Assembly: GCF_947331465.1 (NCBI RefSeq) | Contig: NZ_CAMZOK010000003.1 | Coordinates: forward strand, 744,001 to 808,000 | DNA length: 64,000 bases | Direction of reading: 5' to 3' | From: Shimia sp. Alg240-R146 | GTDB taxonomy: Bacteria; Pseudomonadota; Alphaproteobacteria; Rhodobacterales; Rhodobacteraceae | Shown: positions 1-64,000 of the stretch, one piece after another | How the letters are laid out: every line of letters begins with the position of its first letter | Position numbering within the stretch: position 1 is the first letter of the stretch | The notes under the pieces: model-generated | Databases searched by the model: none | What the model was told of the DNA's origin: nothing | The model's input: only the letters and a program-made list of their open reading frames with translations | Program-made: the position numbers and the translations under genes

Positions 1-658
1 TCAAAAGCCACAACGATGCAATGCGGTGCCCCATGAAACGACAGCGATACTTGGTCACGTTGTCGCCGCGATACAGCGCAGCATGCATCGCATCCAACGG
101 CGCCCGTGGGTCGTAAAACACATGCACGGCCTCGGCCGAGGCGACCATGTCCGGCCCATAGGCATAGCGGCTGTGGAAATCACGCTTCCACACCTTGCGA
201 TATCGCGTTTCCCAGCTTGCGATCTCGCGATCCAGCGTGGCCTGTGGCGAAATACAGATCACCGTCGCACCCGGTGCGGCGCTTGAAAACACCGATGCGG
301 CATAAGCCCCCATCGAAGCGCCGTAAAAAATCACTTTTTCAAAGCCTTCAAAGAACCCATCGTCGCGCAGCCGATCAAAGAAATCATGCACTGAATCGTC
401 GCGATACCATGTCCAGTCGTGCGCCATCAGGCCCAGCATCGACCAACCGCGTGACGTGACAAAATCATAGCCCCAGGGCATCCGATCATCGCCCCGCTCA
501 TAAACGTGATCCAGATTTTCAAACGTCACGATTAGCGTTTTTCCACGCTCAACAAACAGCGCAGTATGCTCATCGCCAAGAGCCTCATAGAACCCTTCGG
601 CCGCTCCGACTTTCTCAAGGTTGCGGCGCCATTCAAGTTGTGTTGGCTCTTTGGTCAC
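1..658 (-). CDS. Alpha/beta-hydrolase-like protein, partial (3' end outside window)
   Basis: This reading frame runs off the left edge. About 219 residues are visible, beginning with a GTG whose first base is the last base of the upstream sulfotransferase stop codon, so the two are translationally coupled. A GASMGAY motif near residue 119 looks like the nucleophile elbow of an alpha/beta hydrolase, followed by YGPDM and a late GHRIA segment that could carry the histidine. There is no signal peptide, so a cytoplasmic enzyme is likely. Proteins of this type occur next to sulfotransferase and glycosyltransferase genes in roseobacters, but I do not know the substrate. A role in decorating a surface glycan is inferred only from the neighbours. 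The C-terminus is missing, so the catalytic triad cannot be confirmed. Confidence 0.7.
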   Translation of the reverse strand, partial: MTKEPTQLEWRRNLEKVGAAEGFYEALGDEHTALFVERGKTLIVTFENLDHVYERGDDRMPWGYDFVTSRGWSMLGLMAHDWTWYRDDSVHDFFDRLRDDGFFEGFEKVIFYGASMGAYAASVFSSAAPGATVICISPQATLDREIASWETRYRKVWKRDFHSRYAYGPDMVASAEAVHVFYDPRAPLDAMHAALYRGDNVTKYRCRFMGHRIASLWLL

Positions 659-1419
659 TACGCAGCCCGCGCGAGCCGTAGGCGCACGTCCTCATACATA
701 TCGAAATCCTCGCCAAAGGCGGTTTCAATGTTGCGTCGATCGGCTGGCGTCATCGCCTCGATCATCTCGGCACTTGCCGATTTGTGACCAAGCGAGCGGC
801 GCGTGTCCTGAACAACCGGTCGATCCGCGTCAAACAACGTTTTTACCACGAGATTGAGCGCCCCATTTAGATCCGCCATATCGCCTACAAAATCGTAATT
901 GATGAAGTCGTAGGACACTTCTTTCCGCTGGCTCCGCCAATGGCGGTCAATGTCGCGTGCGGCCTCGTCTTGGGCCATGATATCTAGAAATTCAGACAGC
1001 GTGATATCATCATCAATTGGCCGATTGAGATGGCGCATCAGTTTAGCCTTCTGCTTCTCGCCTTTGACGATTTTGTCTGAGAATGACGACACCGTCCGGG
1101 CCACCGGTTCCCGCACCACAGTGAACTTAAAGACCTGCCGATCCGCCAATGCCTCCATCACCCGCGCCATCGTCAACCCGCGCGGGCCCGTCAACAAAAG
1201 TGACTGAGGCGGGGTGTGCACGCTTGTCATATCGATGGTTTCATCGCCATCGCCACGCACCTTGATCAGATTGTCCATCAACGTGGCCAATACTGTCGTG
1301 CAAGCGGCCTTGTGGTTTTTCATATAAAGGAACGGCTTGCCAAAAACCGGCACATTCACCAGTTGCAAAAAATGCTTGGTGTGCAAGTAGTTGTCCAGAA
1401 TGCGAGGGTGGTGATCCAT
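658..1419 (-). CDS. Sulfotransferase family protein
   Basis: The 253-residue protein has the two signatures of PAPS-dependent sulfotransferases. Near residue 34 is a 5'-phosphosulfate loop (KNHKAACTT), and near residue 100 is the 3'-phosphate motif (REPVARTVSSF). The family transfers sulfate from PAPS to hydroxyl groups of carbohydrates or lipids. The order of motifs and the length fit the sulfotransferase family 2 / heparan-sulfotransferase-like group. A good ribosome site (AGAGGGG) lies 8 bases before the ATG. The start is only 3 bases after the stop of the upstream glycosyltransferase and the end overlaps the next gene, so the genes form one operon. Sulfation of a surface glycan made by the adjacent transferases is the likely role. 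The acceptor is unknown. Confidence 0.8.
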   Translation of the reverse strand: MDHHPRILDNYLHTKHFLQLVNVPVFGKPFLYMKNHKAACTTVLATLMDNLIKVRGDGDETIDMTSVHTPPQSLLLTGPRGLTMARVMEALADRQVFKFTVVREPVARTVSSFSDKIVKGEKQKAKLMRHLNRPIDDDITLSEFLDIMAQDEAARDIDRHWRSQRKEVSYDFINYDFVGDMADLNGALNLVVKTLFDADRPVVQDTRRSLGHKSASAEMIEAMTPADRRNIETAFGEDFDMYEDVRLRLARAA

Positions 1420-1422
1420 CGC

Positions 1423-2430
1423 TTACCCCTCTTGAAACAGACTTGGCGCTGCCTGGATCAATTTCGCACGGCAGTCCTTGATAAACTGCTTATCCACAAG
1501 AAAATCGCGCGAAATCTTTTCCACCGAGGCCTCACCCTTGAGCGATTCAATGGCGATCTTGGCACGAAATTCCGGATCATTGACCGGCGCCTGCTGCATG
1601 ATTTTCTTGGCGGGGATCGGTGCAGCATCCGGATCAATACCGTGCTTCTTCATCACCTCGTCCATGAACGAGCCACGACGCGGACGGTTGTTTTCTGCTT
1701 CTTGCAATCGTGGCTTCATACGGCGCGCCCAGAAATGTACTGCCTTGGTGTCCTCGTTCAGCCAGTCTTTTTCGATGTCAAACTTGCTCTGGAACATCTT
1801 GTTCCGGTCTTTGAATGAAACAGGATAGAAAGCCTCAACCGGTTCGGCGTATTTGATCTCTCCGCTCTGCTGAAGGAACCACGTCACCGCCGCCGGTCCG
1901 GTAAAGCCCCAATTCTGCGCGGTCATATGCACCGGCTTGCCTGCGTCTTTCTCGGCCTGCAATTCCTTCTGCTGCCACGGCTTCAACCACGGACCAATCG
2001 CATATTCATCTTCAAAGAATTCCAGCATGTCCTTGAGCGCACGCGAGGACTTGGGCAGACCCAGCACTGCGTTGCACACCAAGCCCTCTTTTTCCCAGCC
2101 GAACACGGTCTTGCGCGTGAATTTGAACGATCGATAACAATAAATATCGGCATCCACCCAAATTTTGTCCGTCTTTGCCAGCATGTTGAGCCGCCACAAA
2201 TCGGCGTGGATAGCGGGGCTTCCTGTGCGCACATGCCGGTGCATCGGCTCACCCGGGAAAATCTCGGCGGCATCCGCTGCGTGAACGCCCTCAGGAATGT
2301 TGGGAATTTCCTCATAGCTATAGAGCGTCGTGTGATGTCCCATATCCGCGAAAGATTTCAGACACAGCTGTTCCAGCCACGACAAACGCCCACCAATCCA
2401 AAGCGATGCAATTTCAGGAAGCCCGGCCAT
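1423..2430 (-). CDS. DXD-containing glycosyltransferase (GT32-like)
   Basis: A 335-residue glycosyltransferase of the sugar-binding DXD (Gly_transf_sug / GT32-like) type. It opens with the typical segment on the sugar-nucleotide fold (SLWIGGRLSWLEQLCLKSF) and carries HADLWRLNML followed by the metal-binding DADIY, near residues 118-136. The frame is open to an ATG at 2484. I prefer the ATG at 2430 because it is preceded by AAGGTGG at normal distance and starts directly at the conserved domain, whereas the upstream ATG has a weak ribosome site. No signal peptide or membrane span is seen, so it should act on the cytoplasmic face. Donor and acceptor sugars cannot be read from the sequence. It sits first in a short operon with the sulfotransferase. 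Confidence 0.8.
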   Translation of the reverse strand: MAGLPEIASLWIGGRLSWLEQLCLKSFADMGHHTTLYSYEEIPNIPEGVHAADAAEIFPGEPMHRHVRTGSPAIHADLWRLNMLAKTDKIWVDADIYCYRSFKFTRKTVFGWEKEGLVCNAVLGLPKSSRALKDMLEFFEDEYAIGPWLKPWQQKELQAEKDAGKPVHMTAQNWGFTGPAAVTWFLQQSGEIKYAEPVEAFYPVSFKDRNKMFQSKFDIEKDWLNEDTKAVHFWARRMKPRLQEAENNRPRRGSFMDEVMKKHGIDPDAAPIPAKKIMQQAPVNDPEFRAKIAIESLKGEASVEKISRDFLVDKQFIKDCRAKLIQAAPSLFQEG

Positions 2431-2514
2431 CTCGCCCACCTTTTGTTCTTTATTTGAGAACAGTTTAGCCCGAACTTCGGGCATTGTCTCTGAATTTCAA
2501 ACCGTGACACACCC

Positions 2515-4773
2515 TTAGTGTGCCGTCTCCTGTTTCTCCACCGTAAAGAAGAAATCTTCTGGCAGATCGTCCCGTTCTACGACCCAATCCGGAATCACCT
2601 CCGGACCGGCAAGGAACACGTTGGCCCCAAAATGCGGATGCATCTGGGCGAGGCGTTCCTGACGGGCGCTCGTCAGGTCTTCATAGAACTGCGCATAGTT
2701 TGAGGTTTGCTTAAGAGCGTCGATTTTTGCCCGATGCCGGTCGACAGAAAAGGCATGCGCCTCGGCAATTTCCGGATCCGACAACAGGTGATCCATTTCG
2801 CCTTGCATCGCGGGGATCATACGCTGGATCGAGGTGTCCTCATCCACGTTGTTGTTCATCCGAAACCAGTAGGCCATACCTTGATCCCGATCGACGTGGT
2901 TCACCCGCCCGCGATCGCGTTTCACCAAGAAGCTTTCGGCTGAGCGCACGGCGTAATGGTTGAGCTGCACGAGGTCATAGCCAATCGTCGAGGAGGTAGA
3001 CCGCCAGGCATTGCGGTACATATCGCGCGGCAGCGGCTCACCGGACCCGTTCACCCAATTGATGTGCGACCATAGCTGCGGGTTAAGCCCTTTTGGCCGG
3101 TGCACACCCAACTTTTTGAACAAGCCGATGTTGCGATATAGCGTCTTAAATCCCCAAGCCTGATGCGGCTTTCGAGTCTGCTCAAGCGCGCAGCGTGTGA
3201 ACTGCGCCACCAACGGCTCATCGGCATATTCATGCACGTCGGAATTGCCAAAAAGCCGCCATGTGCAGGAAATCAGGTTGGCATCCGGAACCGTCTCGAA
3301 CAGCGCCTTGAGCGTCCCGTCGCCGATTTTGACGTTGATGAACTCATCCACGTCCATGGAGATCACCCAATCCGCATCCTTGAGGATAGGTTCTTTCTCT
3401 CCAGCTTGTAGCGCAGCGTGCTGGGGTTTGAGTCCCGTGCCTTTGAACGGATTGTCGCGGTGCTGCACAATTCCTTTTTCTTGCAACAAATCCAGAAACG
3501 TATCTGTGCCATCGTTGCAGTCGTTGGTGTAAACGATGAACCGTTTCACCCCAATCGCACGGTGATAGGCAAGCCATTCCAGAATAAACGGGCCTTCGTT
3601 TTTCATGCAGGTTATGATCGCGACTTCATTGTTTTTGAGGTTCACTTCGGGCGCGTCAAGCTCGGGCATGCGCAGCGGCTTGTGATCAAACAGTTTGCGC
3701 GCCATTTTCCGCAGCTCGTCATCTTCGATCAGCGACGTTTTTGGCACAATTTTCGAAACTGTATCCGCCGGATGGCGCAATCCCATGAAGCGGTAGAACT
3801 TGACCCATTCGTCTTTTGCCGGGCGGGTGCCAACAACGCGGATCAGGCGCCAAACAGCATCAGGCTTGGCCTTGGCCGGAGCCACACACCAGCGCCGACG
3901 CGCCTGAGTGGCATCAAACTGAACACAGATATGATCGCCAAAGCTGACTTCATCGTCATTACGGACGCGCCAAGGGTAGCAGTGCATTCCCACAAGGTTG
4001 ATCGACCCGGTAGACGACTTTTCTGCCTTGTCAAAAACAGTTTTGCCTTTGACGCCTTCGCCTTTGTCCTGACTCAGCACATCGGAAATATCCAAAAGTG
4101 CAACAGCCCGCGCCTTGGCAAGAAACCAGTACCGCATCATTTCAAAGAGCTGGAGCTCTCCGAGCGGAGACGTCCAAGGCTCCGGTTCAGGGATATCCAT
4201 TCTGTCCTTACCGGGGGCGTCAGGCGCATTAAACGGGTGCTGCTCCGGTGGCAGATCAACTTGCCCAAGCGGCACATCTGCCCGCAAGACCACGACAGTC
4301 TTCAGACCGTTTATCTTGGAAATTCCGGCTTCTACCGCCTCAAGAAATGCCTCATCCTCTCCCGGCTTGGCCCGATCGATGATCAGCGCAGCCTGCAAAT
4401 TTTGGCTCTTGGCGTGCACTTCCAGCCACATCAGCGTGCTCTCTGCGCTTTCGCCATTTCGGACGGCCAAAAAGCAGTTCAACCCCTCAAAAAGCGCCAA
4501 CTCGGGCGCCATGGTTGGCAGCGCATAGTTTTGCCCATCCACCGTCAGCGCCGGTGCCTCTTCGACTTTCTCCAAATGCGCAATCGCGCCATTGCCAACG
4601 CTGCGCATCACCTTGAGTTTGCTTCCACTGGACTGAGAAAACCGGTCGGTCTCGACACCGGTTTTGAAGAAAGCCATCGCCTGATCTTCTGCTGTCTGCA
4701 GACATCCAAGCAAAACCGCCTCGCCGGCCTCAAAATGCGAAATCTGGCGTCGGAAAAACGCGGGCTTGCTCAT
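2515..4773 (-). CDS. Two-domain glycosyltransferase (DUF23/GT92-like C-terminal half)
   Basis: The 752-residue protein has a C-terminal glycosyltransferase domain of the Glyco_tranf_2_4 (DUF23/GT92-like) type. It starts near residue 388 with IITCMKNEGPFILEWLAYHR, followed by YTNDCNDGT and the metal-binding MDVDEFINV near residue 480. The first 380 residues form an extra domain that I do not recognise; a DISDVLS segment and an RRRW-containing stretch are visible. That domain makes the protein twice the length of its downstream neighbour. No signal peptide or membrane span is evident. It is 30 bases downstream of another gene of the same family, so a gene duplication with domain gain is plausible. 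The role is inferred as surface-glycan assembly; the sugar is unknown. Confidence 0.75.
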   Translation of the reverse strand: MSKPAFFRRQISHFEAGEAVLLGCLQTAEDQAMAFFKTGVETDRFSQSSGSKLKVMRSVGNGAIAHLEKVEEAPALTVDGQNYALPTMAPELALFEGLNCFLAVRNGESAESTLMWLEVHAKSQNLQAALIIDRAKPGEDEAFLEAVEAGISKINGLKTVVVLRADVPLGQVDLPPEQHPFNAPDAPGKDRMDIPEPEPWTSPLGELQLFEMMRYWFLAKARAVALLDISDVLSQDKGEGVKGKTVFDKAEKSSTGSINLVGMHCYPWRVRNDDEVSFGDHICVQFDATQARRRWCVAPAKAKPDAVWRLIRVVGTRPAKDEWVKFYRFMGLRHPADTVSKIVPKTSLIEDDELRKMARKLFDHKPLRMPELDAPEVNLKNNEVAIITCMKNEGPFILEWLAYHRAIGVKRFIVYTNDCNDGTDTFLDLLQEKGIVQHRDNPFKGTGLKPQHAALQAGEKEPILKDADWVISMDVDEFINVKIGDGTLKALFETVPDANLISCTWRLFGNSDVHEYADEPLVAQFTRCALEQTRKPHQAWGFKTLYRNIGLFKKLGVHRPKGLNPQLWSHINWVNGSGEPLPRDMYRNAWRSTSSTIGYDLVQLNHYAVRSAESFLVKRDRGRVNHVDRDQGMAYWFRMNNNVDEDTSIQRMIPAMQGEMDHLLSDPEIAEAHAFSVDRHRAKIDALKQTSNYAQFYEDLTSARQERLAQMHPHFGANVFLAGPEVIPDWVVERDDLPEDFFFTVEKQETAH

Positions 4774-4803
4774 ACTCTCAACCTGCTCAGCCCCTTACGG
4801 GCC

Positions 4804-5853
4804 CTATGAATTATTGTTGTTAGCGTTTTGATACCATTGAACCAGCATTTTCTGCAATTGCGGCGATGGCACTTGGCTGCTGCCCGCAACTAGGATCTGA
4901 GACATCAGTTCTTGTGTGTCAGGCTGTGCAATCAGCGCATCAAACCGCGCCCGATGCCACATCAACGCTTGGACATGGAGCTTCTCGACATCCGGCAAAA
5001 GCATCAGTTCGGCCATGACCGCCTCTGTCTCAGGGCGTATCCGCGTAATACTGGTCTCCTCGACCGTGTTGAAGTTGCGTTCCACCCAATAGGCCAGATC
5101 AACCTTCTTCGTGGCCCGATTGGGCAGGCCTCGGTCCCGTTTGACAACAAATGCCGCGGCGGAGCGCACGGCGTAGTGATTGAGCTCCACCAGATCCCGC
5201 GCCACACCCAGTTGCCACAACGACAAACGTTGCGGGTGATCCGCCAAAAACGGACGCATCGGTGCGCCCGAGCCGTTGTAGATTTTCGGCGCATCCGCTT
5301 TGTCGCGCGGCTTTTGTTTAGGGCGGTGCACCCCAAACTGGTTAAACGGCCCTTTGGCGCGAAACAGCGTTTTGAACAGGCTGGCGGCAATGGGGTATTG
5401 CGCCTCGGGTGGAATTGCGCGGGTAAATTGTTCTGTGACCGGAAGCGCATCAATCCCGGTCACTTCATTGCTGCCAAACAATCGCCACGGCAGAACGATC
5501 GCATCTGCATCAGGCATTGCGGCAATCAGATCGGGAATCGTGTGGCCGTCTGCGTGGATGTTAATGAATTCATCCACATCGCTGACCAACACCCAATCCG
5601 CTGCCTTTCGGATGGGGTGTTTCCAAGCGGCTCGCAAAGCCTGCCATTGGATTGATTTTCCGGGTTCAGGGATGTGCGGCACATGCGTGACCACACCCGC
5701 CGCATCCAACGCCTGAAGCATTTCATGCGTGCCATCGTCGCAATCGTTGGAATAGATCAGAAAATCCGTGACACCCGCCGCCTTGTGATGCGCGATCCAC
5801 TCCAGCAGGTAAGGTCCTTCGTTGCGAACCGATGTAACGCTGAGAATGCGCAA
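4804..5853 (-). CDS. DUF23/GT92-like glycosyltransferase
   Basis: A glycosyltransferase of about 349 residues with the single-domain form of the family seen in the gene downstream. The motifs are SVTSVRNEGPYLLEWIAHHK at the N-terminus, YSNDCDDGT, and the metal-binding SDVDEFINI near residue 100. The frame has no ATG near the conserved start. I chose the TTG at 5853 because AAGGGG lies about 8 bases upstream and the protein then begins at LRILSVTS, which is the usual beginning of the family. A TTG at 5898 would add 15 residues. It is the first gene of the leftward group, and its promoter should lie in the long stretch after 5853. Acceptor and donor are unknown. Confidence 0.75.
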   Translation of the reverse strand: MRILSVTSVRNEGPYLLEWIAHHKAAGVTDFLIYSNDCDDGTHEMLQALDAAGVVTHVPHIPEPGKSIQWQALRAAWKHPIRKAADWVLVSDVDEFINIHADGHTIPDLIAAMPDADAIVLPWRLFGSNEVTGIDALPVTEQFTRAIPPEAQYPIAASLFKTLFRAKGPFNQFGVHRPKQKPRDKADAPKIYNGSGAPMRPFLADHPQRLSLWQLGVARDLVELNHYAVRSAAAFVVKRDRGLPNRATKKVDLAYWVERNFNTVEETSITRIRPETEAVMAELMLLPDVEKLHVQALMWHRARFDALIAQPDTQELMSQILVAGSSQVPSPQLQKMLVQWYQNANNNNS

Positions 5854-6577
5854 GTGCCCTGCCCCTTGAGGTGTTTTGCCTGTCCTAACACAGAGCAACC
5901 GCTCGCGTCACCCTTGCTTGAGGCCACTAAGCCGCATCCCCGTCTGTTGTCAAAGTGTCGAATATTCGACAGGACGGGTCGCTATCGGACCAGATCACAT
6001 CGCACCTGCTCGCCTTACACTTGGTCATGGTTCGACCAAAAGAATGCAACATCCGCTTCGGTTCGGCACCCCGGTTCCGAACCGGTGCGCGTGCGCTGCC
6101 GCCCGACTGCAATGCACCAACCAAAGCTGACTTAGCATTGTTGCAAACCGTCTGTGCCGAGGCCAAAAATGAAGAAATTACCAATGCACCCTTGACGAAT
6201 CCGCTTAACCACACGGAAACTTTACATATTGCGTCGTCCGGTAGGACCGTGAATGGTTATAGTGTGAAGGAGGACCGGACGCAGCCGGAGGTGGCCACCG
6301 CAAGCCATGTGCAAGCATGCAAGCGTGGACAACTGGTCCGGTGGGAGGAAAAGTTCATGCGCATAGCGCGAGACTACAGCGATGCGCGGAATGCGATCCG
6401 GCCTGTTGTCTCCTTCCAAATGCTCCAGAATACAATCGTGTCCTTTGGCCCCAAAGTCGGGCACCGAAAGATGCTATCACAGGAACAACAAACCGGCAGG
6501 TGACCACTGCCTGCCACAACAAATTGCAGCAACGACTGCACTCCGGGGACACCCGAATATCAACAGAGAGGAAGCAA
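5854..6577. other. Long intergenic stretch without a supported gene
   Basis: About 0.7 kb separate the leftward glycosyltransferases from the rightward binding-protein gene. Several open frames cross it, including an in-frame upstream extension of the binding protein, but none has a ribosome site plus protein-like composition. It holds an inverted repeat at 6021-6039 and a second stem at 6059-6084 (CGGTTCGG / CCGAACCG with a 10-base loop). It probably contains the two divergent promoters and a leader region, but I could not identify -35/-10 boxes with confidence. Confidence 0.5.
6021..6039. promoter_or_regulatory. Operator-like inverted repeat TTGGTC-N7-GACCAA
   Basis: A perfect 6-base inverted repeat with a 7-base spacer lies between two divergent transcription units. 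Its outline resembles operators of GntR-type regulators (TGGTN...ACCA), but no regulator gene is adjacent and no promoter boxes could be assigned. The functional call is inference. Confidence 0.25.
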
Positions 6578-8239
6578 ATGACTTTTAAGACACGTACCGG
6601 CAAGCCGATGCCCAAGGTGATCGTCGACCAAGCCCACAAAGTGGGCGAGGACGAGGTGAACCGTCGCGAGTTTCTCGCGCTTGCAAGCGCCTTTGGCGCA
6701 ACCGCAGCCACAGCCTACGGCATGCTCGGCATGGCAGCTCCTGCCTATGCAGACGGCCACGCCAAAGCCGGCGGCACCGTGCGCATCCAAATGGAAGTGC
6801 GCGCTCTCAAAGATCCGCGCACCTATGACTGGTCGCAGATCGCCAACTTCTCGCGCGGCTGGCTGGAATATCTGGTCGACTATGGCCGTGACGGCACATT
6901 CGGACCTAACCTGCTTGATAGCTGGGAAATTTCCGAAGACGCCAAGACCTATACCTTGAACGTTCGCAAGGGAGTGAAGTGGAACAACGGCGATGACTTC
7001 ACTGCAGACGACGTGGCACGCAACATCGCCGGTTGGTGTGAAAAAGAAGTCGAAGGCAACTCGATGGCGGGCCGCTTCGCGACTCTTATCGACGAAGCCA
7101 CCGGTAAGGCGGTCGATGGCAGCATCGAAGTTGTGGACTCCCACACTGTCAAACTGAACCTGCCCAAGCCCGACATCTCGTTGATCCCAGGCATGGCGGA
7201 TTATCCAGCGGCCATCGTACACAGCTCACACAACCCGGACGACATGCTGTCCAACCCTGTCGGCACAGGCCCTTACCTTCCTGATGGATTGGAAGTCGGC
7301 GTCAAGGCCGCACTTGTGCGCAACGAAAACCACACATGGTGGGGTGCTGAGAGCGGCGCTTGGATGGATCGTATCGAATACATCGATTACGGCACCGATC
7401 CGGCGGCATGGGTTGCAGCGGCTGAATCCGAAGAAGTCGACATGCTTTATTCGGTAGATGGTGAGTTCATCGACCTCGTGTCCTCGCTTGATGGCTGGGT
7501 TGAAAACGAGATCGTTACGGCTGCGACCATCGTGATCCGTCCGAACCAGCTGGCCGAAATTGACGGCAAGACGCCTTATGCTGACATCCGGGTCCGCAAA
7601 GCGATTGCCATGGCTGTCGACAACAGCGTTCTGCTTGAACTGGGCTATGACGGCCGCGGTCAGGTTGCGGAAAACCACCACGTTGGTCCGATGCACCCTG
7701 AGTATGCGGAACTGCCCGCGATGAAGCACGATCCGGCTGGCGCTAAGGCGCTTCTGGACGAAGCTGGCATGGGCGACTTCGAGATGGAAATCCTCTCGAT
7801 CGACGACGCGTGGCGTAAGAACACCACCGACGCCGTGGCCGCACAGCTGCGCGACGCTGGCTTCAACATCAAGCGGACCATCCTGCCAGGCTCCACCTTC
7901 TGGAACGACTGGGCAAAATACCCGTTCAGCTCGACCAACTGGAACCACCGTCCGCTCGGCGTGCAAATCTGGGCGCTCGCATATCGCACCGGTGAAGCGT
8001 GGAACGAGTTCGGCTATTCCAACCCGGACTTTGACGCCAACCTCGAAGAAGCGCTGGCAACAGCCGATATCGAGAAGCGCCGCGCGCTGATGGCCAAAGG
8101 TCAGGCGATGTTGCAGGAAGACGCTGTGACGATCCAGCCGTATTGGCGGTCGCTCTACAACCACACCGTTGACGGCCTTGAAGGTGGTGCACACCACATC
8201 TCCTTCGAGATCCACCCAGCCAAGCTGCACTGGACCTAA
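6578..8239 (+). CDS. ABC transporter substrate-binding protein, family 5 (peptide/oligopeptide type), Tat-exported
   Basis: The 553-residue protein is a family 5 extracellular solute-binding protein, the class that binds peptides, nickel or related solutes for ABC importers. A twin-arginine signal is visible (NRREFLALASAFG, then a hydrophobic stretch ending near AAPAYA at about residue 55), so it is folded before export to the periplasm. The family signature near residue 120 (WEISEDAKTYTLNVRKGVKW) is intact. The ATG at 6578 has AGAGGAAG upstream; the open frame extends further 5' but without a ribosome site. No permease or ATPase gene is adjacent, and a strong terminator follows, so it is an orphan binding protein. 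The ligand is unknown. Confidence 0.85.
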   Translation: MTFKTRTGKPMPKVIVDQAHKVGEDEVNRREFLALASAFGATAATAYGMLGMAAPAYADGHAKAGGTVRIQMEVRALKDPRTYDWSQIANFSRGWLEYLVDYGRDGTFGPNLLDSWEISEDAKTYTLNVRKGVKWNNGDDFTADDVARNIAGWCEKEVEGNSMAGRFATLIDEATGKAVDGSIEVVDSHTVKLNLPKPDISLIPGMADYPAAIVHSSHNPDDMLSNPVGTGPYLPDGLEVGVKAALVRNENHTWWGAESGAWMDRIEYIDYGTDPAAWVAAAESEEVDMLYSVDGEFIDLVSSLDGWVENEIVTAATIVIRPNQLAEIDGKTPYADIRVRKAIAMAVDNSVLLELGYDGRGQVAENHHVGPMHPEYAELPAMKHDPAGAKALLDEAGMGDFEMEILSIDDAWRKNTTDAVAAQLRDAGFNIKRTILPGSTFWNDWAKYPFSSTNWNHRPLGVQIWALAYRTGEAWNEFGYSNPDFDANLEEALATADIEKRRALMAKGQAMLQEDAVTIQPYWRSLYNHTVDGLEGGAHHISFEIHPAKLHWT

Positions 8240-8260
8240 TCCAGTCGCAGCGATTTTTGC

Positions 8261-8287
8261 GGGCCGCCCTTCAAGGGCGGCCCGTTT
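8261..8287 (+). terminator. Rho-independent terminator after the family 5 binding protein
   Basis: A GC-rich stem (GGGCCGCCC / GGGCGGCCC, extended by TT/AA) with a small loop is followed by TTTT. It lies 21 bases after the stop codon and isolates the binding protein from the next gene. Confidence 0.85.
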
Positions 8288-8302
8288 TCATGAAGGGGTT
8301 GT

Positions 8303-8788
8303 ATGATGGATATGCTGCTGGTTGCGCAGACGGTTTCTCTTTTGTTGCCAACACTTTGGCTTACAACAGGTGTACGCGATAACATACTTCATCCGTCCGT
8401 GAATGAGGTCTTTACCGCGCAGGTTCTAACCATGGAGCGGATGGAAGAAGACTATCCGGACGAATATGCCCGCGTGGCGCATCGCGCGATCAAAAACCGC
8501 GTTTGGCAGACGGGCCTGTTTCGCTTGATCGTCGCCGCCGAAGTGATGACCGTTGCGGTGATGTGGGTTGGCGCTGTGTTGTTGGCGCTGGCCGCGATTG
8601 GGTACACGCTTCCCTCGATGGCCCGCGACGTGGCTTTGATCGGGGCCCTGATGTTCACCGGCGTTTGGTCGATGTTCACCATCGTCGGCAATCACTTCAA
8701 CTATTGGTTTTGCCATGAAGGCGCCCAGAACACGCATTTTCAGCTACTGCTCTGGGGCCTTGGAAACATGATTTTGCTGAACCTTTAG
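8303..8788 (+). CDS. Small integral membrane protein, DUF2165-like
   Basis: A 161-residue membrane protein with four predicted hydrophobic spans: near residues 3-22, 68-100, 105-127 and 145-160. The segment after the third span (IVGNHFNYWFCHEGAQNTHF) resembles the conserved tail of DUF2165 predicted inner-membrane proteins. The function of that family is not known to me. Two ATGs lie in tandem at 8303 and 8306, preceded by GAAGGGG; either may be used. It stands alone between a terminator and the convergent znuA gene, so context gives little help. Confidence 0.6.
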   Translation: MMDMLLVAQTVSLLLPTLWLTTGVRDNILHPSVNEVFTAQVLTMERMEEDYPDEYARVAHRAIKNRVWQTGLFRLIVAAEVMTVAVMWVGAVLLALAAIGYTLPSMARDVALIGALMFTGVWSMFTIVGNHFNYWFCHEGAQNTHFQLLLWGLGNMILLNL

Positions 8789-8806
8789 ATGTACAGCAAA
8801 ACGCCA

Positions 8807-9925
8807 TTAGTGGTCGTCGTGCTTCAGGCAGCTAACAAAGTCATCAGACATCTGGCCAATGACAAGGTTGTAGAGATCCGCTCCGACGTCTTGGTTGGCA
8901 CCCAGTGGATCCAGTTCGGCGGTGTGAATGTCGAGACCTTCCGCCACCGATGCAACCAGCGAATCCGGGAATTGAGGCTCGCTAAAGATGCACTCAACTT
9001 TGTTCTCTGTCAGCGTGTTACGCACCTCACGCAGACGTGCCGCACTTGCCGATGACCCGTCGCCAACACGAATAGCACCAGATGCGATCAGCCCGAACCG
9101 GGTTTCAAAGTACTGATATGCATCATGGAATACCACAAAGTTAGCATCAGCCACAGAGATTAGCTTCGCTGCGATCTCCTCTTCCAAGGCGTCCAGCTCA
9201 GCTTGGGCTGCTGCCGCGTTTTTGGCATAGGTAGCGGCGTTTGCAGGATCAACTTCGGAAAGTTCGTCAGCAATCAGTGATAACCACACCCGCGCATTGT
9301 GTGGGTCAAGCCAAGCGTGGACGTCAGTTCCATCGTGGTCATGGCCTTCGTGATCGTCATGCGCATGATCGTCGTGGTCTTCGTGCTTGGCCTCGCCTTC
9401 ATGCCCATGGTCATCGTGCTCGGCGTGATCATTGTTTTCATGGTCATCATGGCCGTGTTCGGCATGATCATCATCTGCGTGGTCATCATGATCCTCGTGA
9501 TCGTCATGATCACTATGCTCGTCGTGATCATCATGGCCGTGTTCATGATCCTCTTCCGAGGTTATCTTGAAATCCTCCGAGGTCCGAAAATTATGTCGAA
9601 CGGTGTCAGCGGAATTGAGCAACTCCACGACATGCGCTTCATCAGCCAGAGACTCAAGCAAGCCTTCGAGTTGAGGCGTCAATTCATGACCAATCCAAAA
9701 CACCAGATTTGCGTTCTGCAGCGCACGGGCTTCTGACGGACGCAAGGCGTAGCCATGCGGAGAGGCCGTCGGTTGCATCAAAAGGTCAGGCGTCCCAACA
9801 CCTTCCATGACTTGCGCGACAAGGCTATGAACGGGTGCAATATCGGCGACAACACGTGGAGTTTCAGCTTGAACAGACAGGGTGGCACCAAGAAAGGCCA
9901 CAAAGCTGACGGGGAGGAGTTTCAT
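8807..9925 (-). CDS. znuA: Zinc ABC transporter periplasmic binding protein ZnuA
   Basis: The 372-residue zinc-capturing component of the ZnuABC importer. A signal peptide (residues 1-20, ending SVQA) directs it to the periplasm. Zinc ligand motifs of the cluster A-I family are visible: SPHGY (His57), DVHAWLDP (His203) and VVFHDAY near residue 270. Between them lies a very long His/Asp-rich loop at about residues 127-196, longer and denser than in most ZnuA proteins, likely a zinc-gathering or sensing loop. The ATG at 9925 is chosen over the frame's earlier start because it gives a clean signal peptide and has AAAGG upstream. It is divergent from zur-znuCB across a Zur-box-like palindrome, so repression by zinc-loaded Zur is expected. 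Confidence 0.95.
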   Translation of the reverse strand: MKLLPVSFVAFLGATLSVQAETPRVVADIAPVHSLVAQVMEGVGTPDLLMQPTASPHGYALRPSEARALQNANLVFWIGHELTPQLEGLLESLADEAHVVELLNSADTVRHNFRTSEDFKITSEEDHEHGHDDHDEHSDHDDHEDHDDHADDDHAEHGHDDHENNDHAEHDDHGHEGEAKHEDHDDHAHDDHEGHDHDGTDVHAWLDPHNARVWLSLIADELSEVDPANAATYAKNAAAAQAELDALEEEIAAKLISVADANFVVFHDAYQYFETRFGLIASGAIRVGDGSSASAARLREVRNTLTENKVECIFSEPQFPDSLVASVAEGLDIHTAELDPLGANQDVGADLYNLVIGQMSDDFVSCLKHDDH

Positions 9926-9973
9926 GAGGGTACCTTTGATATAAGCTAACGCGACCACTGGCCCTAAACAAAA

Positions 9974-9988
9974 TGTTATATTATATCA
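9974..9988. promoter_or_regulatory. Zur box between znuA and zur
   Basis: The 15-base imperfect palindrome TGTTATATTATATCA sits in the 87-base gap between the divergent znuA and zur-znuCB genes. It matches the general TGTTATA-N-TATAACA form of alphaproteobacterial Zur operators with one arm changed. One site could repress both directions. Motif family is from general knowledge; binding is inferred. Confidence 0.75.
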
Positions 9989-10012
9989 AGTGAAATTCGT
10001 AAGGAGATCACG

Positions 10013-10489
10013 ATGGACAGCATCGGCTTTGAACATCACGATCATTCGGCCTGCATGGGCGGTGGGATGAAAACGGCGGAAGACGTGTGCGCCGCCAAGG
10101 GGCTGCGCCTGACCAAAGGGCGGCGGCGGGTGTTGGAAATTCTGTTGCAGGAACATCGTGCGATGGGGGCCTATGACATCCTTGCGTTGATGAGCGACGA
10201 AGGCTTCGCCGCGCAGCCACCGGTGGTGTACCGTGCCTTGGAATTCCTGGTCACAAACGGCTTCGTGCATAAACTGCAAAAGCTCAACGCTTACATCGCC
10301 TGCACCCATCCTGCCGACGACCATACGCCAGTGTTCCTAATCTGTCGCGGCTGTGAAACGGTCGCCGAAACGTCGGTGTCTCTGGCTGCCAGCCTTGGGG
10401 CTGCGGCCAAGTCGATGGGCTTCAAGATTGAGACAACAATGGTTGAGACAGAGGGCTTGTGCCCCACATGCCAGACGGCCGCGACATGA
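10013..10489 (+). CDS. zur: Zinc uptake regulator Zur (Fur family)
   Basis: A 158-residue Fur-family repressor. The winged-helix region spans about residues 20-95 (LTKGRRRVLEIL, then PPVVYRALEFLVTNG as recognition helix and wing). It is followed by a dimer/metal domain with two CxxC pairs, CRGC near residue 109 and CPTC near 151, which normally hold structural zinc. The N-terminus carries an extra HHDH stretch. AAGGAG lies just before the ATG. Its stop overlaps the znuC start by four bases, so repressor and transporter are made together and the locus should be autoregulated through the palindrome upstream. Genomic linkage makes zinc, rather than iron or manganese, the likely signal. Confidence 0.93.
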   Translation: MDSIGFEHHDHSACMGGGMKTAEDVCAAKGLRLTKGRRRVLEILLQEHRAMGAYDILALMSDEGFAAQPPVVYRALEFLVTNGFVHKLQKLNAYIACTHPADDHTPVFLICRGCETVAETSVSLAASLGAAAKSMGFKIETTMVETEGLCPTCQTAAT

Positions 10490-11250
10490 GGCTGATCACC
10501 ATCAAGGACATGTCTGTGACGTTAGGCGCGCATACCGCGCTTTCGCATGTTGATCTGACCATCGACAAAGGCGAGATCGTCACAATTGTCGGGCCAAACG
10601 GCTCGGGAAAGTCCACCCTTTTGCGCAGCGTCATTGGCGCGATCATTCCCGACAGCGGAACGGTTTTGCGCGCCGCTGGCTTGAAAATTGGCTATGTTCC
10701 TCAGAGCCTTGCGATTGATCCGACGCTGCCACTAAGCGCAGGCCGTTTTCTGTCCTTGCCCAACCGGCGCCCCGCCAAAGCCGTGGCCAAGGCGCTGAAG
10801 CAGGCCGGAGCCGAAGACATCGCGGACCGCCCCATGGCCGGCCTTTCAGGCGGGCAATTCCAGCGGGTTCTTTTGGCGCGGGCGTTGATGGACTCCCCTG
10901 ATCTACTCATTCTCGATGAGCCCACGACAGGCCTCGACCAACCCGGTTCCGCCGATTTTTACACCCAGATCGAAGAGGTTCGTCGGACCACTGGTGCGGC
11001 TGTTTTGATGGTCAGCCACGAATTGCACGTGGTGATGAGTGCAAGCGATCGCGTTGTGTGTCTGAATGGGCATGTGTGCTGTCATGGCGCGCCAGAAATC
11101 GTGGCCTCTGCGCCGGAGTATCGCGCGTTGTTTGGCACCGGTACACATGGCGCGCTGGCGCTTTACCGGCACGAACATGACCATCATCACCACGCGGAAG
11201 ACGCTTGTGATCACGACCACCACACGCACGACCACCGGGAAAGCCACTGA
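10486..11250 (+). CDS. znuC: Zinc ABC transporter ATP-binding protein ZnuC
   Basis: The 254-residue ATPase of the zinc importer. Walker A (GPNGSGKST, about residue 40), the ABC signature (LSGGQFQRVLLARAL) and Walker B (LLILDEPTTGLD) are intact, and a switch histidine follows in VSHELH. The ATG at 10486 overlaps the zur stop as ATGA. An upstream in-frame ATG inside zur is less likely. The last 30 residues are strongly histidine-rich (HEHDHHHHAED and a second block), which is odd for a cytoplasmic ATPase and suggests zinc binding or feedback at the cytoplasmic exit of the channel. It pairs with ZnuB, whose gene starts one base after this stop. Confidence 0.94.
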   Translation: MRLITIKDMSVTLGAHTALSHVDLTIDKGEIVTIVGPNGSGKSTLLRSVIGAIIPDSGTVLRAAGLKIGYVPQSLAIDPTLPLSAGRFLSLPNRRPAKAVAKALKQAGAEDIADRPMAGLSGGQFQRVLLARALMDSPDLLILDEPTTGLDQPGSADFYTQIEEVRRTTGAAVLMVSHELHVVMSASDRVVCLNGHVCCHGAPEIVASAPEYRALFGTGTHGALALYRHEHDHHHHAEDACDHDHHTHDHRESH

Positions 11251-11251
11251 T

Positions 11252-12049
11252 ATGTTTGATGATTTTCTGGTTCGCGCGGTTCTCGCAGGGATCGGGGTGG
11301 CGTTGGCGGCGGCGCCCTTGGGCTGCTTTGTGGTCTGGCGGCGTATGGCCTATTTCGGGGATGCGACCGCACATGCCGCGATCCTTGGTGTGGCGTTCTC
11401 GCTGGCATTTGGAATGTCCGTCTTTGTTGGTGCCTTGGCGGTGTCATTGGCGATGGCGGCCACGGTCACGACGCTGGCGGGACGAGGTTATGCGATGGAC
11501 ACATTGCTGGGCGTTCTGGCGCATAGCGCCTTGGCCTTTGGGCTTGTGGCTGTGTCGCTGCAACAAGGCGTGCGGCTGGACCCGATGTCTTATTTGTTTG
11601 GCGACATTCTGGCGGTGTCCAAATCCGATTTGGTGGTAATCTGGATTGGCGCGATTGCCGTTATTTCCTTGATGATCTGGCGTTGGCAAGGGCTTTTGAC
11701 ATCTACGCTGAACCCCGATCTGGCCTATGCCAGCGGCATCAACCCCAAACGGGAACAGCTGGTGTTGACCCTTGGTTTGGCGGTGGTTGTGGCGGTGGCA
11801 ATCAAGGTGGTTGGCGCGTTGTTGATCGGCGCTTTGCTGGTCATTCCGGCAGCTGCGACGCGGGCTGTAACCCGTTCCCCCGAAGCCATGGCGGCCAGCG
11901 CTGCGGCGGTAGGTGTGGCCTCGGCCAGTGGCGGATTGTGGGCGTCGTATTACTGGGACACGCCGGCGGGGCCGTCGATTGTCTGTGTGGCTGCGGTTTT
12001 CTTTGCGCTCACAAACTTGGTGTCGCGGCTTGGGTTAACGACCCGATAG
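11252..12049 (+). CDS. znuB: Zinc ABC transporter permease ZnuB
   Basis: The 265-residue inner-membrane permease of the zinc importer, of the ABC-3 family. It shows about eight hydrophobic spans. The family's cytoplasmic coupling region is recognisable (GDATAHAAILGVAFS near residues 37-51, and the later GALLIGALLVIPAAATR). The ATG at 11252 begins one base after the znuC stop. The same frame is open further upstream inside znuC but that part is an overlap artefact. A hairpin with a T run at 12102-12128 closes the zur-znuC-znuB operon. Confidence 0.94.
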   Translation: MFDDFLVRAVLAGIGVALAAAPLGCFVVWRRMAYFGDATAHAAILGVAFSLAFGMSVFVGALAVSLAMAATVTTLAGRGYAMDTLLGVLAHSALAFGLVAVSLQQGVRLDPMSYLFGDILAVSKSDLVVIWIGAIAVISLMIWRWQGLLTSTLNPDLAYASGINPKREQLVLTLGLAVVVAVAIKVVGALLIGALLVIPAAATRAVTRSPEAMAASAAAVGVASASGGLWASYYWDTPAGPSIVCVAAVFFALTNLVSRLGLTTR

Positions 12050-12101
12050 TTTGCCAATTACCTGATCTGCAAAGCGTCTGTATGGCGTCGGTATCGCGTC
12101 G

Positions 12102-12128
12102 GTGCCGATTTCGGCACGCTTGGTTTTT
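12102..12128 (+). terminator. Terminator of the zur-znuCB operon
   Basis: GTGCCGA and TCGGCAC form a compact hairpin with a very small loop, followed within a few bases by TTTTT. It lies about 50 bases after the znuB stop. The gene beyond is convergent, so it could also assist termination from the other side. Confidence 0.6.
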
Positions 12129-12145
12129 ACGCAACGCGCGCTGCC

Positions 12146-13390
12146 TCAGGCAATGAGCGCCGCGTGCACGAGTGCTTTGAGCTGAGGGCGCGTGGGATAG
12201 GAGCTTGAAGGCGACAGTTGGGTGAAAAACACCACCGAAAGATCTTCGACCGGATCGACCCAGAAAAAGGTCGAGGCCATACCGCCCCAACTGAAGTCTC
12301 CGACGCTGCCAGGCACGCGAGCGCGGCCCGCATCCAGAACCACTGCGCCGCCAAGACCAAAGCCCATGCCTTCCATCGGCTGTTCGGCAAAGCTTTCGGG
12401 ACCCATGGACGCGATGTCGCCCCGCAAATGATTGGACATCATGAAGTTGGTGGTGCGCGATGACAAAAGCCGTGCCTCGCCCAGAGCGCCGCCACGACGC
12501 AGCATCTCGGCAAAGCGCAGATAGTCATCCATCGTGCCAACAAGCCCGCCACCGCCAGAAAACGTGGAGGTTTTTAGAAAGGATGACTCGTCCGGCCGAT
12601 CCACAAGACGCAGCGTTTCAGCGCCCATCTCGGCGTCGTTGAGCCCCATGGCGTTGCCCGCCAGAGGCGTATAGAGCGCGGCGAAGCGGTCAGACTGCGA
12701 CGGTTGTACGGAAAATCCGGTCTCGCTCATGCCAAGGGGGACAAAAATCTCCTCTTGAAAAAAGACGTCCAGTGGTTTGCCCGACACCACTTCGATCACG
12801 CGGCCCAGTACGTCGATACCAACCGAATATTCCCAGCGTGCACCCGGCTGGAACGCCAATGGTAAAGCGGCCAGTCGGCGCACTTCATCCGCCAAAGCAC
12901 CTTGGTTGGGTTTGAACAGAATGTCCTCTTCATCCATTTCGGCGGCCAGGACACCGGGGTTGAACGGATAGCTCAGACCGGAGGTGTGGGTGGCAAGTTG
13001 GTGCAATGTTGGTGTGGCACACGGCTCGGTCTGATCAATCGAGGTAGCGCCTTTGATCAGCGCGTGGCAGTCCGCGAACTCCGGCACAAATTCAGATACG
13101 GGCGCGTCCAGATGAAACAGCCCTTTTTCGGCCAACATCATCAGGCCCACGGTCGTCACCGGCTTGGTCATTGAATAGATCCGCGCCACGGTGTCCCGTT
13201 CAAAGGCGGTAGCATTTTCAACACTGCGCAACCCCGTGACATGGTCAAACACCACATCCCCGCCGCGCGCGATCAACAGCCCATTGCCCGCATGTTTGCG
13301 ATCCGTCACCAGACTCTCCATCCAATCGCGGATCACCTCCAAGCGATTGGAGTCAAATCCTCGATCCTGAGGGTCTGCTGTGCCTATCAT
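12146..13390 (-). CDS. Serine hydrolase of the beta-lactamase / esterase family
   Basis: The 414-residue protein belongs to the class C beta-lactamase / penicillin-binding-like hydrolase family. The SxxK catalytic motif is SMTK (near residue 93), and the tyrosine motif appears as WEYSVGIDVLG near residue 190. The C-terminal region has SWGGMASTFFWVDP, taking the place of the KTG strand. There is no obvious signal peptide, so it is more like the cytoplasmic EstB-type esterases than a true beta-lactamase. It may hydrolyse small esters; the substrate is not evident. It is monocistronic, convergent with znuB and divergent from the large secreted protein gene. Confidence 0.85.
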   Translation of the reverse strand: MIGTADPQDRGFDSNRLEVIRDWMESLVTDRKHAGNGLLIARGGDVVFDHVTGLRSVENATAFERDTVARIYSMTKPVTTVGLMMLAEKGLFHLDAPVSEFVPEFADCHALIKGATSIDQTEPCATPTLHQLATHTSGLSYPFNPGVLAAEMDEEDILFKPNQGALADEVRRLAALPLAFQPGARWEYSVGIDVLGRVIEVVSGKPLDVFFQEEIFVPLGMSETGFSVQPSQSDRFAALYTPLAGNAMGLNDAEMGAETLRLVDRPDESSFLKTSTFSGGGGLVGTMDDYLRFAEMLRRGGALGEARLLSSRTTNFMMSNHLRGDIASMGPESFAEQPMEGMGFGLGGAVVLDAGRARVPGSVGDFSWGGMASTFFWVDPVEDLSVVFFTQLSPSSSYPTRPQLKALVHAALIA

Positions 13391-13565
13391 GCGCCGCGCC
13401 TCCCGCTGCGGTAAATCTTGCGTTCAGAGTGGCGGCAGCGCGGCCAACGGACAAGCCGGTAAGAATACGTAGGTCGCCACGTCGTCTGAAATGGTGTGCC
13501 CTCTTCCATGCCGGACCGGAATCGCCGCATACTTGCGTCACCCTTGATTTTCGAAGGAATGAGCG

Positions 13566-16511
13566 ATGCGCGTCTTTGCGGCTATGGCCTTGTGCCTGTT
13601 CACCTGTTTCGGCCTGAGTGCATCGGCACAGGAGCGCGACGGGCTGAACCTTTATGTCTTTGGCAACAGCCTTGTGCATCACCTGAGCGACACCGACGAA
13701 ACCGCTGTGCCACATTGGTTGGCGCGGCTCGCGGAGGCAGATGGCAAGACAATCGCGGTGGACGGCCAGTGGGGCTTTTTGCGTGATTTCGCCAAGGACG
13801 AAACACCGCTGGCAAATTGGCGGTTTGCCAAGGTCGACCGCGCGTGGACGCGGCAGTATCGCAATTTCACCGATGTGGATTGGGACGTGGTGATGATCAA
13901 CCCCGCCAATTTCATCCAATACCAAGGCGCGGACAAAGCCTTTGACGGAGACAACCCCGACAGGGCCTCGCCGGTTTCGGCGACATTGGCGGTGATCGAC
14001 CAAAGGGCAGACGTCGCGCCTGACCGGTTTGTGATTTACCAAGGCTGGGCGGACATGTCGGGATATGGCAGCTTCCCCCCCTCGGCGCGCAAATTCCGCC
14101 GCTATTTGCAGTTCCACGTGGGGGACTATGACACTTGGTATCAGGACTACGTGGCGCAGCTGCGCGACGCGCGCCCTGATCTTCGCATCGATATGATCCC
14201 TGTGGCGCGGGTGATTTCGGAGTTGGTGGATGGCGGCGTGTTGTTCGATATGACGCCTGAGGATTTGTACACTGACGACGCGCCGCACGGCACGCCAACG
14301 CTGTATCTGTTGGCCGGTGCGATCACCTATGTCGGGCTGTTTGAGGCGGAGTTACCGCTTGCGATCGATTTACCCGAGACGGTCCACGCGGATGTCCGCA
14401 CCTATTGGGAAGCGGTGCGCGAGGAAATTCACCGGCTGGTTTTGGAGCCGATCAGGATGGCAGCCGTTGAAACGCCATCGCAAACAGCAGAGACCTCGTC
14501 TGGGCAGGCGTTCAAAACGCCTGCGACCCTGCCTGTAGATGGCGGAGCGCCGGGGTTGGGCCTTGCCGATCCAGCGCTGGCGATGGGGTTGGCGGCGATA
14601 TCGGATTGGGGCACGCAATTGCCGTTCATTGATCTGATGAAGACCGCGCGGCCTTGGGTCGGGCATTTGCCGGGCCAATGGGGTGGCGTGTCGACAGAGG
14701 AGATGGAGGACTTTGGCCTCATGGACGAGGCGGGCTGGGTCTGGGGCATTCCTGAAAACATCGCCTCGGTCGAGGCTCTCATGTTGACGGATCAACCGCC
14801 CGAGGCCACAGAGCTGTCGGGTCGCTACCGCGTGACGTGGCAAGGCGCTGGAACCGTTGAGATGACGGGCCGGGCGCGGGTCACAAGCCGCGAGGATCAT
14901 GAGATCTGGTTTGAATATACGCCAGGTGAAGGCCATGTCGGGGTGCGTATTCGTGACACCGATCCGACCCGAACGGGCGACTATGTGCACAGCATTTCCG
15001 TGGTGGCCGAGACACAAATCGCGCTGTTTGAGGCGGGCGCGGTCTTCAATCCGGAGTGGCTGCGCATTGTGGGTGACTTGCGACTGGTTCGGTTCATGGA
15101 TTGGATGCAGACCAACGCGTCCACACAGGCCGCATGGGAGGGCCGCCCGCTGACGGGGGATTTCACTTATGGCTGGCGCGGGGTTCCGGCGGAAGTGATG
15201 GTGCAACTGGCCAACGAAATCGGCGCGGATGCGTGGTTCAACATGCCGCATCTGGCGGATGACGCCTATATGCGCAGCTTTGCAGAGCTGGTGCGTGATC
15301 AACTGAACCCTGATTTGGTGGCTCATGTGGAATATTCCAACGAGCTGTGGAACTGGGGATTTCAGCAAGCGCAATGGGCTTTGAAGGAGAGCGAGGCGCG
15401 CTGGGGACAGGTTGAAAACGGTCATATGCAGATCGCAGGCGCACGGGCGGGCGCCATGGGGCGGATCTGGGGCGAGGTGTTTGGCGAAGCTGCTGACACG
15501 CGGCTGATGCGGGTGGCGGCGACGCACACCGATTGGCCGGGGCTTGAAAAGGGCCTGCTGGAAGCTCCTTTGGCGCAAAAGGATGGCGCGCCACCACCGG
15601 TAGCGAGCTTTGATGCTTATGCGGTGACCGGATATTTTGGGGTGGGTCTGGGTTTGGACGGCGGGGCCGACGCGGTTTTGGGCTGGCTTGAGGAGGCCCG
15701 CGCAACGGCGGAACGGATCGGATCAGAAGAAGGATTGCAGCGGGCCGCATTGGCGGCTTTTGTCGACACCCACCAGTACAGAGGGATGCATGCCAAAACC
15801 GCGGAGGCATTGCGCAAGGGGTCGCTCAAGGAGTTGCTCAACGAGATGCTGCCTTATCAGGCTGGCGTGGCGCGCGACAACGGTCTCGCGCTGGTGATGT
15901 ATGAGGGCGGCAGCCATGTGGCAGGTGTGGGAAACTGGGCCAACAACGACGCGCTAACACGCTATTTTGCCGCGTTCTCGACCAGCGATGTCTTGGGCGA
16001 AATTTATGGCGAATTGCTTGCCGGTTGGCGCGGGCTTGGGGGCCGCAGTTTCAACGCGTTCAACGATGTTGGCAAATCCAGCAAGTGGGGCAGTTGGGGG
16101 CATTTGCGTCACCTGTGGGATGAGACTCCGCGCCACACTGCATTGGCCTCCTATAACGAAATGGGGCCGCATTGGTCTGAGGTGCGCGCAGAAGGCGCGT
16201 TCCTGCATGGAGGTGTATTTGAGGGCGGCGACGGACCGGACCGGATTGCCGGAACGGTCAAGATCGACAGCCTGCTCGGCGGTGGTGGCGACGATGTCCT
16301 GATCGCGGACGGACCGGCAGACCGGTTGCATGGCGGCGCCGGGACGGATCGGGCCATCCTGCCGGGGGCGCGGGCGGAGTATGCATTTGAGCAGGACGGA
16401 GCGCGGGTTCGGGCCACCGCAGACGGCCGAAGCTACCTTTTGACCAGCATCGAGGCCGTGGCTTTTGCCGCCTCTCCTGCTTTGGTAATACCGATGTCAG
16501 GGCTGCTCTGA
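13566..16511 (+). CDS. Secreted multidomain protein: SGNH-like, glycoside-hydrolase-like and RTX repeats
   Basis: A 981-residue protein with a cleavable signal peptide (residues 1-21). The first part (22-260) resembles an SGNH hydrolase: GNSL with Ser35 and a late DAPHGT (Asp-x-x-His, about residue 241). The middle region has an EYSNELWNW motif with Glu593, and LVMYEGG with Glu780. These look like the acid/base and nucleophile strands of a clan GH-A (alpha/beta)8 glycosidase. Residues about 885-925 hold two or three RTX-type repeats (LLGGGGDDVL, LHGGAGTD). It is expected to act outside the cell on polysaccharide. AAGGA precedes the ATG. Its position just before the exopolysaccharide genes supports a role in trimming or releasing the glycan. 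A signal peptide together with RTX repeats is unusual, because type I substrates normally lack one. Confidence 0.7.
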   Translation: MRVFAAMALCLFTCFGLSASAQERDGLNLYVFGNSLVHHLSDTDETAVPHWLARLAEADGKTIAVDGQWGFLRDFAKDETPLANWRFAKVDRAWTRQYRNFTDVDWDVVMINPANFIQYQGADKAFDGDNPDRASPVSATLAVIDQRADVAPDRFVIYQGWADMSGYGSFPPSARKFRRYLQFHVGDYDTWYQDYVAQLRDARPDLRIDMIPVARVISELVDGGVLFDMTPEDLYTDDAPHGTPTLYLLAGAITYVGLFEAELPLAIDLPETVHADVRTYWEAVREEIHRLVLEPIRMAAVETPSQTAETSSGQAFKTPATLPVDGGAPGLGLADPALAMGLAAISDWGTQLPFIDLMKTARPWVGHLPGQWGGVSTEEMEDFGLMDEAGWVWGIPENIASVEALMLTDQPPEATELSGRYRVTWQGAGTVEMTGRARVTSREDHEIWFEYTPGEGHVGVRIRDTDPTRTGDYVHSISVVAETQIALFEAGAVFNPEWLRIVGDLRLVRFMDWMQTNASTQAAWEGRPLTGDFTYGWRGVPAEVMVQLANEIGADAWFNMPHLADDAYMRSFAELVRDQLNPDLVAHVEYSNELWNWGFQQAQWALKESEARWGQVENGHMQIAGARAGAMGRIWGEVFGEAADTRLMRVAATHTDWPGLEKGLLEAPLAQKDGAPPPVASFDAYAVTGYFGVGLGLDGGADAVLGWLEEARATAERIGSEEGLQRAALAAFVDTHQYRGMHAKTAEALRKGSLKELLNEMLPYQAGVARDNGLALVMYEGGSHVAGVGNWANNDALTRYFAAFSTSDVLGEIYGELLAGWRGLGGRSFNAFNDVGKSSKWGSWGHLRHLWDETPRHTALASYNEMGPHWSEVRAEGAFLHGGVFEGGDGPDRIAGTVKIDSLLGGGGDDVLIADGPADRLHGGAGTDRAILPGARAEYAFEQDGARVRATADGRSYLLTSIEAVAFAASPALVIPMSGLL

Positions 16512-16633
16512 ATGAGCGGCACGACTCGGAAAACAATCACTTTTTTGACCGGTACTGGTCGGTGGGCAAGGTTGTCTGATAAGGTCGCCGCAAAGCCCAC
16601 GCGACAGGGCGACGGCAACGAGGCGAACCGCAG

Positions 16634-17458
16634 GTGTTGAGCATCATCATCCCCGCGCACAACGAGGCAGAGCGCATTGACGCTTGCCTGAGATCGGTGC
16701 TGTCTTCCAGCGGCCCGAAGCAGGCGCAGGTGATTGTTGTGGCCAATGGTTGTGAGGACGACACCGCACCGTTGGCCCAGATGTATCAGGGCATTGCCAA
16801 GGACCGCGGCTGGAAACTGGATGTGCTGGACATGCCTGCAATAGGCAAACCCGGTGCGCTCAATCAGGGCGATCATATCGCGCATTTTCCGATGCGAGCG
16901 TATCTGGATGCGGACGTCATTGTGGACCCGGCTTTGTTTGCCCAGATTTGCGCCGCGCTGGACACTGACGAGCCGCGCTACGCAAGCGGGCACTTGCGGC
17001 TGGCACCCGCGCAATCGTGGGCAACGCGCGCCTATGCGCGCATCTATCAACAGGTGCCGTTCGTCACTGAAGGCGTCCCCGGTGCGGGGCTGTTTGTGGT
17101 GAACACTGCGGGGCGGGACAACTGGATGCTGTTCCCCAAGATCATCGCGGACGACACCTTTGTGCGACTCAGTTTTCCGCCAAAGCAGCGAATCGCGGTG
17201 CCTGCCGGGTATGAGTGGCCGCTGGTCGAGGGGGTCCGCGCGCTCATCAAAGTGCGGCGGCGACAAAATGCGGGGGTGGCCGAAGTGGCCGACAAATACC
17301 CCTATCTTTTGGAGAATGATGACAAACACACGCTTAGCCTGTGGGAAAAGCTGCGCATGGGTCTGCATGACCCGTTGGGGATGTTGGTCTACGGCGGGGT
17401 TTCAGTGATCGTGAAGCTGACACCGCAAAAAGACGGCAGTTGGGGTCGCGGTCGATGA
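16634..17458 (+). CDS. Glycosyltransferase family 2
   Basis: A 274-residue GT2 enzyme with the usual GT-A start (LSIIIPAHNEAERIDACLRS), VVANGCEDDT, and a YLDADVIVD stretch carrying the metal-binding DxD near residue 90. A QRIAVPAGYEWPLVEG region may form the acceptor side. The start is GTG with GAGGCGA upstream. Its stop overlaps the flippase start as ATGA, which opens a tightly coupled operon. No signal peptide is present; a hydrophobic C-terminal stretch may peripherally attach it to the membrane. The transferred sugar cannot be read from the sequence. Confidence 0.85.
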   Translation: MLSIIIPAHNEAERIDACLRSVLSSSGPKQAQVIVVANGCEDDTAPLAQMYQGIAKDRGWKLDVLDMPAIGKPGALNQGDHIAHFPMRAYLDADVIVDPALFAQICAALDTDEPRYASGHLRLAPAQSWATRAYARIYQQVPFVTEGVPGAGLFVVNTAGRDNWMLFPKIIADDTFVRLSFPPKQRIAVPAGYEWPLVEGVRALIKVRRRQNAGVAEVADKYPYLLENDDKHTLSLWEKLRMGLHDPLGMLVYGGVSVIVKLTPQKDGSWGRGR

Positions 17459-18822
17459 GCCGATTGGCGGGACTGTCTTCCGGCTCGTCGTTGGCCGCAC
17501 GCGCGTTTCGCTCCGGCGGTTTGACGATCATCGGCTATGGTGGCTCGCAGGCACTGCGGTTGGCATCCAACCTGATCCTGACGCGGCTGCTGTTCCCCGA
17601 AGCCTTTGGCGTGATGAGCCTTGTCTGGGTGTTTTTGCAAGGGTTGTCCAACCTGAGCGACATGGGCGTGACGCAATCGATCCTGCAATCCAAACGCGGC
17701 GAGGATCGCGCGTTTTTGGACACGGCCTGGACCATTCAGGTCATTCGCGGGCTTCTGTTGTTGGTGGTAACTTGGGCCTTGGCGGCGCCTGCAGCGGCGT
17801 TTTACGACGCGCCTGAGTTGGCCGATATCCTGCCTGTGGTCGGCGTGACGTTGTTGATCATGGGGCTGTTTCCAACCAAACGCGACAGCGCAAATCGCAA
17901 CCTTGTGTTGGGCCGGATCACGGCGATCGACCTGAGCGCGCAGGTGCTTGGTTTGGTGGTTGGCGTGGCAGTTGCATGGATCACGGGGTCGGTTTGGGCG
18001 CTGGTGGCCAATGCGGTGACCACTGTCTTTATGCAATTGATTTTCTACCAGATTTTTCTACCGGGCGCATTGAACAAGCCGCGTTGGGAACGCCCCGCCG
18101 CGCGGGAGTTAATCGGATTTGGCAAGTGGATATTCGTCTCCACGGCGGCCGGTTTTTTGTTGTCTCAGGGCGACAAAATCGTTCTGGGCAAATACCTCAG
18201 CCTTGGGGCGTTGGGGGTCTACAACATCGGCTTTTTCCTCGCCTCTTTTCCGCTTTTGCTTGGCGGAATGGTGACGCGCCGGATCATGATCCCGATTTAC
18301 CGCGAAAAGCCGCCGCAAGAGAGCGCCGCGAACCGCGCCAACCTGCACAGGCTGCGCATGATGCTCAGCGCGGGGCTGTTTGGATTGCTGACCGGATTTG
18401 CAGTTCTTGGCGTCTGGCTGGTCGGTGTGCTTTATGATCCGCGCTATGCGTTGGCGGGCGGTGTTGTCGTGCTTTTGGCAGTGATGCAGATCCCACAGAT
18501 CATTGCGTTGACCTATGACCACGCCGCTTTGGCGGCTGGCGACAGCCGAGGCTTTTTTGTGCTGGCGTCAACGCGGGCCGCGCTGATGATTGCAGGGCTG
18601 ATCCTTGGAGCCAGCGCCCATGGGCTGATCGGGGCATTGGTGGGCCAGGGTGTGGCGATGGTGCTGGCATATCCGGCAGTGATCTGGCTGGCGCGTCGGC
18701 ACAACGCGTGGGATATGCGCCACGATGTGGTTTTCTGGTTCTCGGGACTCCTTTTGGCAGGAATATCGCTTTGGTTGAATCAAACAGCAGTTGCCGGTCT
18801 GTCCGCCCTCAATTTGCCCTAG
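17455..18822 (+). CDS. Polysaccharide / lipid-linked oligosaccharide flippase (Wzx-like, MOP superfamily)
   Basis: A 455-residue integral membrane protein with about 12 hydrophobic spans. The N-terminal signature of polysaccharide biosynthesis flippases is present (LRLASNLILTRLLFPEAFG). Such proteins move undecaprenyl-linked glycan units from the inner to the outer face of the cytoplasmic membrane. The ATG at 17455 overlaps the preceding GT2 stop by four bases; an earlier in-frame start inside that gene is not needed. It is followed after a 114-base gap by the PKS gene. The flipped substrate may be the repeat unit assembled by the surrounding glycosyltransferases or a product involving the PKS/NRPS pair. 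Confidence 0.88.
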   Translation: MSRLAGLSSGSSLAARAFRSGGLTIIGYGGSQALRLASNLILTRLLFPEAFGVMSLVWVFLQGLSNLSDMGVTQSILQSKRGEDRAFLDTAWTIQVIRGLLLLVVTWALAAPAAAFYDAPELADILPVVGVTLLIMGLFPTKRDSANRNLVLGRITAIDLSAQVLGLVVGVAVAWITGSVWALVANAVTTVFMQLIFYQIFLPGALNKPRWERPAARELIGFGKWIFVSTAAGFLLSQGDKIVLGKYLSLGALGVYNIGFFLASFPLLLGGMVTRRIMIPIYREKPPQESAANRANLHRLRMMLSAGLFGLLTGFAVLGVWLVGVLYDPRYALAGGVVVLLAVMQIPQIIALTYDHAALAAGDSRGFFVLASTRAALMIAGLILGASAHGLIGALVGQGVAMVLAYPAVIWLARRHNAWDMRHDVVFWFSGLLLAGISLWLNQTAVAGLSALNLP

Positions 18823-18936
18823 TTTCACCTTTCTGAGGCACCCTTGGCGCAATAACTTTGGTATCAATCAATGAGTCTCGGTGCGTGATGGGCGTAACTT
18901 GAGGCCAAAATGGCATAGTTAGACGCAGGTTTTATT

Positions 18937-21900
18937 GTGAGCGACCACTCGGACTCGCCGGTAAGCGAGACGGATATTGCGATTGTGGGCATGGCGGCCC
19001 ACCTGCCCGGCGCGACCGGCATTGAGCAGTATTGGCAAAACCTGCGCGACGGAATCCGCTCGATTTCTCACCTTTCTGAAGAGGACTTGCTGGCCAATGG
19101 CGAAAGCCGTGCGCGGCTGAAGCACCGCAATTATGTGCCTGCTGCTGCCATGCTGGATGGCTTTGCCGAGTTTGACGCCGATTTCTTTGGTCTGTCGCCG
19201 AAAGAAGCCGCGATCATGGACCCGCAACATCGTCAATTCCTTGAGGTGAGCTGGGAGGCGTTGGAGAACGCCGGCCACATGCCCGAGAACTTTGGCGGGC
19301 CGATTGGGGTTTTTGCCGGCTGCGGCATGGGCAGTTATTTCTATTTCAACATCTGTTCCAACCGCGATCTGGTGGACAGCACCGGCATGTTCCTGCTGCG
19401 CCACACCGGCAACGACAAAGATTTCCTTGCTTCACGGCTGAGCCATTTCCTTGACCTGAAGGGGCCATCTCTGGGTCTGCAAACCGCGTGTTCCACATCG
19501 CTGGTTGCGGTGCATTACGCGGCGCAGTCGATCCTGAACGGTGAATGCGACATGGCCTTGGCGGGCGGCGTGACCATCGAGTTGCCGCACGGGCGGGGCT
19601 ATGTGTTTGAGGACGGCGAGATCCTGTCGCCTGACGGCGAATGCCACGCGTTTGACCATCGCGCACAAGGAACGGTGTTTGGCTCGGGCGCGGGTGTGGT
19701 TGTGTTGCGCCGACTTGAAGACGCAATTGCCGATGGAGACCACATCTGGGCCGTCATCAAAGGCTCGGCAGTGAACAACGACGGCAGCGACAAAGCCGGA
19801 TATCTGGCGCCGTCTGTGGGCGGACAAGCCTCGGCTGTGGCCGACGCAATGGCGATTGCCGATGTCCCCGCAGACACGGTGGATTACGTGGAATGCCACG
19901 GCACCGGCACCTATCTGGGCGACCCGATCGAGGTGACGGCCCTGACCGAAGCTTTCCGTGAAACCACCGACGCCACTGGGTTCTGCCGGATCGGATCGGT
20001 GAAAACCAACATCGGCCATCTGGACACAGCGGCGGGTGCGGCGAGCCTGATCAAGACCTCGCTGGCGCTGCATCACAAACAGATGCCACCGTCGCTGGGA
20101 TTTGAGAAACCCAATCCGGCCATCGATTTTGACACCAGTCCGTTTGCTGTGAACGCCGCGCTGACCGATTGGGCTCCGCGCAACGGCATCCGCCGGGCCG
20201 GAGTGAACAGCCTTGGGGTCGGCGGCACCAACGCGCATGTGATCGTGGATGAGGCACCCGTGCGGGTGCCTAGTGCCGACAGCGACTGGCCGTTTCAGTT
20301 GATCGCTGTTTCCGGCCGCTCCACCAAAGCGCTGGACGCCAACGCCGCCAATCTTGCCGCACATCTGAGGACCAATCCGGAGCAGCCTTTGGCCGATGTG
20401 GCACACACATTGCTAAATGGCCGGCGAAAGTTCGAAAAACGGCGGGTGTTGGTGGCAGAGAGCCATGAACAGGTGGCGGATTTGTTGGAATCCGGCAATC
20501 ATCTGCACGTTTTTACTCATTCTGCCGAGGCGGACGCGCCAGAAGTTGTCTTCATGTTCCCCGGTGGCGGCGCGCAATATGTCGGCATGGGACGTGATCT
20601 GTATGAGACCGAGCCCGCCTTTGCACAGTGGATGGACCATGGCTTTGACGTGCTCGCCGGCAAGGGTGGCGAGGCGCTGCGCGCGCTTTGGCTGACCGAA
20701 GGAGCGACGGTCCAAGACGCCGAAGAGGCGTTGAAAAAGCCGAGCCTGCAACTGCCGCTGATCATGATGGTGGAATATGCGCTGGCGCAGCTGTGGATCA
20801 GCTGGGGAGTGAAACCCGCCGCGCTGGTTGGCCATTCCATGGGCGAAAACACCGCCGCCTGTCTGGCGGGCGTGATGTCGTTTGAGGACTGCCTTGGGCT
20901 GGTGCAGCTGCGCGGCCAACTGTTTGATACCGTGCCTGCAGGCGGCATGTTGTCGGTGCCTTTGCCGCTGGGCGAAGTCAGCGCGCGTCTTGGCGAAAAT
21001 TTGGATATTGCGTCAGTGAATGCGCCGGCGTTGACCGTAGTATCCGGCCCAGATGCCGCGCTTGATGCGCTGGCGGCGGAACTGGCTTCTGAGGAAATCG
21101 ACACCCAGCGTGTGCCCATCAACATCGCCGCGCATTCGAGTATGCTGGAACCCATTCTGGAGCGGTTCGGCGATTACCTGCACGGGATCGATTTGCAGGC
21201 GCCCGTGCTGCCGATCATTTCCAACCGCACCGGCGCGGCCTTGCTTGCGAGCGAAGCAACCGATCCCGACTATTGGGTCGCGCACCTGCGCAACACAGTG
21301 CTGTTTGCCGACGATATCACCACGCTGAGCCAGACTCAGAACCGCGTCTACCTTGAAGTCGGCCCCGGTAAGGCGCTGGCCTCTCTGGTCAAAATGCATG
21401 GTCAGGTGAAAGCGGACAAGGTGGTGTCCTCGCTGCGCCATCCCGAAGACAAAATCGCGGACGACGCCTATTTCCTGACGGTTCTGGGACGGCTATGGGC
21501 CTGCGGCGTTGCTGTGGATTTTGACCAATATTGGGGCGGCGTGCCGCGCCAGCGTGTGGTCCTGCCCAGCTATGCCTTTCAGCGCAGCCGCTATTTCATC
21601 GAGCCCGGAAAAGATCAGATCGACGCGCCGGATGATCTGTTGATGCGCCTTGATGACACTGCCGACTGGGCCTTTGCACCGGTTTGGAGACCGCGACTGG
21701 CGGAATGTGAAATCGATGTGGCCACTGAGCTTGCGGACGCGCCCAAACACCATTGGTTGATCTTCACAGATGCTGGCGGAACCGGCGCCGCCGTGGCAAG
21801 TCAACTGCGCAATGCGGGCCATGATGTGGTGACCGTGCGCACGGGTGATGCCTTTGCCGCTGACGGGCCGGATGGCTATGTGCTTGCGCCCGAGAGGGGC

Positions 21901-24900
21901 CGCGAAGGCTACGATGCGTTGATTGCCGATCTAATGGCGCGCGGCCGCGTGCCGGATCGCGTGGTGCACATGTGGCTGCTGACGGAAACCGAAAACCATC
22001 GACCCGGTTCCAGCTTTTTCCACCGCAATCAGGAGCAGGGGTTCATGAGCCTATTGTTCCTTGCGCAAGCGATCACAGACGAGAACCTGCCACGGCCATT
22101 GCATGTCACTGCGATCAGTTCCGGCGCGCTGCAAGTGCGCGGCGAGGCCCTGCCCTATCCTGAGAAATCCACAGCTCTTGGCGCTGTGCAAGTGATCCCG
22201 CGTGAGCTGCCGGGTGTGACTGCGGCGTTGATTGACGTGCAACCGCCGGCACGCAAAGGCCACCTGACGCTGGCGATGCGCCTGATTGAGGACCTGATGG
22301 CCGAACCGCGCAGCCTGATTGCGGCTTGGCGCGGGGACAAACGATTTGAGCGGAGCTATCGCAAGACAGAACTTGGCGCAGAAGATATGCCGGTTTGGAG
22401 AGACGGTGGCACCTATCTGATCACTGGCGGATTTGGCGGAATTGGCCTGACCGTGGCGGAACGCGCCATTCGCGAGGCCCGCGCCAATGTGGTGCTGATC
22501 TCTCGCGATGGGCTGCCGGAGCGGGCAAAATGGGCCGCGTATTTGCGCGGCCATGCCCCGCAGGATCGCATTGCCCGCCGCATTCGCGCCGTCGAACGAC
22601 TCGAAAGCCTTGGTGGCGAGGTACTTTGTCTGGCGGCCGACGTGTGCAACATCGACGAAATGGGCGATGCTGTCGCCACCGCGCGCGCGGCCTTTGGCCC
22701 CATTAACGGTGTGATCCACGCCGCGGGCGTGATCGACGACGCCCCGCTTTTGGCCAAAACATCTGCGCAGATTGACGACGTGCTGGCGCCGAAATTGCAC
22801 GGCACACAGGTGTTGGAACAACTCTTCCCCGATGGCGATCTTGACTGGTTGGTGTTGTTCAGCTCGTCCTCTACCGCCACCGCGCCCGTGGGGCAGATCG
22901 ATTATGTTGCCGCCAACGCTTACCTGAACGCTTATGCGCAATCCCGCCGTGGCGACGCGACCCGCGTACGGGCGATCAACTGGGGCATTTGGGCCGAGAT
23001 CGGCATGGCGGCCGAAGCTGTCGCAGCGCGACAGGGCAACGTTGCCCCGAAGCCATTGGAACCCATCAGCGCGCCGTTGTTGGACACTGCGGGATTTGAC
23101 GCCGCAGGACATCGCATCTTTGAAGCGCGCTATGACACGTCGCGCTGGGTGTTGGATGAGCACCGCACCAAAGAGGGCGCGGCGATCCTGCCCGGTACCG
23201 GATACATCGAACTCGCGGCTGAGGCGCTGCGTGAACATGGCGAGGACGGCGGATTTGCCCTGCGTGACTTGCTGTTCCTGCGTCCCTTGCGTGTGGACGA
23301 AGGCGAGACCCTCATCATGCGTGTGCGTTTGGAACGCTCGGACGAGGGGTATCGGTTTGAGGTGCAAAGCGCTTGCCTTTTTGAAGGCCGCGAGGCGTGG
23401 CAAACCCACGCTGAGGCTCGATTGATCCCCAGCGCCGGGAAACCGCCTGTTCTAGATATTGCCAGCGCTAAGGCCCGCGTAGGTGACGGAACCAAAGCGG
23501 CAGGGTCCTCTGCGCTGTCGGCCCCGCAAGAAGCGCATTTGACGTTCGGCCCGCGTTGGAAGGTCCTGCGTGAGATGGCCCTCCGCGATGGCGAAGGCTT
23601 GGCATCGCTGGCGCTTGATCCGCAGTTTGCCAACGATGGCTGCCTCCTGCCTCCCGGCTTGCTGGATATAGCGACCGGATGGGCGATGGATCTGATCCTC
23701 GGCTATGGGCAAGCACATCTCTGGGTGCCGGTCAGCTATGACGCGCTGACGATGTATGCGCCGTTGCCGTCCGAAATCGTAAGCCACGTCCGCCTTGCCT
23801 CCGGCACCAGCGCCGAAGGTGTGGTCCGTTTTGATGTGACACTCGCCGCACCGGACGGCGCGGTCTGTGTCGAGGTTCAAGGTCTGTCGATCCGCCGGGT
23901 CGAGGCCGCTGGCTTGGTCGCGCAACCGCCGCTGAGCGCGGCCGAAATCTCTTTTGATACCCAGGGTCAGACGATGCATCCTCTCTCAGCTGCAGAGGAA
24001 CGTCTGATCCACAACCTGAGTCAGGGCATCCCGCCTGCGCAAGGCGCTGCGATGTTTGAGGCCGCCTTGCGCGCGCCCCTGACTCAGGTCGTTATTTCTT
24101 CGCTCGATCTGCCCTCGCTTATTGCGCAGGCAGAGGCGGGCGTGTCCGACACTGCGGGCGACGGTCAGGCGTTTGAACGTCCCGAGCTGGACACAGATTT
24201 TGTCGCGCCGTCAAATGACATCGAACGCACCTTGGCCGGTTTCTGGCAGGACTTGCTGGGCGTCGACAAAGTCGGCACGCGTGACAGTTTCTTTGACCTT
24301 GGCGGGCACAGCCTGATTGCAGTGCGTCTGTTTGCGATGGTCAAAAAGGCCTATCGCATTGAGTTCCCGATCTCGGTCTTGTTCGAAGCGCCTACGATCG
24401 AAACCTGTGCAGCGATGATTGCGGATCGCGTCGGTGGCGACACGCCGTCTGACGTCAGTCAGACCCGTGCGAGCGAAGGCTCATCTGAGCCTGAGACCGC
24501 GCCGCGCGCCGCCAGCCGTTTCACCCATCTAGTGCCCATGCACAGCGGAGAAGGCGGGCCGCGACGCCCGTTCTTCCTTGTGGCGGGCATGTTCGGCAAC
24601 GTGTTGAACTTGCGCCATCTCGCGCATCTAATTGGGGCTGACCGGCCGTTTTATGGCCTTCAGGCGCGTGGTCTTTTGGGCGACGCCGCACCGCATGATG
24701 ACCTGCAAGAAGCCGCGCGTGACTACATCGCCGAGATGCGGCAAGTGCAGCCGAGCGGGCCGTATCTGCTTGGAGGGTTTTCCGGCGGCGGCATCACCGC
24801 TTACGAAATCCGACGCCAGCTTGAGGCTGACGGAGAAGAGGTCGCGCTTGTCGCACTGCTTGACACACCGCTGCCGCGGCGCCGTGCGCTTTCGCGGGCT

Positions 24901-25374
24901 GACCGGATGAAAATCCAGATGCAGGAACTCAAGGCCAAAGGCCTCGCCTATCCGCTGATCTGGGCCAAAAACCGTATCGCTTGGGAGCTCTCCAAGCGTC
25001 GTGCGCCGGAAGAAACCGCACAGGACGCGCAAGGCCAACAGTTCCACGATGCCGAAATCGAGGCGGCGTTTTTGCGTGCCGTTGCCACCTATGATGTCAC
25101 GCCGTGGACCGGCAACCTCGTGCTGTTCCGTCCGCCTCTTTCGGGTAAGTGGGATATGGGTGAGGGTCGTTTGGTCGACGCGGACCGCGCTTATGTGTTC
25201 TCCGACAACGACTGGGGCCAATACGTGCCGCACGTCCAGGTCTTTGAGGTGCCGGGAGATCACGATAGTATGGTTCTGGAACCCAATGTGCGTGTGCTGG
25301 CAGCCCGCATGAAAAAGGTGATCGCCGAAGCCGAGGCCACCTTTAACAGCCAGCATAGGGAGGCCGCCGAATGA
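18937..25374 (+). CDS. Type I polyketide synthase, KS-AT-KR-DH-ACP-TE
   Basis: A single-module PKS of 2145 residues. The ketosynthase spans about 10-430 with Cys185, His321 and His361. The acyltransferase (about 535-840) has GHSMG with Ser634 and IAAH ending at His733, closer to malonyl- than methylmalonyl-type. The ketoreductase has its NADPH motif (GGFGGIG) near 1160, IDD as a B-type marker, Tyr1323 and Asn1327. A dehydratase-like region follows with His1409 in an HxxxxGxxxxPGT motif and Asp1577. The carrier Ser1792 sits in LGGHS, and a thioesterase has Ser1949 in GFSGG. No enoylreductase or methyltransferase is seen. The start is GTG at 18937. The stop overlaps the next GT2 by four bases. 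The KR-before-DH order is not the usual one for cis-AT modules. It probably works with the downstream NRPS; the thioesterase implies it is the releasing module. Confidence 0.93.
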   Translation: MSDHSDSPVSETDIAIVGMAAHLPGATGIEQYWQNLRDGIRSISHLSEEDLLANGESRARLKHRNYVPAAAMLDGFAEFDADFFGLSPKEAAIMDPQHRQFLEVSWEALENAGHMPENFGGPIGVFAGCGMGSYFYFNICSNRDLVDSTGMFLLRHTGNDKDFLASRLSHFLDLKGPSLGLQTACSTSLVAVHYAAQSILNGECDMALAGGVTIELPHGRGYVFEDGEILSPDGECHAFDHRAQGTVFGSGAGVVVLRRLEDAIADGDHIWAVIKGSAVNNDGSDKAGYLAPSVGGQASAVADAMAIADVPADTVDYVECHGTGTYLGDPIEVTALTEAFRETTDATGFCRIGSVKTNIGHLDTAAGAASLIKTSLALHHKQMPPSLGFEKPNPAIDFDTSPFAVNAALTDWAPRNGIRRAGVNSLGVGGTNAHVIVDEAPVRVPSADSDWPFQLIAVSGRSTKALDANAANLAAHLRTNPEQPLADVAHTLLNGRRKFEKRRVLVAESHEQVADLLESGNHLHVFTHSAEADAPEVVFMFPGGGAQYVGMGRDLYETEPAFAQWMDHGFDVLAGKGGEALRALWLTEGATVQDAEEALKKPSLQLPLIMMVEYALAQLWISWGVKPAALVGHSMGENTAACLAGVMSFEDCLGLVQLRGQLFDTVPAGGMLSVPLPLGEVSARLGENLDIASVNAPALTVVSGPDAALDALAAELASEEIDTQRVPINIAAHSSMLEPILERFGDYLHGIDLQAPVLPIISNRTGAALLASEATDPDYWVAHLRNTVLFADDITTLSQTQNRVYLEVGPGKALASLVKMHGQVKADKVVSSLRHPEDKIADDAYFLTVLGRLWACGVAVDFDQYWGGVPRQRVVLPSYAFQRSRYFIEPGKDQIDAPDDLLMRLDDTADWAFAPVWRPRLAECEIDVATELADAPKHHWLIFTDAGGTGAAVASQLRNAGHDVVTVRTGDAFAADGPDGYVLAPERGREGYDALIADLMARGRVPDRVVHMWLLTETENHRPGSSFFHRNQEQGFMSLLFLAQAITDENLPRPLHVTAISSGALQVRGEALPYPEKSTALGAVQVIPRELPGVTAALIDVQPPARKGHLTLAMRLIEDLMAEPRSLIAAWRGDKRFERSYRKTELGAEDMPVWRDGGTYLITGGFGGIGLTVAERAIREARANVVLISRDGLPERAKWAAYLRGHAPQDRIARRIRAVERLESLGGEVLCLAADVCNIDEMGDAVATARAAFGPINGVIHAAGVIDDAPLLAKTSAQIDDVLAPKLHGTQVLEQLFPDGDLDWLVLFSSSSTATAPVGQIDYVAANAYLNAYAQSRRGDATRVRAINWGIWAEIGMAAEAVAARQGNVAPKPLEPISAPLLDTAGFDAAGHRIFEARYDTSRWVLDEHRTKEGAAILPGTGYIELAAEALREHGEDGGFALRDLLFLRPLRVDEGETLIMRVRLERSDEGYRFEVQSACLFEGREAWQTHAEARLIPSAGKPPVLDIASAKARVGDGTKAAGSSALSAPQEAHLTFGPRWKVLREMALRDGEGLASLALDPQFANDGCLLPPGLLDIATGWAMDLILGYGQAHLWVPVSYDALTMYAPLPSEIVSHVRLASGTSAEGVVRFDVTLAAPDGAVCVEVQGLSIRRVEAAGLVAQPPLSAAEISFDTQGQTMHPLSAAEERLIHNLSQGIPPAQGAAMFEAALRAPLTQVVISSLDLPSLIAQAEAGVSDTAGDGQAFERPELDTDFVAPSNDIERTLAGFWQDLLGVDKVGTRDSFFDLGGHSLIAVRLFAMVKKAYRIEFPISVLFEAPTIETCAAMIADRVGGDTPSDVSQTRASEGSSEPETAPRAASRFTHLVPMHSGEGGPRRPFFLVAGMFGNVLNLRHLAHLIGADRPFYGLQARGLLGDAAPHDDLQEAARDYIAEMRQVQPSGPYLLGGFSGGGITAYEIRRQLEADGEEVALVALLDTPLPRRRALSRADRMKIQMQELKAKGLAYPLIWAKNRIAWELSKRRAPEETAQDAQGQQFHDAEIEAAFLRAVATYDVTPWTGNLVLFRPPLSGKWDMGEGRLVDADRAYVFSDNDWGQYVPHVQVFEVPGDHDSMVLEPNVRVLAARMKKVIAEAEATFNSQHREAAE

Positions 25375-26375
25375 GTGACGCCCCCCGCCTTTTGACCGTG
25401 ATCCTGAATTGGCGCACGCCGGAGATGACTCTGCGTGCTGCCCAGGCAGCTGCGCGCGAAATGCATGGCATCGACGGGCGCATCGTGATTGTCGACAACG
25501 ACAGTGGGGACGGCAGTTTTGAGATGATCCGTGATGGTCTCGCGCACGCCACTTGGGCCGAGAACCGCGTTGAGGTTGTGCAATCGGGCCATAATGGCGG
25601 CTTTGGCGCGGGCAACAATTTTGGCATCCGGCACGGCGCCGCCAAGGGCTTTGACTACGTCTATATTCTCAACTCTGATGCGTTTCCCGATGCGGGCAGC
25701 ATTCAACTGCTGCTGGCACATCTGACGCTCAATCCTGACGTTGGCATTGCTGGCAGCTATATCCATGGCGAAGACGGCGCACCGCATGTCACCGCGTTCC
25801 GCTTTCCCACGGTCTGGAGCGAGCTTGAGGGTGCCGCGCGACTTGGCGTGATTTCGCGGATGCTAAAAAACCATATCGTGCCGTTGCCGATCCCACCTGA
25901 GACCATGCGCGTGGATTGGCTTGCGGGTGCATCGATGATGCTGCGCCGCGAGGTTCTTGAAGACATTGGCCTCTTTGATGAGAGCTTTTTCCTCTATTTT
26001 GAAGAAACCGATTTGTGCCTGCGGGCCGCACGGGCCGGATGGCCCACCGAATATGTGCGCGCCAGCGAAGTGACGCATATCGGATCCGTGTCCACCTGTA
26101 TGAAAACATGGCAACGCATGCCGTCTTACTGGTTTGACAGCCGCCTGTATTATTTCCGCAAAAACCATGACAGCGCCTTTGCACCCACGCTGGCGCATGT
26201 CACCGGCACGCTGATCTGGAAACTACGCCGCATCATTGGGCGCAAACCGCGGCGAGATCCCAATTGGTTCCTTTGGGACCTGATCCGCCATTATCTTCGC
26301 AACATTTCCAACCGGGCCCCGCGCGATCGGTCCGCAACACCCACGCTAAACCCGCGCAAGGAGGCCAACACATGA
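25371..26375 (+). CDS. Glycosyltransferase family 2 (rhamnosyltransferase-like)
   Basis: A 334-residue GT2 enzyme with LLTVILNWRTPEMTLRA at the start, VDNDSGDGS, a YILNSDAFPD segment carrying the metal site, and DWLAGASMMLRREVLEDIGL followed by FDESFFLYFEETDLCLR. These motifs are typical of rhamnosyl-type WbbL relatives. It is sandwiched between PKS and NRPS genes with ATGA overlaps on both sides, so it is made in step with them. That arrangement suggests that it glycosylates the polyketide-peptide product or links it to a sugar, although a purely glycan role is possible. No membrane span is clear. Confidence 0.88.
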   Translation: MSDAPRLLTVILNWRTPEMTLRAAQAAAREMHGIDGRIVIVDNDSGDGSFEMIRDGLAHATWAENRVEVVQSGHNGGFGAGNNFGIRHGAAKGFDYVYILNSDAFPDAGSIQLLLAHLTLNPDVGIAGSYIHGEDGAPHVTAFRFPTVWSELEGAARLGVISRMLKNHIVPLPIPPETMRVDWLAGASMMLRREVLEDIGLFDESFFLYFEETDLCLRAARAGWPTEYVRASEVTHIGSVSTCMKTWQRMPSYWFDSRLYYFRKNHDSAFAPTLAHVTGTLIWKLRRIIGRKPRRDPNWFLWDLIRHYLRNISNRAPRDRSATPTLNPRKEANT

Positions 26376-29300
26376 GCCTTGATACCCTTTCCACTGCTCG
26401 CATGAGCGCCGTGATGATCGGCAATGAAAGCCTGCTGATCCAATGCGCCACGATGTGGCGGGACGCAGGCCATGCCATTGCAGCCATCGTCACACGCGCC
26501 ACCGATATTCGGACGTGGGCGGAGCGCGAAGGGCTGCGGGTTGTGTCCTCTGATGCGGATATTGCAGAGGCGCTTCGAGGCGAGGCATTTGATTGGTTGC
26601 TGTCGATTGCCAACCTCGACATGTTGCCGCAAGCGGTACTGGGTTTGCCAACCAGAGGTGCGGTGAACTTTCACGACGGGCCGCTGCCGCGCTATGCGGG
26701 TTTGAACGCGCCAGTTTGGGCGCGACTTAACCAAGAGGCCCGTCACGGCATCACTTGGCACAAGATCGAAGCCAAAGCCGACACTGGCGACATCATTGCG
26801 CAGCGCATGTTTGACATTGCACAGGCCGACACCGCGCTGACGCTGAACACCAAAGCCTATGCCGCCGCAATCGAGAGCTTTCCGGAAGTTGTCACCGCTC
26901 TGTCCGATGGTTTGCCTGATGCGCGGCCTCAAGACATGGGGCAACGCAGCTATTTCGGTCTTGGCCATCTGCCGGAGGCGGCAGGTCGGATCGATTTCCG
27001 CCGCGATGCCCAAGAGGTCGTCGCGCTGGTGCGCGCGCTGGACCATGGCGATTATTTCAACCCGTTGTGCGCGCCGAAGTTCGTCGCGTCAGGCCGTGTG
27101 TTGCTGGTCGGAGCCGCCGAGATCGCCGAAAGCGCAGGCCATGGTGAACCCGGCGCGGTGTTGGCCGTCGGCCCTGATGCGGTGACCATCGCCTGTGGAC
27201 GCGGGGCTGTGACCTTGTCCTGCCTGACCGACAGCGCAGGACACACACAAATCCCTGGCCATGTCATCCGCGACGGAGAACGTCTGCCTCTGTTGGATCG
27301 CGCCGCCGCCGAGACGCTGAGCGCCACCATGGCCAAAGTTGCCAAGTCCGACGCCTTTTGGCGCGCGCGTCTGGCGGCTTTTCTACCGGCAAACCTGCCT
27401 TTGATCGCCGCAGCTGGCGATCTGCCCGATATGCGCAGGGTCGCGTTGACCCTGCCCGAGTTGCCCTCCAAGCAAGCCCTGACCGCAGTGACCCTTTGGG
27501 CGTTGCGGTCAGGGGTACCGGAGGCTTGCGACATTGCCCTGTGTCCCGCCGACCTGCCTCGCGCGGCTGGCATTCTGAGCGATTGGGTGCCTTTGCGAGT
27601 GAATACCGAGGTCCTGCAGGGCACCGTGGCCAGTGCGGTAGATGCTGTTACGTCAACGCTCGAGACACTGACCCACAACGGCGCTTGGGCGCAGGATTTG
27701 ATTGCCCGTGACCCGACCCTCGCCGCACCGGGAATGCCTGATTTGGCGGTCACACTGGATGGGTCTGGCGCGGTCGAAGGCGCTGCTCTGACAGTTGCGC
27801 TTGGCGATGCTCCGGCATTGCATTTTGACGCCACACGGCTCAGCGACGCCCACGCCAAACGCCTGGTCGCGCGTTTGGAGCTTTTGGCAGAAGCCATGGC
27901 GGATGACACCGCGGTTCAAGACTTGCCGTTCTTGCCGGAAGCCGAGCGCCAAGACCTGCTGACCAATTGGAACGACACAGCCGTCGATTTTGATGCGGAC
28001 GCCACCATTGTCGCCCAATTTGAGGCGCAAGTTGCTGCCACGCCGAATGCAGCGGCATTGGTTTATGAGCATGATACGCTCAGCTATGCGGATCTTAACG
28101 CCCGGGCGAACCGTGCTGCGCATGTGCTGCGCGATATGGGGGTGACACACGGGGCTTTGGTCGGATTGTGTACCCGTCGCGGTCCCGATCTGGTGGTCGG
28201 GGCGCTGGCGATCCTAAAGGCAGGCGGTGCCTATGTGCCGATGGACCCAACCTATCCCGCCGATCGTCTGGCGCATTTTATTGCCGATTCAGGCTGCGGT
28301 GTGATCGTCACACAAGTGGCGCTTGCCAAAGACTTGCCTGACCATCAGGCACAGGTCTTGCAACTCGACACTGACGCGCGGCTGTCAAAAGCCAGTGCGC
28401 AGAATCCCGATGTGATTTCTGGCGGCGATGATCTCGCCTATCTGATCTACACCTCCGGTTCTACCGGCACGCCCAAAGGGGTGATGGTCGAGCACGGCAA
28501 TGTCGCCAATTTCTTTGCTGGGATGGACGCGCGGATATCCTACAACATAGGCGACACGTGGCTTGCGGTCACATCTCTCAGCTTTGATATCTCGGTGCTG
28601 GAGCTGTTCTGGACCCTCTCGCGCGGCTTTAAGCTTGTGCTATCCGGTGACGAGACCACCACCCAGATCTCGGGTGGGCGCCTGCCGGCGGCGTCGGGTG
28701 GCATGGAGATGTCGATTTATTACTGGGGCAACGATGACGGTCAGGGGTCCAAGAAATACGAACTGCTGCTGGAAGGCGCGAAATTTGCTGACGCGCATGG
28801 GTTTTGCGCCGTTTGGACGCCAGAACGCCACTTCCACGCCTTTGGCGGCCCCTACCCCAACCCGTCGGTCACCGGCGCGGCGGTGGCGGCTGTGACCAAA
28901 CAGATCGGCGTGCGCGCCGGATCTTGCGTCGCGCCCCTGCACCACACAGCCCGCATCGCCGAAGAATGGGCGGTGATCGACAACCTGACCAACGGCCGCG
29001 CGGGTATGGCGATTGCCTCGGGCTGGCAGCCGGACGACTTTGTGCTGCGCCCTGAAAACACGCCGCCCGCCAACAAGCCTGCGATGTTTGAACAGATGAC
29101 GGAGCTGCGCAAACTTTGGCGCGGCGAAGAGGTCGCATTCGCCAAGCAGGATGGCTCGATGCATGCGGTGCTGACGCAACCGCGGCCCGTGTCCAAAGAG
29201 CTGCCGCTGTGGGTGACCACGGCGGGTAATCCCGAGACCTGGAAAGAGGCCGGGCGGCATGGCTGCAACGTGCTGACGCACCTATTGGGGCAAAGCGTGG

Positions 29301-31030
29301 ACGAGGTTGGCGGCAAAATTGCGCTGTATCACGATGCGCTGCGCGAAGCGGGGCACAATCCCGATGATTTCAGCGTGACCTTGATGCTGCACAGCTTCTT
29401 GGCCGAGGATCGCGAAAAGGCGCGCGAAATCGCCCGCGAACCAATGAAAGACTACCTGCGCAGCGCGGCGGGATTGATCAAACAATACGCTTGGGCCTTC
29501 CCTGCGTTCAAAAAACCCGAAGGCGTCGACAACGCGTTTCAACTCGACCTTGGCGGTCTGACTGAGGAAGAGCTTGAAGGCATTCTGGACTTTGCCTTCC
29601 TGCGGTATTTCGAAGACTCGGGTCTGTTTGGCACCATTGAAGACGCATTGGATCGGGTTGAGCAGGTCAAACGCATCGGTGTGACCGAGATCGCCTGTTT
29701 GATCGACTACGGCATCGATACCGCCACCGTTATGGAGGGGCTCAAGCCCTTGGCCGAAGTGCTGCGGCTGGCAAATGAGGGCGGCGAATTGGACCCGTCG
29801 GATGTGTCGATTGCGGCGCAAATGATCCGCCATGACGTCAGCCACTTGCAGTGCACCCCGTCGATGGCGCGGATGATTGCGATGAACGACGAGGCGCGGT
29901 TTGCGCTACGTGGTGTGGATCATTTGATGATCGGTGGTGAGGCGCTTTCGGGCGGTCTGGTTGCCGATCTGAACGCGGCCACCGATGCGGGCATACAAAA
30001 TATGTATGGCCCAACCGAAACCACCATCTGGTCAACAACCGGCATGGCCGAGGCGGGCGAAGGTGTCGCCAATATCGGCGCGCCGATTGCCAACACGGGA
30101 ATCTACGTGCTGGACGCGGCGGGTGATCCCGCGCCCGTTGGGGTGCCCGGCGAGTTGTTGATCGGCGGCGCAGGCGTGACGCGTGGCTATTGGCGGCGCG
30201 AAGCGTTAACGGCGGAGCGTTTTGTCGAGAACCCCTTTGGCGAGGGGCGGCTTTATAAAACCGGCGATCTGGTGCGCTGGCGCGATGACGGCAAGCTCGA
30301 TTTCCTTGGACGCGCCGACCATCAGGTCAAGCTGCGCGGCTATCGCATTGAGCTGGGCGAAATCGAAACCCGTCTGGAAGAAATCACCGGCGTCGCACAA
30401 TCCGTGGTTATGCCGCGTGAAGACACGCCGGGCGATGTGCGCCTCGTAGCGTATCTGCGTGGCGATGCGATACCGGATGAGGCGGACATACGCGCGGCGT
30501 TGCGGGCCAATCTGCCAGCCTTCATGCGGCCCCAACACTATGTCACCGTCACCGATTTCCCGCTGACGCCCAACAAAAAGGTCGACCGCAAGGCGCTTCC
30601 GTCACCGGAAGAAACCCGCACTGTCGCGGTCACGAAACCCGTCGCTGCGGCACCCGTGACTGCACCGGTCGCGGTGACAGGCGATGTCGCGGCCACGGTT
30701 GCGGCGGTTTGGTCGCGGGTGTTGGGGGTGGCCGAAGTCAACGCAACCGACAACTTCTTTGACATTGGTGGGCACAGCCTTTTGGCCGTTCAGGCGCATC
30801 GGGACATCCGCACCGAAACCGGCGCGGCGAAGCTGTCGATCACCGACATTTTCCGCTTTCCAACCATGGCCGGACTGGTCACACGTATCGAAGAGCTAAC
30901 GGGCGGCTCCCGTCCCGCAGATGCGCCGCAGGTGGCGAGCCGCGAAGATGTTGCGGACCGTGCCGATGGGCGCGCGGAAATGATGAGTAAGCGCCGCGCC
31001 ATGCGCGCGCGTCGCAGGGCGAGGACGTAA
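26372..31030 (+). CDS. NRPS with formyltransferase domain and luciferase-like monooxygenase inserted in the adenylation domain (MupA/Atu3671-type)
   Basis: A 1552-residue synthetase. Residues 1-190 form a formyltransferase with the catalytic Asn99, His101 and Asp137 spaced as in ArnA-type enzymes, and 195-315 resemble its C-terminal domain. Residues 320-525 look like a condensation-domain remnant without HHxxxDG. The adenylation domain starts near 545 (TSGSTGTPKG at 694), is broken after its A4 region near 760 by a luciferase-like flavin monooxygenase (about 775-1135; SIYYWGND, VWTPERHFH), and resumes at about 1150 (YGPTETT, YKTGDL, NKKVDRKAL). The carrier Ser1469 sits in IGGHS. A basic tail follows. 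The specificity residues read D-I-L-Q-M-G-M-I-W plus the A10 Lys, very near the glycine code. This fits an N-formylating loading module with oxidation of the bound amino acid. The ATG overlaps the GT2 stop; its own stop overlaps the PPTase start. Confidence 0.88.
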   Translation: MSLDTLSTARMSAVMIGNESLLIQCATMWRDAGHAIAAIVTRATDIRTWAEREGLRVVSSDADIAEALRGEAFDWLLSIANLDMLPQAVLGLPTRGAVNFHDGPLPRYAGLNAPVWARLNQEARHGITWHKIEAKADTGDIIAQRMFDIAQADTALTLNTKAYAAAIESFPEVVTALSDGLPDARPQDMGQRSYFGLGHLPEAAGRIDFRRDAQEVVALVRALDHGDYFNPLCAPKFVASGRVLLVGAAEIAESAGHGEPGAVLAVGPDAVTIACGRGAVTLSCLTDSAGHTQIPGHVIRDGERLPLLDRAAAETLSATMAKVAKSDAFWRARLAAFLPANLPLIAAAGDLPDMRRVALTLPELPSKQALTAVTLWALRSGVPEACDIALCPADLPRAAGILSDWVPLRVNTEVLQGTVASAVDAVTSTLETLTHNGAWAQDLIARDPTLAAPGMPDLAVTLDGSGAVEGAALTVALGDAPALHFDATRLSDAHAKRLVARLELLAEAMADDTAVQDLPFLPEAERQDLLTNWNDTAVDFDADATIVAQFEAQVAATPNAAALVYEHDTLSYADLNARANRAAHVLRDMGVTHGALVGLCTRRGPDLVVGALAILKAGGAYVPMDPTYPADRLAHFIADSGCGVIVTQVALAKDLPDHQAQVLQLDTDARLSKASAQNPDVISGGDDLAYLIYTSGSTGTPKGVMVEHGNVANFFAGMDARISYNIGDTWLAVTSLSFDISVLELFWTLSRGFKLVLSGDETTTQISGGRLPAASGGMEMSIYYWGNDDGQGSKKYELLLEGAKFADAHGFCAVWTPERHFHAFGGPYPNPSVTGAAVAAVTKQIGVRAGSCVAPLHHTARIAEEWAVIDNLTNGRAGMAIASGWQPDDFVLRPENTPPANKPAMFEQMTELRKLWRGEEVAFAKQDGSMHAVLTQPRPVSKELPLWVTTAGNPETWKEAGRHGCNVLTHLLGQSVDEVGGKIALYHDALREAGHNPDDFSVTLMLHSFLAEDREKAREIAREPMKDYLRSAAGLIKQYAWAFPAFKKPEGVDNAFQLDLGGLTEEELEGILDFAFLRYFEDSGLFGTIEDALDRVEQVKRIGVTEIACLIDYGIDTATVMEGLKPLAEVLRLANEGGELDPSDVSIAAQMIRHDVSHLQCTPSMARMIAMNDEARFALRGVDHLMIGGEALSGGLVADLNAATDAGIQNMYGPTETTIWSTTGMAEAGEGVANIGAPIANTGIYVLDAAGDPAPVGVPGELLIGGAGVTRGYWRREALTAERFVENPFGEGRLYKTGDLVRWRDDGKLDFLGRADHQVKLRGYRIELGEIETRLEEITGVAQSVVMPREDTPGDVRLVAYLRGDAIPDEADIRAALRANLPAFMRPQHYVTVTDFPLTPNKKVDRKALPSPEETRTVAVTKPVAAAPVTAPVAVTGDVAATVAAVWSRVLGVAEVNATDNFFDIGGHSLLAVQAHRDIRTETGAAKLSITDIFRFPTMAGLVTRIEELTGGSRPADAPQVASREDVADRADGRAEMMSKRRAMRARRRART

Positions 31031-31761
31031 TGACAAATCCCTCTGAACACCTGACCGATCTGCTGGATCTGGCCCGACGGTTTGCACCGCGCGGCGTTGG
31101 TGTTGGCGTGGCCGACCCGACGCAAAGCCCGGCCACGGTCTTGCCCGAAGAGGCCGTGGCCATCGCCAGCGCGATCCCCAAGCGAAAACGCGAGTTCGCT
31201 GCGGGTCGTCGTGCAGCTCGGCAAGCTTTGCAATCGCTGGATCTGCCAGCCGTGGCCATACCTAAAGGCACCGACCGCGCGCCGGTGTTTCCCACCGGCA
31301 TCGCCGGATCGATCACCCATAATCGAGGCGCGGCATTGGCTATTGTCGCGCCCCAAACGCGCTTTCGCGCGCTTGGCGTTGACGTGGAACCGCAAGCGCC
31401 GTTGAAGCCGGAATTGATCAAGGCGATTTGCACGTCCGAAGAGGCCGCGATGCTCGCACAACTTCCAGAGGCCGAGCGGCTTTTGCTGGCCCGCCGCCTG
31501 TTTTCCGCGAAAGAAGCGGTGTTTAAGGCGCAGTTTCCGATCACACGGCAGGTGTTTGGCTTTCAGGCCGCCTCGATCACGTTCAACGCTCTGCGCAGCG
31601 GGTTTGTCGCGACCTTTCATCGTGACATCGCCTCTATCCGCGCCGGAAGCAGCGTATCAGGCCAATGCGGCGTCGCGGGCGGTCATATCCTGACAATGGT
31701 CACGCTTGGGGCGGTCGTCGGCACGGAAAACGCCAATTTCCCCGTTTGCGCCACGGGATAA
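31030..31761 (+). CDS. 4'-phosphopantetheinyl transferase (Sfp/EntD type)
   Basis: A 243-residue transferase that converts apo carrier proteins to the holo form using CoA. The family motifs are visible: AGSITHNRG near residue 93, the metal-binding GVDVE (Asp118, Glu120), and FSAKEAVFK near 159-166. The start ATG shares one base with the NRPS stop, so the enzyme is co-translated with the synthetase. Its obvious targets are the carrier domains at Ser1792 of the PKS and Ser1469 of the NRPS. The presence of a dedicated activator supports the view that the block is a functional biosynthetic unit. Confidence 0.93.
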   Translation: MTNPSEHLTDLLDLARRFAPRGVGVGVADPTQSPATVLPEEAVAIASAIPKRKREFAAGRRAARQALQSLDLPAVAIPKGTDRAPVFPTGIAGSITHNRGAALAIVAPQTRFRALGVDVEPQAPLKPELIKAICTSEEAAMLAQLPEAERLLLARRLFSAKEAVFKAQFPITRQVFGFQAASITFNALRSGFVATFHRDIASIRAGSSVSGQCGVAGGHILTMVTLGAVVGTENANFPVCATG

Positions 31762-31835
31762 CCACAATCATTCACCATAGTTAACACCAACAGAGCGCGA
31801 AATCACGGCGCCAGAACGACGTTTGAGGATCAGGC

Positions 31836-33110
31836 ATGGACAGGTTTCAGTCTCTTGGAGAGGTACTGAGCATGCTCCGCAGAAGGGCTCTTCTGTGGGT
31901 GTCTGTCATTGCGCTTGGCGTACTGATCTCTTTGATGTATGCGCTGTCCCTGCCCCGCGAATATGAAACTTCCGCCACCATCCAGATTGAACAGCCCACC
32001 ATTCAGACCGGCGAGTCCTCCCGCGGGTCGTTGAATGCGGAGATGCTGCAAAAACTGCAGATCGTTGAGCAACGTGTGATGGCGCGCGACAACCTGCTCG
32101 CGATCATCGAGAAATTCGGACTTTATCGCAACGCTGGTCTGAGCAATTTGCAAAAGGTGGACCTGCTGCGTCGTGCCGCCCGTGTTCAGCACATCACAAA
32201 CCCGCAACTGCGGTGGCGTCAGGACATCAGCCCTTCGGCATTGTTGGTGACCGTGCGTATGACTGACGCGGCGCTAGCGGCCAATGTCGCCAATGAACTG
32301 GTGAACAACGTGCTGGATCAGGAAGAGGCGAGCCGGTCTGCGCGCGTGCGCGAAACACTGGACTTTTTTGACAGCGAAGAGCGCCGCATCAGTGCCGCGA
32401 TCTTTACGCTTGAGGCGCAGATTGCCGAGTTTAAACGTGAAAACGCGGTGATCTTGCCCGGCGGCGTGGAAAGCCTGCGCACTCGTTTGACCGACCTGCA
32501 AGAGATCGAGCTTGAAGTGCAACGCCAGATCCTGTCGTTGCAGGACGGTGGCGAAACCGAGGCAAGCACCATTCGCGGTCAACGGATTGCGCGCCTGCGC
32601 GAAGAACGTGAACTGTATCAACTTGAGATCAGCGGGCTTGAGGCGCAACTTGCCGCGACCCCGGCGATTGAGCAGGCTTTCAGCAAGCTGGAGCGCCAGC
32701 TCGGCAAGCTGGAAGATCAGTACGAAGCGGTTACCGTTGGCAAGGCACAGGCCGAAATGGACCAGATGCTTGAGGCCAACCGAAAGTCTGACAGTTTTGC
32801 GGTGCTTGAAGTGGCGCTGCCACCGGATTGGCCGATTGCACCGTCTCGCAAAAAGATCCTCGCGATGGGCGGCATGCTCAGCGCGGCTGTGGCGCTAACG
32901 TTGGTGTTTCTGGCGGAAATGCGCAGCCCAGTGATTTGGACCCGTGGCCAGCTTGAGCGGCAATTGCGCCTGCGCGCTGTGGCTGCGATCCCGGTGATCG
33001 AAACAAAAGCCCGCCGCCGCAATCGCCGCATCCTGAGCATAGCAAAAATCGGAGCCGTGTTGGCCACAGCAGCGGCACTGGCGGGAATCGCTTTGAAATT
33101 CGGTCGGTAA
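31836..33110 (+). CDS. Polysaccharide co-polymerase / chain-length determinant (Wzz-like)
   Basis: A 424-residue membrane protein of the Wzz (PCP) family. There is a membrane span at about residues 20-40 after a short cytoplasmic start, and a large periplasmic part rich in coiled coil (about 165-310, many Glu/Arg/Leu heptads). A proline-containing region (VALPPDWPIAPSRKK) before the second span near 335-357 is the family signature. An additional hydrophobic stretch lies near 400-420. It sets polymer length with the Wzy polymerase. It has no fused kinase; the BY-kinase-like gene lies 16 kb downstream. GAGGATCAGGC precedes the ATG. Confidence 0.82.
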   Translation: MDRFQSLGEVLSMLRRRALLWVSVIALGVLISLMYALSLPREYETSATIQIEQPTIQTGESSRGSLNAEMLQKLQIVEQRVMARDNLLAIIEKFGLYRNAGLSNLQKVDLLRRAARVQHITNPQLRWRQDISPSALLVTVRMTDAALAANVANELVNNVLDQEEASRSARVRETLDFFDSEERRISAAIFTLEAQIAEFKRENAVILPGGVESLRTRLTDLQEIELEVQRQILSLQDGGETEASTIRGQRIARLREERELYQLEISGLEAQLAATPAIEQAFSKLERQLGKLEDQYEAVTVGKAQAEMDQMLEANRKSDSFAVLEVALPPDWPIAPSRKKILAMGGMLSAAVALTLVFLAEMRSPVIWTRGQLERQLRLRAVAAIPVIETKARRRNRRILSIAKIGAVLATAAALAGIALKFGR

Positions 33111-33597
33111 GTCGCCGCATTCCTGCCTCATTTCACCAAACTCACCGAATCAATAGGCAGCCAACGCGCTTTTCCGCACTATTTGACAAACGCGAAAATG
33201 CCATTTTGAGAAACAATCCCACAAGCGCTGATAGAACCGTTTCCAAACCGCATTCGGATTTGGGGACTATTAACCATCTTTTGAGCAAATGAGATTTTGT
33301 TTGTTGGTTAATATTGATTAAAATCAATACTTTAGGGAATTTTGACGCAAAGTTACAGTGGATTTCGGGAAAATTGTGTCTAATATATGTTCTTGGGTGG
33401 GCGCTTCTGAGAATGGAGCACCGAGGGAAAACGGAAGACTGCTGAGCGATGAGCCCTGCTGCCAGGGCGCTATTCAATACGGTCCAATAAAAGTTGCACG
33501 TGTCAATTTTGGCGCGACGGCGAAGCTTTGACCGAAACTTGGCCTTTCAATCATATCCCAAAGTGCCCCGAACGACGTGTTAGTGGGGACGACGCTG
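33111..33597. other. AT-rich intergenic region upstream of the priming transferase
   Basis: Nearly 490 bases with no supported gene and clearly lower GC than the flanks. It contains a CtrA-like half site TTAACCAT at 33270-33277, paired TTAA boxes at 33308-33321 with a 6-base spacer, and a strong palindrome at 33312-33329. This is the best candidate in the exopolysaccharide region for a regulated promoter. The exact start of transcription could not be assigned. Confidence 0.55.
33312..33329. promoter_or_regulatory. Perfect palindrome TATTGATT-AA-AATCAATA
   Basis: Two perfect 8-base arms with a 2-base centre lie about 270 bases before the priming glycosyltransferase start. The symmetry and AT-rich context suggest the operator of a dimeric regulator controlling exopolysaccharide initiation. 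Which regulator binds is unknown. Confidence 0.5.
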
Positions 33598-34263
33598 ATG
33601 GCGATCTATTCGCGGAAAGACTTTGCGCAGGGCTTTGAGGTTTCAACGCCGCAGCGCGGCCTGTATCGCGGCTTTGTTAAGCGCGTTTTGGACATATTGT
33701 TTGTCCTGACAATCGCGCTGCCGGTGGGGTTTGTGGTGCTAATGCTGGCGCTGCTGATTGCCCGCGACGGCGCTTCGCCGATCTATCGACAAAGACGCGT
33801 CGGCAAAGATGGCCGCATCTTTTATATGCTCAAGCTACGCTCGATGGTACCCAACGCGGATCAAAAGCTCGAAGAGTATCTGCGTCAAAACCCTGAAGCC
33901 CGCCGCGAGTGGGACGAAAAGCAAAAGCTGACCAACGATCCGCGCATCACGCCGATTGGCCGCCTGATCCGCAAGTCGTCTTTGGATGAGTTGCCACAGT
34001 TCCTGAACGTGCTGAGCGGTGACATGTCGGTGGTTGGCCCGCGTCCGATGATGCCGGAGCAAGTGCGTCTTTATCCTGGCGCCGCATATTTCACTATGCG
34101 TCCCGGAATTACCGGATTTTGGCAGATTTCGGAGCGCAACGAATGCAGCTTTGCGGAACGGGCCATTCATGACGGAAACTACGACCGCGCGCTGTCGCTG
34201 CGCACGGATGTGGCCGTGGTGTTGCGCACTGTGTCGGTTGTGGCACTGGGCACCGGTGTCTGA
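33598..34263 (+). CDS. Undecaprenyl-phosphate sugar-1-phosphate transferase (priming sugar transferase)
   Basis: A 221-residue monotopic enzyme of the bacterial sugar transferase (PssY/WcaJ C-terminal domain) family. It starts glycan synthesis by moving a sugar-1-phosphate onto undecaprenyl phosphate at the inner membrane. A hydrophobic anchor lies at about residues 30-57, followed by YRQRRVGKDG, FYMLKLRSM, SSLDELPQFLNVLSGDMS, and VGPRP with the catalytic region. The C-terminal PGITGFWQ is conserved. The ATG at 33598 is preferred, as the GTG 21 bases earlier only adds a short leader. It follows a long AT-rich region, so it may be the first gene of its own transcript. Confidence 0.9.
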   Translation: MAIYSRKDFAQGFEVSTPQRGLYRGFVKRVLDILFVLTIALPVGFVVLMLALLIARDGASPIYRQRRVGKDGRIFYMLKLRSMVPNADQKLEEYLRQNPEARREWDEKQKLTNDPRITPIGRLIRKSSLDELPQFLNVLSGDMSVVGPRPMMPEQVRLYPGAAYFTMRPGITGFWQISERNECSFAERAIHDGNYDRALSLRTDVAVVLRTVSVVALGTGV

Positions 34264-34287
34264 CACAGCTGACCGCTGACAATCGAG

Positions 34288-34319
34288 AGGCGCGCGCTAT
34301 AGTGGCGACGCGCCTTTTT
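34288..34319 (+). terminator. Terminator after the priming sugar transferase
   Basis: AGGCGCG and CGCGCCT form a stem over a 14-base loop, followed by TTTTT. It lies 25 bases past the stop. It may attenuate rather than block reading into the polymerase gene, which has the same direction. Confidence 0.65.
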
Positions 34320-34338
34320 CATTCCCACCGAACAGGAT

Positions 34339-35853
34339 GTGCCCCGCCTCATGCCAAACGCACTTGCCACAGCGATGCTTGTGATCTGGCCGGTCGTGAT
34401 CTGGCGGCTGTTTTTGGTGCTGCCGCCAGGCCGCGCGCTGATCTGGTCGTTGCTGGGCGCCTATTTGTTGTTGCCACCTCCGCCGGCGGCGATCGATTTT
34501 CCACTGATGCCTGCCTTGGACAAGACGTCCCTGCCCAATCTCGCCATCCTGCTCGTGGCCTATCTGGTTCTGCGCGGGGAGAACCGTCCGCGCTTGCTGC
34601 CAGACAGTAGTGTTGCGCGTTGGTTGCTTCTGATCTTTGTGCTCAGCCCGATCGCCACGGTGTTTACCAACCCCGAGCCGTTGATCTTTACCGAGAACTT
34701 CATTCGTGGGCTTTATCTTCAGGATGCCATCGCGCAGCCGATCAACCGGTTCATTCTGGTGATTGGCTTTCTGATGGCGCGGCAATATCTGACCACGCGC
34801 GAAGATCAACGTGATCTGCTGATCGCGCTGGTGATCGCCGGACTGGCATATTCCTTACCGATCCTGCTTGAGGTTCGCCTGAGCCCGCAGCTTAACAATT
34901 GGGTTTACGGGTATTTCCAACACCTGTTCTCGCAGACCCTTCGTCAGGGCGGATATCGTCCGATGGTGTTCCTCTATCATGGGATTTGGCTGGCCTATTT
35001 TGTGCTGACCTGCCTGTTGGCGGCCTTGGCTGTCTGGCGAGCAGATCGCAGCGCGACACGCGCCAAATACATGATCGCGGCGTTTTATCTGCTTGGCGTG
35101 CTGGTGCTGTGCAAAACACTCGCAACGCTGGTTTATGCCGGTGCAGCTGGTGCGTTGATCCTTTTGCTCAGCACGCGGATGCAGGTGCGGGTGGCCGCCC
35201 TTCTGGCGTTGATCACGATCAGCTATCCGGTGCTCAAGTCGATCGACCTTGTGCCCGCCGAAGTTATCCTATCGCAGGCCGAAGCGATCAGCGAAGAACG
35301 TGCGCACTCTTTGGCGTTCCGGTTTGAGAACGAGGATATTCTGGTAGACCGTGCCTTTCTCAAACCCTGGTTTGGCTGGGGCATCTGGGGCCGAAACCAC
35401 GTCCATGACCCTGATACCGGCTTTATCACCTCTGTGTCGGACGGATATTGGGTGATTGTAATCGGAGTCTGGGGATGGGTCGGCTACATCGCCCAATTCG
35501 GGCTTATGTCACTGCCGATTTTCCTTGTCTGGCGCGAATTGAAGTTGGTGTCCCGGTTTGAGAGAGAACAGTTTCAGCGCACCGCGTCCTTTGCTCTGAT
35601 GGACCGCACATATGGTGTCGGGGACACAGACCGAGGGTTGTCACCCTACCTCGGGCCGTTGGCGTTGATGCTGGGGTTCAACCTGATTGACCTGTTGCCC
35701 AATGCGACGCTGACACCGACGACATGGCTGATTGCGGGGACGTTGTTCGGTCATGCCGAACGGTTGGCACGGCGCAGAAAAGATGGCGTTCAGGAAAACG
35801 TCGAACCGCCCCCGCCTTCAGAAACTGTGTTGAAGCGGCGAACGGTTCTGTAG
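34339..35853 (+). CDS. Polysaccharide polymerase-like membrane protein (Wzy-like)
   Basis: A 504-residue protein with about ten or eleven hydrophobic spans and a long outer loop near residues 195-225 (a YGYFQHLFSQTLRQGGYRP stretch), a layout typical of O-antigen / exopolysaccharide polymerases. A GWGIWGRN segment near 350 is a further recognisable feature of the family. It would join flipped repeat units on the periplasmic side. The start is GTG at 34339 or the ATG at 34351; neither has a perfect ribosome site, but AACAGGA lies just before. Sequence conservation in this family is low, so the call rests on topology and its location between priming transferase and acetyltransferase. Confidence 0.72.
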   Translation: MPRLMPNALATAMLVIWPVVIWRLFLVLPPGRALIWSLLGAYLLLPPPPAAIDFPLMPALDKTSLPNLAILLVAYLVLRGENRPRLLPDSSVARWLLLIFVLSPIATVFTNPEPLIFTENFIRGLYLQDAIAQPINRFILVIGFLMARQYLTTREDQRDLLIALVIAGLAYSLPILLEVRLSPQLNNWVYGYFQHLFSQTLRQGGYRPMVFLYHGIWLAYFVLTCLLAALAVWRADRSATRAKYMIAAFYLLGVLVLCKTLATLVYAGAAGALILLLSTRMQVRVAALLALITISYPVLKSIDLVPAEVILSQAEAISEERAHSLAFRFENEDILVDRAFLKPWFGWGIWGRNHVHDPDTGFITSVSDGYWVIVIGVWGWVGYIAQFGLMSLPIFLVWRELKLVSRFEREQFQRTASFALMDRTYGVGDTDRGLSPYLGPLALMLGFNLIDLLPNATLTPTTWLIAGTLFGHAERLARRRKDGVQENVEPPPPSETVLKRRTVL

Positions 35854-35863
35854 ATACGCGGCG

Positions 35864-36367
35864 CTACTCGGTCAAACGCGACCCAATCACTTTTGCGGGC
35901 ACGCCGGCCACCACCGCACCCGAAGGCACGTCTTTGGTCACCACTGCATTGGCTCCGATTTCGGCGTGGTCACCCACAGTTAACGGTCCGATTATTTTGG
36001 CGCCTGCGCCCACATCAACATGACCGCCAAGCGTCACCGCGCCAGCCAATGTCACCTGATGCATCAACTGGCAATTTGGTCCGATCACCGCGTCAGGATG
36101 CACTATTATGCCAGTCGGATGCGGCAGTCGCAGCCCGCCTGCGATCTGCATGTTCAGGTGAACTTCGCATTGTGTCAGCAGCGACCAGACCTTGTGCACC
36201 ACAACCCAGTACTTTGCCGCGATCCCCCCAAACAGCCCACCGCGCGCCTTGGCGGCCTGATAGCGCCGAATGGAGCGCACCAACTTTGGCCCCGCATCCC
36301 AGAAGCCGCGCACCGCCTCGCGGCCCACATCTGCGACCTCTGCTGAAACTGTTTGATCTTGTGACAC
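35864..36367 (-). CDS. Serine acetyltransferase-like O-acetyltransferase (left-handed beta-helix)
   Basis: A 167-residue acetyltransferase of the CysE-like hexapeptide family. Hexapeptide turns are visible from about residue 80 (IIVHPDAVIGPNCQL, GGHVDVGAGAKIIG, IGANAVVTKDVP) and the end has VAGVPAKVIG, common in this family. It lacks the full N-terminal helical domain of true serine acetyltransferase. Together with its place on the opposite strand between polymerase and acyltransferase genes, this suggests O-acetylation of the polysaccharide. The protein is cytoplasmic and uses acetyl-CoA. The acceptor sugar is unknown. Confidence 0.85.
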   Translation of the reverse strand: MSQDQTVSAEVADVGREAVRGFWDAGPKLVRSIRRYQAAKARGGLFGGIAAKYWVVVHKVWSLLTQCEVHLNMQIAGGLRLPHPTGIIVHPDAVIGPNCQLMHQVTLAGAVTLGGHVDVGAGAKIIGPLTVGDHAEIGANAVVTKDVPSGAVVAGVPAKVIGSRLTE

Positions 36368-36500
36368 GCTGCCCTGCCTTCAAATTGCCCCTAAATCGTT
36401 GTCGCAAAACCTCTCTTGTCGTGCAACGTCCGTGTTGTAACACGCGCGCCTCTTGCGGGTTTTGTTCGAGAGGTATTTTCTGCGCAACATGAAGGACGCC

Positions 36501-38495
36501 ATGATCCAACCACAGCCCCATCGGGCGGAAATTGACGGTTTGCGCGCCATCGCCGTACTGGCGGTGGTGTTTTATCACTTTGGCCTGCCCGGTGTTTCCG
36601 GCGGGTTTGTTGGCGTGGACGTGTTCTTTGTGATCTCCGGCTTTCTGATCGGTGGCATCCTTTGGCGCGAGAAGATTGCGACCGGAAAGCTTGGCTTGGG
36701 CCAATTCTATCTGCGACGCATAAAGCGCCTTGCGCCGGCTTATGTGGCTATGGCCATCGCGGTGTTGGTGGTGGGGTGGCTGGTGCTGTTGCCCAATGAT
36801 TATCGCGAGACCACCAAAGGGGTGATCGCCGCGACCGTGTATTTATCCAATGTGCTGTTCTTCCGCCAATCCGGCTATTTTGACGGCGTGGCTGAGGAAA
36901 AGATCCTGCTGCACACGTGGTCGCTGTCGGTGGAGGAGCAGTTTTACCTGTTTTTGCCGCTGGTCTTTCTGTTCCTGGGCCGGTCGCGGCCTGCGATGCT
37001 TTGGGGATTTGCGGCGCTTTTTCTGCTTTCGCTGATCTCATCGCTGCCGATGACTGAACGCAGTCAGCCTGCCGCCTTCTACCTTTTCCCTTTCCGCGCG
37101 TGGGAGCTTTTGGCGGGCGTATTGCTTGCGGTTTGGGCCACCGAGAAACGCTTTGAGTATCGCGTCAATGCAGGGGTTAGCTACGCTGGTCTTGCGATCA
37201 CGCTTGGCGCGGTTTTTCTGATCCAACCCGGTGCACACTTCCCCGGATGGCAGGCGATTTTTCCTGTATTGGGCACTGTGATGCTGATCGCGAACGGGCA
37301 ACACGACAACCTTGTGAATCGTGTGTTGTCGATGCGTGTGCCGGTGGCGATCGGGCTGATTTCCTATTCGCTTTACCTTTGGCATTGGCCGGTGCTGACG
37401 CTTACCACTTATGTAAGGGGCGCGTATGCAGGCCCCGGTGAAGTTGCGCTTTGGATCGCGATCAGCGGGGTTCTTGCAACAGCCAGCTGGGCGATGATCG
37501 AACAGCCGGTGCGCAAGGCCAAGTCCCTTGGAGGGCCGGCGGTTTTGGGCGGCGCGGTTGTGGCGTCTGTGCTGTTGTTGGGTGTCGCCGGATATGTTTT
37601 CCGCGCCGACGGCGTTTCAGGGCGGTTTGGACCGCAAGCAAACATCCATATCGCAGCCACCGGCGATTTCTTGCAGGATTTCTCTCGCTGCCGTACAGCG
37701 AACGAAGGTCCGTTTGAAGGGTTGGACGTTTGTCCCATTGGCCCTGAAAATACGCCACCAAGCATGCTGATCTGGGGCGACAGCCATGTGCGTGCAATGT
37801 ACGAAGGACTGGCGCAAATCGCAGACGAGTCTGACCGCGCTGCATTGGTGATTTGGCGCGCCGGCTGTGCGCCTGCATTTGATCTGGAAAAACAAGAGAG
37901 CGCGGCAACAGCGGCGCAAGACGCCGCCTGCACTGCCGCCAATGCACAAATTCGCGAAGCCTTTGCCGAGATGCCTGAAATCAGCGACGTCGTGCTGATC
38001 GGGCGCTGGTCCTACTACGCGACCGGCAAAGGCACTGGCATTGATGCGCACAACACCATCACGCTTGCCAGTGACCGCTTTGATGCGCCTGCGCAAGCCG
38101 ATCTGTTCGCGGCAGCCTTGCGTGCCACCGTGCAGGAAATCTCCTACACGGATCGGTTTGTGCATATCCTGGAACAACCTCCTGAGATCGCGCTTTATAG
38201 CGCGCCAAAGGTGGCCCGCGCGCTTGCACACGGACAGATCACGCCAGATGAGGGCACACGGCGTTCCGCCATTGGGCGGGCCGATGCCGAACGCCGCGCA
38301 AAATCGGCGCAGACCGCGATTGCCGAAAGCGGCGCGAACCTGCTTTTGACGTGGGGGGCGTTCTGTGATGCCTTTTTGTGTGAAGCGATCCATCTGGGCG
38401 TTGGCCAGTATTTCGACAACAACCACCTGACAAACGCAGCCGCGCGCCGCATTCGTGGTGTATTTCACCCCATCTTCAACCCGGAGCATCGGTGA
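36501..38495 (+). CDS. Acyltransferase 3 family protein with C-terminal SGNH domain (OafA-like)
   Basis: A 664-residue membrane O-acyltransferase. The first 360 residues form the Acyl_transf_3 domain with about ten spans, opening with HRAEIDGLRAIAVLAVVFYH and VGVDVFFVISGFLI. The C-terminal part (about 415-660) is a periplasmic SGNH domain with WGDSH near residue 427 and a late HLGVGQYFDNNHLT carrying the His. Such fusions move acetyl groups onto glycans outside the membrane. The ATG at 36501 has AAGGA upstream; two earlier in-frame starts would only lengthen the leader. The end overlaps the GMC oxidoreductase start. It probably acetylates the exopolysaccharide. Confidence 0.88.
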   Translation: MIQPQPHRAEIDGLRAIAVLAVVFYHFGLPGVSGGFVGVDVFFVISGFLIGGILWREKIATGKLGLGQFYLRRIKRLAPAYVAMAIAVLVVGWLVLLPNDYRETTKGVIAATVYLSNVLFFRQSGYFDGVAEEKILLHTWSLSVEEQFYLFLPLVFLFLGRSRPAMLWGFAALFLLSLISSLPMTERSQPAAFYLFPFRAWELLAGVLLAVWATEKRFEYRVNAGVSYAGLAITLGAVFLIQPGAHFPGWQAIFPVLGTVMLIANGQHDNLVNRVLSMRVPVAIGLISYSLYLWHWPVLTLTTYVRGAYAGPGEVALWIAISGVLATASWAMIEQPVRKAKSLGGPAVLGGAVVASVLLLGVAGYVFRADGVSGRFGPQANIHIAATGDFLQDFSRCRTANEGPFEGLDVCPIGPENTPPSMLIWGDSHVRAMYEGLAQIADESDRAALVIWRAGCAPAFDLEKQESAATAAQDAACTAANAQIREAFAEMPEISDVVLIGRWSYYATGKGTGIDAHNTITLASDRFDAPAQADLFAAALRATVQEISYTDRFVHILEQPPEIALYSAPKVARALAHGQITPDEGTRRSAIGRADAERRAKSAQTAIAESGANLLLTWGAFCDAFLCEAIHLGVGQYFDNNHLTNAAARRIRGVFHPIFNPEHR

Positions 38496-40057
38496 TGGTT
38501 TCAACGTCCAAGACATGGGATGTGATCGTCATCGGAACCGGCATGGGCGGTGGCACCATCGGGCGCCGGCTCGCGGAGGCTGGTCTGTCGGTGTTGTTTG
38601 TTGAACGCGGTCCTGCCGGTTTGCGGTCGGAGGAAACCGAGCTTAACGCGCAAATCTGGGATCAGGAGGCACGGTTGGTGCGGGGCTTTTGGCCCGAGCC
38701 GATGACCGTCGAGGTGGACGGCGTCACAACCACTTTCAATGCCCCACTCGGGGCCGGAGTTGGCGGCAGTTCGGTGTTTTACGCGGCAACGCTGGAGCGG
38801 CCCGAACCCCATGACCTGGACCACAGCGTAGAGATGCCCCATCCCACCGGTGGCTGGCCCGTCACCTACGCCGAAATGCGGCCCTATTTCTCGGACGTCG
38901 AGCGGTTGTTCAGCGTCACGGGCACCCCTGATCCGTTGGGCGATGGTGACAGCCTGCCAGCCGGCCCCGAGATGCCCAGCGCCGACAGAGCGTTGCTTGA
39001 GGCGATGCAAACGGCGGGCTTGCATCCCTATCAGGGCCACATGGCGCTGCGAAATCTGGACAAATGCGCCACCTGTCTGGGCCGCAAATGCCCGCGATCC
39101 TGCAAGATGGACGGGCGTTCGGCGGGTGTGGAACCGGCGTTGGAAACCGGACGGGCCGAATTGCTTGATTTGACCGAGGTCACCCGGTTGAGCGCGGATC
39201 AGAACGGCATCACCAAAATTACGGCGACCCGTCAGGGCGAAGAGTTTGACCTGTCCGCGCGGGCCTATGTGTTGGCTGCAGGGGCGTTGACGTCACCGCG
39301 TCTGTTGATGGCATCTGATCTGGGCAATGGGTCCGGCTTGGTCGGGCGCAACCTGATGTTTCATCTCAACGAAATCTTCGCGCTGTGGCCCGGACGCGCG
39401 TTCAAGGGCAGCCCCGCCACCAAGGCGCTGGCGTTTCGCGACGCCTATCACGACGGCGACAGCCGACTCGGGATGGTGCAAGCGATGGGGATCAAAGCCC
39501 GCTATGGCGAGATTGTGCATTACCTGAACATGGCTTTTGACCGCTCTGCCTTGCGCAAACTGCGCCTTTTGCGCCAATTAACCCGCATTCCCGCGGCGAT
39601 TGCGGTGCGCGTGTTTGGCGAGGCCAAGCTGTTTGTCGGTATCCTTGAGGATTTGCCATACGCAGAGAACCGCGTTGTGTTTGACGCCGATGATCCACAT
39701 CGTTTGCACGTCATCTACACAATCGCGCCAGAGTTGCGTGCGCGTCGCAAGGCTTTTCGGCAGTTGATCCGCACCCGCCTGAAAGGACTGCGCAGCGTGT
39801 TCCTTGGTACTGGACCGGAGCTGAATTGGGGCCACCCCTGCGGCACGTTGCGGTTTGGGGATGATCCCACAACCAGCGTGCTGAACCGCGATTGCCGCGC
39901 GCATGAGGTCGACAATCTCTGGGTGGCGGATGCGAGCTTTATGCCAACCTCGATGGGCGTGAACCCGAGCCTGATGATTGCCGCCAACGCGCTGCGGGTT
40001 GGAGATGCGATCATTGCCATGCTGAGCAAGGAGAAAACCGATGAACAAGCTGACTGA
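38495..40057 (+). CDS. GMC-family FAD-dependent oxidoreductase
   Basis: A 520-residue flavoprotein. The FAD-binding start is VIVIGTGMGGGTIGRRLAEAG, and VGGSSVFYAATLERPE and AGALTSPRLLM are the GMC signatures. The C-terminal catalytic segment includes NWGHPCGTLRFG and a MGVNPSLMIAANALR end. A cysteine cluster CxxC-x4-C-x3-C at Cys191, 194, 199 and 203 resembles that in long-chain alcohol / cholesterol oxidase-type members. It would oxidise an alcohol, possibly a sugar hydroxyl, but the substrate is unknown. The ATG shares its first base with the preceding stop; a GTG three bases earlier is an alternative. The last 17 bases overlap the following SDR gene, so the two may act in sequence. Confidence 0.85.
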   Translation: MVSTSKTWDVIVIGTGMGGGTIGRRLAEAGLSVLFVERGPAGLRSEETELNAQIWDQEARLVRGFWPEPMTVEVDGVTTTFNAPLGAGVGGSSVFYAATLERPEPHDLDHSVEMPHPTGGWPVTYAEMRPYFSDVERLFSVTGTPDPLGDGDSLPAGPEMPSADRALLEAMQTAGLHPYQGHMALRNLDKCATCLGRKCPRSCKMDGRSAGVEPALETGRAELLDLTEVTRLSADQNGITKITATRQGEEFDLSARAYVLAAGALTSPRLLMASDLGNGSGLVGRNLMFHLNEIFALWPGRAFKGSPATKALAFRDAYHDGDSRLGMVQAMGIKARYGEIVHYLNMAFDRSALRKLRLLRQLTRIPAAIAVRVFGEAKLFVGILEDLPYAENRVVFDADDPHRLHVIYTIAPELRARRKAFRQLIRTRLKGLRSVFLGTGPELNWGHPCGTLRFGDDPTTSVLNRDCRAHEVDNLWVADASFMPTSMGVNPSLMIAANALRVGDAIIAMLSKEKTDEQAD

Positions 40058-40796
40058 CGGTGTGGCCGTGGTGACTGGCGCGGGGTCGGGTCTTGGGCGG
40101 GCTTTGTCTGTTGAACTTTGCAAGCGCGGACAACGGGTGGTCGGTTTTGGCCGCCGCGCCGATGCCTTGACCGAAACCGCCACACTAGCGGGAGATCTGT
40201 TCACAGCGATCCCCGCTGACGTGTCTGATTCAAACGCGGTGCGCGCTGCCTTTGCCAAAGCCCGCGCTATCGCGCCAGTCGCGATTCTAATCAACAACGC
40301 AGGTGTTTATCCGCACCGCGATATCCTTGATGAAACCGCCGAAAGCTTCATGGACACGGTGAATGTCAACCTGGGCGGCATGGTCGCCTGCACCCGCGCA
40401 GCGCTTGATGATATGGGCAAGACCGGCGTTGGTCGGATTGTGAATGTTTCAAGCTTTGCCGACATCGCCCCGCTGCCTTGTAGCGCGGCCTATTCCGTGT
40501 CCAAAGGCGCGTGTTCGGTGTTTTCCCGTGCTTTGGTGGCCGATCTTGGGGATCGCTTGCCGGGCATTGTCGTCAGCACGTGGATGCCGGGCATGCTCAG
40601 GACTGACATGGGTTTGCCTGACGGGTTGGAACCCGCAGTTGCCGCACACTGGGGTGCGTCACTTGCATTGGATGCCGACCGCAGCTTGAATGGCACCGTG
40701 TGGGAGATGGACCGCGAGATCTTGCCGACGCGTGGCATCAAGGAGCGGATCAAAGATGCGTTGATGTTGCGACGCAGGGCCGCGCGACAGCTGTGA
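40041..40796 (+). CDS. Short-chain dehydrogenase/reductase
   Basis: A 251-residue SDR with the NAD(P) motif GAGSGLGR (residue 13), NNAG near residue 87, and the catalytic set Ser (NVSSFADIA), Tyr and Lys in YSVSK. All required residues are present. It starts within the end of the GMC oxidoreductase gene behind AAGGAG, so it is translationally coupled. It likely reduces or oxidises the same intermediate as the GMC enzyme, or acts on a sugar nucleotide; the substrate is not evident. It is convergent with the WecG-type transferase. Confidence 0.88.
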   Translation: MNKLTDGVAVVTGAGSGLGRALSVELCKRGQRVVGFGRRADALTETATLAGDLFTAIPADVSDSNAVRAAFAKARAIAPVAILINNAGVYPHRDILDETAESFMDTVNVNLGGMVACTRAALDDMGKTGVGRIVNVSSFADIAPLPCSAAYSVSKGACSVFSRALVADLGDRLPGIVVSTWMPGMLRTDMGLPDGLEPAVAAHWGASLALDADRSLNGTVWEMDREILPTRGIKERIKDALMLRRRAARQL

Positions 40797-40805
40797 GCGC
40801 ATGGC

Positions 40806-41552
40806 CTAGCGTTGCGCCCACGATTCTCGCATCAGCGCGGGCAAAATGCCGAAGCAGCGCGCATATCGTCCGACCAGCCGCGCCGGACTGCCGAGCATTC
40901 GCCAGAGCCATTCCATCGCAATCGCTTGTACCCATTTCGGCGCACGCGTTTGGGTGCCTGCCAGAAAGTCCAACCCCGCGCCGATGCTGGCAAAGCCGAC
41001 ATCGGGGGCCAGAGTGCGGCCACGCGCGGCCAGCATCTCTTGTTTGGGGGCGCCCAGCGCCAGAAACGCCAGCCCTGCACCGCTGGCGTTTACCCGCGCC
41101 AACACTTCTGCGGCGGCATCGCTTTCGGGATCAAACCCCATTGGCGGCGCGATCTGGCAGACAACCTTTACGCCTTTGATTTGTGTCTCAAGCGCCAAAG
41201 CCGCGCCGTTCAAAGCCTCAGCCGTGCTGCCGATCAAGGCCACAGAAACACCTGTTTCGGCGGCAAGGTACGCCAGTGGCACCACGAGTTCAGAGCCCGG
41301 CACCAACGCCACCGGACGCTTTGCAAGCCGCGACAACCAGACAATCGGATTGCCGTCCGCCACCACGAAATCCTGGGCCAAATAGGCATGCGCAAACTTG
41401 GTGTCCCGCCGCAACTGCACCAGATGATCCAAATTGATCGTGGCAAGCGCAAATCCGTTTCCGTCGGCAAATCGCGCAGCGATCGCATCCCGCACCGCAG
41501 CCGCATTCGGTTGATTCACCGTCACGTCGCCTTCAATCGAGTGGAATTTCAC
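40806..41552 (-). CDS. WecG/TagA/CpsF family glycosyltransferase (GT26)
   Basis: A 248-residue enzyme of the WecG/TagA/CpsF family, which transfers an N-acetyl-hexosamine-type or related sugar to a lipid-linked acceptor at the membrane. Recognisable family motifs are TINLDHLVQL, FVVADGNPIVW near residue 65, LIGSTAE, and GAPKQEMLA near residue 168. The start is a GTG with AGGGGCCAAGG before it. The gene is alone on the minus strand within the exopolysaccharide region, and its promoter would lie in the gap up to 41736, divergent from the oxidoreductase gene. Confidence 0.88.
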   Translation of the reverse strand: MKFHSIEGDVTVNQPNAAAVRDAIAARFADGNGFALATINLDHLVQLRRDTKFAHAYLAQDFVVADGNPIVWLSRLAKRPVALVPGSELVVPLAYLAAETGVSVALIGSTAEALNGAALALETQIKGVKVVCQIAPPMGFDPESDAAAEVLARVNASGAGLAFLALGAPKQEMLAARGRTLAPDVGFASIGAGLDFLAGTQTRAPKWVQAIAMEWLWRMLGSPARLVGRYARCFGILPALMRESWAQR

Positions 41553-41736
41553 GCCTTGGCCCCTAAATTTTGCGCTACGCTATCATCCTGAGCGTCCAAA
41601 GCCAGCCGGAGATCAGCAAAAGCTTGCCAAATTGGCCACATTTGGCCCTTCTTGGCATGGATATGGCCACGCGCGCTGGTCACCTTTCTCAGATGCTTTA
41701 TATTTGGCTCAAGTCATTGAACAAAGGACACAACTC

Positions 41737-42870
41737 ATGAACGCTCCTGTCGCGCGCAGCGTGTCTATTGTTGGCTGCGGATTCGTCGCCGATCTGTACA
41801 TGCGCTCGCTGGCCAAACACCCCGACATTGCCGTCACGCAGGTCTTTGACCGTGACCCCGAACGATTGGCGGCGTTTTGCGAGCATTGGAAAGTGCGTGG
41901 CGTTGACAGCATGGCGCGGTTTTTGGGCAATCTGCCAACAGGGGCGCTTGTGCTGAACCTCACCAATCCGGCGGAGCATTACGCGGTCTCCAAGACCTGC
42001 CTTGAAAGCGGCCACCACGTATATTCCGAAAAACCGCTGGCCACCGAAATGGATCAAGCGATTGAATTGCACGAATTGGCTGCCGCCAACGGGCTGCTTT
42101 TGGCCTCCGCGCCTTGTTCTGTTTTGGGTGAAGCGGCGCAAACTTTGGCCAAAGCCGTGCGCGATGACATCGCGGGACCGGTGCGGCTGGTCTATGCGGA
42201 ACTGGACGACGGGTTTATTGCACAAGCGCCCTACAAGGATTGGAGCAGCGACAGCGGCGCGCCGTGGCCTGCCGACGACGAATTCGCTGTCGGTTGCACG
42301 CTGGAACACGCGGGGTATTACCTGACATGGATGATTGCGATGTTTGGATCCGTGCGCCGTGTCGTGGCCGCCTCGACCGAGGCCATATCCGACAAACCTG
42401 TCACCGGAACGCCGGATTTCGCCACAGCGACTCTGTTTTTTGAAAGCGGCGTGACCGCGCGGTTGACCTGTTCGATTGTGGCCAGCCACGATCATCGCAT
42501 CCGCCTGTTTGGCGACAAGGGCGTGTTGCAAGTCAAACAAAGCTGGGACAACGATGCGCCCGTCAAATTTCACCGCCGCACGACGTTGCGCCGCCGCTTG
42601 ATCGAGCATCCCTTTGGCAAACGCATCCGCGTCGGCGGGGATACCCACCCCAAAGTGGATCGGTGGGGGGCAGCGGCCATGAACTTTGCGCTGGGGCCGG
42701 CCGAGATGCTGGATTCGCTGGCGCAAGACCGTCCCTGCCGGTTGAGTGCGGATTTTGGACTGCACCTCACCGAGGTCACGCTGGCGATGCAAAACGCCGG
42801 AGAAGACGGATGCGCGCAAGACATGACCACCCGTTGTGACCCAATCGCGCCGATGCCATGGGCGACATGA
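41737..42870 (+). CDS. Gfo/Idh/MocA family oxidoreductase
   Basis: A 377-residue NAD(P)-dependent sugar oxidoreductase. The nucleotide fold starts at VSIVGCGFVADLYMRSL, and the family's EKPLATE motif with the conserved Lys is near residue 100. The C-terminal alpha/beta domain follows. The ATG at 41737 is preceded by AAAGGA and starts at the fold; the frame is open upstream but not protein-like. It overlaps the next epimerase gene by four bases, so both are probably steps in making a modified sugar nucleotide for the polysaccharide. The substrate cannot be told. Confidence 0.87.
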   Translation: MNAPVARSVSIVGCGFVADLYMRSLAKHPDIAVTQVFDRDPERLAAFCEHWKVRGVDSMARFLGNLPTGALVLNLTNPAEHYAVSKTCLESGHHVYSEKPLATEMDQAIELHELAAANGLLLASAPCSVLGEAAQTLAKAVRDDIAGPVRLVYAELDDGFIAQAPYKDWSSDSGAPWPADDEFAVGCTLEHAGYYLTWMIAMFGSVRRVVAASTEAISDKPVTGTPDFATATLFFESGVTARLTCSIVASHDHRIRLFGDKGVLQVKQSWDNDAPVKFHRRTTLRRRLIEHPFGKRIRVGGDTHPKVDRWGAAAMNFALGPAEMLDSLAQDRPCRLSADFGLHLTEVTLAMQNAGEDGCAQDMTTRCDPIAPMPWAT

Positions 42871-43826
42871 TCTCGCCCATCGCCGTGACCGGCGCGTCCG
42901 GTTTTATTGGACGCCGCACCGTTGAGGCCGCGCGGATCGCCGGTCTTGAGGTTCGCGTTTTTGTGCGGCGCGCCGAAACCATGCCCGCCCACTGGCGACA
43001 GGACGCGGGCGTCGACATCACCATTCTGGACCTCGCCAGCACCAAAAATCTGCCTGACTACCTTGAGGGCGTGCAATCGGTGATCCATTGCGCCGCCGCC
43101 ATGACGGGTGATCATGAAAACGACACGCTGGAAGCCACGCAGGCCGTGATCGAGGCGGTCGTCAAAACCGAGGTGCCGCATGTGGTCCTGGCTGGGTCGC
43201 TCTCGGTCTATGACGTGGGCACGTTGGAGGATGGGGCGATTTTGACCGAGGCCTGCAAGACCCGTGCCAAGGGGCGCGATGCCTATGCGGTGGCAAAATA
43301 TGAGCAAGAGGATATGCTGCGCGCCGCCGCAGCGCTTTACGGGTTTGACCTGACGGTCCTGCGGCTTGGTGCGGTCTGGGGGCCGGAGCGATTGTTTAAC
43401 GCCCACATTGGCCCCGCGATTGGGCCGGTGGTGTTTCGTCTTGACGGAGGAGGTGTTGTGCCAATCTGCGATGTTGAGCGCGCCGCCGAGTGTCTGATAG
43501 CAGCAAGCCAGTCGGCAAACGCGGTTGAGACCATCAACGTGTTCGATGACGATTTGCCAACCCGCAGCCAATTTTTGCGCGCCTTTCGCGCTTGCGGCTG
43601 GCCCACGCTAAGCGTGCCTCTGCCTCTTGGGGTAATGCGCCTGATCGCCACCATTACGCCCGATGCGCCAACCATGCCCGGCCTGCTGCGCCGTGCCATT
43701 TTGGACGCACGACACAAGCCGATGCACTATTCCAACGACCTGATGCACAAACGCCTTGGCCCTGTCACAAATATGCCCTTTGACACAGCTATGCAGACCG
43801 CAATCAAAAAAGAGCAGACCCTGTGA
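42867..43826 (+). CDS. NAD-dependent epimerase/dehydratase family protein
   Basis: A 319-residue extended SDR with the NAD motif TGASGFIG at the N-terminus, SVIHCAAAM near residue 75, and SxxYDVG plus YAVAKYEQE with the catalytic Tyr and Lys near residue 140. This is the sugar-nucleotide epimerase/dehydratase fold. The ATG at 42867 overlaps the stop of the oxidoreductase; an ATG nine bases earlier is possible. The stop overlaps the next glycosyltransferase start (GTGA). Its neighbours point to synthesis of an activated sugar used by the two following transferases. Confidence 0.87.
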   Translation: MISPIAVTGASGFIGRRTVEAARIAGLEVRVFVRRAETMPAHWRQDAGVDITILDLASTKNLPDYLEGVQSVIHCAAAMTGDHENDTLEATQAVIEAVVKTEVPHVVLAGSLSVYDVGTLEDGAILTEACKTRAKGRDAYAVAKYEQEDMLRAAAALYGFDLTVLRLGAVWGPERLFNAHIGPAIGPVVFRLDGGGVVPICDVERAAECLIAASQSANAVETINVFDDDLPTRSQFLRAFRACGWPTLSVPLPLGVMRLIATITPDAPTMPGLLRRAILDARHKPMHYSNDLMHKRLGPVTNMPFDTAMQTAIKKEQTL

Positions 43827-45043
43827 CAACCTCGTCCAAACCCATTGCCTATTTGACCGGCGAATACCCCCGCGCGACGGACACCTTTATCCAGCGCGAG
43901 GTCGCGGCCCTGCGCGATCAGGGCATCGACGTGCACACATGTTCAATCCGCCGGACCGGCACAGAACATCTGGTTGGGGAAGAACAGCGCAGCGAGGCGG
44001 CCAATACGTTTTATGTGCTGGCCGCTGCGAAATCGCCTATCACACTCATTGCCGCACAGTTTGCAGCGCTGACCCACCGCCCCGGCGGCTATTTCCGTGC
44101 GCTGTTTCTGGCGTTGAAAACCGCCCCTCCGGGTCTGCGCGGCGTGCTCTTTCAGCTGTTTTACTTTGCCGAGGCCGCCGTTCTGGCGCAGCATCTGCGC
44201 AAAAAGGGCGTGCGCCACCTACACAACCACATCGCCAAGTCGTCCTGCACCGTGGCGATGTTGATGTCGGAAATGTCGGGTATTCCCTACAGCTTTACGC
44301 TGCATGGGCCTGATATCTTTTTTGCCCCTGATCACTGGCGGCTTGACGAAAAAATTGCGCGGTCAAAATTTGTCGCGTGCATCAGCCATTTCTGCCGCAG
44401 TCAGGCGATGGCGCTGTCTGATCCGAAACACTGGCACAAGTTGCACATCATTCACTGCGGCGTGGATCCCAGCCTTTATGCCGACACGCCGCTGCCATCT
44501 GGCCATCGGTTGCTGTTTGTCGGGCGGCTTGCGCCAGTCAAAGGTTTGCCGATTCTGCTGCGCGCGCTGGCGCCGCTGATCAAGGACTTTGCTGACCTCA
44601 AGTTGACCGTGATTGGCGACGGCCCCGGCCGCAAAGCGTTGGAGCACCAAGCGCAAACCACGGGCATTGCGGATCACGTCGACTTTGTCGGGTACAAGAA
44701 CCAGACCGAAGTGGCCGAGGCCTTGGCGCAAACCGATTTGTTTGTTTTGCCGAGCTTTGCCGAAGGCGTGCCTGTCGTGCTGATGGAGGCGATGGCCGCT
44801 GCGCGTCCGGTGGTTACCACTCAGATTGCGGGCGTGCCCGAACTGGTGGACCACGGGACCTCTGGTCTGTTGGTGCCCCCCGGTGACACACACGCGTTGA
44901 CCCGCGCGATTGCCAGCATTCTGGCCGACCCGAAACGCGCCGCCGAGATGGGCGCGCATGGTCGTGAACGGGTCGAAGTCGCTTTTACCGTTGCAACCGA
45001 AGCCACGCGGTTGGCGCAGCTGTTTGAGGCGGGCGAAACATGA
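43823..45043 (+). CDS. Glycosyltransferase family 4 (GT-B)
   Basis: A 406-residue GT-B enzyme. The N-terminal half has YLTGEYPRATDTFIQREV and a HLHNHIAKSS segment, and the C-terminal half begins with LLFVGRLAPVKG. The donor-binding motif is LPSFAEGVPVVLMEAMAAARPVV, with the retaining-type EGVPVVLMEAMA region near residue 315. The start is GTG, overlapping the epimerase stop; its own stop overlaps the next GT2 by four bases. It is likely cytoplasmic and extends the lipid-linked repeat unit. The sugar is unknown. Confidence 0.9.
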   Translation: MTTSSKPIAYLTGEYPRATDTFIQREVAALRDQGIDVHTCSIRRTGTEHLVGEEQRSEAANTFYVLAAAKSPITLIAAQFAALTHRPGGYFRALFLALKTAPPGLRGVLFQLFYFAEAAVLAQHLRKKGVRHLHNHIAKSSCTVAMLMSEMSGIPYSFTLHGPDIFFAPDHWRLDEKIARSKFVACISHFCRSQAMALSDPKHWHKLHIIHCGVDPSLYADTPLPSGHRLLFVGRLAPVKGLPILLRALAPLIKDFADLKLTVIGDGPGRKALEHQAQTTGIADHVDFVGYKNQTEVAEALAQTDLFVLPSFAEGVPVVLMEAMAAARPVVTTQIAGVPELVDHGTSGLLVPPGDTHALTRAIASILADPKRAAEMGAHGRERVEVAFTVATEATRLAQLFEAGET

Positions 45044-46005
45044 CCACAGCCATCGTGATCGGGCGCAACGAGGGCGCGCGTCTGGTGGCGTGCCTCAAAT
45101 CGCTCACGGACCAAGGCGTCGAAATTGTCTACGTCGACAGCGGCAGTTGGGACACGTCGGTGGCCGAGGCGCGCAAGGCCGGTGCGCTGGTGGTGGAACT
45201 TGAGCGCGATGCGCCATTCACGGCGGCCCGCGCCCGACAGGCCGGATTTGACGCTTTGGCGCAAACCGGAGATCTGCCGGAATTTGTGATGTTTGTGGAT
45301 GGCGACTGTGTGGTGGTGCCCGGGTGGATCGCCGCGGGCGAAGCCGCGCTGCGCGAGACGCCCGATCTTGGACTTGTCACCGGGTGGCGGGCGGAACTTT
45401 ATCCGCAGCGCTCGGTCTATAATGCCATGTGCGAATTTGAGTGGCGCCGCCCTGCCGGCGTGATCACGGCCTGTGGCGGTGACATGATGGTGCGCACAGA
45501 CGCCTTTCAACAGGCCGGCGGATTTGATGCCACAGTGATTGCGGCTGAGGATGATGAATTCTGCGTACGATTGGCCAAAGCGGGCTGGGGCCTGATGCGG
45601 TTGCCGCTTGAGATGACCCGCCACGACGCCGCTATGTTGCGGTTTGGCCAGTGGTGGCAGCGCGCCAAACGCACAGGTCACGGCTTTGCGCAGGTTGGCT
45701 GGATGCACCCGCCTTACTTTCGGCGCGAGCAAGTGCGCGCCGTGGTTTACGGGCTGATCTTGCCCGTGCTTTTGGTGGTGGGGCTTTTCTCTTCTCCGCT
45801 GCTGTTTCTGGGGGTCGTGGCGCTTTATGGCATGAACTATGTGCGCACCAGCAAGGGCCTGATCGCGGACGGTTTGCCCGGCTGGGAAGCCCGCCGTCAC
45901 GCACGCCTGCTGACCCTGTCGAAATTGCCCAACATGATGGGTATGATCCTGTTTCACTGGCGACGCCTGCAGGGCCGCGCCATGCAAATTATTGAGTATA
46001 AGTAG
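45040..46005 (+). CDS. Glycosyltransferase family 2 with C-terminal membrane segment
   Basis: A 321-residue GT2 enzyme with AIVIGRNEGARLVACLKSL at the start, VYVDSGSWDTS near residue 30, and the metal site MFVDGDCVVVPGW near residue 90. GGDMMVRTDAFQQAGGFD and AEDDEFCVRL are typical acceptor-side motifs. A hydrophobic segment at about 235-262 should anchor it in the membrane. The ATG overlaps the preceding GT4 stop, and the next gene starts three bases after this stop, so four genes from 42867 to 48119 form one translational chain. Donor and acceptor are unknown. Confidence 0.88.
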   Translation: MTTAIVIGRNEGARLVACLKSLTDQGVEIVYVDSGSWDTSVAEARKAGALVVELERDAPFTAARARQAGFDALAQTGDLPEFVMFVDGDCVVVPGWIAAGEAALRETPDLGLVTGWRAELYPQRSVYNAMCEFEWRRPAGVITACGGDMMVRTDAFQQAGGFDATVIAAEDDEFCVRLAKAGWGLMRLPLEMTRHDAAMLRFGQWWQRAKRTGHGFAQVGWMHPPYFRREQVRAVVYGLILPVLLVVGLFSSPLLFLGVVALYGMNYVRTSKGLIADGLPGWEARRHARLLTLSKLPNMMGMILFHWRRLQGRAMQIIEYK

Positions 46006-46007
46006 CC

Positions 46008-48119
46008 ATGACCGCTTCTGATCCCAACCGTCCGATCCGCGCTGCCCTGTTGGGTGCTGGCTATATCGCTGACTGGCATGCTGGCGCGATCAAGGCCACG
46101 CCTGGGGTCGAATTGGTCGCTGTCTGTGACCGCTCTGAGGCCGCCGCCGAAGCGCTGGCGCAAACTTATGGCATCACCGCGTATTCCGATCTGGACGCCA
46201 TGTTGGCCGCAGGTGTTGCTGATGCGGTTCACATCGTGACCCCGCCGCAAACCCACCGCGCATTGGCGGAGGCCTGTTTGCGGGGCGGGGTGCATGTGGT
46301 GGTGGAAAAACCTGTTGCGCTGTCGGGTCAGGAAACCCGCGAAATCGCCGATATCGCTGAGGAAACCGGCCGCATATTTGCCGCCGGTCACAACTTTATG
46401 GGCACGCCCGGCTATCAGCGGCTGAAAAACCGGCTTGAATCCGGTGCGATAGGCCGTGTTGCTGCGACGGAGATCAACTGGCACTTCCCTCTCGCGCCCC
46501 TTCGGTCTGGCCCGTTTGGGCTTTGGTTGCTGCAGGAGCCCAAAAACCTTTTGCTGGAACTCGGGCCGCACCTGTTTGCCTTTGCGGTGGATCTGTTTGG
46601 TGATTTGGACGTGCATCATGTTGCGCTGTCCAAGCCCGTCGCAATTCCCGGTGACACTGACCGTCCGCAAGGGTTTCGCATTCTCGCCAGCGCCCGCGAC
46701 GTCAGCGTGACAATCAACTTGTCGCTGGTGGAAACCATGGACGACCGCTCGGTGACTTTGCACGGCTCCACCGCAAGAGCACGCTATGACTATGCGCATG
46801 ACGTGCTGGTGGTGGACGGCGACAACGCCGCCGACATTGTCGCCAACCCGTTTCTGCGCCAGATGGGCCTTGCCGGCCAGCATCTGCGCGAAGGCATGGT
46901 GAACGGCGCCCGTCAGCTTGCCTCGCTCAACCGAAAATCCCCGTACGGGCTGAGCTTTGCAGGGCTGTCCAGCGCGTTTTACGCCGCCATTCGATCCGGT
47001 CGACCGCTGGATACGCGCTTTGACGGGGCCAGTGCCGTCAAGGTCATGACGGCCATAGACGCCGCAAATGCGTTGTTGCCCAAGCCCGAGAAAAAACCCA
47101 AACCCGCCACCCGCGCCAAGCCCAAACCCACGGTTTTGATCATCGGCGGCACCGGCTTTATCGGGCGCGCCCTGACGCGGGCTTGGGTCGCAAAGGGGCG
47201 CGATGTGCGGGTGTTGTCGCGTGGTCAATCCGGCCCGTTTGACGACATAGCGGATCATGTTGAACTCTTTGGTGCGTCGCTCACCGATCCTGAGCAGCTC
47301 GCTGCTGCATTTGACGGGATCGAAATCGCTTATCACCTTGGAAAATCCATGGACGCCACGTGGGAGGCGGCCCTGAAGAACGATGTCGAGGTCACCGAAA
47401 CCATCGCCCGCGCCGCCAATGCTGCTGGCGTCACACGCTTTGTCTACACCGGCACCATCGCCAGCTATGACATGTCCGATCCCGAGGTCACCATCACCGA
47501 GGCCAGCGACTTTGGCGATATGGAAACCCGCAACATCTATGCCCGCTCGAAGGCGGAGTGCGAGGCGCGGTTGCTGGAATTGCACCGCAAACACGATCTG
47601 CCGCTGGTGATCGCGCGTCCCGGCATTGTGGTGGGCAAAGGTGGCCCGTTGCAACATTGGGGCATTGGCCGCTGGCACGGCGCCGGTGCGGTGCGGATCT
47701 GGGGCAATGGCAAACATATCCTGCCGTTTGTGCTGAATGACGATGTCGCCGACGCGCTGATCCTCATGGCGGAAGAAGACGCCGCGATTGGCGAAAGCTT
47801 CAACCTTGTGGGCGAACCGATGCTGTCCGCGCGCGACTATTTTGACGCAATCGCCGCCCGTCTTGGCGCGCGTATCAAGGTGCGCTCGGGGCACCTGCCA
47901 GTGTTTTACGCCTCGGCCACAGTCAAACATTTGCTTAAAAAGCATGTGCTGCGCCGTGGCGGTTTGACGAACCCCTCTCTGGCGGATTGGCAAAGTCGCG
48001 CGCATTTCTCGCCGTTTGACAATGACCGCCCCAAGCGCCTGCTTGGCTGGCAACCAGAGCCGCGCCGCGATGCGTTTTTGACAAAAGCCGTGGATGAGGC
48101 CGACCTGCTCGGCTTCTGA
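46008..48119 (+). CDS. Fused Gfo/Idh/MocA oxidoreductase and NAD-dependent epimerase
   Basis: A 703-residue fusion. Residues 1-350 are a Gfo/Idh/MocA oxidoreductase (AALLGAGYIADWHAGAIK, then EKPVALS near 103). After a Lys/Pro-rich linker (KKPKPATRAKPKP, about 362-374) comes an extended SDR epimerase with GGTGFIGRAL near residue 380 and SYDMSDPE plus YARSKAECE near 500 with Tyr and Lys. Both nucleotide folds look intact, so the protein could perform an oxidation and an epimerisation or dehydration on one sugar nucleotide without releasing the intermediate. The same two functions exist as separate genes at 41737-43826, 2 kb upstream. Confidence 0.85.
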   Translation: MTASDPNRPIRAALLGAGYIADWHAGAIKATPGVELVAVCDRSEAAAEALAQTYGITAYSDLDAMLAAGVADAVHIVTPPQTHRALAEACLRGGVHVVVEKPVALSGQETREIADIAEETGRIFAAGHNFMGTPGYQRLKNRLESGAIGRVAATEINWHFPLAPLRSGPFGLWLLQEPKNLLLELGPHLFAFAVDLFGDLDVHHVALSKPVAIPGDTDRPQGFRILASARDVSVTINLSLVETMDDRSVTLHGSTARARYDYAHDVLVVDGDNAADIVANPFLRQMGLAGQHLREGMVNGARQLASLNRKSPYGLSFAGLSSAFYAAIRSGRPLDTRFDGASAVKVMTAIDAANALLPKPEKKPKPATRAKPKPTVLIIGGTGFIGRALTRAWVAKGRDVRVLSRGQSGPFDDIADHVELFGASLTDPEQLAAAFDGIEIAYHLGKSMDATWEAALKNDVEVTETIARAANAAGVTRFVYTGTIASYDMSDPEVTITEASDFGDMETRNIYARSKAECEARLLELHRKHDLPLVIARPGIVVGKGGPLQHWGIGRWHGAGAVRIWGNGKHILPFVLNDDVADALILMAEEDAAIGESFNLVGEPMLSARDYFDAIAARLGARIKVRSGHLPVFYASATVKHLLKKHVLRRGGLTNPSLADWQSRAHFSPFDNDRPKRLLGWQPEPRRDAFLTKAVDEADLLGF

Positions 48120-48381
48120 CACCGCACGCCTGTTCCACCCAAGTCCGGCGCTGCTTGGGCGTCGCATGTCGCCCTCCTGCGCAACATGTTGCACGTGCCC
48201 CTTTCCCTTCGGCCTCGCCCGGTGCCCTGTGCCATCGGCGCATCCTAAATCCCACCCATAGAGCTGGTTTTTACCTGCAATTTTCAACATTGCGGCTCTC
48301 GCGATTAAGGCATCATTAACCAGCCAAAAGTTACGCCGCTTTTCAGGGATGGACTTACTAAGCTCGAGGCGTACTTAAAAG
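48120..48381. promoter_or_regulatory. Intergenic region with promoter for the Hint-domain gene
   Basis: About 260 bases without a gene. The last 100 are AT-richer and contain a TTAACCAG box resembling a CtrA half site at about 48316. I could not fix the promoter boxes. No terminator for the preceding operon was evident. Confidence 0.35.
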
Positions 48382-49611
48382 ATGGCACAGGTCGCACTGT
48401 TTACTTTTGACGATGAATCCAAATCTGAATTGACGGATTCCGACGGCAACGTCGACAACAGCGGAACGCTTGTCGGGGACGCATATTCCGATGGCAACGG
48501 TGTGGGCCATTTCGATGGCGACGGCGATTACGGCATTGTCGATCCCGATCCGATGTTCGACCTCAATCAAGGTACCATTGCGATCGAGTTCACCCAATCT
48601 GAGCCCTCCCCAGGCAATGCACCATGGACCGGCGCGCACACATTGTTCTCGTCCGACGCCAACGGCTATGGCTCGACCAATGGCGATCACCTGTCGATCT
48701 ACATCAAGGCCAACGGAGAAATCTGTATCCGCCACCAAACCAACGGAACCGACTATTACTATTCTGGCGGCTCTGTGGTCCCCGGCGAGCCGGTGCAAAT
48801 GACCTACAGCTTTGGACCAGACGGCAGCACCCTGACCGTCGACGGGCAGGTCAAGATTGCCGCACCCTATGAGCACAGCATGGCAGGCGGCACCAACGGC
48901 ATGACCGTCGGAGCGAGCCTCGCAAGCTCGACAGAAGGCACTTCTGACAAGATCAACGGCTTTTTTGAGGGTGAAATTTCCCGTGTCGCTATCTATGACA
49001 CGGTGGAAACATTTAATGACGCCATCCCATGTTTCCTTGCCGGCACGCCTGTTTTGACGCCAAGCGGCGAAGTGGCCGTCGAAACGCTGAAAGTCGGCGA
49101 TCTGGTCACCACTTTGGACGGCGGTGCGCAAGCTGTGGTCTGGATCACAACCTCAACCGTTGACCGACTCACTCTGCGCCACAATCAGAAAATGCGCCCG
49201 ATTGAACTTGACGTCCCCACCGTGACCGGCCCGCGAAAACTGGCCCTGTCCCGCCAGCATTGCGTGATGATGATCGACGGTCACCGCGAAGTTCTGGTGC
49301 GTGCGGCGCATCTTGAAAAACACGGCATGGCAACGCGCGCGCGCGCAAACGCACCAGTCACCTATGTGCACATCATGTTGGAGCACCACCACGTGGTCTG
49401 TGCTGATGGCATTCCTTGCGAAACCCTGCGCGCGGGCAAACTGACAGAGCGTCTGGTCTCCATGCCGAAAACACCCGGACAGAAGTCCGTTATGCCCGTG
49501 ATGGAGCCCGCCCGTCCGGTTTTGTCTGGCGCTGAAGTGCGCGCGGCGGTGCGCGCAGGTCGCCTTGAATTCGCGTTCTGGCAGCCTCAAGGGATACAAA
49601 AAAGCGCCTGA
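48382..49611 (+). CDS. LamG-like and Hint domain protein
   Basis: A 409-residue protein. The first 200 residues look like a LamG / concanavalin-type jelly roll (EGEISRVAIYDTVE at its end). From residue 214 a Hint_2-type domain begins with Cys217 in IPCFLAGTPVLTP, followed by VETLKVGDLVTTLDGG and a later ALSRQHCVMM and HIMLEHHHVV segment. Hint domains of this kind are frequent in secreted rhodobacterial proteins and can self-cleave, but activity here is not shown. There is no classical signal peptide, so export by a type I system is possible. It is unlinked by operon to the exopolysaccharide genes but surrounded by them. Confidence 0.8.
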   Translation: MAQVALFTFDDESKSELTDSDGNVDNSGTLVGDAYSDGNGVGHFDGDGDYGIVDPDPMFDLNQGTIAIEFTQSEPSPGNAPWTGAHTLFSSDANGYGSTNGDHLSIYIKANGEICIRHQTNGTDYYYSGGSVVPGEPVQMTYSFGPDGSTLTVDGQVKIAAPYEHSMAGGTNGMTVGASLASSTEGTSDKINGFFEGEISRVAIYDTVETFNDAIPCFLAGTPVLTPSGEVAVETLKVGDLVTTLDGGAQAVVWITTSTVDRLTLRHNQKMRPIELDVPTVTGPRKLALSRQHCVMMIDGHREVLVRAAHLEKHGMATRARANAPVTYVHIMLEHHHVVCADGIPCETLRAGKLTERLVSMPKTPGQKSVMPVMEPARPVLSGAEVRAAVRAGRLEFAFWQPQGIQKSA

Positions 49612-49660
49612 TCAGGGCAGGATCAGTCGCCCAATCTCCGCAATGGCGCCTTTGTTTTGT
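49596..49660 (+). terminator. Probable terminator after the Hint-domain gene
   Basis: A short perfect hairpin (CTGATC / GATCAG, 7-base loop) overlaps the stop codon, and an imperfect longer stem may pair ACAAAAAAGCGCC with GGCGCCTTTGTTTTGT at the end. The T-rich 3' arm makes termination likely, but the pairing is imperfect. Confidence 0.4.
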
Positions 49661-49707
49661 CCGCATTGACCTGATAGCCTACGGCTCAGGCAGATGGATA
49701 AAACGTC

Positions 49708-50478
49708 ATGAACGACGAGCAGACACAGGATCTCGAAGATCTCTCACCGGCGCCGGAGGACAACCTTCCGGCGGTGCATGATCCCGACGTGTTCTGGGAC
49801 AGCCTGGCTGTGGCCGTGCCGGATGAGGCACAGCTTGCCGACGCCAAGGTGATCAGCGCAACCCGCGATCATCCGGCCCACGCCGCGTTTGACATGCTGC
49901 GCACCCGTCTGCTGCAGGCCTTGTCTGACAACGGATGGACCCGCGTTGCGGTGACCGCGCCGACGCGAGGCTGTGGCAGCAGCTTTGTGACGCTCAACCT
50001 CGCCTATGCCGCCGCGCGGCTGGAAAATACCCGTACCGTGGTGATGGATCTCGATCTGCGCGCACCTAGTCTTGGCGCGATGCTTAACATCGAAGCCACG
50101 GACGACATGACCGACTATTTGTCCGGTGAAATCGCGCCCGAGGATTTCCTGATCGCTACGCAACGCAACTTGGCTTTTGGCCTGAGCGCGGGCCCTGCCG
50201 ACAACTCCGCCGAGATGTTTCAGGCGACGATGACCGGTGATGTGCTGGACGAATTGGGCGATTTGTTGGAGCCGGACCTCGTGCTGTTCGATATGCCACC
50301 AGCGTTGGAATATGACGACGTTCTGGCCTTTTTGCCCTACGTCGATGCGGTCTTGGTCGTGGCTGGCGGCGGTGTGACGTCTGCCGAAGAAGTCACCAAG
50401 GTCGAACAGATTCTGTCCGAGGTGAAACCGATCCTCGGAGTGATGCTCAACAAAGCCGACGGTCCGGTGTCTTACTGA
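49708..50478 (+). CDS. BY-kinase-like / CpsD-CapB family protein with altered Walker A
   Basis: A 256-residue P-loop protein of the CpsD/CapB/ParA-like group. The Walker A position reads APTRGCGSSF, in which the invariant Lys of GxGK[ST] is Ser91. Walker A' (VVMDLDLR, Asp114 and Asp116) and a later LVLFDMPPALE are kept. There is no tyrosine cluster at the C-terminus, which ends in PVSY. The protein probably partners the Wzz-like protein 16 kb upstream, as capsule tyrosine kinases do, but the lost Lys makes ordinary kinase activity doubtful. A regulatory or ATP-binding-only role is possible. It is cytoplasmic and monocistronic. Confidence 0.75.
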   Translation: MNDEQTQDLEDLSPAPEDNLPAVHDPDVFWDSLAVAVPDEAQLADAKVISATRDHPAHAAFDMLRTRLLQALSDNGWTRVAVTAPTRGCGSSFVTLNLAYAAARLENTRTVVMDLDLRAPSLGAMLNIEATDDMTDYLSGEIAPEDFLIATQRNLAFGLSAGPADNSAEMFQATMTGDVLDELGDLLEPDLVLFDMPPALEYDDVLAFLPYVDAVLVVAGGGVTSAEEVTKVEQILSEVKPILGVMLNKADGPVSY

Positions 50479-50900
50479 CAACCATCACGCGCCGTTCATC
50501 TTTTCGTCACATCTCCTTTCAGCAAGTAAACAGCCGTGCCCGCTTCAGCGCCGTCAGTTTTCCTGTCAGCAAAACTTGCCAAAGCTTGGATGTTGCCGGA
50601 CGGGGACCGCTCTAAGCCGTAAAAGTCGTTTCATCGCTGACGGACCACGCTCGCATAGCTTGACTTAAGTCTCTGTAAAAAAACAATTTAAATTAATGAT
50701 CTGAATCAGCCCTCACACAAAATGTGACTTTTCTTTTGGCAATTAAGAAAAACTTACAGATCAGTCAGATTTTCGAAATTTCGGACAGACCGCTGCGCAC
50801 TTAAGTTGCCTCTCGAAGGACAGACCGACCCGGCCATTGCGCCGCGGCCATACTCCTTAACGGTGACGGACACATGTGCCGTCGTGACCCAACCTAGAGA
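50479..50900. promoter_or_regulatory. Regulatory region upstream of the agmatine operon
   Basis: About 420 bases without a gene, AT-rich between 50660 and 50790. It contains the inverted repeat TCACA-N5-TGTGA at 50713-50727 and the palindrome CGAAATTTCG at 50774-50783. Both are candidate operators for the operon's inducer response, for example by the LysR regulator encoded at its end, although neither has a clear T-N11-A LysR shape. No convincing -35/-10 pair was assigned. Confidence 0.45.
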
Positions 50901-51962
50901 ATGGAACAGATCGACATGAAACTCCCCTCCTCCTCCGCAACGAACCTCGAAAAACCAAACTTGCGCCACTTCCTGAAAACGCAAGATTTCTCCCGCGCCG
51001 AGTTGCAGGAAATCCTCGACCTGATGAAGATGCTGAAAGACGCGCGTCGCGACAACGCGGTGCCTCAGCTGTTCGCCGGCAAAACCGTTGGCATGATTTT
51101 TGAGCAGCCTTCGACACGCACACGTGTTTCGTTTGAAGCTGCTGCCACAATCCTCGGCGGCCACGCGCAATTCCTGTCCCCCAACGACATCCACCTGGGG
51201 TCCAAAGAATCGCTGGAAGACACCGGCAAGGTTCTGTCGCGCATGGTTGACGTGATCATGGCGCGTGTTGACGTGCACTCCACCGTGTCCGGGCTGGCAG
51301 TCGGCGCGTCTGTTCCGGTCATTAACGGTCTGTGCGACTGGCTGCACCCAACCCAGATGATGGCCGACATCTTTACGATGATCGAGCACCTGCCCGAAGG
51401 AAAAAAAATCGATGATCTGAAAGTGGCCTTCATTGGGGACGCGACCAACGTGTCCAACGAACTGGCGATGATCTGCACCAAATTCGGCATCGAATACGCC
51501 CACGTAGGTCCGAAAAAATACCACATGAACGAGCAAGTGGTCGGCATGATCGAAGAAAACTGCGCAGAAAACGGCGGCACATTCGTGATGACCGACGACA
51601 TCAACGCAGTGAAAGGCTTCGACATTCTGGTCGCAGACAGCTTCTACTGGTTCGGTCAGGAAGCTGAAAAAGAAGAGCGTCTGGCAACCTTCATGCCCGA
51701 GTACATTGTTGACCAGCGCCTGATGGATCTGGCTGGTCCACAAGCCATGTTCATGCACTGTCTGCCCGCCAACGACAAACGCGAAACCACCCGCGAAGTC
51801 ATGGACGGCGATCGCTCCGTCATCATGGACGAAGCTGAAAACCGCCTGACCGCGCAGATGGCTCTGTTGGTGTACTTCACCCACAAAGACTTCGGCAAAC
51901 CCTCCGCCGAGCTCGTCAAAAAACACGAAGACAAGATCTCCGGCTTCCTCGCAAGCATCTGA
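50901..51962 (+). CDS. ptcA: Putrescine carbamoyltransferase (ornithine carbamoyltransferase family)
   Basis: A 353-residue transcarbamoylase. The carbamoyl-phosphate loop STRTR is near residue 72 and the C-terminal HCLPA near residue 287. The loop that reads SMG in ornithine enzymes is replaced here by DSFYWFGQE, closer to putrescine-type enzymes. Its partners in the operon (carbamate kinase, agmatine deiminase, antiporters) also argue for putrescine. In this pathway it splits N-carbamoylputrescine with phosphate to give putrescine and carbamoyl phosphate. The start is ATG 50901 or 50916; neither has a strong ribosome site. An ornithine role is the main alternative. Confidence 0.82.
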   Translation: MEQIDMKLPSSSATNLEKPNLRHFLKTQDFSRAELQEILDLMKMLKDARRDNAVPQLFAGKTVGMIFEQPSTRTRVSFEAAATILGGHAQFLSPNDIHLGSKESLEDTGKVLSRMVDVIMARVDVHSTVSGLAVGASVPVINGLCDWLHPTQMMADIFTMIEHLPEGKKIDDLKVAFIGDATNVSNELAMICTKFGIEYAHVGPKKYHMNEQVVGMIEENCAENGGTFVMTDDINAVKGFDILVADSFYWFGQEAEKEERLATFMPEYIVDQRLMDLAGPQAMFMHCLPANDKRETTREVMDGDRSVIMDEAENRLTAQMALLVYFTHKDFGKPSAELVKKHEDKISGFLASI

Positions 51963-51974
51963 TCCTGTCTCCGT

Positions 51975-52004
51975 CCCGTGGCGCGTCCCTCCTTGCGTCA
52001 CGGG
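51975..52004 (+). other. Intercistronic hairpin between ptcA and arcC
   Basis: CCCGTG and CACGGG pair over an 18-base loop. There is no T run, so this is more likely an mRNA stability or processing element than a terminator. Confidence 0.35.
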
Positions 52005-52048
52005 AACTCCCCATTTCATTCCCTCATCGCTCCTGAAAGGAACGCAAA

Positions 52049-52978
52049 ATGAGAATTGTGGTAGCACTGGGCGGCAACGCCCTTCTCGAACGCGGTCAGG
52101 ACATGACGGCCGAGAACCAGATGATCAACATCCGCAAGGCCGCCAAGTCACTGGCAAAGCTCGCTGAACACAACGAAGTCGTCATCGCACACGGCAACGG
52201 CCCCCAAGTGGGTCTGCTGGCGCTTCAGGCATCTGCATACGAAGGCGTCGACCCTTATCCGCTCGACGTTCTTGGTGCGGAATCTGTTGGCCAAATCGGC
52301 TACATGCTGGAACAGCAAGTCGGTAACCTTCTGCCGGTTGAGCAGAAGTTTGCAACCGTGTTGACCCAGATCGAAGTTGACCCACGCGACCCGGCGTTCG
52401 ACAACCCAACCAAGTTCATTGGCCCGGTTTACGACAAAGAAACTTCCGTGCGTCTGGCCGAAGAAAAAGGCTACATCTTCAAAGCTGACGGCGAATACTT
52501 CCGCCGCGTGGTGGCCTCGCCCCTGCCGCAGCGCATCTTTGAAGTCGAAGTCATCAAGCTGCTGATCGAAAACGACACTGTCGTGATCTGCGCAGGTGGT
52601 GGCGGCATCCCAACCGCATACGGCGAAGACGGCAGCCTGCATGGCGTCGAAGCTGTGATCGACAAAGACCGCGCAGCCGCGCTTTTGGCACGCGAAGTCA
52701 ACGCCGACGCCCTGATGATCCTCACCGATGTGGATTCGGTTTACCTTAACTGGGGAACCGACGATCAAAAATCTATCCGCACGGTATCGCCCAACGCCTT
52801 TGGCGCATTTGACTTCCCCGACGGATCCATGGGTCCAAAAGTCGAGGCCGCTGTCGAATTCGCACGCGCAACTGGCGGTGTATCCTGCATCGGTAACCTC
52901 GACGACGCGGTGGCGATGTTGGAAGGCACGGCCGGCACAACGGTGACCAGCCGGTGTAAGGAAACCGAGTTGGTCTGA
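52049..52978 (+). CDS. arcC: Carbamate kinase
   Basis: A 309-residue kinase of the amino-acid kinase fold with [16 protein letters not shown] at the N-terminus, [11 protein letters not shown] near residue 48, and [10 protein letters not shown] near residue 183. The C-terminal part has [12 protein letters not shown]. It converts ADP and carbamoyl phosphate to ATP, CO2 and ammonia. AAAGGA lies 8 bases before the ATG. Placed directly after the putrescine carbamoyltransferase gene, it supplies the energy yield of agmatine breakdown. Confidence 0.95.
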
Positions 52979-52984
52979 TACTTT

Positions 52985-53005
52985 ACGGGCCGTTAAGCGG
53001 CCCGT
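52985..53005 (+). terminator. Hairpin after carbamate kinase gene
   Basis: A perfect 8-base stem (ACGGGCCG / CGGCCCGT) with loop TTAAG starts 6 bases past the stop. The following CCTTTGGG is a poor T run, so partial termination or message processing within the operon is likely. Confidence 0.55.
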
Positions 53006-53113
53006 CCTTTGGGTGCTTGTTCGCGCCCGCCCGCCTCCTCAAGAAACAGGAACCGGCTTTGATTTTTCTGGTCGCCATTCCTGAATTTTGGCAATTATGA
53101 ATTGGAAATGACC

Positions 53114-54505
53114 ATGTCAGAAAAAAAATCTGTAAGCATGATGGGCATTCTGCTGGTCGCCGTAAGTTCGATCCTTGTGATCGATACGGTGGCTGCGTCT
53201 GCTATCATCGGCCCCTCCGCCATTGGCTGGTGGGTTCTGTTCTTCTTCATCTTCTTCCTGCCCTACGGTTTGGTGACCGCCGAACTCGGCACGACCTACA
53301 AAGATGAAGGCGCAATCGTGGACTGGGTGAACCGTGCCTTTGGCCGGGGCGCAGCAGCCCGCACATCCTGGCTTTACTGGGTGAACTACAGCCTCTGGGT
53401 TCCAGCGGTTTATTACATGTTCGCCGTCATCGCCGCGCAACTTATTGGCCTCGAACTGGGCCCAGTCGCCATTGCGGTGTTCGCAGTCGCAATGACTTGG
53501 CTAACGTCTTACATCGCAACATTCGATGTAGAGCGCCTGACATGGATCGCATCGATTGGTGCCATCTTCAAATCGGTGATCATGCTGGTTCTCGGCTTCG
53601 GTGGTCTCTATGTTGGTTTCACCAATGGCTTCGCCAACCCCTTCACTCTTGCGGACACATTGCCTTCGTTCGGTGACGGCGCAACCTATCTGCCGATCAT
53701 CATTTTCAACGTCATGGGCTTTGAAATCATCGCCGGCGCGGCCTCAACCTTCAAAGATCCCGATCGTGACATCCCCAAAGCCACCATTCTCGGCGGCATC
53801 CTGATCACGTTCTTCTATCTGTTGGCGTCGCTTGGTATCCTTGCAGTCATCCCACTGGCCGAAATTTCCGAAAGCTCCGGTGTTGTAGACGCCTTCGTAT
53901 TGGTCTTCGGTGACTCTGCTATGGCTCGAGTTCTGGTGAATGTTGTCGGCGTCATGGTGCTCTACACTCTGGTTTCCAACGTTGTGACTTGGGCGATGGG
54001 TGTGAACCAGACAGTTGTCTATTCCGCTGAGCAAGGTCTGATGCCAAAAATGTTCGCGAAAGTTTCCGCGAAAACAGGCATGCCAACCACCGCTTCGTGG
54101 GCCAACGCCTGGATGGGTACAGCAACCATGGGTGCCTACCTCGTCATGGTGAACGTCACCGGCAACGAAGATCTGTTCTGGAATGTGTTCTCGCTTGGAG
54201 CAATCGGTCTGCTGGCATCTTACGTAATGATGTTCCCAGCCTTCCTGAAATTGCGCCTGACAGACACCACTACCAAACGCGGCTACACCATCCCAGGCGG
54301 CACTCCAATGGCCCTCTACTGCTCGGTCGTGCCAACCCTCGTTCTGCTTGTTGGTCTCGTGTTCTTCTTCTGGGCACCTGGCGCCGGCATGGACATGGAA
54401 TACTTCTACACCGTTGGTACCGGCCTCTTGCTGGCAGTGATTGGTGGCGAAGTCCTGATCTGGAAAGCCAACAAGGAACACCAAGAAGCTGTTCCTGCTG
54501 AATAA
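53114..54505 (+). CDS. APC-family amino acid permease, probable agmatine/putrescine antiporter
   Basis: A 463-residue protein of the amino acid-polyamine-organocation family with about twelve hydrophobic spans. The first span contains [20 protein letters not shown], and the region after the second span [18 protein letters not shown] is typical of the family. The ATG at 53114 is preferred, since GGAA stands seven bases before it. It lies between carbamate kinase and agmatine deiminase genes, so exchange of external agmatine for internal putrescine is the natural reading. The related permease at 55801 may share the task. Confidence 0.85.
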
Positions 54506-54515
54506 TCGAACTCTT

Positions 54516-54541
54516 GGGTTGGCGACGCACGTCGCCAACCC
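54516..54541 (+). other. Perfect intercistronic hairpin before aguA
   Basis: An 11-base perfect stem (GGGTTGGCGAC / GTCGCCAACCC) with a four-base loop lies between the permease and agmatine deiminase genes. It lacks a T run and probably protects or separates message segments. Confidence 0.55.
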
Positions 54542-54573
54542 TATCTCCTCCCCAGCCCTTTAGGATTTTTGAC

Positions 54574-55665
54574 ATGAGCAAAGTTCATACATCCACGCCC
54601 GCTGCCGATGGCTTTTTCATGCCCGCAGAAGATGCCCGTCATGATGAAATCTGGATGGCGTGGCCCGAACGTAACGACAACTGGCGCAATGGCGCGAAAC
54701 CCGCGCAAGCAACTTTTGTCGAAGTGGCCAAAGCAATCGCCGAAGTCACACCGGTCACTATGACCGTATCCGCCACCCAATATGACAACGCGCGCTCGCG
54801 TCTGCCCGAAAACATCCGCGTTGTGGAAATGTCCACAAACGACAGCTGGATGCGTGACATCGCCCCAACTTATGTGGTGAATGGCGACGGCGAACGCCGT
54901 GGTGTTCAATGGGAATTTAACGCGTGGGGCGGCTTTGTTGACGGCCTGTATGCGCCTTGGGACAAAGACAATCAGGTTGCCGGCAAGATCTGTGACATCC
55001 ACCGCGACGACAGCTACAAAGCTGGCTTCGTGCTGGAAGGCGGCTCGATCCACACTGACGGCGACGGCACACTTTACACCAATGAAGAATGCCTGCTTCA
55101 TGCGTCGCGCAACCCCGACATGTCCAAGGAAGAGATCGAGCAATCGCTCAAAGATCACCTTGGCGTTGAAAAGGTTCTGTGGCTGCCTGACGGGCTGTTT
55201 AACGATGAAACCAACGGACACATCGACAATCTGTTGCACGTTGTCCGCCCTGGCGAAGTCATCCTGAGCTGGACCGAAGACAAGACTGATCCTCAGTACG
55301 AGATCAGCCAACGCGCCCTTGCCTTCCTAAACAATGCAACCGACGCGAAAGGCCGCAACATCAAGGTCCACAAGGTGCACATCCCCGGCCCACTTTACTT
55401 CACCGAAGAAGAGGCCGCTGGCATCGACATGTCAGACGGCATGGAACGCGAAGCCGGTGAGCGGATGGCTGGCTCCTATGCCAACTTCCTGATCACCAAC
55501 GGTCGCATCGTTTTGCCTTTGTTGGATGAAAAATGGGACGCTGAGGCCCGCACGGTTTTGCAAGAGGCCTTCCCTGACCACGAGATCGTCGGGGTTCAAG
55601 CCCGCGAAATCCTGCTTGGTGGTGGCAACGTCCACTGCATTACACAGCAGGTACCCGCCGTCTGA
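54574..55665 (+). CDS. aguA: Agmatine deiminase
   Basis: A 363-residue enzyme of the peptidyl-arginine-deiminase-like family. Motifs are [14 protein letters not shown] near residue 89, [14 protein letters not shown] near residue 211, and the catalytic Cys in [11 protein letters not shown] at about residue 355. It hydrolyses agmatine to N-carbamoylputrescine and ammonia. The ATG at 54574 is the family start; an upstream in-frame extension overlaps the hairpin and is not likely. Directly before the strong terminator, it closes the core operon. Confidence 0.95.
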
Positions 55666-55683
55666 TCGGCATAAACACACCGT

Positions 55684-55710
55684 GCCGGGCTTACGCCCGG
55701 CATTTTTTTT
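55684..55710 (+). terminator. Strong Rho-independent terminator after aguA
   Basis: GCCGGGC / GCCCGGC with loop TTAC followed by A and eight Ts. It ends the ptcA-arcC-permease-aguA unit; the next permease probably has its own promoter. Confidence 0.9.
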
Positions 55711-55800
55711 GCATTGGTCCGCATAACCAGTTAGGTGGCTTTTATCCGCTATGGTTCCCATAAACTTCGATGAACCAACGGTTTGCAGACTAGGATTTTC

Positions 55801-57174
55801 ATGAACAGCGTCCCTGCTACCAAAATTGGCCTTCTGGGCATTATCTTTTTTGTGTTCTCGGGCATGATCGGGTTTGACGGGCTAGCAGCCACAGCGGCGG
55901 TCGGGCCCTCGGTGTTCGGCTGGTGGGCAATCGTCATTGTCGTCTTCCTGATCCCCAACCTTTTGATGAACGCCGAACTTGGCACGGCATTTCCTTCTGA
56001 TGGTGCAATTTATGACTGGGCGCACAAATCGTTGGGCGCACGCCACGCCGCGCGCGTTGGCTGGTACTACTGGATCAACGTGCCGTTCTGGATGCCTGCG
56101 GTCTATCTGATTGCTGCTGGCATGCTGTCCCATCTGTTCTTCCCCGGAGCGTCTGTTTGGGTCCAAACCGGCATCGCCATTGCCATGGTCTGGTTCACGG
56201 TGTCGATCTGTAACGCCCCGGCGGCGCGGGGCAATATCGTCAACCTCATCGGCGGCACCTGCAAAGTCATCGTTCTTCTGGCTTTGGTGATTGGCGGCCT
56301 GACCTACGTCAACCAACATGGCGCGGCCAACGAGTTGACGCTGGAAACCATGATGCCGCAATTTGACGAAGGCTTCCGCTATGCCCCCACACTGGTCTAT
56401 CTGATTGTAGGCGCGGAAACCGTGGCCTGTATGGGCGGGGCGTTGAAAAACCCGCGTCGCAACATTCCGTTGGGTCTGTTGATCGCACTTAGCACCATTC
56501 TAGTGCTCTACAGCCTCGCCATCGGCGCTATGATGGTTGCCTTGCCCACCAGCGAACTCAGCCTTGTTGGCGGCATCACCCAGACGTTCACCATCCTGTT
56601 TGGCAGCAGCCCCATGGGCCGCGCCCTGACAGTCAGCATGTCGCTAATCGCCATTACCGCACTGGTGGTCTACATCGTGCCGTGGCTTATGGCCTCGTCG
56701 CGCGCCGCAGCCGAAGGTGCCGACGGCAAGGAAATGCCTGCGATCTTTGGCAAGCGAAACGCATCCGGAAGCCCGGTGGGTGCCAATCTGCTGACAGGCA
56801 TCGTCGGCACCATTGCCCTCGTGGTTTATGCCCTGATGTCGAATTCCGCGGATGAGCTTTTCTGGAACCTGTTTGCCTTTGCCAGTTTCCTGCTGTTTGT
56901 GACCTATTTCTTCATGATCGCGTCCTTCGTAAAACTGCGCGAAACGCACGCCGACACACCGCGCCCGTTCCGCGTCCCGGGTGGTGCCGTCGGCGTCTGG
57001 GCGGTGGCTTTGATGCAAGGGTTTGTGCTGCTGGTTTCCTGCCTCGTCTTTGTTTTCCCTGACATTATGTTCGGCGTGATCGACCTAGGCGACAGTGCGC
57101 CAATCCTGATGGGGATCCTTGGCTCCTTCGTGTTCATTGAGTATTCGGTGCGACGCATGATCCCGAAAACATAA
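55801..57174 (+). CDS. APC-family amino acid permease (second)
   Basis: A 457-residue permease with about twelve spans, similar to the one at 53114: IGLLGIIFFVFSGMIGFDG near the start and NAELGTAFPSDGAIYDWAHK after the second span. The ATG at 55801 has AGGA five bases before it; the frame also opens 18 bases earlier. It is separated from the core operon by a strong terminator and followed by the LysR gene. It may be a second agmatine/putrescine carrier or take up a related amine or amino acid. Confidence 0.82.
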   Translation: MNSVPATKIGLLGIIFFVFSGMIGFDGLAATAAVGPSVFGWWAIVIVVFLIPNLLMNAELGTAFPSDGAIYDWAHKSLGARHAARVGWYYWINVPFWMPAVYLIAAGMLSHLFFPGASVWVQTGIAIAMVWFTVSICNAPAARGNIVNLIGGTCKVIVLLALVIGGLTYVNQHGAANELTLETMMPQFDEGFRYAPTLVYLIVGAETVACMGGALKNPRRNIPLGLLIALSTILVLYSLAIGAMMVALPTSELSLVGGITQTFTILFGSSPMGRALTVSMSLIAITALVVYIVPWLMASSRAAAEGADGKEMPAIFGKRNASGSPVGANLLTGIVGTIALVVYALMSNSADELFWNLFAFASFLLFVTYFFMIASFVKLRETHADTPRPFRVPGGAVGVWAVALMQGFVLLVSCLVFVFPDIMFGVIDLGDSAPILMGILGSFVFIEYSVRRMIPKT

Positions 57175-57298
57175 ACCGGCGGAACCCTGACGGCGCCCAC
57201 TGAGGGACGTATCGTTGGGGCCAGCAAACTGGACTCTTCGCGGCTGACCTGTAACCTGAGGTCCTTGCCAAATATCCTTTTCACCACAGGCGCGACTG

Positions 57299-58264
57299 AT
57301 GCACCGAAACATGCCCCCATTGAACGCCATTCGCACGTTCGAAGCTGTCGCCCGACACCAACACCTCGGTCATGCCGCGGACGAGTTGAACGTGACGCAC
57401 AGTGCGGTCAGCCAACAACTCAAACACCTTGAGGAGTGGTTTGAACAGGAGCTGTTTTCGCGGGTCAAAGGGCGGCTCATTCTGAATTCAGCCGGGAGCC
57501 AATTGCTTGACGGCTATAGCCGCGCTTTGAATCTGATGCATGACACAACGGATCTCTTGCAAAGGCGCGTGCCTGGCGAGCACCTGGACCTGCATTGTGA
57601 TCCCGCCTTCTTTTCCAAAGTGATGATGCCTTTGGACGACGTGGCACGCGCAGCAACGAGCGGCGTGACATTGGACGTCAAAACCACAGCCATCAACCGG
57701 GCGGCGTTTCCCGACACAGCCGACATTGTGATCGATCATTCCCAGCACGATGAATGGCGCAACGTCACCCGTGAACACCTTTTGGATGTGCACGGGTTTC
57801 CCGCGTGCGCCCCCTCGCTTCTAGAAAAATTTGACCGGCCCAAACGGCCGATTGACCTGCGCCGCCTGCCGCTGTTGCACGGCGCGGATCGCGACAGTTG
57901 GAACTCATGGCTGGTCGAGTTCTCCGGCTCATCCAGTGCAGGTTGTGCCAACACCTTTTATGATGACTTCGCCATGACGATTGATGCCGCCGTGCGCGGG
58001 CGTGGTGCCATTCTGGCGGATCCGGTTCTGTGCCAGCATGAGTTGGAGACCGGAAAGCTTGTGCCGCTGTTCGACCACACCATCCACGAAGTCAGCTATT
58101 ATGCTATTTGCACCAATATAAAGTATTCCACCCGTGCCGTCCGGCAGGCCTTTGACAACATCGTCAAGATGTTGCGCGACCACGATGCGGATATCCGCGC
58201 CGCACAAAAAGGCAAAAAGCCGACGCAGCGCCCTTGGGACACGCACGGTGCCGTGAACCAATAA
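57299..58264 (+). CDS. LysR-family transcriptional regulator (GcvA-like)
   Basis: A 321-residue LTTR. The helix-turn-helix is at about residues 9-68 (LNAIRTFEAVARHQHLGHAA, then VTHSAVSQQLKHLEE), and the rest resembles a periplasmic-binding-type inducer domain of the GcvA subgroup (LPLLHGADRDSWNSW). It is likely the regulator of the agmatine genes upstream; the inducer is unknown. Its ATG at 57299 has CAGGCG upstream; a second in-frame ATG lies four codons later. A bidirectional-looking terminator follows. Confidence 0.88.
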   Translation: MHRNMPPLNAIRTFEAVARHQHLGHAADELNVTHSAVSQQLKHLEEWFEQELFSRVKGRLILNSAGSQLLDGYSRALNLMHDTTDLLQRRVPGEHLDLHCDPAFFSKVMMPLDDVARAATSGVTLDVKTTAINRAAFPDTADIVIDHSQHDEWRNVTREHLLDVHGFPACAPSLLEKFDRPKRPIDLRRLPLLHGADRDSWNSWLVEFSGSSSAGCANTFYDDFAMTIDAAVRGRGAILADPVLCQHELETGKLVPLFDHTIHEVSYYAICTNIKYSTRAVRQAFDNIVKMLRDHDADIRAAQKGKKPTQRPWDTHGAVNQ

Positions 58265-58281
58265 CTGCCCCTCAGCAACGA

Positions 58282-58314
58282 AAAAGGCGCCGGAGATTGC
58301 TCCGACGCCTTTTG
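58282..58314. terminator. Bidirectional terminator between LysR and caspase-like genes
   Basis: AAAAGGCG-C-CGGAG pairs with CTCCG-A-CGCCTTTT around a four-base loop; A tracts and T tracts on both sides let it work for both convergent genes. Confidence 0.85.
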
Positions 58315-58332
58315 ATTTTATGGCTGGGCCGC

Positions 58333-59838
58333 CTACTTGGACAGAATGGTGCCAATCGCCACGCCCAAAATGGCCGCGCCCAACGCATTGCCGTTCTGGT
58401 TTGACCGGCGCTTGTTGGTCGATGTCGCCCGACGCACCGGCGCGGAATACGGCGTGTAAAGCCCTTCGGTCTGGGTCATCAGAAGCTCATACTGAGACTG
58501 ATTGAGATAGCCTGTCGGCTGCAGCCCGTTGACCGTTTGCCAACCAGCGATACCGCGTCGGGTTTTGCCGCCCCATTGACCGTCCACACCGCCCACATTC
58601 TGACCTGCAGCATTCAGACGCGCCTGAATGTTGCCTCGGGTCGTGCGGTCTAGATCCATCAGGCTTTCGGAATACTCCGAACTCGGTTTGGCCCGTAGAG
58701 TGGCAGAAACCGGCAGGATCAGCGGCCCGTTTTCGTCAATCGCGTCCGCTTTGGACGACGACAGACCGTTGCCCATAACTTGAATGGACCCGCCGCTGGT
58801 CGCGCGGGCACTGGCCACCACACCCGCTCCCTGCTCGCTTTCAAGCTTGCGGATCGTGCGGCGGGCATTGTTGGCATAGAGCCCGTTCGGGAAGGTCTCC
58901 AGATAGGCTTTGAAGTCCTCCACGTCACCGGTTTCACGTGCGAGATCGAACAACATTTTCTGCTCTTCCAACATGGCCGTGCTGGTGGTTGCAGGCGTGG
59001 TCGAGGTGCTGTCCGTGGCCACGCTCAGGGGTTGGGCGGGTTCGGGTTCAGTCACAGGATTGAGCATCACAGGCCCGGTCAGCGATACGTTCAGCCATGG
59101 CCGCTGCGCTTGGTTGGTAGAGCGATACACATCACCGGTGACCCGCGTGAACACCTCTGCAATATCGGTGTTCTCCGCGTCGAGATGGTTCAGCAAGGCA
59201 GAAGTAAACGGCGAGTTGTGACCATCCCCATCCAAAGCTACATCACCGGGGCTGGTAGCAAAGGCAATCGCCATACCTTTGCCGGGATTGTGGATTTTCA
59301 TCTCAGACAAGCCGTTGGAAACCGATGCCGAGCGGGTTGCCCCCATCGAACGGGACAAGGTTTTGGACAACGGGTTGTCGCGGCAAGCATCAAGAAACAC
59401 CAGATTGACCGCGTCCGACACCGACATCTGCCGTGTCACGAAATCAACCGGCACGGCCTCGAAGTCCAACGCAGTGTCATCCTCAAAAGCCGCATCAATC
59501 GGCACAAGGTAGTTTACGCCGTCCACGCTCATACCGTGACCGGCATAGAAAAACAGGTTCACGTCACTCTCACGCGACGCGCGCGCAAATTTCCGCAACA
59601 GGCCTTCCATGCCCATTTTGTCGAGGTCATAGCCTACGTAAGTCTCAAACCCGAGGTCGCTCAACTTTTGGGCGATCGCCTGAGCATCATTGACCGGATT
59701 GGCCAAAGGAGACGCGTGTTGATAGGCACCGTTGCCCACCACCAGCGCCAATCTCTTTTCGGTCGCCGCTTGCGACGCGGTTGCAAACCCAAACGCTGCG
59801 ACCATCCAAATCAGGCTTTTGATCACCAGGTTACCCAT
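58333..59838 (-). CDS. Secreted caspase-like (peptidase C14) protease
   Basis: A 501-residue exported protein. The signal peptide (residues 1-24, ending ASQA) is followed by a caspase p20-like domain: RLALVVGNGAY, then FYAGHGM with His101 and VFLDACRDNP with Cys152, the complete dyad. A helical linker follows, then residues about 400-460 with GGVDGQWGGKTRRGIAGWQ, a peptidoglycan-binding-like fold, and a basic then Gly/Ala-rich hydrophobic tail (GAAILGVAIGTIL). The ATG at 59838 has AAGGAG 8 bases upstream; a frame start 30 bases earlier lacks this. It is last in a leftward set with OmpA, DUF4384 and unknown genes. Bacterial C14 proteases cleave after basic residues; the target here is unknown. 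Confidence 0.87.
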   Translation of the reverse strand: MGNLVIKSLIWMVAAFGFATASQAATEKRLALVVGNGAYQHASPLANPVNDAQAIAQKLSDLGFETYVGYDLDKMGMEGLLRKFARASRESDVNLFFYAGHGMSVDGVNYLVPIDAAFEDDTALDFEAVPVDFVTRQMSVSDAVNLVFLDACRDNPLSKTLSRSMGATRSASVSNGLSEMKIHNPGKGMAIAFATSPGDVALDGDGHNSPFTSALLNHLDAENTDIAEVFTRVTGDVYRSTNQAQRPWLNVSLTGPVMLNPVTEPEPAQPLSVATDSTSTTPATTSTAMLEEQKMLFDLARETGDVEDFKAYLETFPNGLYANNARRTIRKLESEQGAGVVASARATSGGSIQVMGNGLSSSKADAIDENGPLILPVSATLRAKPSSEYSESLMDLDRTTRGNIQARLNAAGQNVGGVDGQWGGKTRRGIAGWQTVNGLQPTGYLNQSQYELLMTQTEGLYTPYSAPVRRATSTNKRRSNQNGNALGAAILGVAIGTILSK

Positions 59839-59864
59839 AAGCTCACTCCTTACAAAAACGGCCA

Positions 59865-60410
59865 TCATGACAAAGGTTCCAGATTGATGATTTCCACCCG
59901 ACGGTTGAGTGGGTTCATCAAGTTCGCGGGGTCCATCGGACGCGACATGCCATATCCGATCGGGATCAACTGGCCGACGGGTACGTCGTAGATCGTGGTC
60001 AAATGCTCGACCACCGTGCGCGCCCGCGCATCCGATAATTTCATGTTAAACGCATGATCGCCACGCCCGTCAGTGTGCCCTGCGATCTGAAAGGTCATGC
60101 CGGTCAGTGTGGGGTCGTGCAAAGCCTTAGCCAGCGACCGCAACGCAAGCATTCCATCCGTGGTCAAATAGGCGGACCCCAGTTCAAAATTCACCGTCAA
60201 GCTGACCGAGGGCAGGTCGATTTCGGTGGGCAGTTGCCCCTGAATATCAATGCCGCGCTTGGCAATCGGCGACATGGACCGCACTTGTGGCCCGGTATTT
60301 TGTGGCGTCAGTTGTTGGATAATTGACTGACTTTTCACAACCTGTGCAAAGCCCGGCTTGGCCAATCCAATGGCGGCGCAAATTGCTAAAACAACCGTCC
60401 CAAAACGCAT
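59865..60410 (-). CDS. OmpA-domain exported protein
   Basis: A 181-residue protein with a signal peptide (residues 1-22, ending GFAQ) and a C-terminal OmpA peptidoglycan-binding domain (about 70-178): NFELGSAYLT, FQIAGHTDGRGDHAFN, and NRRVEI at the end. The front part has no beta-barrel, so it is a soluble periplasmic or membrane-attached protein that binds the cell wall. It ends 26 bases before the caspase-like gene start and belongs to the same operon, suggesting that it anchors or positions that protein. Confidence 0.87.
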   Translation of the reverse strand: MRFGTVVLAICAAIGLAKPGFAQVVKSQSIIQQLTPQNTGPQVRSMSPIAKRGIDIQGQLPTEIDLPSVSLTVNFELGSAYLTTDGMLALRSLAKALHDPTLTGMTFQIAGHTDGRGDHAFNMKLSDARARTVVEHLTTIYDVPVGQLIPIGYGMSRPMDPANLMNPLNRRVEIINLEPLS

Positions 60411-60451
60411 AAAACCATTCCCCTCAGAATCTCAAATTCAACCCTACGGTG

Positions 60452-61543
60452 TTAGGGTATCACGTTTAGATACAAAACTTCAGCCGAAATTTCACGCCGC
60501 TCCGTGCTATTTTGCACCGTTTGGTTGGCCGCCAAATCCAAAATTTTCAGAAACTGCGGCTGCGTCAGCGGCTGTGATCCGTTCTGGGCGTATTGCCCCG
60601 CCGCGCCGTGCTCCAGATCATCCAGCAGATCGATCGGGCTGCGCGAGGCCAGTGCAACAATCGCCTCGGCCCCTGCAGGCGCTGTGGCTGTGAACGTGCG
60701 GCGCCCGTCGCGGCCATCGCCAAACAGCAACTGCGTATTGGGCGCGTGTTGCGCGCGCATCAGCCCGCGCTTTGGCAAAAGGTTCACAACCGACCCGTCG
60801 GCTTGAAGATAAACCAGATACAGGAAGGCATAAAAATCCGGTGTCATTACCTCAAACGCCAAGCTTTCGTTAAAGGGGATGCGTGTCTGGTTGGACAGCA
60901 TCCGCACCTCGGGCTTTAGGTCCGAAGTCATCGGAATTTCCAAGGCCGTCACTGCCGCACATGCCGGATAGGGCACTTCTTTTACCGTCGCGAGAATTTC
61001 AGGGCTGAACCGTTTTGACAGCGCCTGACGGTCCTTGCCGCTTTGGACGTGGCCGGTCAGCCGCAATTGGCCGCTTGCCCCTGTTGTCCAGAACAGGGAC
61101 GCACATTCCATTTCGACAGGAAACCGAATACGCGGCGACAAATTGCGCGCACAGGCCAGCGCCCGTACCGGATCGGCAAACTGGTCCGGCATGCCCAAGG
61201 CCCGCAACTCATCCTGACAATCGCGGGTGGCATTGCTGATCATCGGATGCGCCGCAATCTGTTGTGCCACGGCACCGCCAGAGACGGACGCCCCCAGATT
61301 GGATGCTGGCTGCACTGCGCCGCGTGCCAAATCCGCTTCCCATTCAGACAACTGACGACGGGTTTTGTAGATCGTATCACGCACATGCGAAAGCTCGCCA
61401 AAAGCTTCGTTCACCAAGCCGTTGATTTCGCGCACAGCGTCAGGTTGTTGCGCCAACGCCGCCGTCGACCCCGCAAAAGAGGCGGCCAAGGCCACAACCA
61501 AACATTGCGCCACACGCATTAACACCCTGCTCACTCGCACCAT
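60452..61543 (-). CDS. Exported DUF4384-domain protein
   Basis: A 363-residue protein with a signal peptide (to about residue 31, ALAQ). The first part contains a helical section (residues 35-75) and conserved Cys residues. Residues about 225-330 match the DUF4384 pattern seen in caspase-associated and secretion-linked proteins (LAFEVMTPDFYAFLYLVYLQ, then GSVVNLLPKRG, AIVALASRSPI). GGGAGG-like GGGAGG stands before the ATG. It overlaps the preceding gene by 13 bases. DUF4384 often accompanies or is fused to caspase-like domains, which fits its place here. Its biochemical function is not known to me. Confidence 0.75.
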   Translation of the reverse strand: MVRVSRVLMRVAQCLVVALAASFAGSTAALAQQPDAVREINGLVNEAFGELSHVRDTIYKTRRQLSEWEADLARGAVQPASNLGASVSGGAVAQQIAAHPMISNATRDCQDELRALGMPDQFADPVRALACARNLSPRIRFPVEMECASLFWTTGASGQLRLTGHVQSGKDRQALSKRFSPEILATVKEVPYPACAAVTALEIPMTSDLKPEVRMLSNQTRIPFNESLAFEVMTPDFYAFLYLVYLQADGSVVNLLPKRGLMRAQHAPNTQLLFGDGRDGRRTFTATAPAGAEAIVALASRSPIDLLDDLEHGAAGQYAQNGSQPLTQPQFLKILDLAANQTVQNSTERREISAEVLYLNVIP

Positions 61544-62190
61544 GCCGCCGCCTCCCGAAAGCTGCGTTGTGCGTCGCCATAGAGGCTCAGCATCTGGCGG
61601 GAATTGGCGTATTCCTGATCCATATCGACCTCTGCCCCTGCGCTATCCAGAACCCCGCTGTCAGGCCAGCAACTTTCCAGATGATAGGTGACATCCAACA
61701 ACTCCACACGAGGAACGTCTGCCAACCGGAGCTTTGCTTCATTCAGGATGTCCGTCATGAACGACGGGCAATTGCCCTGCTTGTTCATCGCCGTCAAACC
61801 GACAAAGGACGACAGAAACGAACCCGCGTCATTGACCGCGGCTTCAACATCTTCGAAGTAGGCGTCCAGCCGCTTCGGCGATGTCAGCCCATAGTCGCTG
61901 TCTTGAAAACACAATGGATTTGTACGCGACCGGCTTGTTGCCGGAATCGCCACGACGTCCGATCCTGATGAGGTCTGCGCAGCTTTTGCATCGTTCTGAA
62001 GACCGACGGAGCCAACCCGGACCAACTCCACGCGGCGCTCGATATCTTCGATGATGGTGTCGAACTTTGTCAGCGACAGCTCGTCCATGTCACCGTCCGT
62101 CAACGCCTGCGCTAGTGCCATCGACGGCTTTCCCGCGGGCATCACTATTGCCCCCAGAACCAAACACACCGCCACCAAACTCTGTTTCAT
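61531..62190 (-). CDS. Exported protein of unknown function
   Basis: A 219-residue protein with a signal peptide (residues 1-27, ALAQA). The mature part is acidic, with several Cys (LCFQDSD, GNCPSF, ESCWPD, AAWCE at the end) that could form disulfides in the periplasm. I do not recognise the family. It is the first gene of the leftward caspase-like operon, overlapping the DUF4384 gene, and its promoter faces the SH3-like gene across only 53 bases. Confidence 0.65.
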   Translation of the reverse strand: MKQSLVAVCLVLGAIVMPAGKPSMALAQALTDGDMDELSLTKFDTIIEDIERRVELVRVGSVGLQNDAKAAQTSSGSDVVAIPATSRSRTNPLCFQDSDYGLTSPKRLDAYFEDVEAAVNDAGSFLSSFVGLTAMNKQGNCPSFMTDILNEAKLRLADVPRVELLDVTYHLESCWPDSGVLDSAGAEVDMDQEYANSRQMLSLYGDAQRSFREAAAWCE

Positions 62191-62243
62191 CAGGCCCTGC
62201 CGTCAAATCTCAAGCTTCAAAGAATCAATTGTAAATCTTAGCA

Positions 62244-63125
62244 ATGTCGAGAATAGTCAGGGATATCCTGCGTCGCAACACTCTTAACAGGTTTAAAAAA
62301 TTGAGATTTTTGGGGCTATTTCAGCTTTCCCCTTTGGTAGTTATTTTCAGCACTGGGGCGGCATTTGCTCAGGTCGATCAAGGCACATCGGTTCTAGAGG
62401 CAATGGGTCCGCAGCCGGTTGTGATCTGCGGTGAGCTACCGGTTCTGGAACGCGGCAAGTTTCAGGACTGCCGGTTCCAATACTTGCGCTTCGACCTTCC
62501 GGAGTTTCTCGCGACAAGAGAAGAGGCGAGGGTGAGCCGCGTAAAGCGGGCGCAATCGCAGATTTGGGATTGGCTGGATCGCCCGCCAAGCACCAACTGC
62601 GATACGCTGCCGGACCTTGAACGTGGCAAGTTCACCTTTCACTGCAACGCACCCGACTTGGGCGCCGATATTCTGGGCACGCTTCAGGCTCAGCTTGCTA
62701 GCCTGAAGGCAGAACGGGAAACTCTGGCAGGTCAAATTGCCGATCTTCGCGCTAAATTCCAAGACCTCTCACGGCTCCAGGAGAACGCCAGCCCAGCCGC
62801 CGACCCAAAGGAGGTGGAGGCGATGGCGCAAACGCTGAAGGCGCTTGATGCGGCCATGGTACGCATCGATCTTATGGGGCGCCTGTCGGCGGCACTTGAT
62901 GCTGCCCCCGATGCGCCCACCATCACATCGCTGGCCTTCACGCAGGCGCCACAAGGCGTGGCGCTGCGGGTTACTGCCGACGAAAATGCGGACACTTTGG
63001 GCGAAGTAACCCGCCCGAATGAAACCGTCATCATAATAAAAACCGCTGACCCAGATCATCTTATGGTGGTACACCCGTCTTTGGGTGTGGGATATGCAAC
63101 CGTTTCAGATTTCAGAACGAAATAG
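62244..63125 (+). CDS. Exported coiled-coil protein with SH3-like C-terminus
   Basis: A 293-residue protein. The N-terminus is basic then hydrophobic (LFQLSPLVVIFSTGAAFAQ, about residues 27-44), so it is secreted or membrane-anchored. Two similar Cys-containing segments (CGELPVLERGKFQDCRF and CDTLPDLERGKFTFHC) look like an internal repeat. A coiled coil spans about 148-215, and the last 70 residues (VALRVTADENADTLGEV, then DHLMVVHPSLGVGYAT) resemble a bacterial SH3 domain. It is divergent from the caspase-like operon. Function unknown; a cell-wall binding role is possible. Confidence 0.62.
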   Translation: MSRIVRDILRRNTLNRFKKLRFLGLFQLSPLVVIFSTGAAFAQVDQGTSVLEAMGPQPVVICGELPVLERGKFQDCRFQYLRFDLPEFLATREEARVSRVKRAQSQIWDWLDRPPSTNCDTLPDLERGKFTFHCNAPDLGADILGTLQAQLASLKAERETLAGQIADLRAKFQDLSRLQENASPAADPKEVEAMAQTLKALDAAMVRIDLMGRLSAALDAAPDAPTITSLAFTQAPQGVALRVTADENADTLGEVTRPNETVIIIKTADPDHLMVVHPSLGVGYATVSDFRTK

Positions 63126-63133
63126 AGGATCCG

Positions 63134-64000
63134 ATGGCCAATTTGACTTGCTTTGACCTTCCGCGCCGTCTTGTGAAGGCTGCGACATGTTCCGCCGCCA
63201 CGCTGGCTTTGGCATTGTCCGTGACTTTAGGCGCGGCACCTCTGGCACAGGCCCAAGAAGACGTGCCCGTTCTGACCATCACAACTGGCGGAGCCGACGG
63301 AACGTACTATAAATTCGCGCAGGAAATCCAACAGATGATGCCAAGCGATGTGCCGCTCGAGATCGCGACCAGCGAGGGCTCCGTCCAAAACCTGCGACGT
63401 CTCATTGGATACGAAGGCCCGTCTGAACAAAAATTCTATCAGCTTGCCTTTGTGCAGGCCGACGTGCTGGAACAGCTTCGCGCCCGCGCCAAAGGCGACG
63501 CTGTGCTGGAAAGCATCGTGGACCGCATCAAGGTGGTGATGCCGCTTTATGGCGAGGAAATCCACGTCTTCACCCGCGCCAAATACAACATTCCGTCCAT
63601 CGAGGCGCTGATGGAAGGCGATTGGGACGTCAACGCCGGCGCAGATAAAAGTGGCACCAACCTGACCGCGCGCTGGCTTTACGAACAAATGGGCCATGCC
63701 GAGAGAACCCTGAACTGGGGGAACTCCGAAGTCGAACCGGGCCTGCCTTTCCTCGGTGAAGGCGGTTATGAAGTTTTCTTTAGTGTTTCCGGCGCGCCCA
63801 GCGAGGTCGGACGCTCCATTCAGGCTGGCGGAGATGTAACCCTGTTGCCGGTGGACTTGCCCGAGCTTTATAGTGATCGCGAGTCGCCTTACCGCCCAGC
63901 CATCCTCAGCAAACTGCATTATCCTTGGCTCGATCGCGACGTGCGCACCATGGCTGTGACCGCGTTGCTGGTGGCGTTTGATTACGACGTAGACAACCCG
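63134..64000 (+). CDS. TAXI-family TRAP transporter substrate-binding protein, partial
   Basis: The first 289 residues of a periplasmic binding protein; the 3' end is outside the window. A signal peptide with a long n-region ends near residue 41 (LAQAQ). ITTGGADGTYYKFAQEI at the start of the mature part is the family signature of TAXI/NMT1-type solute receptors. TAXI proteins deliver organic acids or similar solutes to fused DctQM permeases. The ATG has GAGGA before it, 8 bases after the previous stop, so it is co-transcribed with the SH3-like gene. No permease is visible within the window. Its link with the caspase-like genes is unexplained. Confidence 0.82.
   Translation, partial: MANLTCFDLPRRLVKAATCSAATLALALSVTLGAAPLAQAQEDVPVLTITTGGADGTYYKFAQEIQQMMPSDVPLEIATSEGSVQNLRRLIGYEGPSEQKFYQLAFVQADVLEQLRARAKGDAVLESIVDRIKVVMPLYGEEIHVFTRAKYNIPSIEALMEGDWDVNAGADKSGTNLTARWLYEQMGHAERTLNWGNSEVEPGLPFLGEGGYEVFFSVSGAPSEVGRSIQAGGDVTLLPVDLPELYSDRESPYRPAILSKLHYPWLDRDVRTMAVTALLVAFDYDVDNP

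Follow-up and report, generated by a model that had tools for sequence, protein, structure and literature searches.

Formylating modules and interrupted glycine adenylation domains

LgrA of linear gramicidin is built in the order formyltransferase, adenylation (A) domain and carrier, with N-formylation at the start and no known monooxygenase. It is named as a case of formylation in PMC8949500. Flavin monooxygenases inserted in glycine modules are described for solanimycin B, which contains alpha-hydroxyglycine, and also for myxothiazol and melithiazol (PMC10204066). In MtaG and MelG (myxothiazol and melithiazol, respectively), the monooxygenase lies between motifs A4 and A5 of the glycine A domain, the carbinolamide is cleaved, and the amide is released at the end of the line, whereas SolF (solanimycin) is an internal module with the insert between A8 and A9 and retains the alpha-hydroxyglycine (PMC10204066). 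Two further oxygenases are relevant here: the PuwE domain (puwainaphycin; structure 6ket), which sits between PKS and NRPS modules and not within an A domain, and FbnE of fabrubactin (Agrobacterium fabrum), a flavin monooxygenase from the pathway to an NRPS siderophore, which is proposed to form alpha-hydroxycarboxylates (PMC12971057) and is compared here by description.

The NRPS analyzed here shares the formyltransferase, A domain and carrier order with LgrA, although the formylation domains match weakly in sequence. Like SolF, it carries a flavin monooxygenase within a predicted glycine A domain and, like MtaG and MelG, to which it is likened by description, it has this insert between A4 and A5; unlike these two proteins, it starts with a formyltransferase and has no working condensation (C) domain. 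The monooxygenase belongs to the same family as the PuwE domain (sequence match with E = 2.8e-99; 42% identity when the model is compared). The features of the window, i.e. the entire analyzed stretch of 64,000 nucleotides from Shimia sp. Alg240-R146, are as follows (aa, residues of the NRPS).

17440..18822, +, Wzx-type flippase
18937..25374, +, type I PKS (KS-AT-KR-DH-ACP-TE), which is expected to extend the glycyl unit
25371..26375, +, family 2 glycosyltransferase, located between the PKS and NRPS genes
26372..31030, +, NRPS-like predicted initiation module: formyltransferase, C-terminal lobe of C domain, A part 1, luciferase-like monooxygenase, A part 2, carrier
26372..27271, +, formyltransferase domain, N99/H101/D137 (aa 1-300)
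27272..27991, +, condensation domain, C-terminal lobe only, without HHxxxDG (aa 301-540)
27992..28651, +, first part of the A domain, with motifs A3 and A4 (aa 541-760)
28709..29761, +, TIGR04020 luciferase-like monooxygenase, the insert of the A domain (aa 780-1130)
29801..30601, +, adenylation part 2, motifs A5-A10 (aa 1144-1410)
30692..30901, +, carrier domain, Ser1469 (aa 1441-1510)
31030..31761, +, 4'-phosphopantetheinyl transferase (PPTase)
31836..33110, +, Wzz chain-length determinant
33577..34263, +, WbaP-like polyprenyl-phosphate sugar transferase
34339..35853, +, membrane protein, Wzy polymerase candidate (a simple hydropathy scan shows 7 hydrophobic segments)
36453..38495, +, AT3-SGNH acyltransferase
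43823..46005, +, two glycosyltransferases, EpsE-like GT4 and GT2
49708..50478, +, Wze/EpsG-type tyrosine autokinase

Domain architecture of the NRPS

The NRPS gene (26372-31030, plus strand) encodes 1552 amino acids and starts with an ATG that is preceded by an AAGGAGG ribosome-binding site and overlaps the upstream gene by 4 bases; a longer version starting from TTG 26264 was dropped on account of this site. Six Pfam matches were obtained, each above the curated cut-off, namely Formyl_trans_N (aa 59-174, 9.6e-14), Formyl_trans_C (aa 203-285, 4.8e-8), AMP-binding split in two pieces (the best one at aa 550-762, 4.6e-85), Bac_luciferase (aa 789-1105, 3.6e-42), AMP-binding_C (aa 1330-1403, 7.7e-7) and PP-binding (aa 1442-1506, 4.3e-10). 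When segments of the NRPS were compared with three relatives (L125, L162 and G210), dN/dS was below 0.22 in all 17 computable comparisons (18 attempted), with the lowest values, 0.027-0.030, for the monooxygenase. The domain scores and dN/dS confirm, beyond chance, that this multidomain protein is the product of a real enzyme gene.

In the usual nomenclature of adenylation motifs, A3 is found at residue 693, A4 at 738, A5 at 1210-1216, A7 at 1295, A8 at 1313 and A10 at 1401, followed by the carrier motif GGHSL at 1466. Because positions 738 and 1210 flank the insert (780-1130), the latter lies between A4 and A5. The motif positions, together with the Pfam and NCBIfam matches, bear out the domain order and the point of interruption that had been proposed in an earlier note made from the DNA alone; the catalytic Asn99, His101 and Asp137 and the carrier Ser1469 named there are exact in the translation. 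This anatomy fits formylation and oxidation of one carrier-bound amino acid, as the note had it.

The structure model of the formyltransferase domain (pLDDT 90.6) retrieves ArnA and Fmt formyltransferases in Foldseek. Among PDB sequences, the closest are WbkC, ArnA and Fmt (1e-18 to 1e-14), and the LgrA formylation domain reaches only 7e-7. The domain has the N-terminal position and the N/H/D triad of an LgrA-type initiation module, and its closest kin in the PDB lie elsewhere. The condensation remnant posited in the note is invisible to Pfam alone (no Condensation match in any of the 27 members) but is detected by profile comparison. The profile of residues 296-548 aligns with the C domains from the fetched loci over template columns 201-479 of 509, that is, their C-terminal half (hhalign probability 98.1, E = 1.1e-13), and matches the ends of C domains in the PDB, those of McyB (9.5e-11), Txo2 and tyrocidine synthase 2. 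The N-lobe that bears HHxxxDG is absent from the NRPS, so that there is no full, two-lobed condensation domain. The top 50 Foldseek matches for the formyltransferase-linker model are all formyltransferase-fold proteins, and therefore, this model is uninformative on the remnant.

The specificity residues of the A domain read DILQMGMIW, against the glycine code DILQLGLIW: seven of the nine positions are the same, and both differences are L to M. The pattern DILQ[M/F/L/Y]GMIW holds in 94 of the 94 aligned rows (one residue is unreadable in L144), and the same or a near code is present in more remote A-monooxygenase proteins from Nostoc, Deinococcus, B. glumae and Aliiroseovarius, that of Streptomyces being DMVQLGMVW; the relatives were picked by similarity, so that a common code, as well as common synteny, is partly expected.

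The insert scores 471.3 bits against TIGR04020 (475.8 in the genome search), compared with the curated cut-off of 244.45, which supports the suggested membership in the MupA/Atu3671-like group. The model of the A-monooxygenase-A region is of moderate quality (pLDDT 75.2) and accordingly was used only as support for the fold of the insert; it matches 6ket, in line with a monooxygenase. FMN-dependent oxygenation by this domain is predicted. The view that the chemistry of this group is little described has to be qualified by the precedents for a flavin monooxygenase inserted in a glycine A domain, SolF, MtaG and MelG (PMC10204066), and by the family structure 6ket (PuwE), but otherwise stands.

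The cassette and the surrounding polysaccharide locus

The note dealt with the NRPS alone; the adjoining PKS, glycosyltransferase and PPTase, as well as the polysaccharide locus around them, were absent from it, and they change the likely purpose of this protein. The PKS, glycosyltransferase, NRPS and PPTase genes overlap consecutively, and this four-gene cassette contains neither a metal-uptake gene nor an exporter gene. A ZnuABC-type group is located apart from it, at 8.8-12 kb. The flippase, chain-length protein, initiating sugar transferase and tyrosine kinase that characterize a Wzx/Wzy-type locus are all found in the window. No outer-membrane exporter Wza was detected among the scanned ORFs (part of those in the window), and the Wzy candidate has no match in Pfam or NCBIfam.

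Distribution and conservation

The TIGR04020 domain is present in 107 of the 295 genomes of the family to which the window belongs: 101 have both the NRPS and the PKS, 6 the NRPS only, 3 the PKS only and 185 neither. PKS, glycosyltransferase and NRPS are contiguous in 73 of the 78 named loci, and the PPTase gene comes next in 68. The 98 loci yielded 93 NRPS rows and 88 PKS rows, the loss stemming from the requirement that one tblastn piece cover >80% of the query. All 17 checked PKS residues are invariant across the aligned rows that carry a letter at the position (89 rows for the three KS residues, 88 for the others), except for one DH proline in G590. The formyltransferase triad is whole in 92 of the 94 aligned NRPS rows, and one of the remaining two is a truncated contig; in one copy (G126:C6), the triad is broken (N-F-S), with the other parts retained. 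The combination of formyltransferase and monooxygenase, which the note singled out, is thus present but is the norm in this family, not an exception.

Gene order was read in 20 genomes chosen from the search matches, 13 of the family and 7 outside it, with the genes of the window as queries, so that unrelated sugar genes would go undetected. In 12 of the 13 family genomes, the 40 kb fetched around the cassette include one or more of Wzx, Wzz, Wze and WbaP, and polysaccharide genes surround the cassette on plasmids of Ruegeria, Aminobacter, Shinella, Paracoccus and Deinococcus (three orders, two phyla). Four formyltransferase-bearing relatives (G322, G590, G144 and L169) have PKS or NRPS-PKS genes as neighbors, and the DNA fetched for them showed no sugar gene of the window type. 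Likewise, 16 loci, many of them betaproteobacterial, among the 67 named ones longer than 24 kb yielded no relative of the window Wzx or Wzz.

At the single Deinococcus locus, the formyltransferase (triad N-H-D), the A-monooxygenase-carrier protein and the PKS are separate neighboring genes among polysaccharide genes, and the PKS ends in a condensation domain where that of the window has a thioesterase. The free N-terminal stretch of 365 residues in the Deinococcus NRPS matches C domains weakly (hhalign probability 50) and does not match the window remnant (0.4).

Proposed pathway and alternatives

Given the N-terminal formyltransferase and the lack of a working C domain, the NRPS module should act first. 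We favor, with somewhat better than even confidence, the view that this module initiates a two-protein NRPS-PKS line that is devoted to the polysaccharide and makes a C4 acyl group derived from N-formyl-alpha-hydroxyglycyl. The chemical steps and the acceptor, which we infer from the observed domains, active-site residues, gene order and co-occurrence, would be as follows. The split A domain, judging by its code, would activate glycine and load the carrier, the formyltransferase would formylate the amine, and the embedded FMN-dependent monooxygenase would hydroxylate the alpha-carbon, leaving an N-formyl-alpha-hydroxyglycyl thioester on the carrier (in summary form, N-formyl-(alpha-hydroxy)glycyl). 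The neighboring PKS is predicted to add one malonyl-type unit, after which KR and DH would give a C4 4-formamido(-4-hydroxy)but-2-enoyl-type acyl. The thioesterase (in Deinococcus, the terminal condensation domain) would transfer this acyl to an exopolysaccharide sugar, and the co-encoded glycosyltransferase perhaps adds a sugar to it. More tentatively, and with less than even confidence, we suggest that roughly one third of the genera sampled in the family make a polysaccharide that carries, or is chained through, an acyl composed of N-formyl-alpha-hydroxyglycine and one malonyl unit; the glycosyltransferase would then trap the unstable carbinol in the form of an N,O-glycoside.

A free, glycosylated small molecule as the product, with the polysaccharide genes mere neighbors, is unlikely. 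The four relatives without a window-type sugar gene and the 16 loci without Wzx or Wzz within reach speak for such a product, but the polysaccharide setting recurs in nearly all fetched family genomes and on the five plasmids, and the cassette lacks an exporter gene.

Oxidation of the nitrogen, which would yield an N-formyl-N-hydroxyglycyl hydroxamate and a metal-binding polysaccharide or small molecule, appears improbable. Predicted formylation and oxidation in a single module would fit this, and N-formyl-N-hydroxy groups are classical chelators. However, the oxygenase precedents, in the glycine A domain (PMC10204066) and in the PuwE domain, are carbon hydroxylations, and the cassette is devoid of metal-uptake genes, the ZnuABC-type group being separate.

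Collapse of the alpha-hydroxylated unit as in myxothiazol, whereby the formamide is lost and the PKS extends a glyoxylyl thioester, is likewise improbable: MtaG and MelG have the same A4/A5 insertion and the carbinolamide is cleaved there, but alpha-hydroxyglycine is retained in solanimycin B (PMC10204066), it would be odd to formylate an amine merely for disposal, and the formyltransferase triad is kept in almost all rows. Finally, action of the formyltransferase on an amino sugar of the polysaccharide instead of glycine is very unlikely, even though two sugar-amine formyltransferases, WbkC and ArnA, are among its closest relatives of solved structure, because the domain is fused to an A-carrier module also where sugar genes are unseen (G322, G590 and L169) and the NRPS has no sugar-modifying domain.

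Implications

These genes suggest that many marine bacteria may modify their polysaccharide coat with an acid built for the purpose. On the more tentative of the above views, the NRPS-PKS pair would be a synthase of polysaccharide building blocks and not a maker of free natural products. If such genes do serve the polysaccharide, assembly-line enzymology would be joined to surface polysaccharides, and the module would offer a clean case in which to follow formylation and oxidation on the same carrier.

In the open-license literature, no paper was found that places the PKS-glycosyltransferase-NRPS cassette in a polysaccharide locus. One match (H15) comes from a 225058-base plasmid of Paracoccus marcusii from Cancer pagurus; the HSR-NRPS-T1PKS hybrid cluster that P. 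marcusii CP157 carries on its 225-kb plasmid is probably the same cassette and is described just as an antiSMASH cluster with unknown product, in a main text where the word 'polysaccharide' does not occur (PMC8273931). Roseobacter PKS and NRPSs with unknown product have been noted as well, for example, Inhi_1972 and Inhi_1974 of Phaeobacter inhibens (PMC4062626); judging by the gene numbering, these two would form a cassette of the window type. The present analysis suggests that roseobacter PKS/NRPS genes of such kind may serve the polysaccharide.

The NRPS and its gene cassette

The NRPS of the earlier note, with a formyltransferase, a condensation remnant and a luciferase-like monooxygenase within the adenylation (A) domain, was confirmed, and its genomic setting holds more interest than the module alone. 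Judging from sequence comparison, the NRPS is part of a widespread NRPS-PKS cassette, which apparently makes an acyl unit destined for a polysaccharide. The NRPS encodes 1552 residues, an AAGGAGG ribosome-binding site precedes its start, and the cassette genes overlap, by 4 bases at each end of the glycosyltransferase gene and by 1 base where the PPTase start meets the NRPS stop:

18937-25374, +, PKS
25371-26375, +, glycosyltransferase
26372-31030, +, NRPS
30902-31027, +, basic C-terminal tail of the NRPS, SKRRAMRARRRART
31030-31761, +, PPTase

Tails of a similar kind occur in 25 inspected rows (aligned sequences), and the tail may serve in docking to the PKS.

The NRPS matches Formyl_trans_N (9.6e-14), Formyl_trans_C (4.8e-8), an adenylation domain in two pieces (4.6e-85), the monooxygenase family TIGR04020 (471 bits vs a cut-off of 244) and a carrier (4.3e-10). 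The catalytic Asn99, His101 and Asp137 and the carrier Ser1469 named previously are exact in the translation, and the claimed A-domain interruption holds, with the monooxygenase between motifs A4 and A5. Constraint within the NRPS is strongest in the monooxygenase, where 171 of 351 positions reach 95% conservation or more (43 of 300 in the formyltransferase) and dN/dS is 0.027-0.030 in three pairs.

The NRPS lacks the N-terminal condensation lobe bearing HHxxxDG, and the formyltransferase occupies its place. The condensation remnant that had been proposed is recognized as a C-terminal lobe by profile comparison, though not by Pfam: none of 27 members matches Pfam Condensation in residues 296-548, whereas the profile of this region aligns to the C-terminal half of condensation domains from the fetched loci (hhalign probability 98.1, E 1.1e-13, 221 columns) and, among PDB entries, to the ends of C domains such as those of McyB (9.5e-11) and Txo2. 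In the model of residues 1-548 (pLDDT 90.6), the formyltransferase portion matches the Fmt and ArnA structures. The LgrA domain is a more distant match to the formyltransferase than are the enzymes that formylate sugar amines or Met-tRNA, which counts against glycine formylation. In one relative (L056; G126:C6, 6475-7344, minus strand), the catalytic N-H-D triad is broken to N-F-S; the second copy in this genome (L178) has an intact triad.

Substrate and predicted chemistry

The A-domain specificity residues, DILQMGMIW, match the glycine code DILQLGLIW except for two L-to-M changes. Across 94 aligned rows, seven of the nine positions are invariant, the eighth is the same in 93 (one residue is unreadable) and the ninth varies among M, F, L and Y. 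Distant A-monooxygenase proteins of Nostoc, Deinococcus, Burkholderia glumae and Aliiroseovarius carry the same or nearly the same code, so that the glycine A domain and its insert seem to form an ancient unit; the code of the Streptomyces protein is DMVQLGMVW. In Streptomyces, Nostoc and B. glumae, the unit follows a complete condensation domain.

PMC10204066 describes flavin monooxygenases inserted in glycine modules: solanimycin B retains alpha-hydroxyglycine, and in myxothiazol and melithiazol, whose modules share the A4/A5 insertion point with the window NRPS, the carbinolamide is cleaved. Among solved structures, the window's monooxygenase is nearest to the PuwE oxygenase domain (6ket, 2.8e-99). 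By analogy with these modules and PuwE, carbon hydroxylation of glycine is the likeliest reaction; N-hydroxylation or glyoxylyl formation may take place instead.

The upstream PKS is a single module, KS-AT-KR-DH-ACP-TE. The 17 residues checked across its six domains are identical in all aligned rows with a letter there, except for one DH proline in genome G590 (the L144 row is gapped outside KS). The KR precedes the DH, which differs from the usual PKS order, and the DH motif, H-x4-G-x4-P, is one residue longer.

Distribution and genomic context

The closest named relative is Shimia sp. SK013 (93% identity). TIGR04020 (E 1e-60) is found in 107 of 295 genomes and 106 of 294 genera of the window's family, which its named members suggest is Rhodobacteraceae in the wide sense, and in 19 of 398 genomes of a phylum draw, ten of the 19 again being family members. 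Among the 295 family genomes, 101 have both NRPS and PKS, 6 the NRPS only, 3 the PKS only and 185 neither; these genomes are related, making a P value for the co-occurrence meaningless, some single-gene cases are partial matches on short contigs, and the PKS of genome G144 falls under the threshold. Two short TIGR04020 frames (G244:C65, 392 aa; G263:C63, 363 aa), in genomes lacking a PKS match at threshold, are perhaps stand-alone monooxygenases.

In the 78 named loci, picked by similarity to the window protein, PKS, glycosyltransferase and NRPS are contiguous in 73 (three differ, two are cut off), and the PPTase follows in 68. In the window, the neighbours of the cassette are genes for a flippase, a Wzz protein, a WbaP-like sugar transferase, glycosyltransferases, a tyrosine autokinase and an AT3-SGNH acyltransferase. 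Twelve of the 13 fetched family genomes combine the cassette, in the same order, with at least one of Wzx, Wzz, Wze and WbaP within 40 kb, G144 being the exception; outside the family, sugar genes also lie near the NRPS-PKS pair in G440 and G549. Against a polysaccharide role, the formyltransferase-bearing G322, G590, G144 and L169 adjoin PKS or NRPS-PKS genes, and the sequence fetched around them showed no sugar gene of the window's type.

The betaproteobacteria Hydrogenophaga and Curvibacter carry the cassette as well (L102, L107, L108, L111-L114, L133, L147, L157, L159). Their rows nest among alphaproteobacterial ones in the tree, which suggests transfer; at most of these loci, the sequence within reach shows no homologue of the window's Wzx or Wzz. 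A quick tree, with long branches flagged among its outer rows, places 100 of 111 rows in one clade (SH-aLRT 100).

On a Deinococcus actinosclerus plasmid, the formyltransferase (38% identity over 190 aa, triad N-H-D), the A-monooxygenase-carrier protein and the PKS are separate genes among polysaccharide genes; this PKS ends in a condensation domain, whereas that of the window ends in a thioesterase. The split arrangement supports a formyltransferase working with the A-monooxygenase-carrier module, and the handing of the assembly-line product to an acceptor. In the Hyphomicrobiales, Aminobacter and Shinella plasmids likewise carry the NRPS-PKS pair amid polysaccharide genes; there the PKS is encoded on the other strand.

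Searches of open-licence papers listed no description of such a cassette making an acyl group for a polysaccharide. The cassette genes were apparently recorded earlier in Phaeobacter inhibens as an orphan PKS/NRPS cluster (PMC4062626), and the orphan PKS/NRPS cluster of Paracoccus marcusii CP157 (PMC8273931) is, judging by plasmid size and host, probably the same cassette.

Other features of the window are:

13566-16511, +, 981-aa protein with a weak RTX repeat, recurring in 49 of the 78 loci
16436-17368, -, 311-aa protein of no known family, recurring in 57 of the 78 loci
48382-49611, +, Hint-domain protein within the polysaccharide cluster
50901-58264, +, apparent operon for agmatine breakdown through agmatine deiminase, with consecutive genes for a carbamoyltransferase, an amino acid kinase, two amino acid permeases, a member of the agmatine deiminase family and a LysR regulator
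58333-60410, -, protein combining caspase and peptidoglycan-binding domains, adjoining an OmpA-family protein
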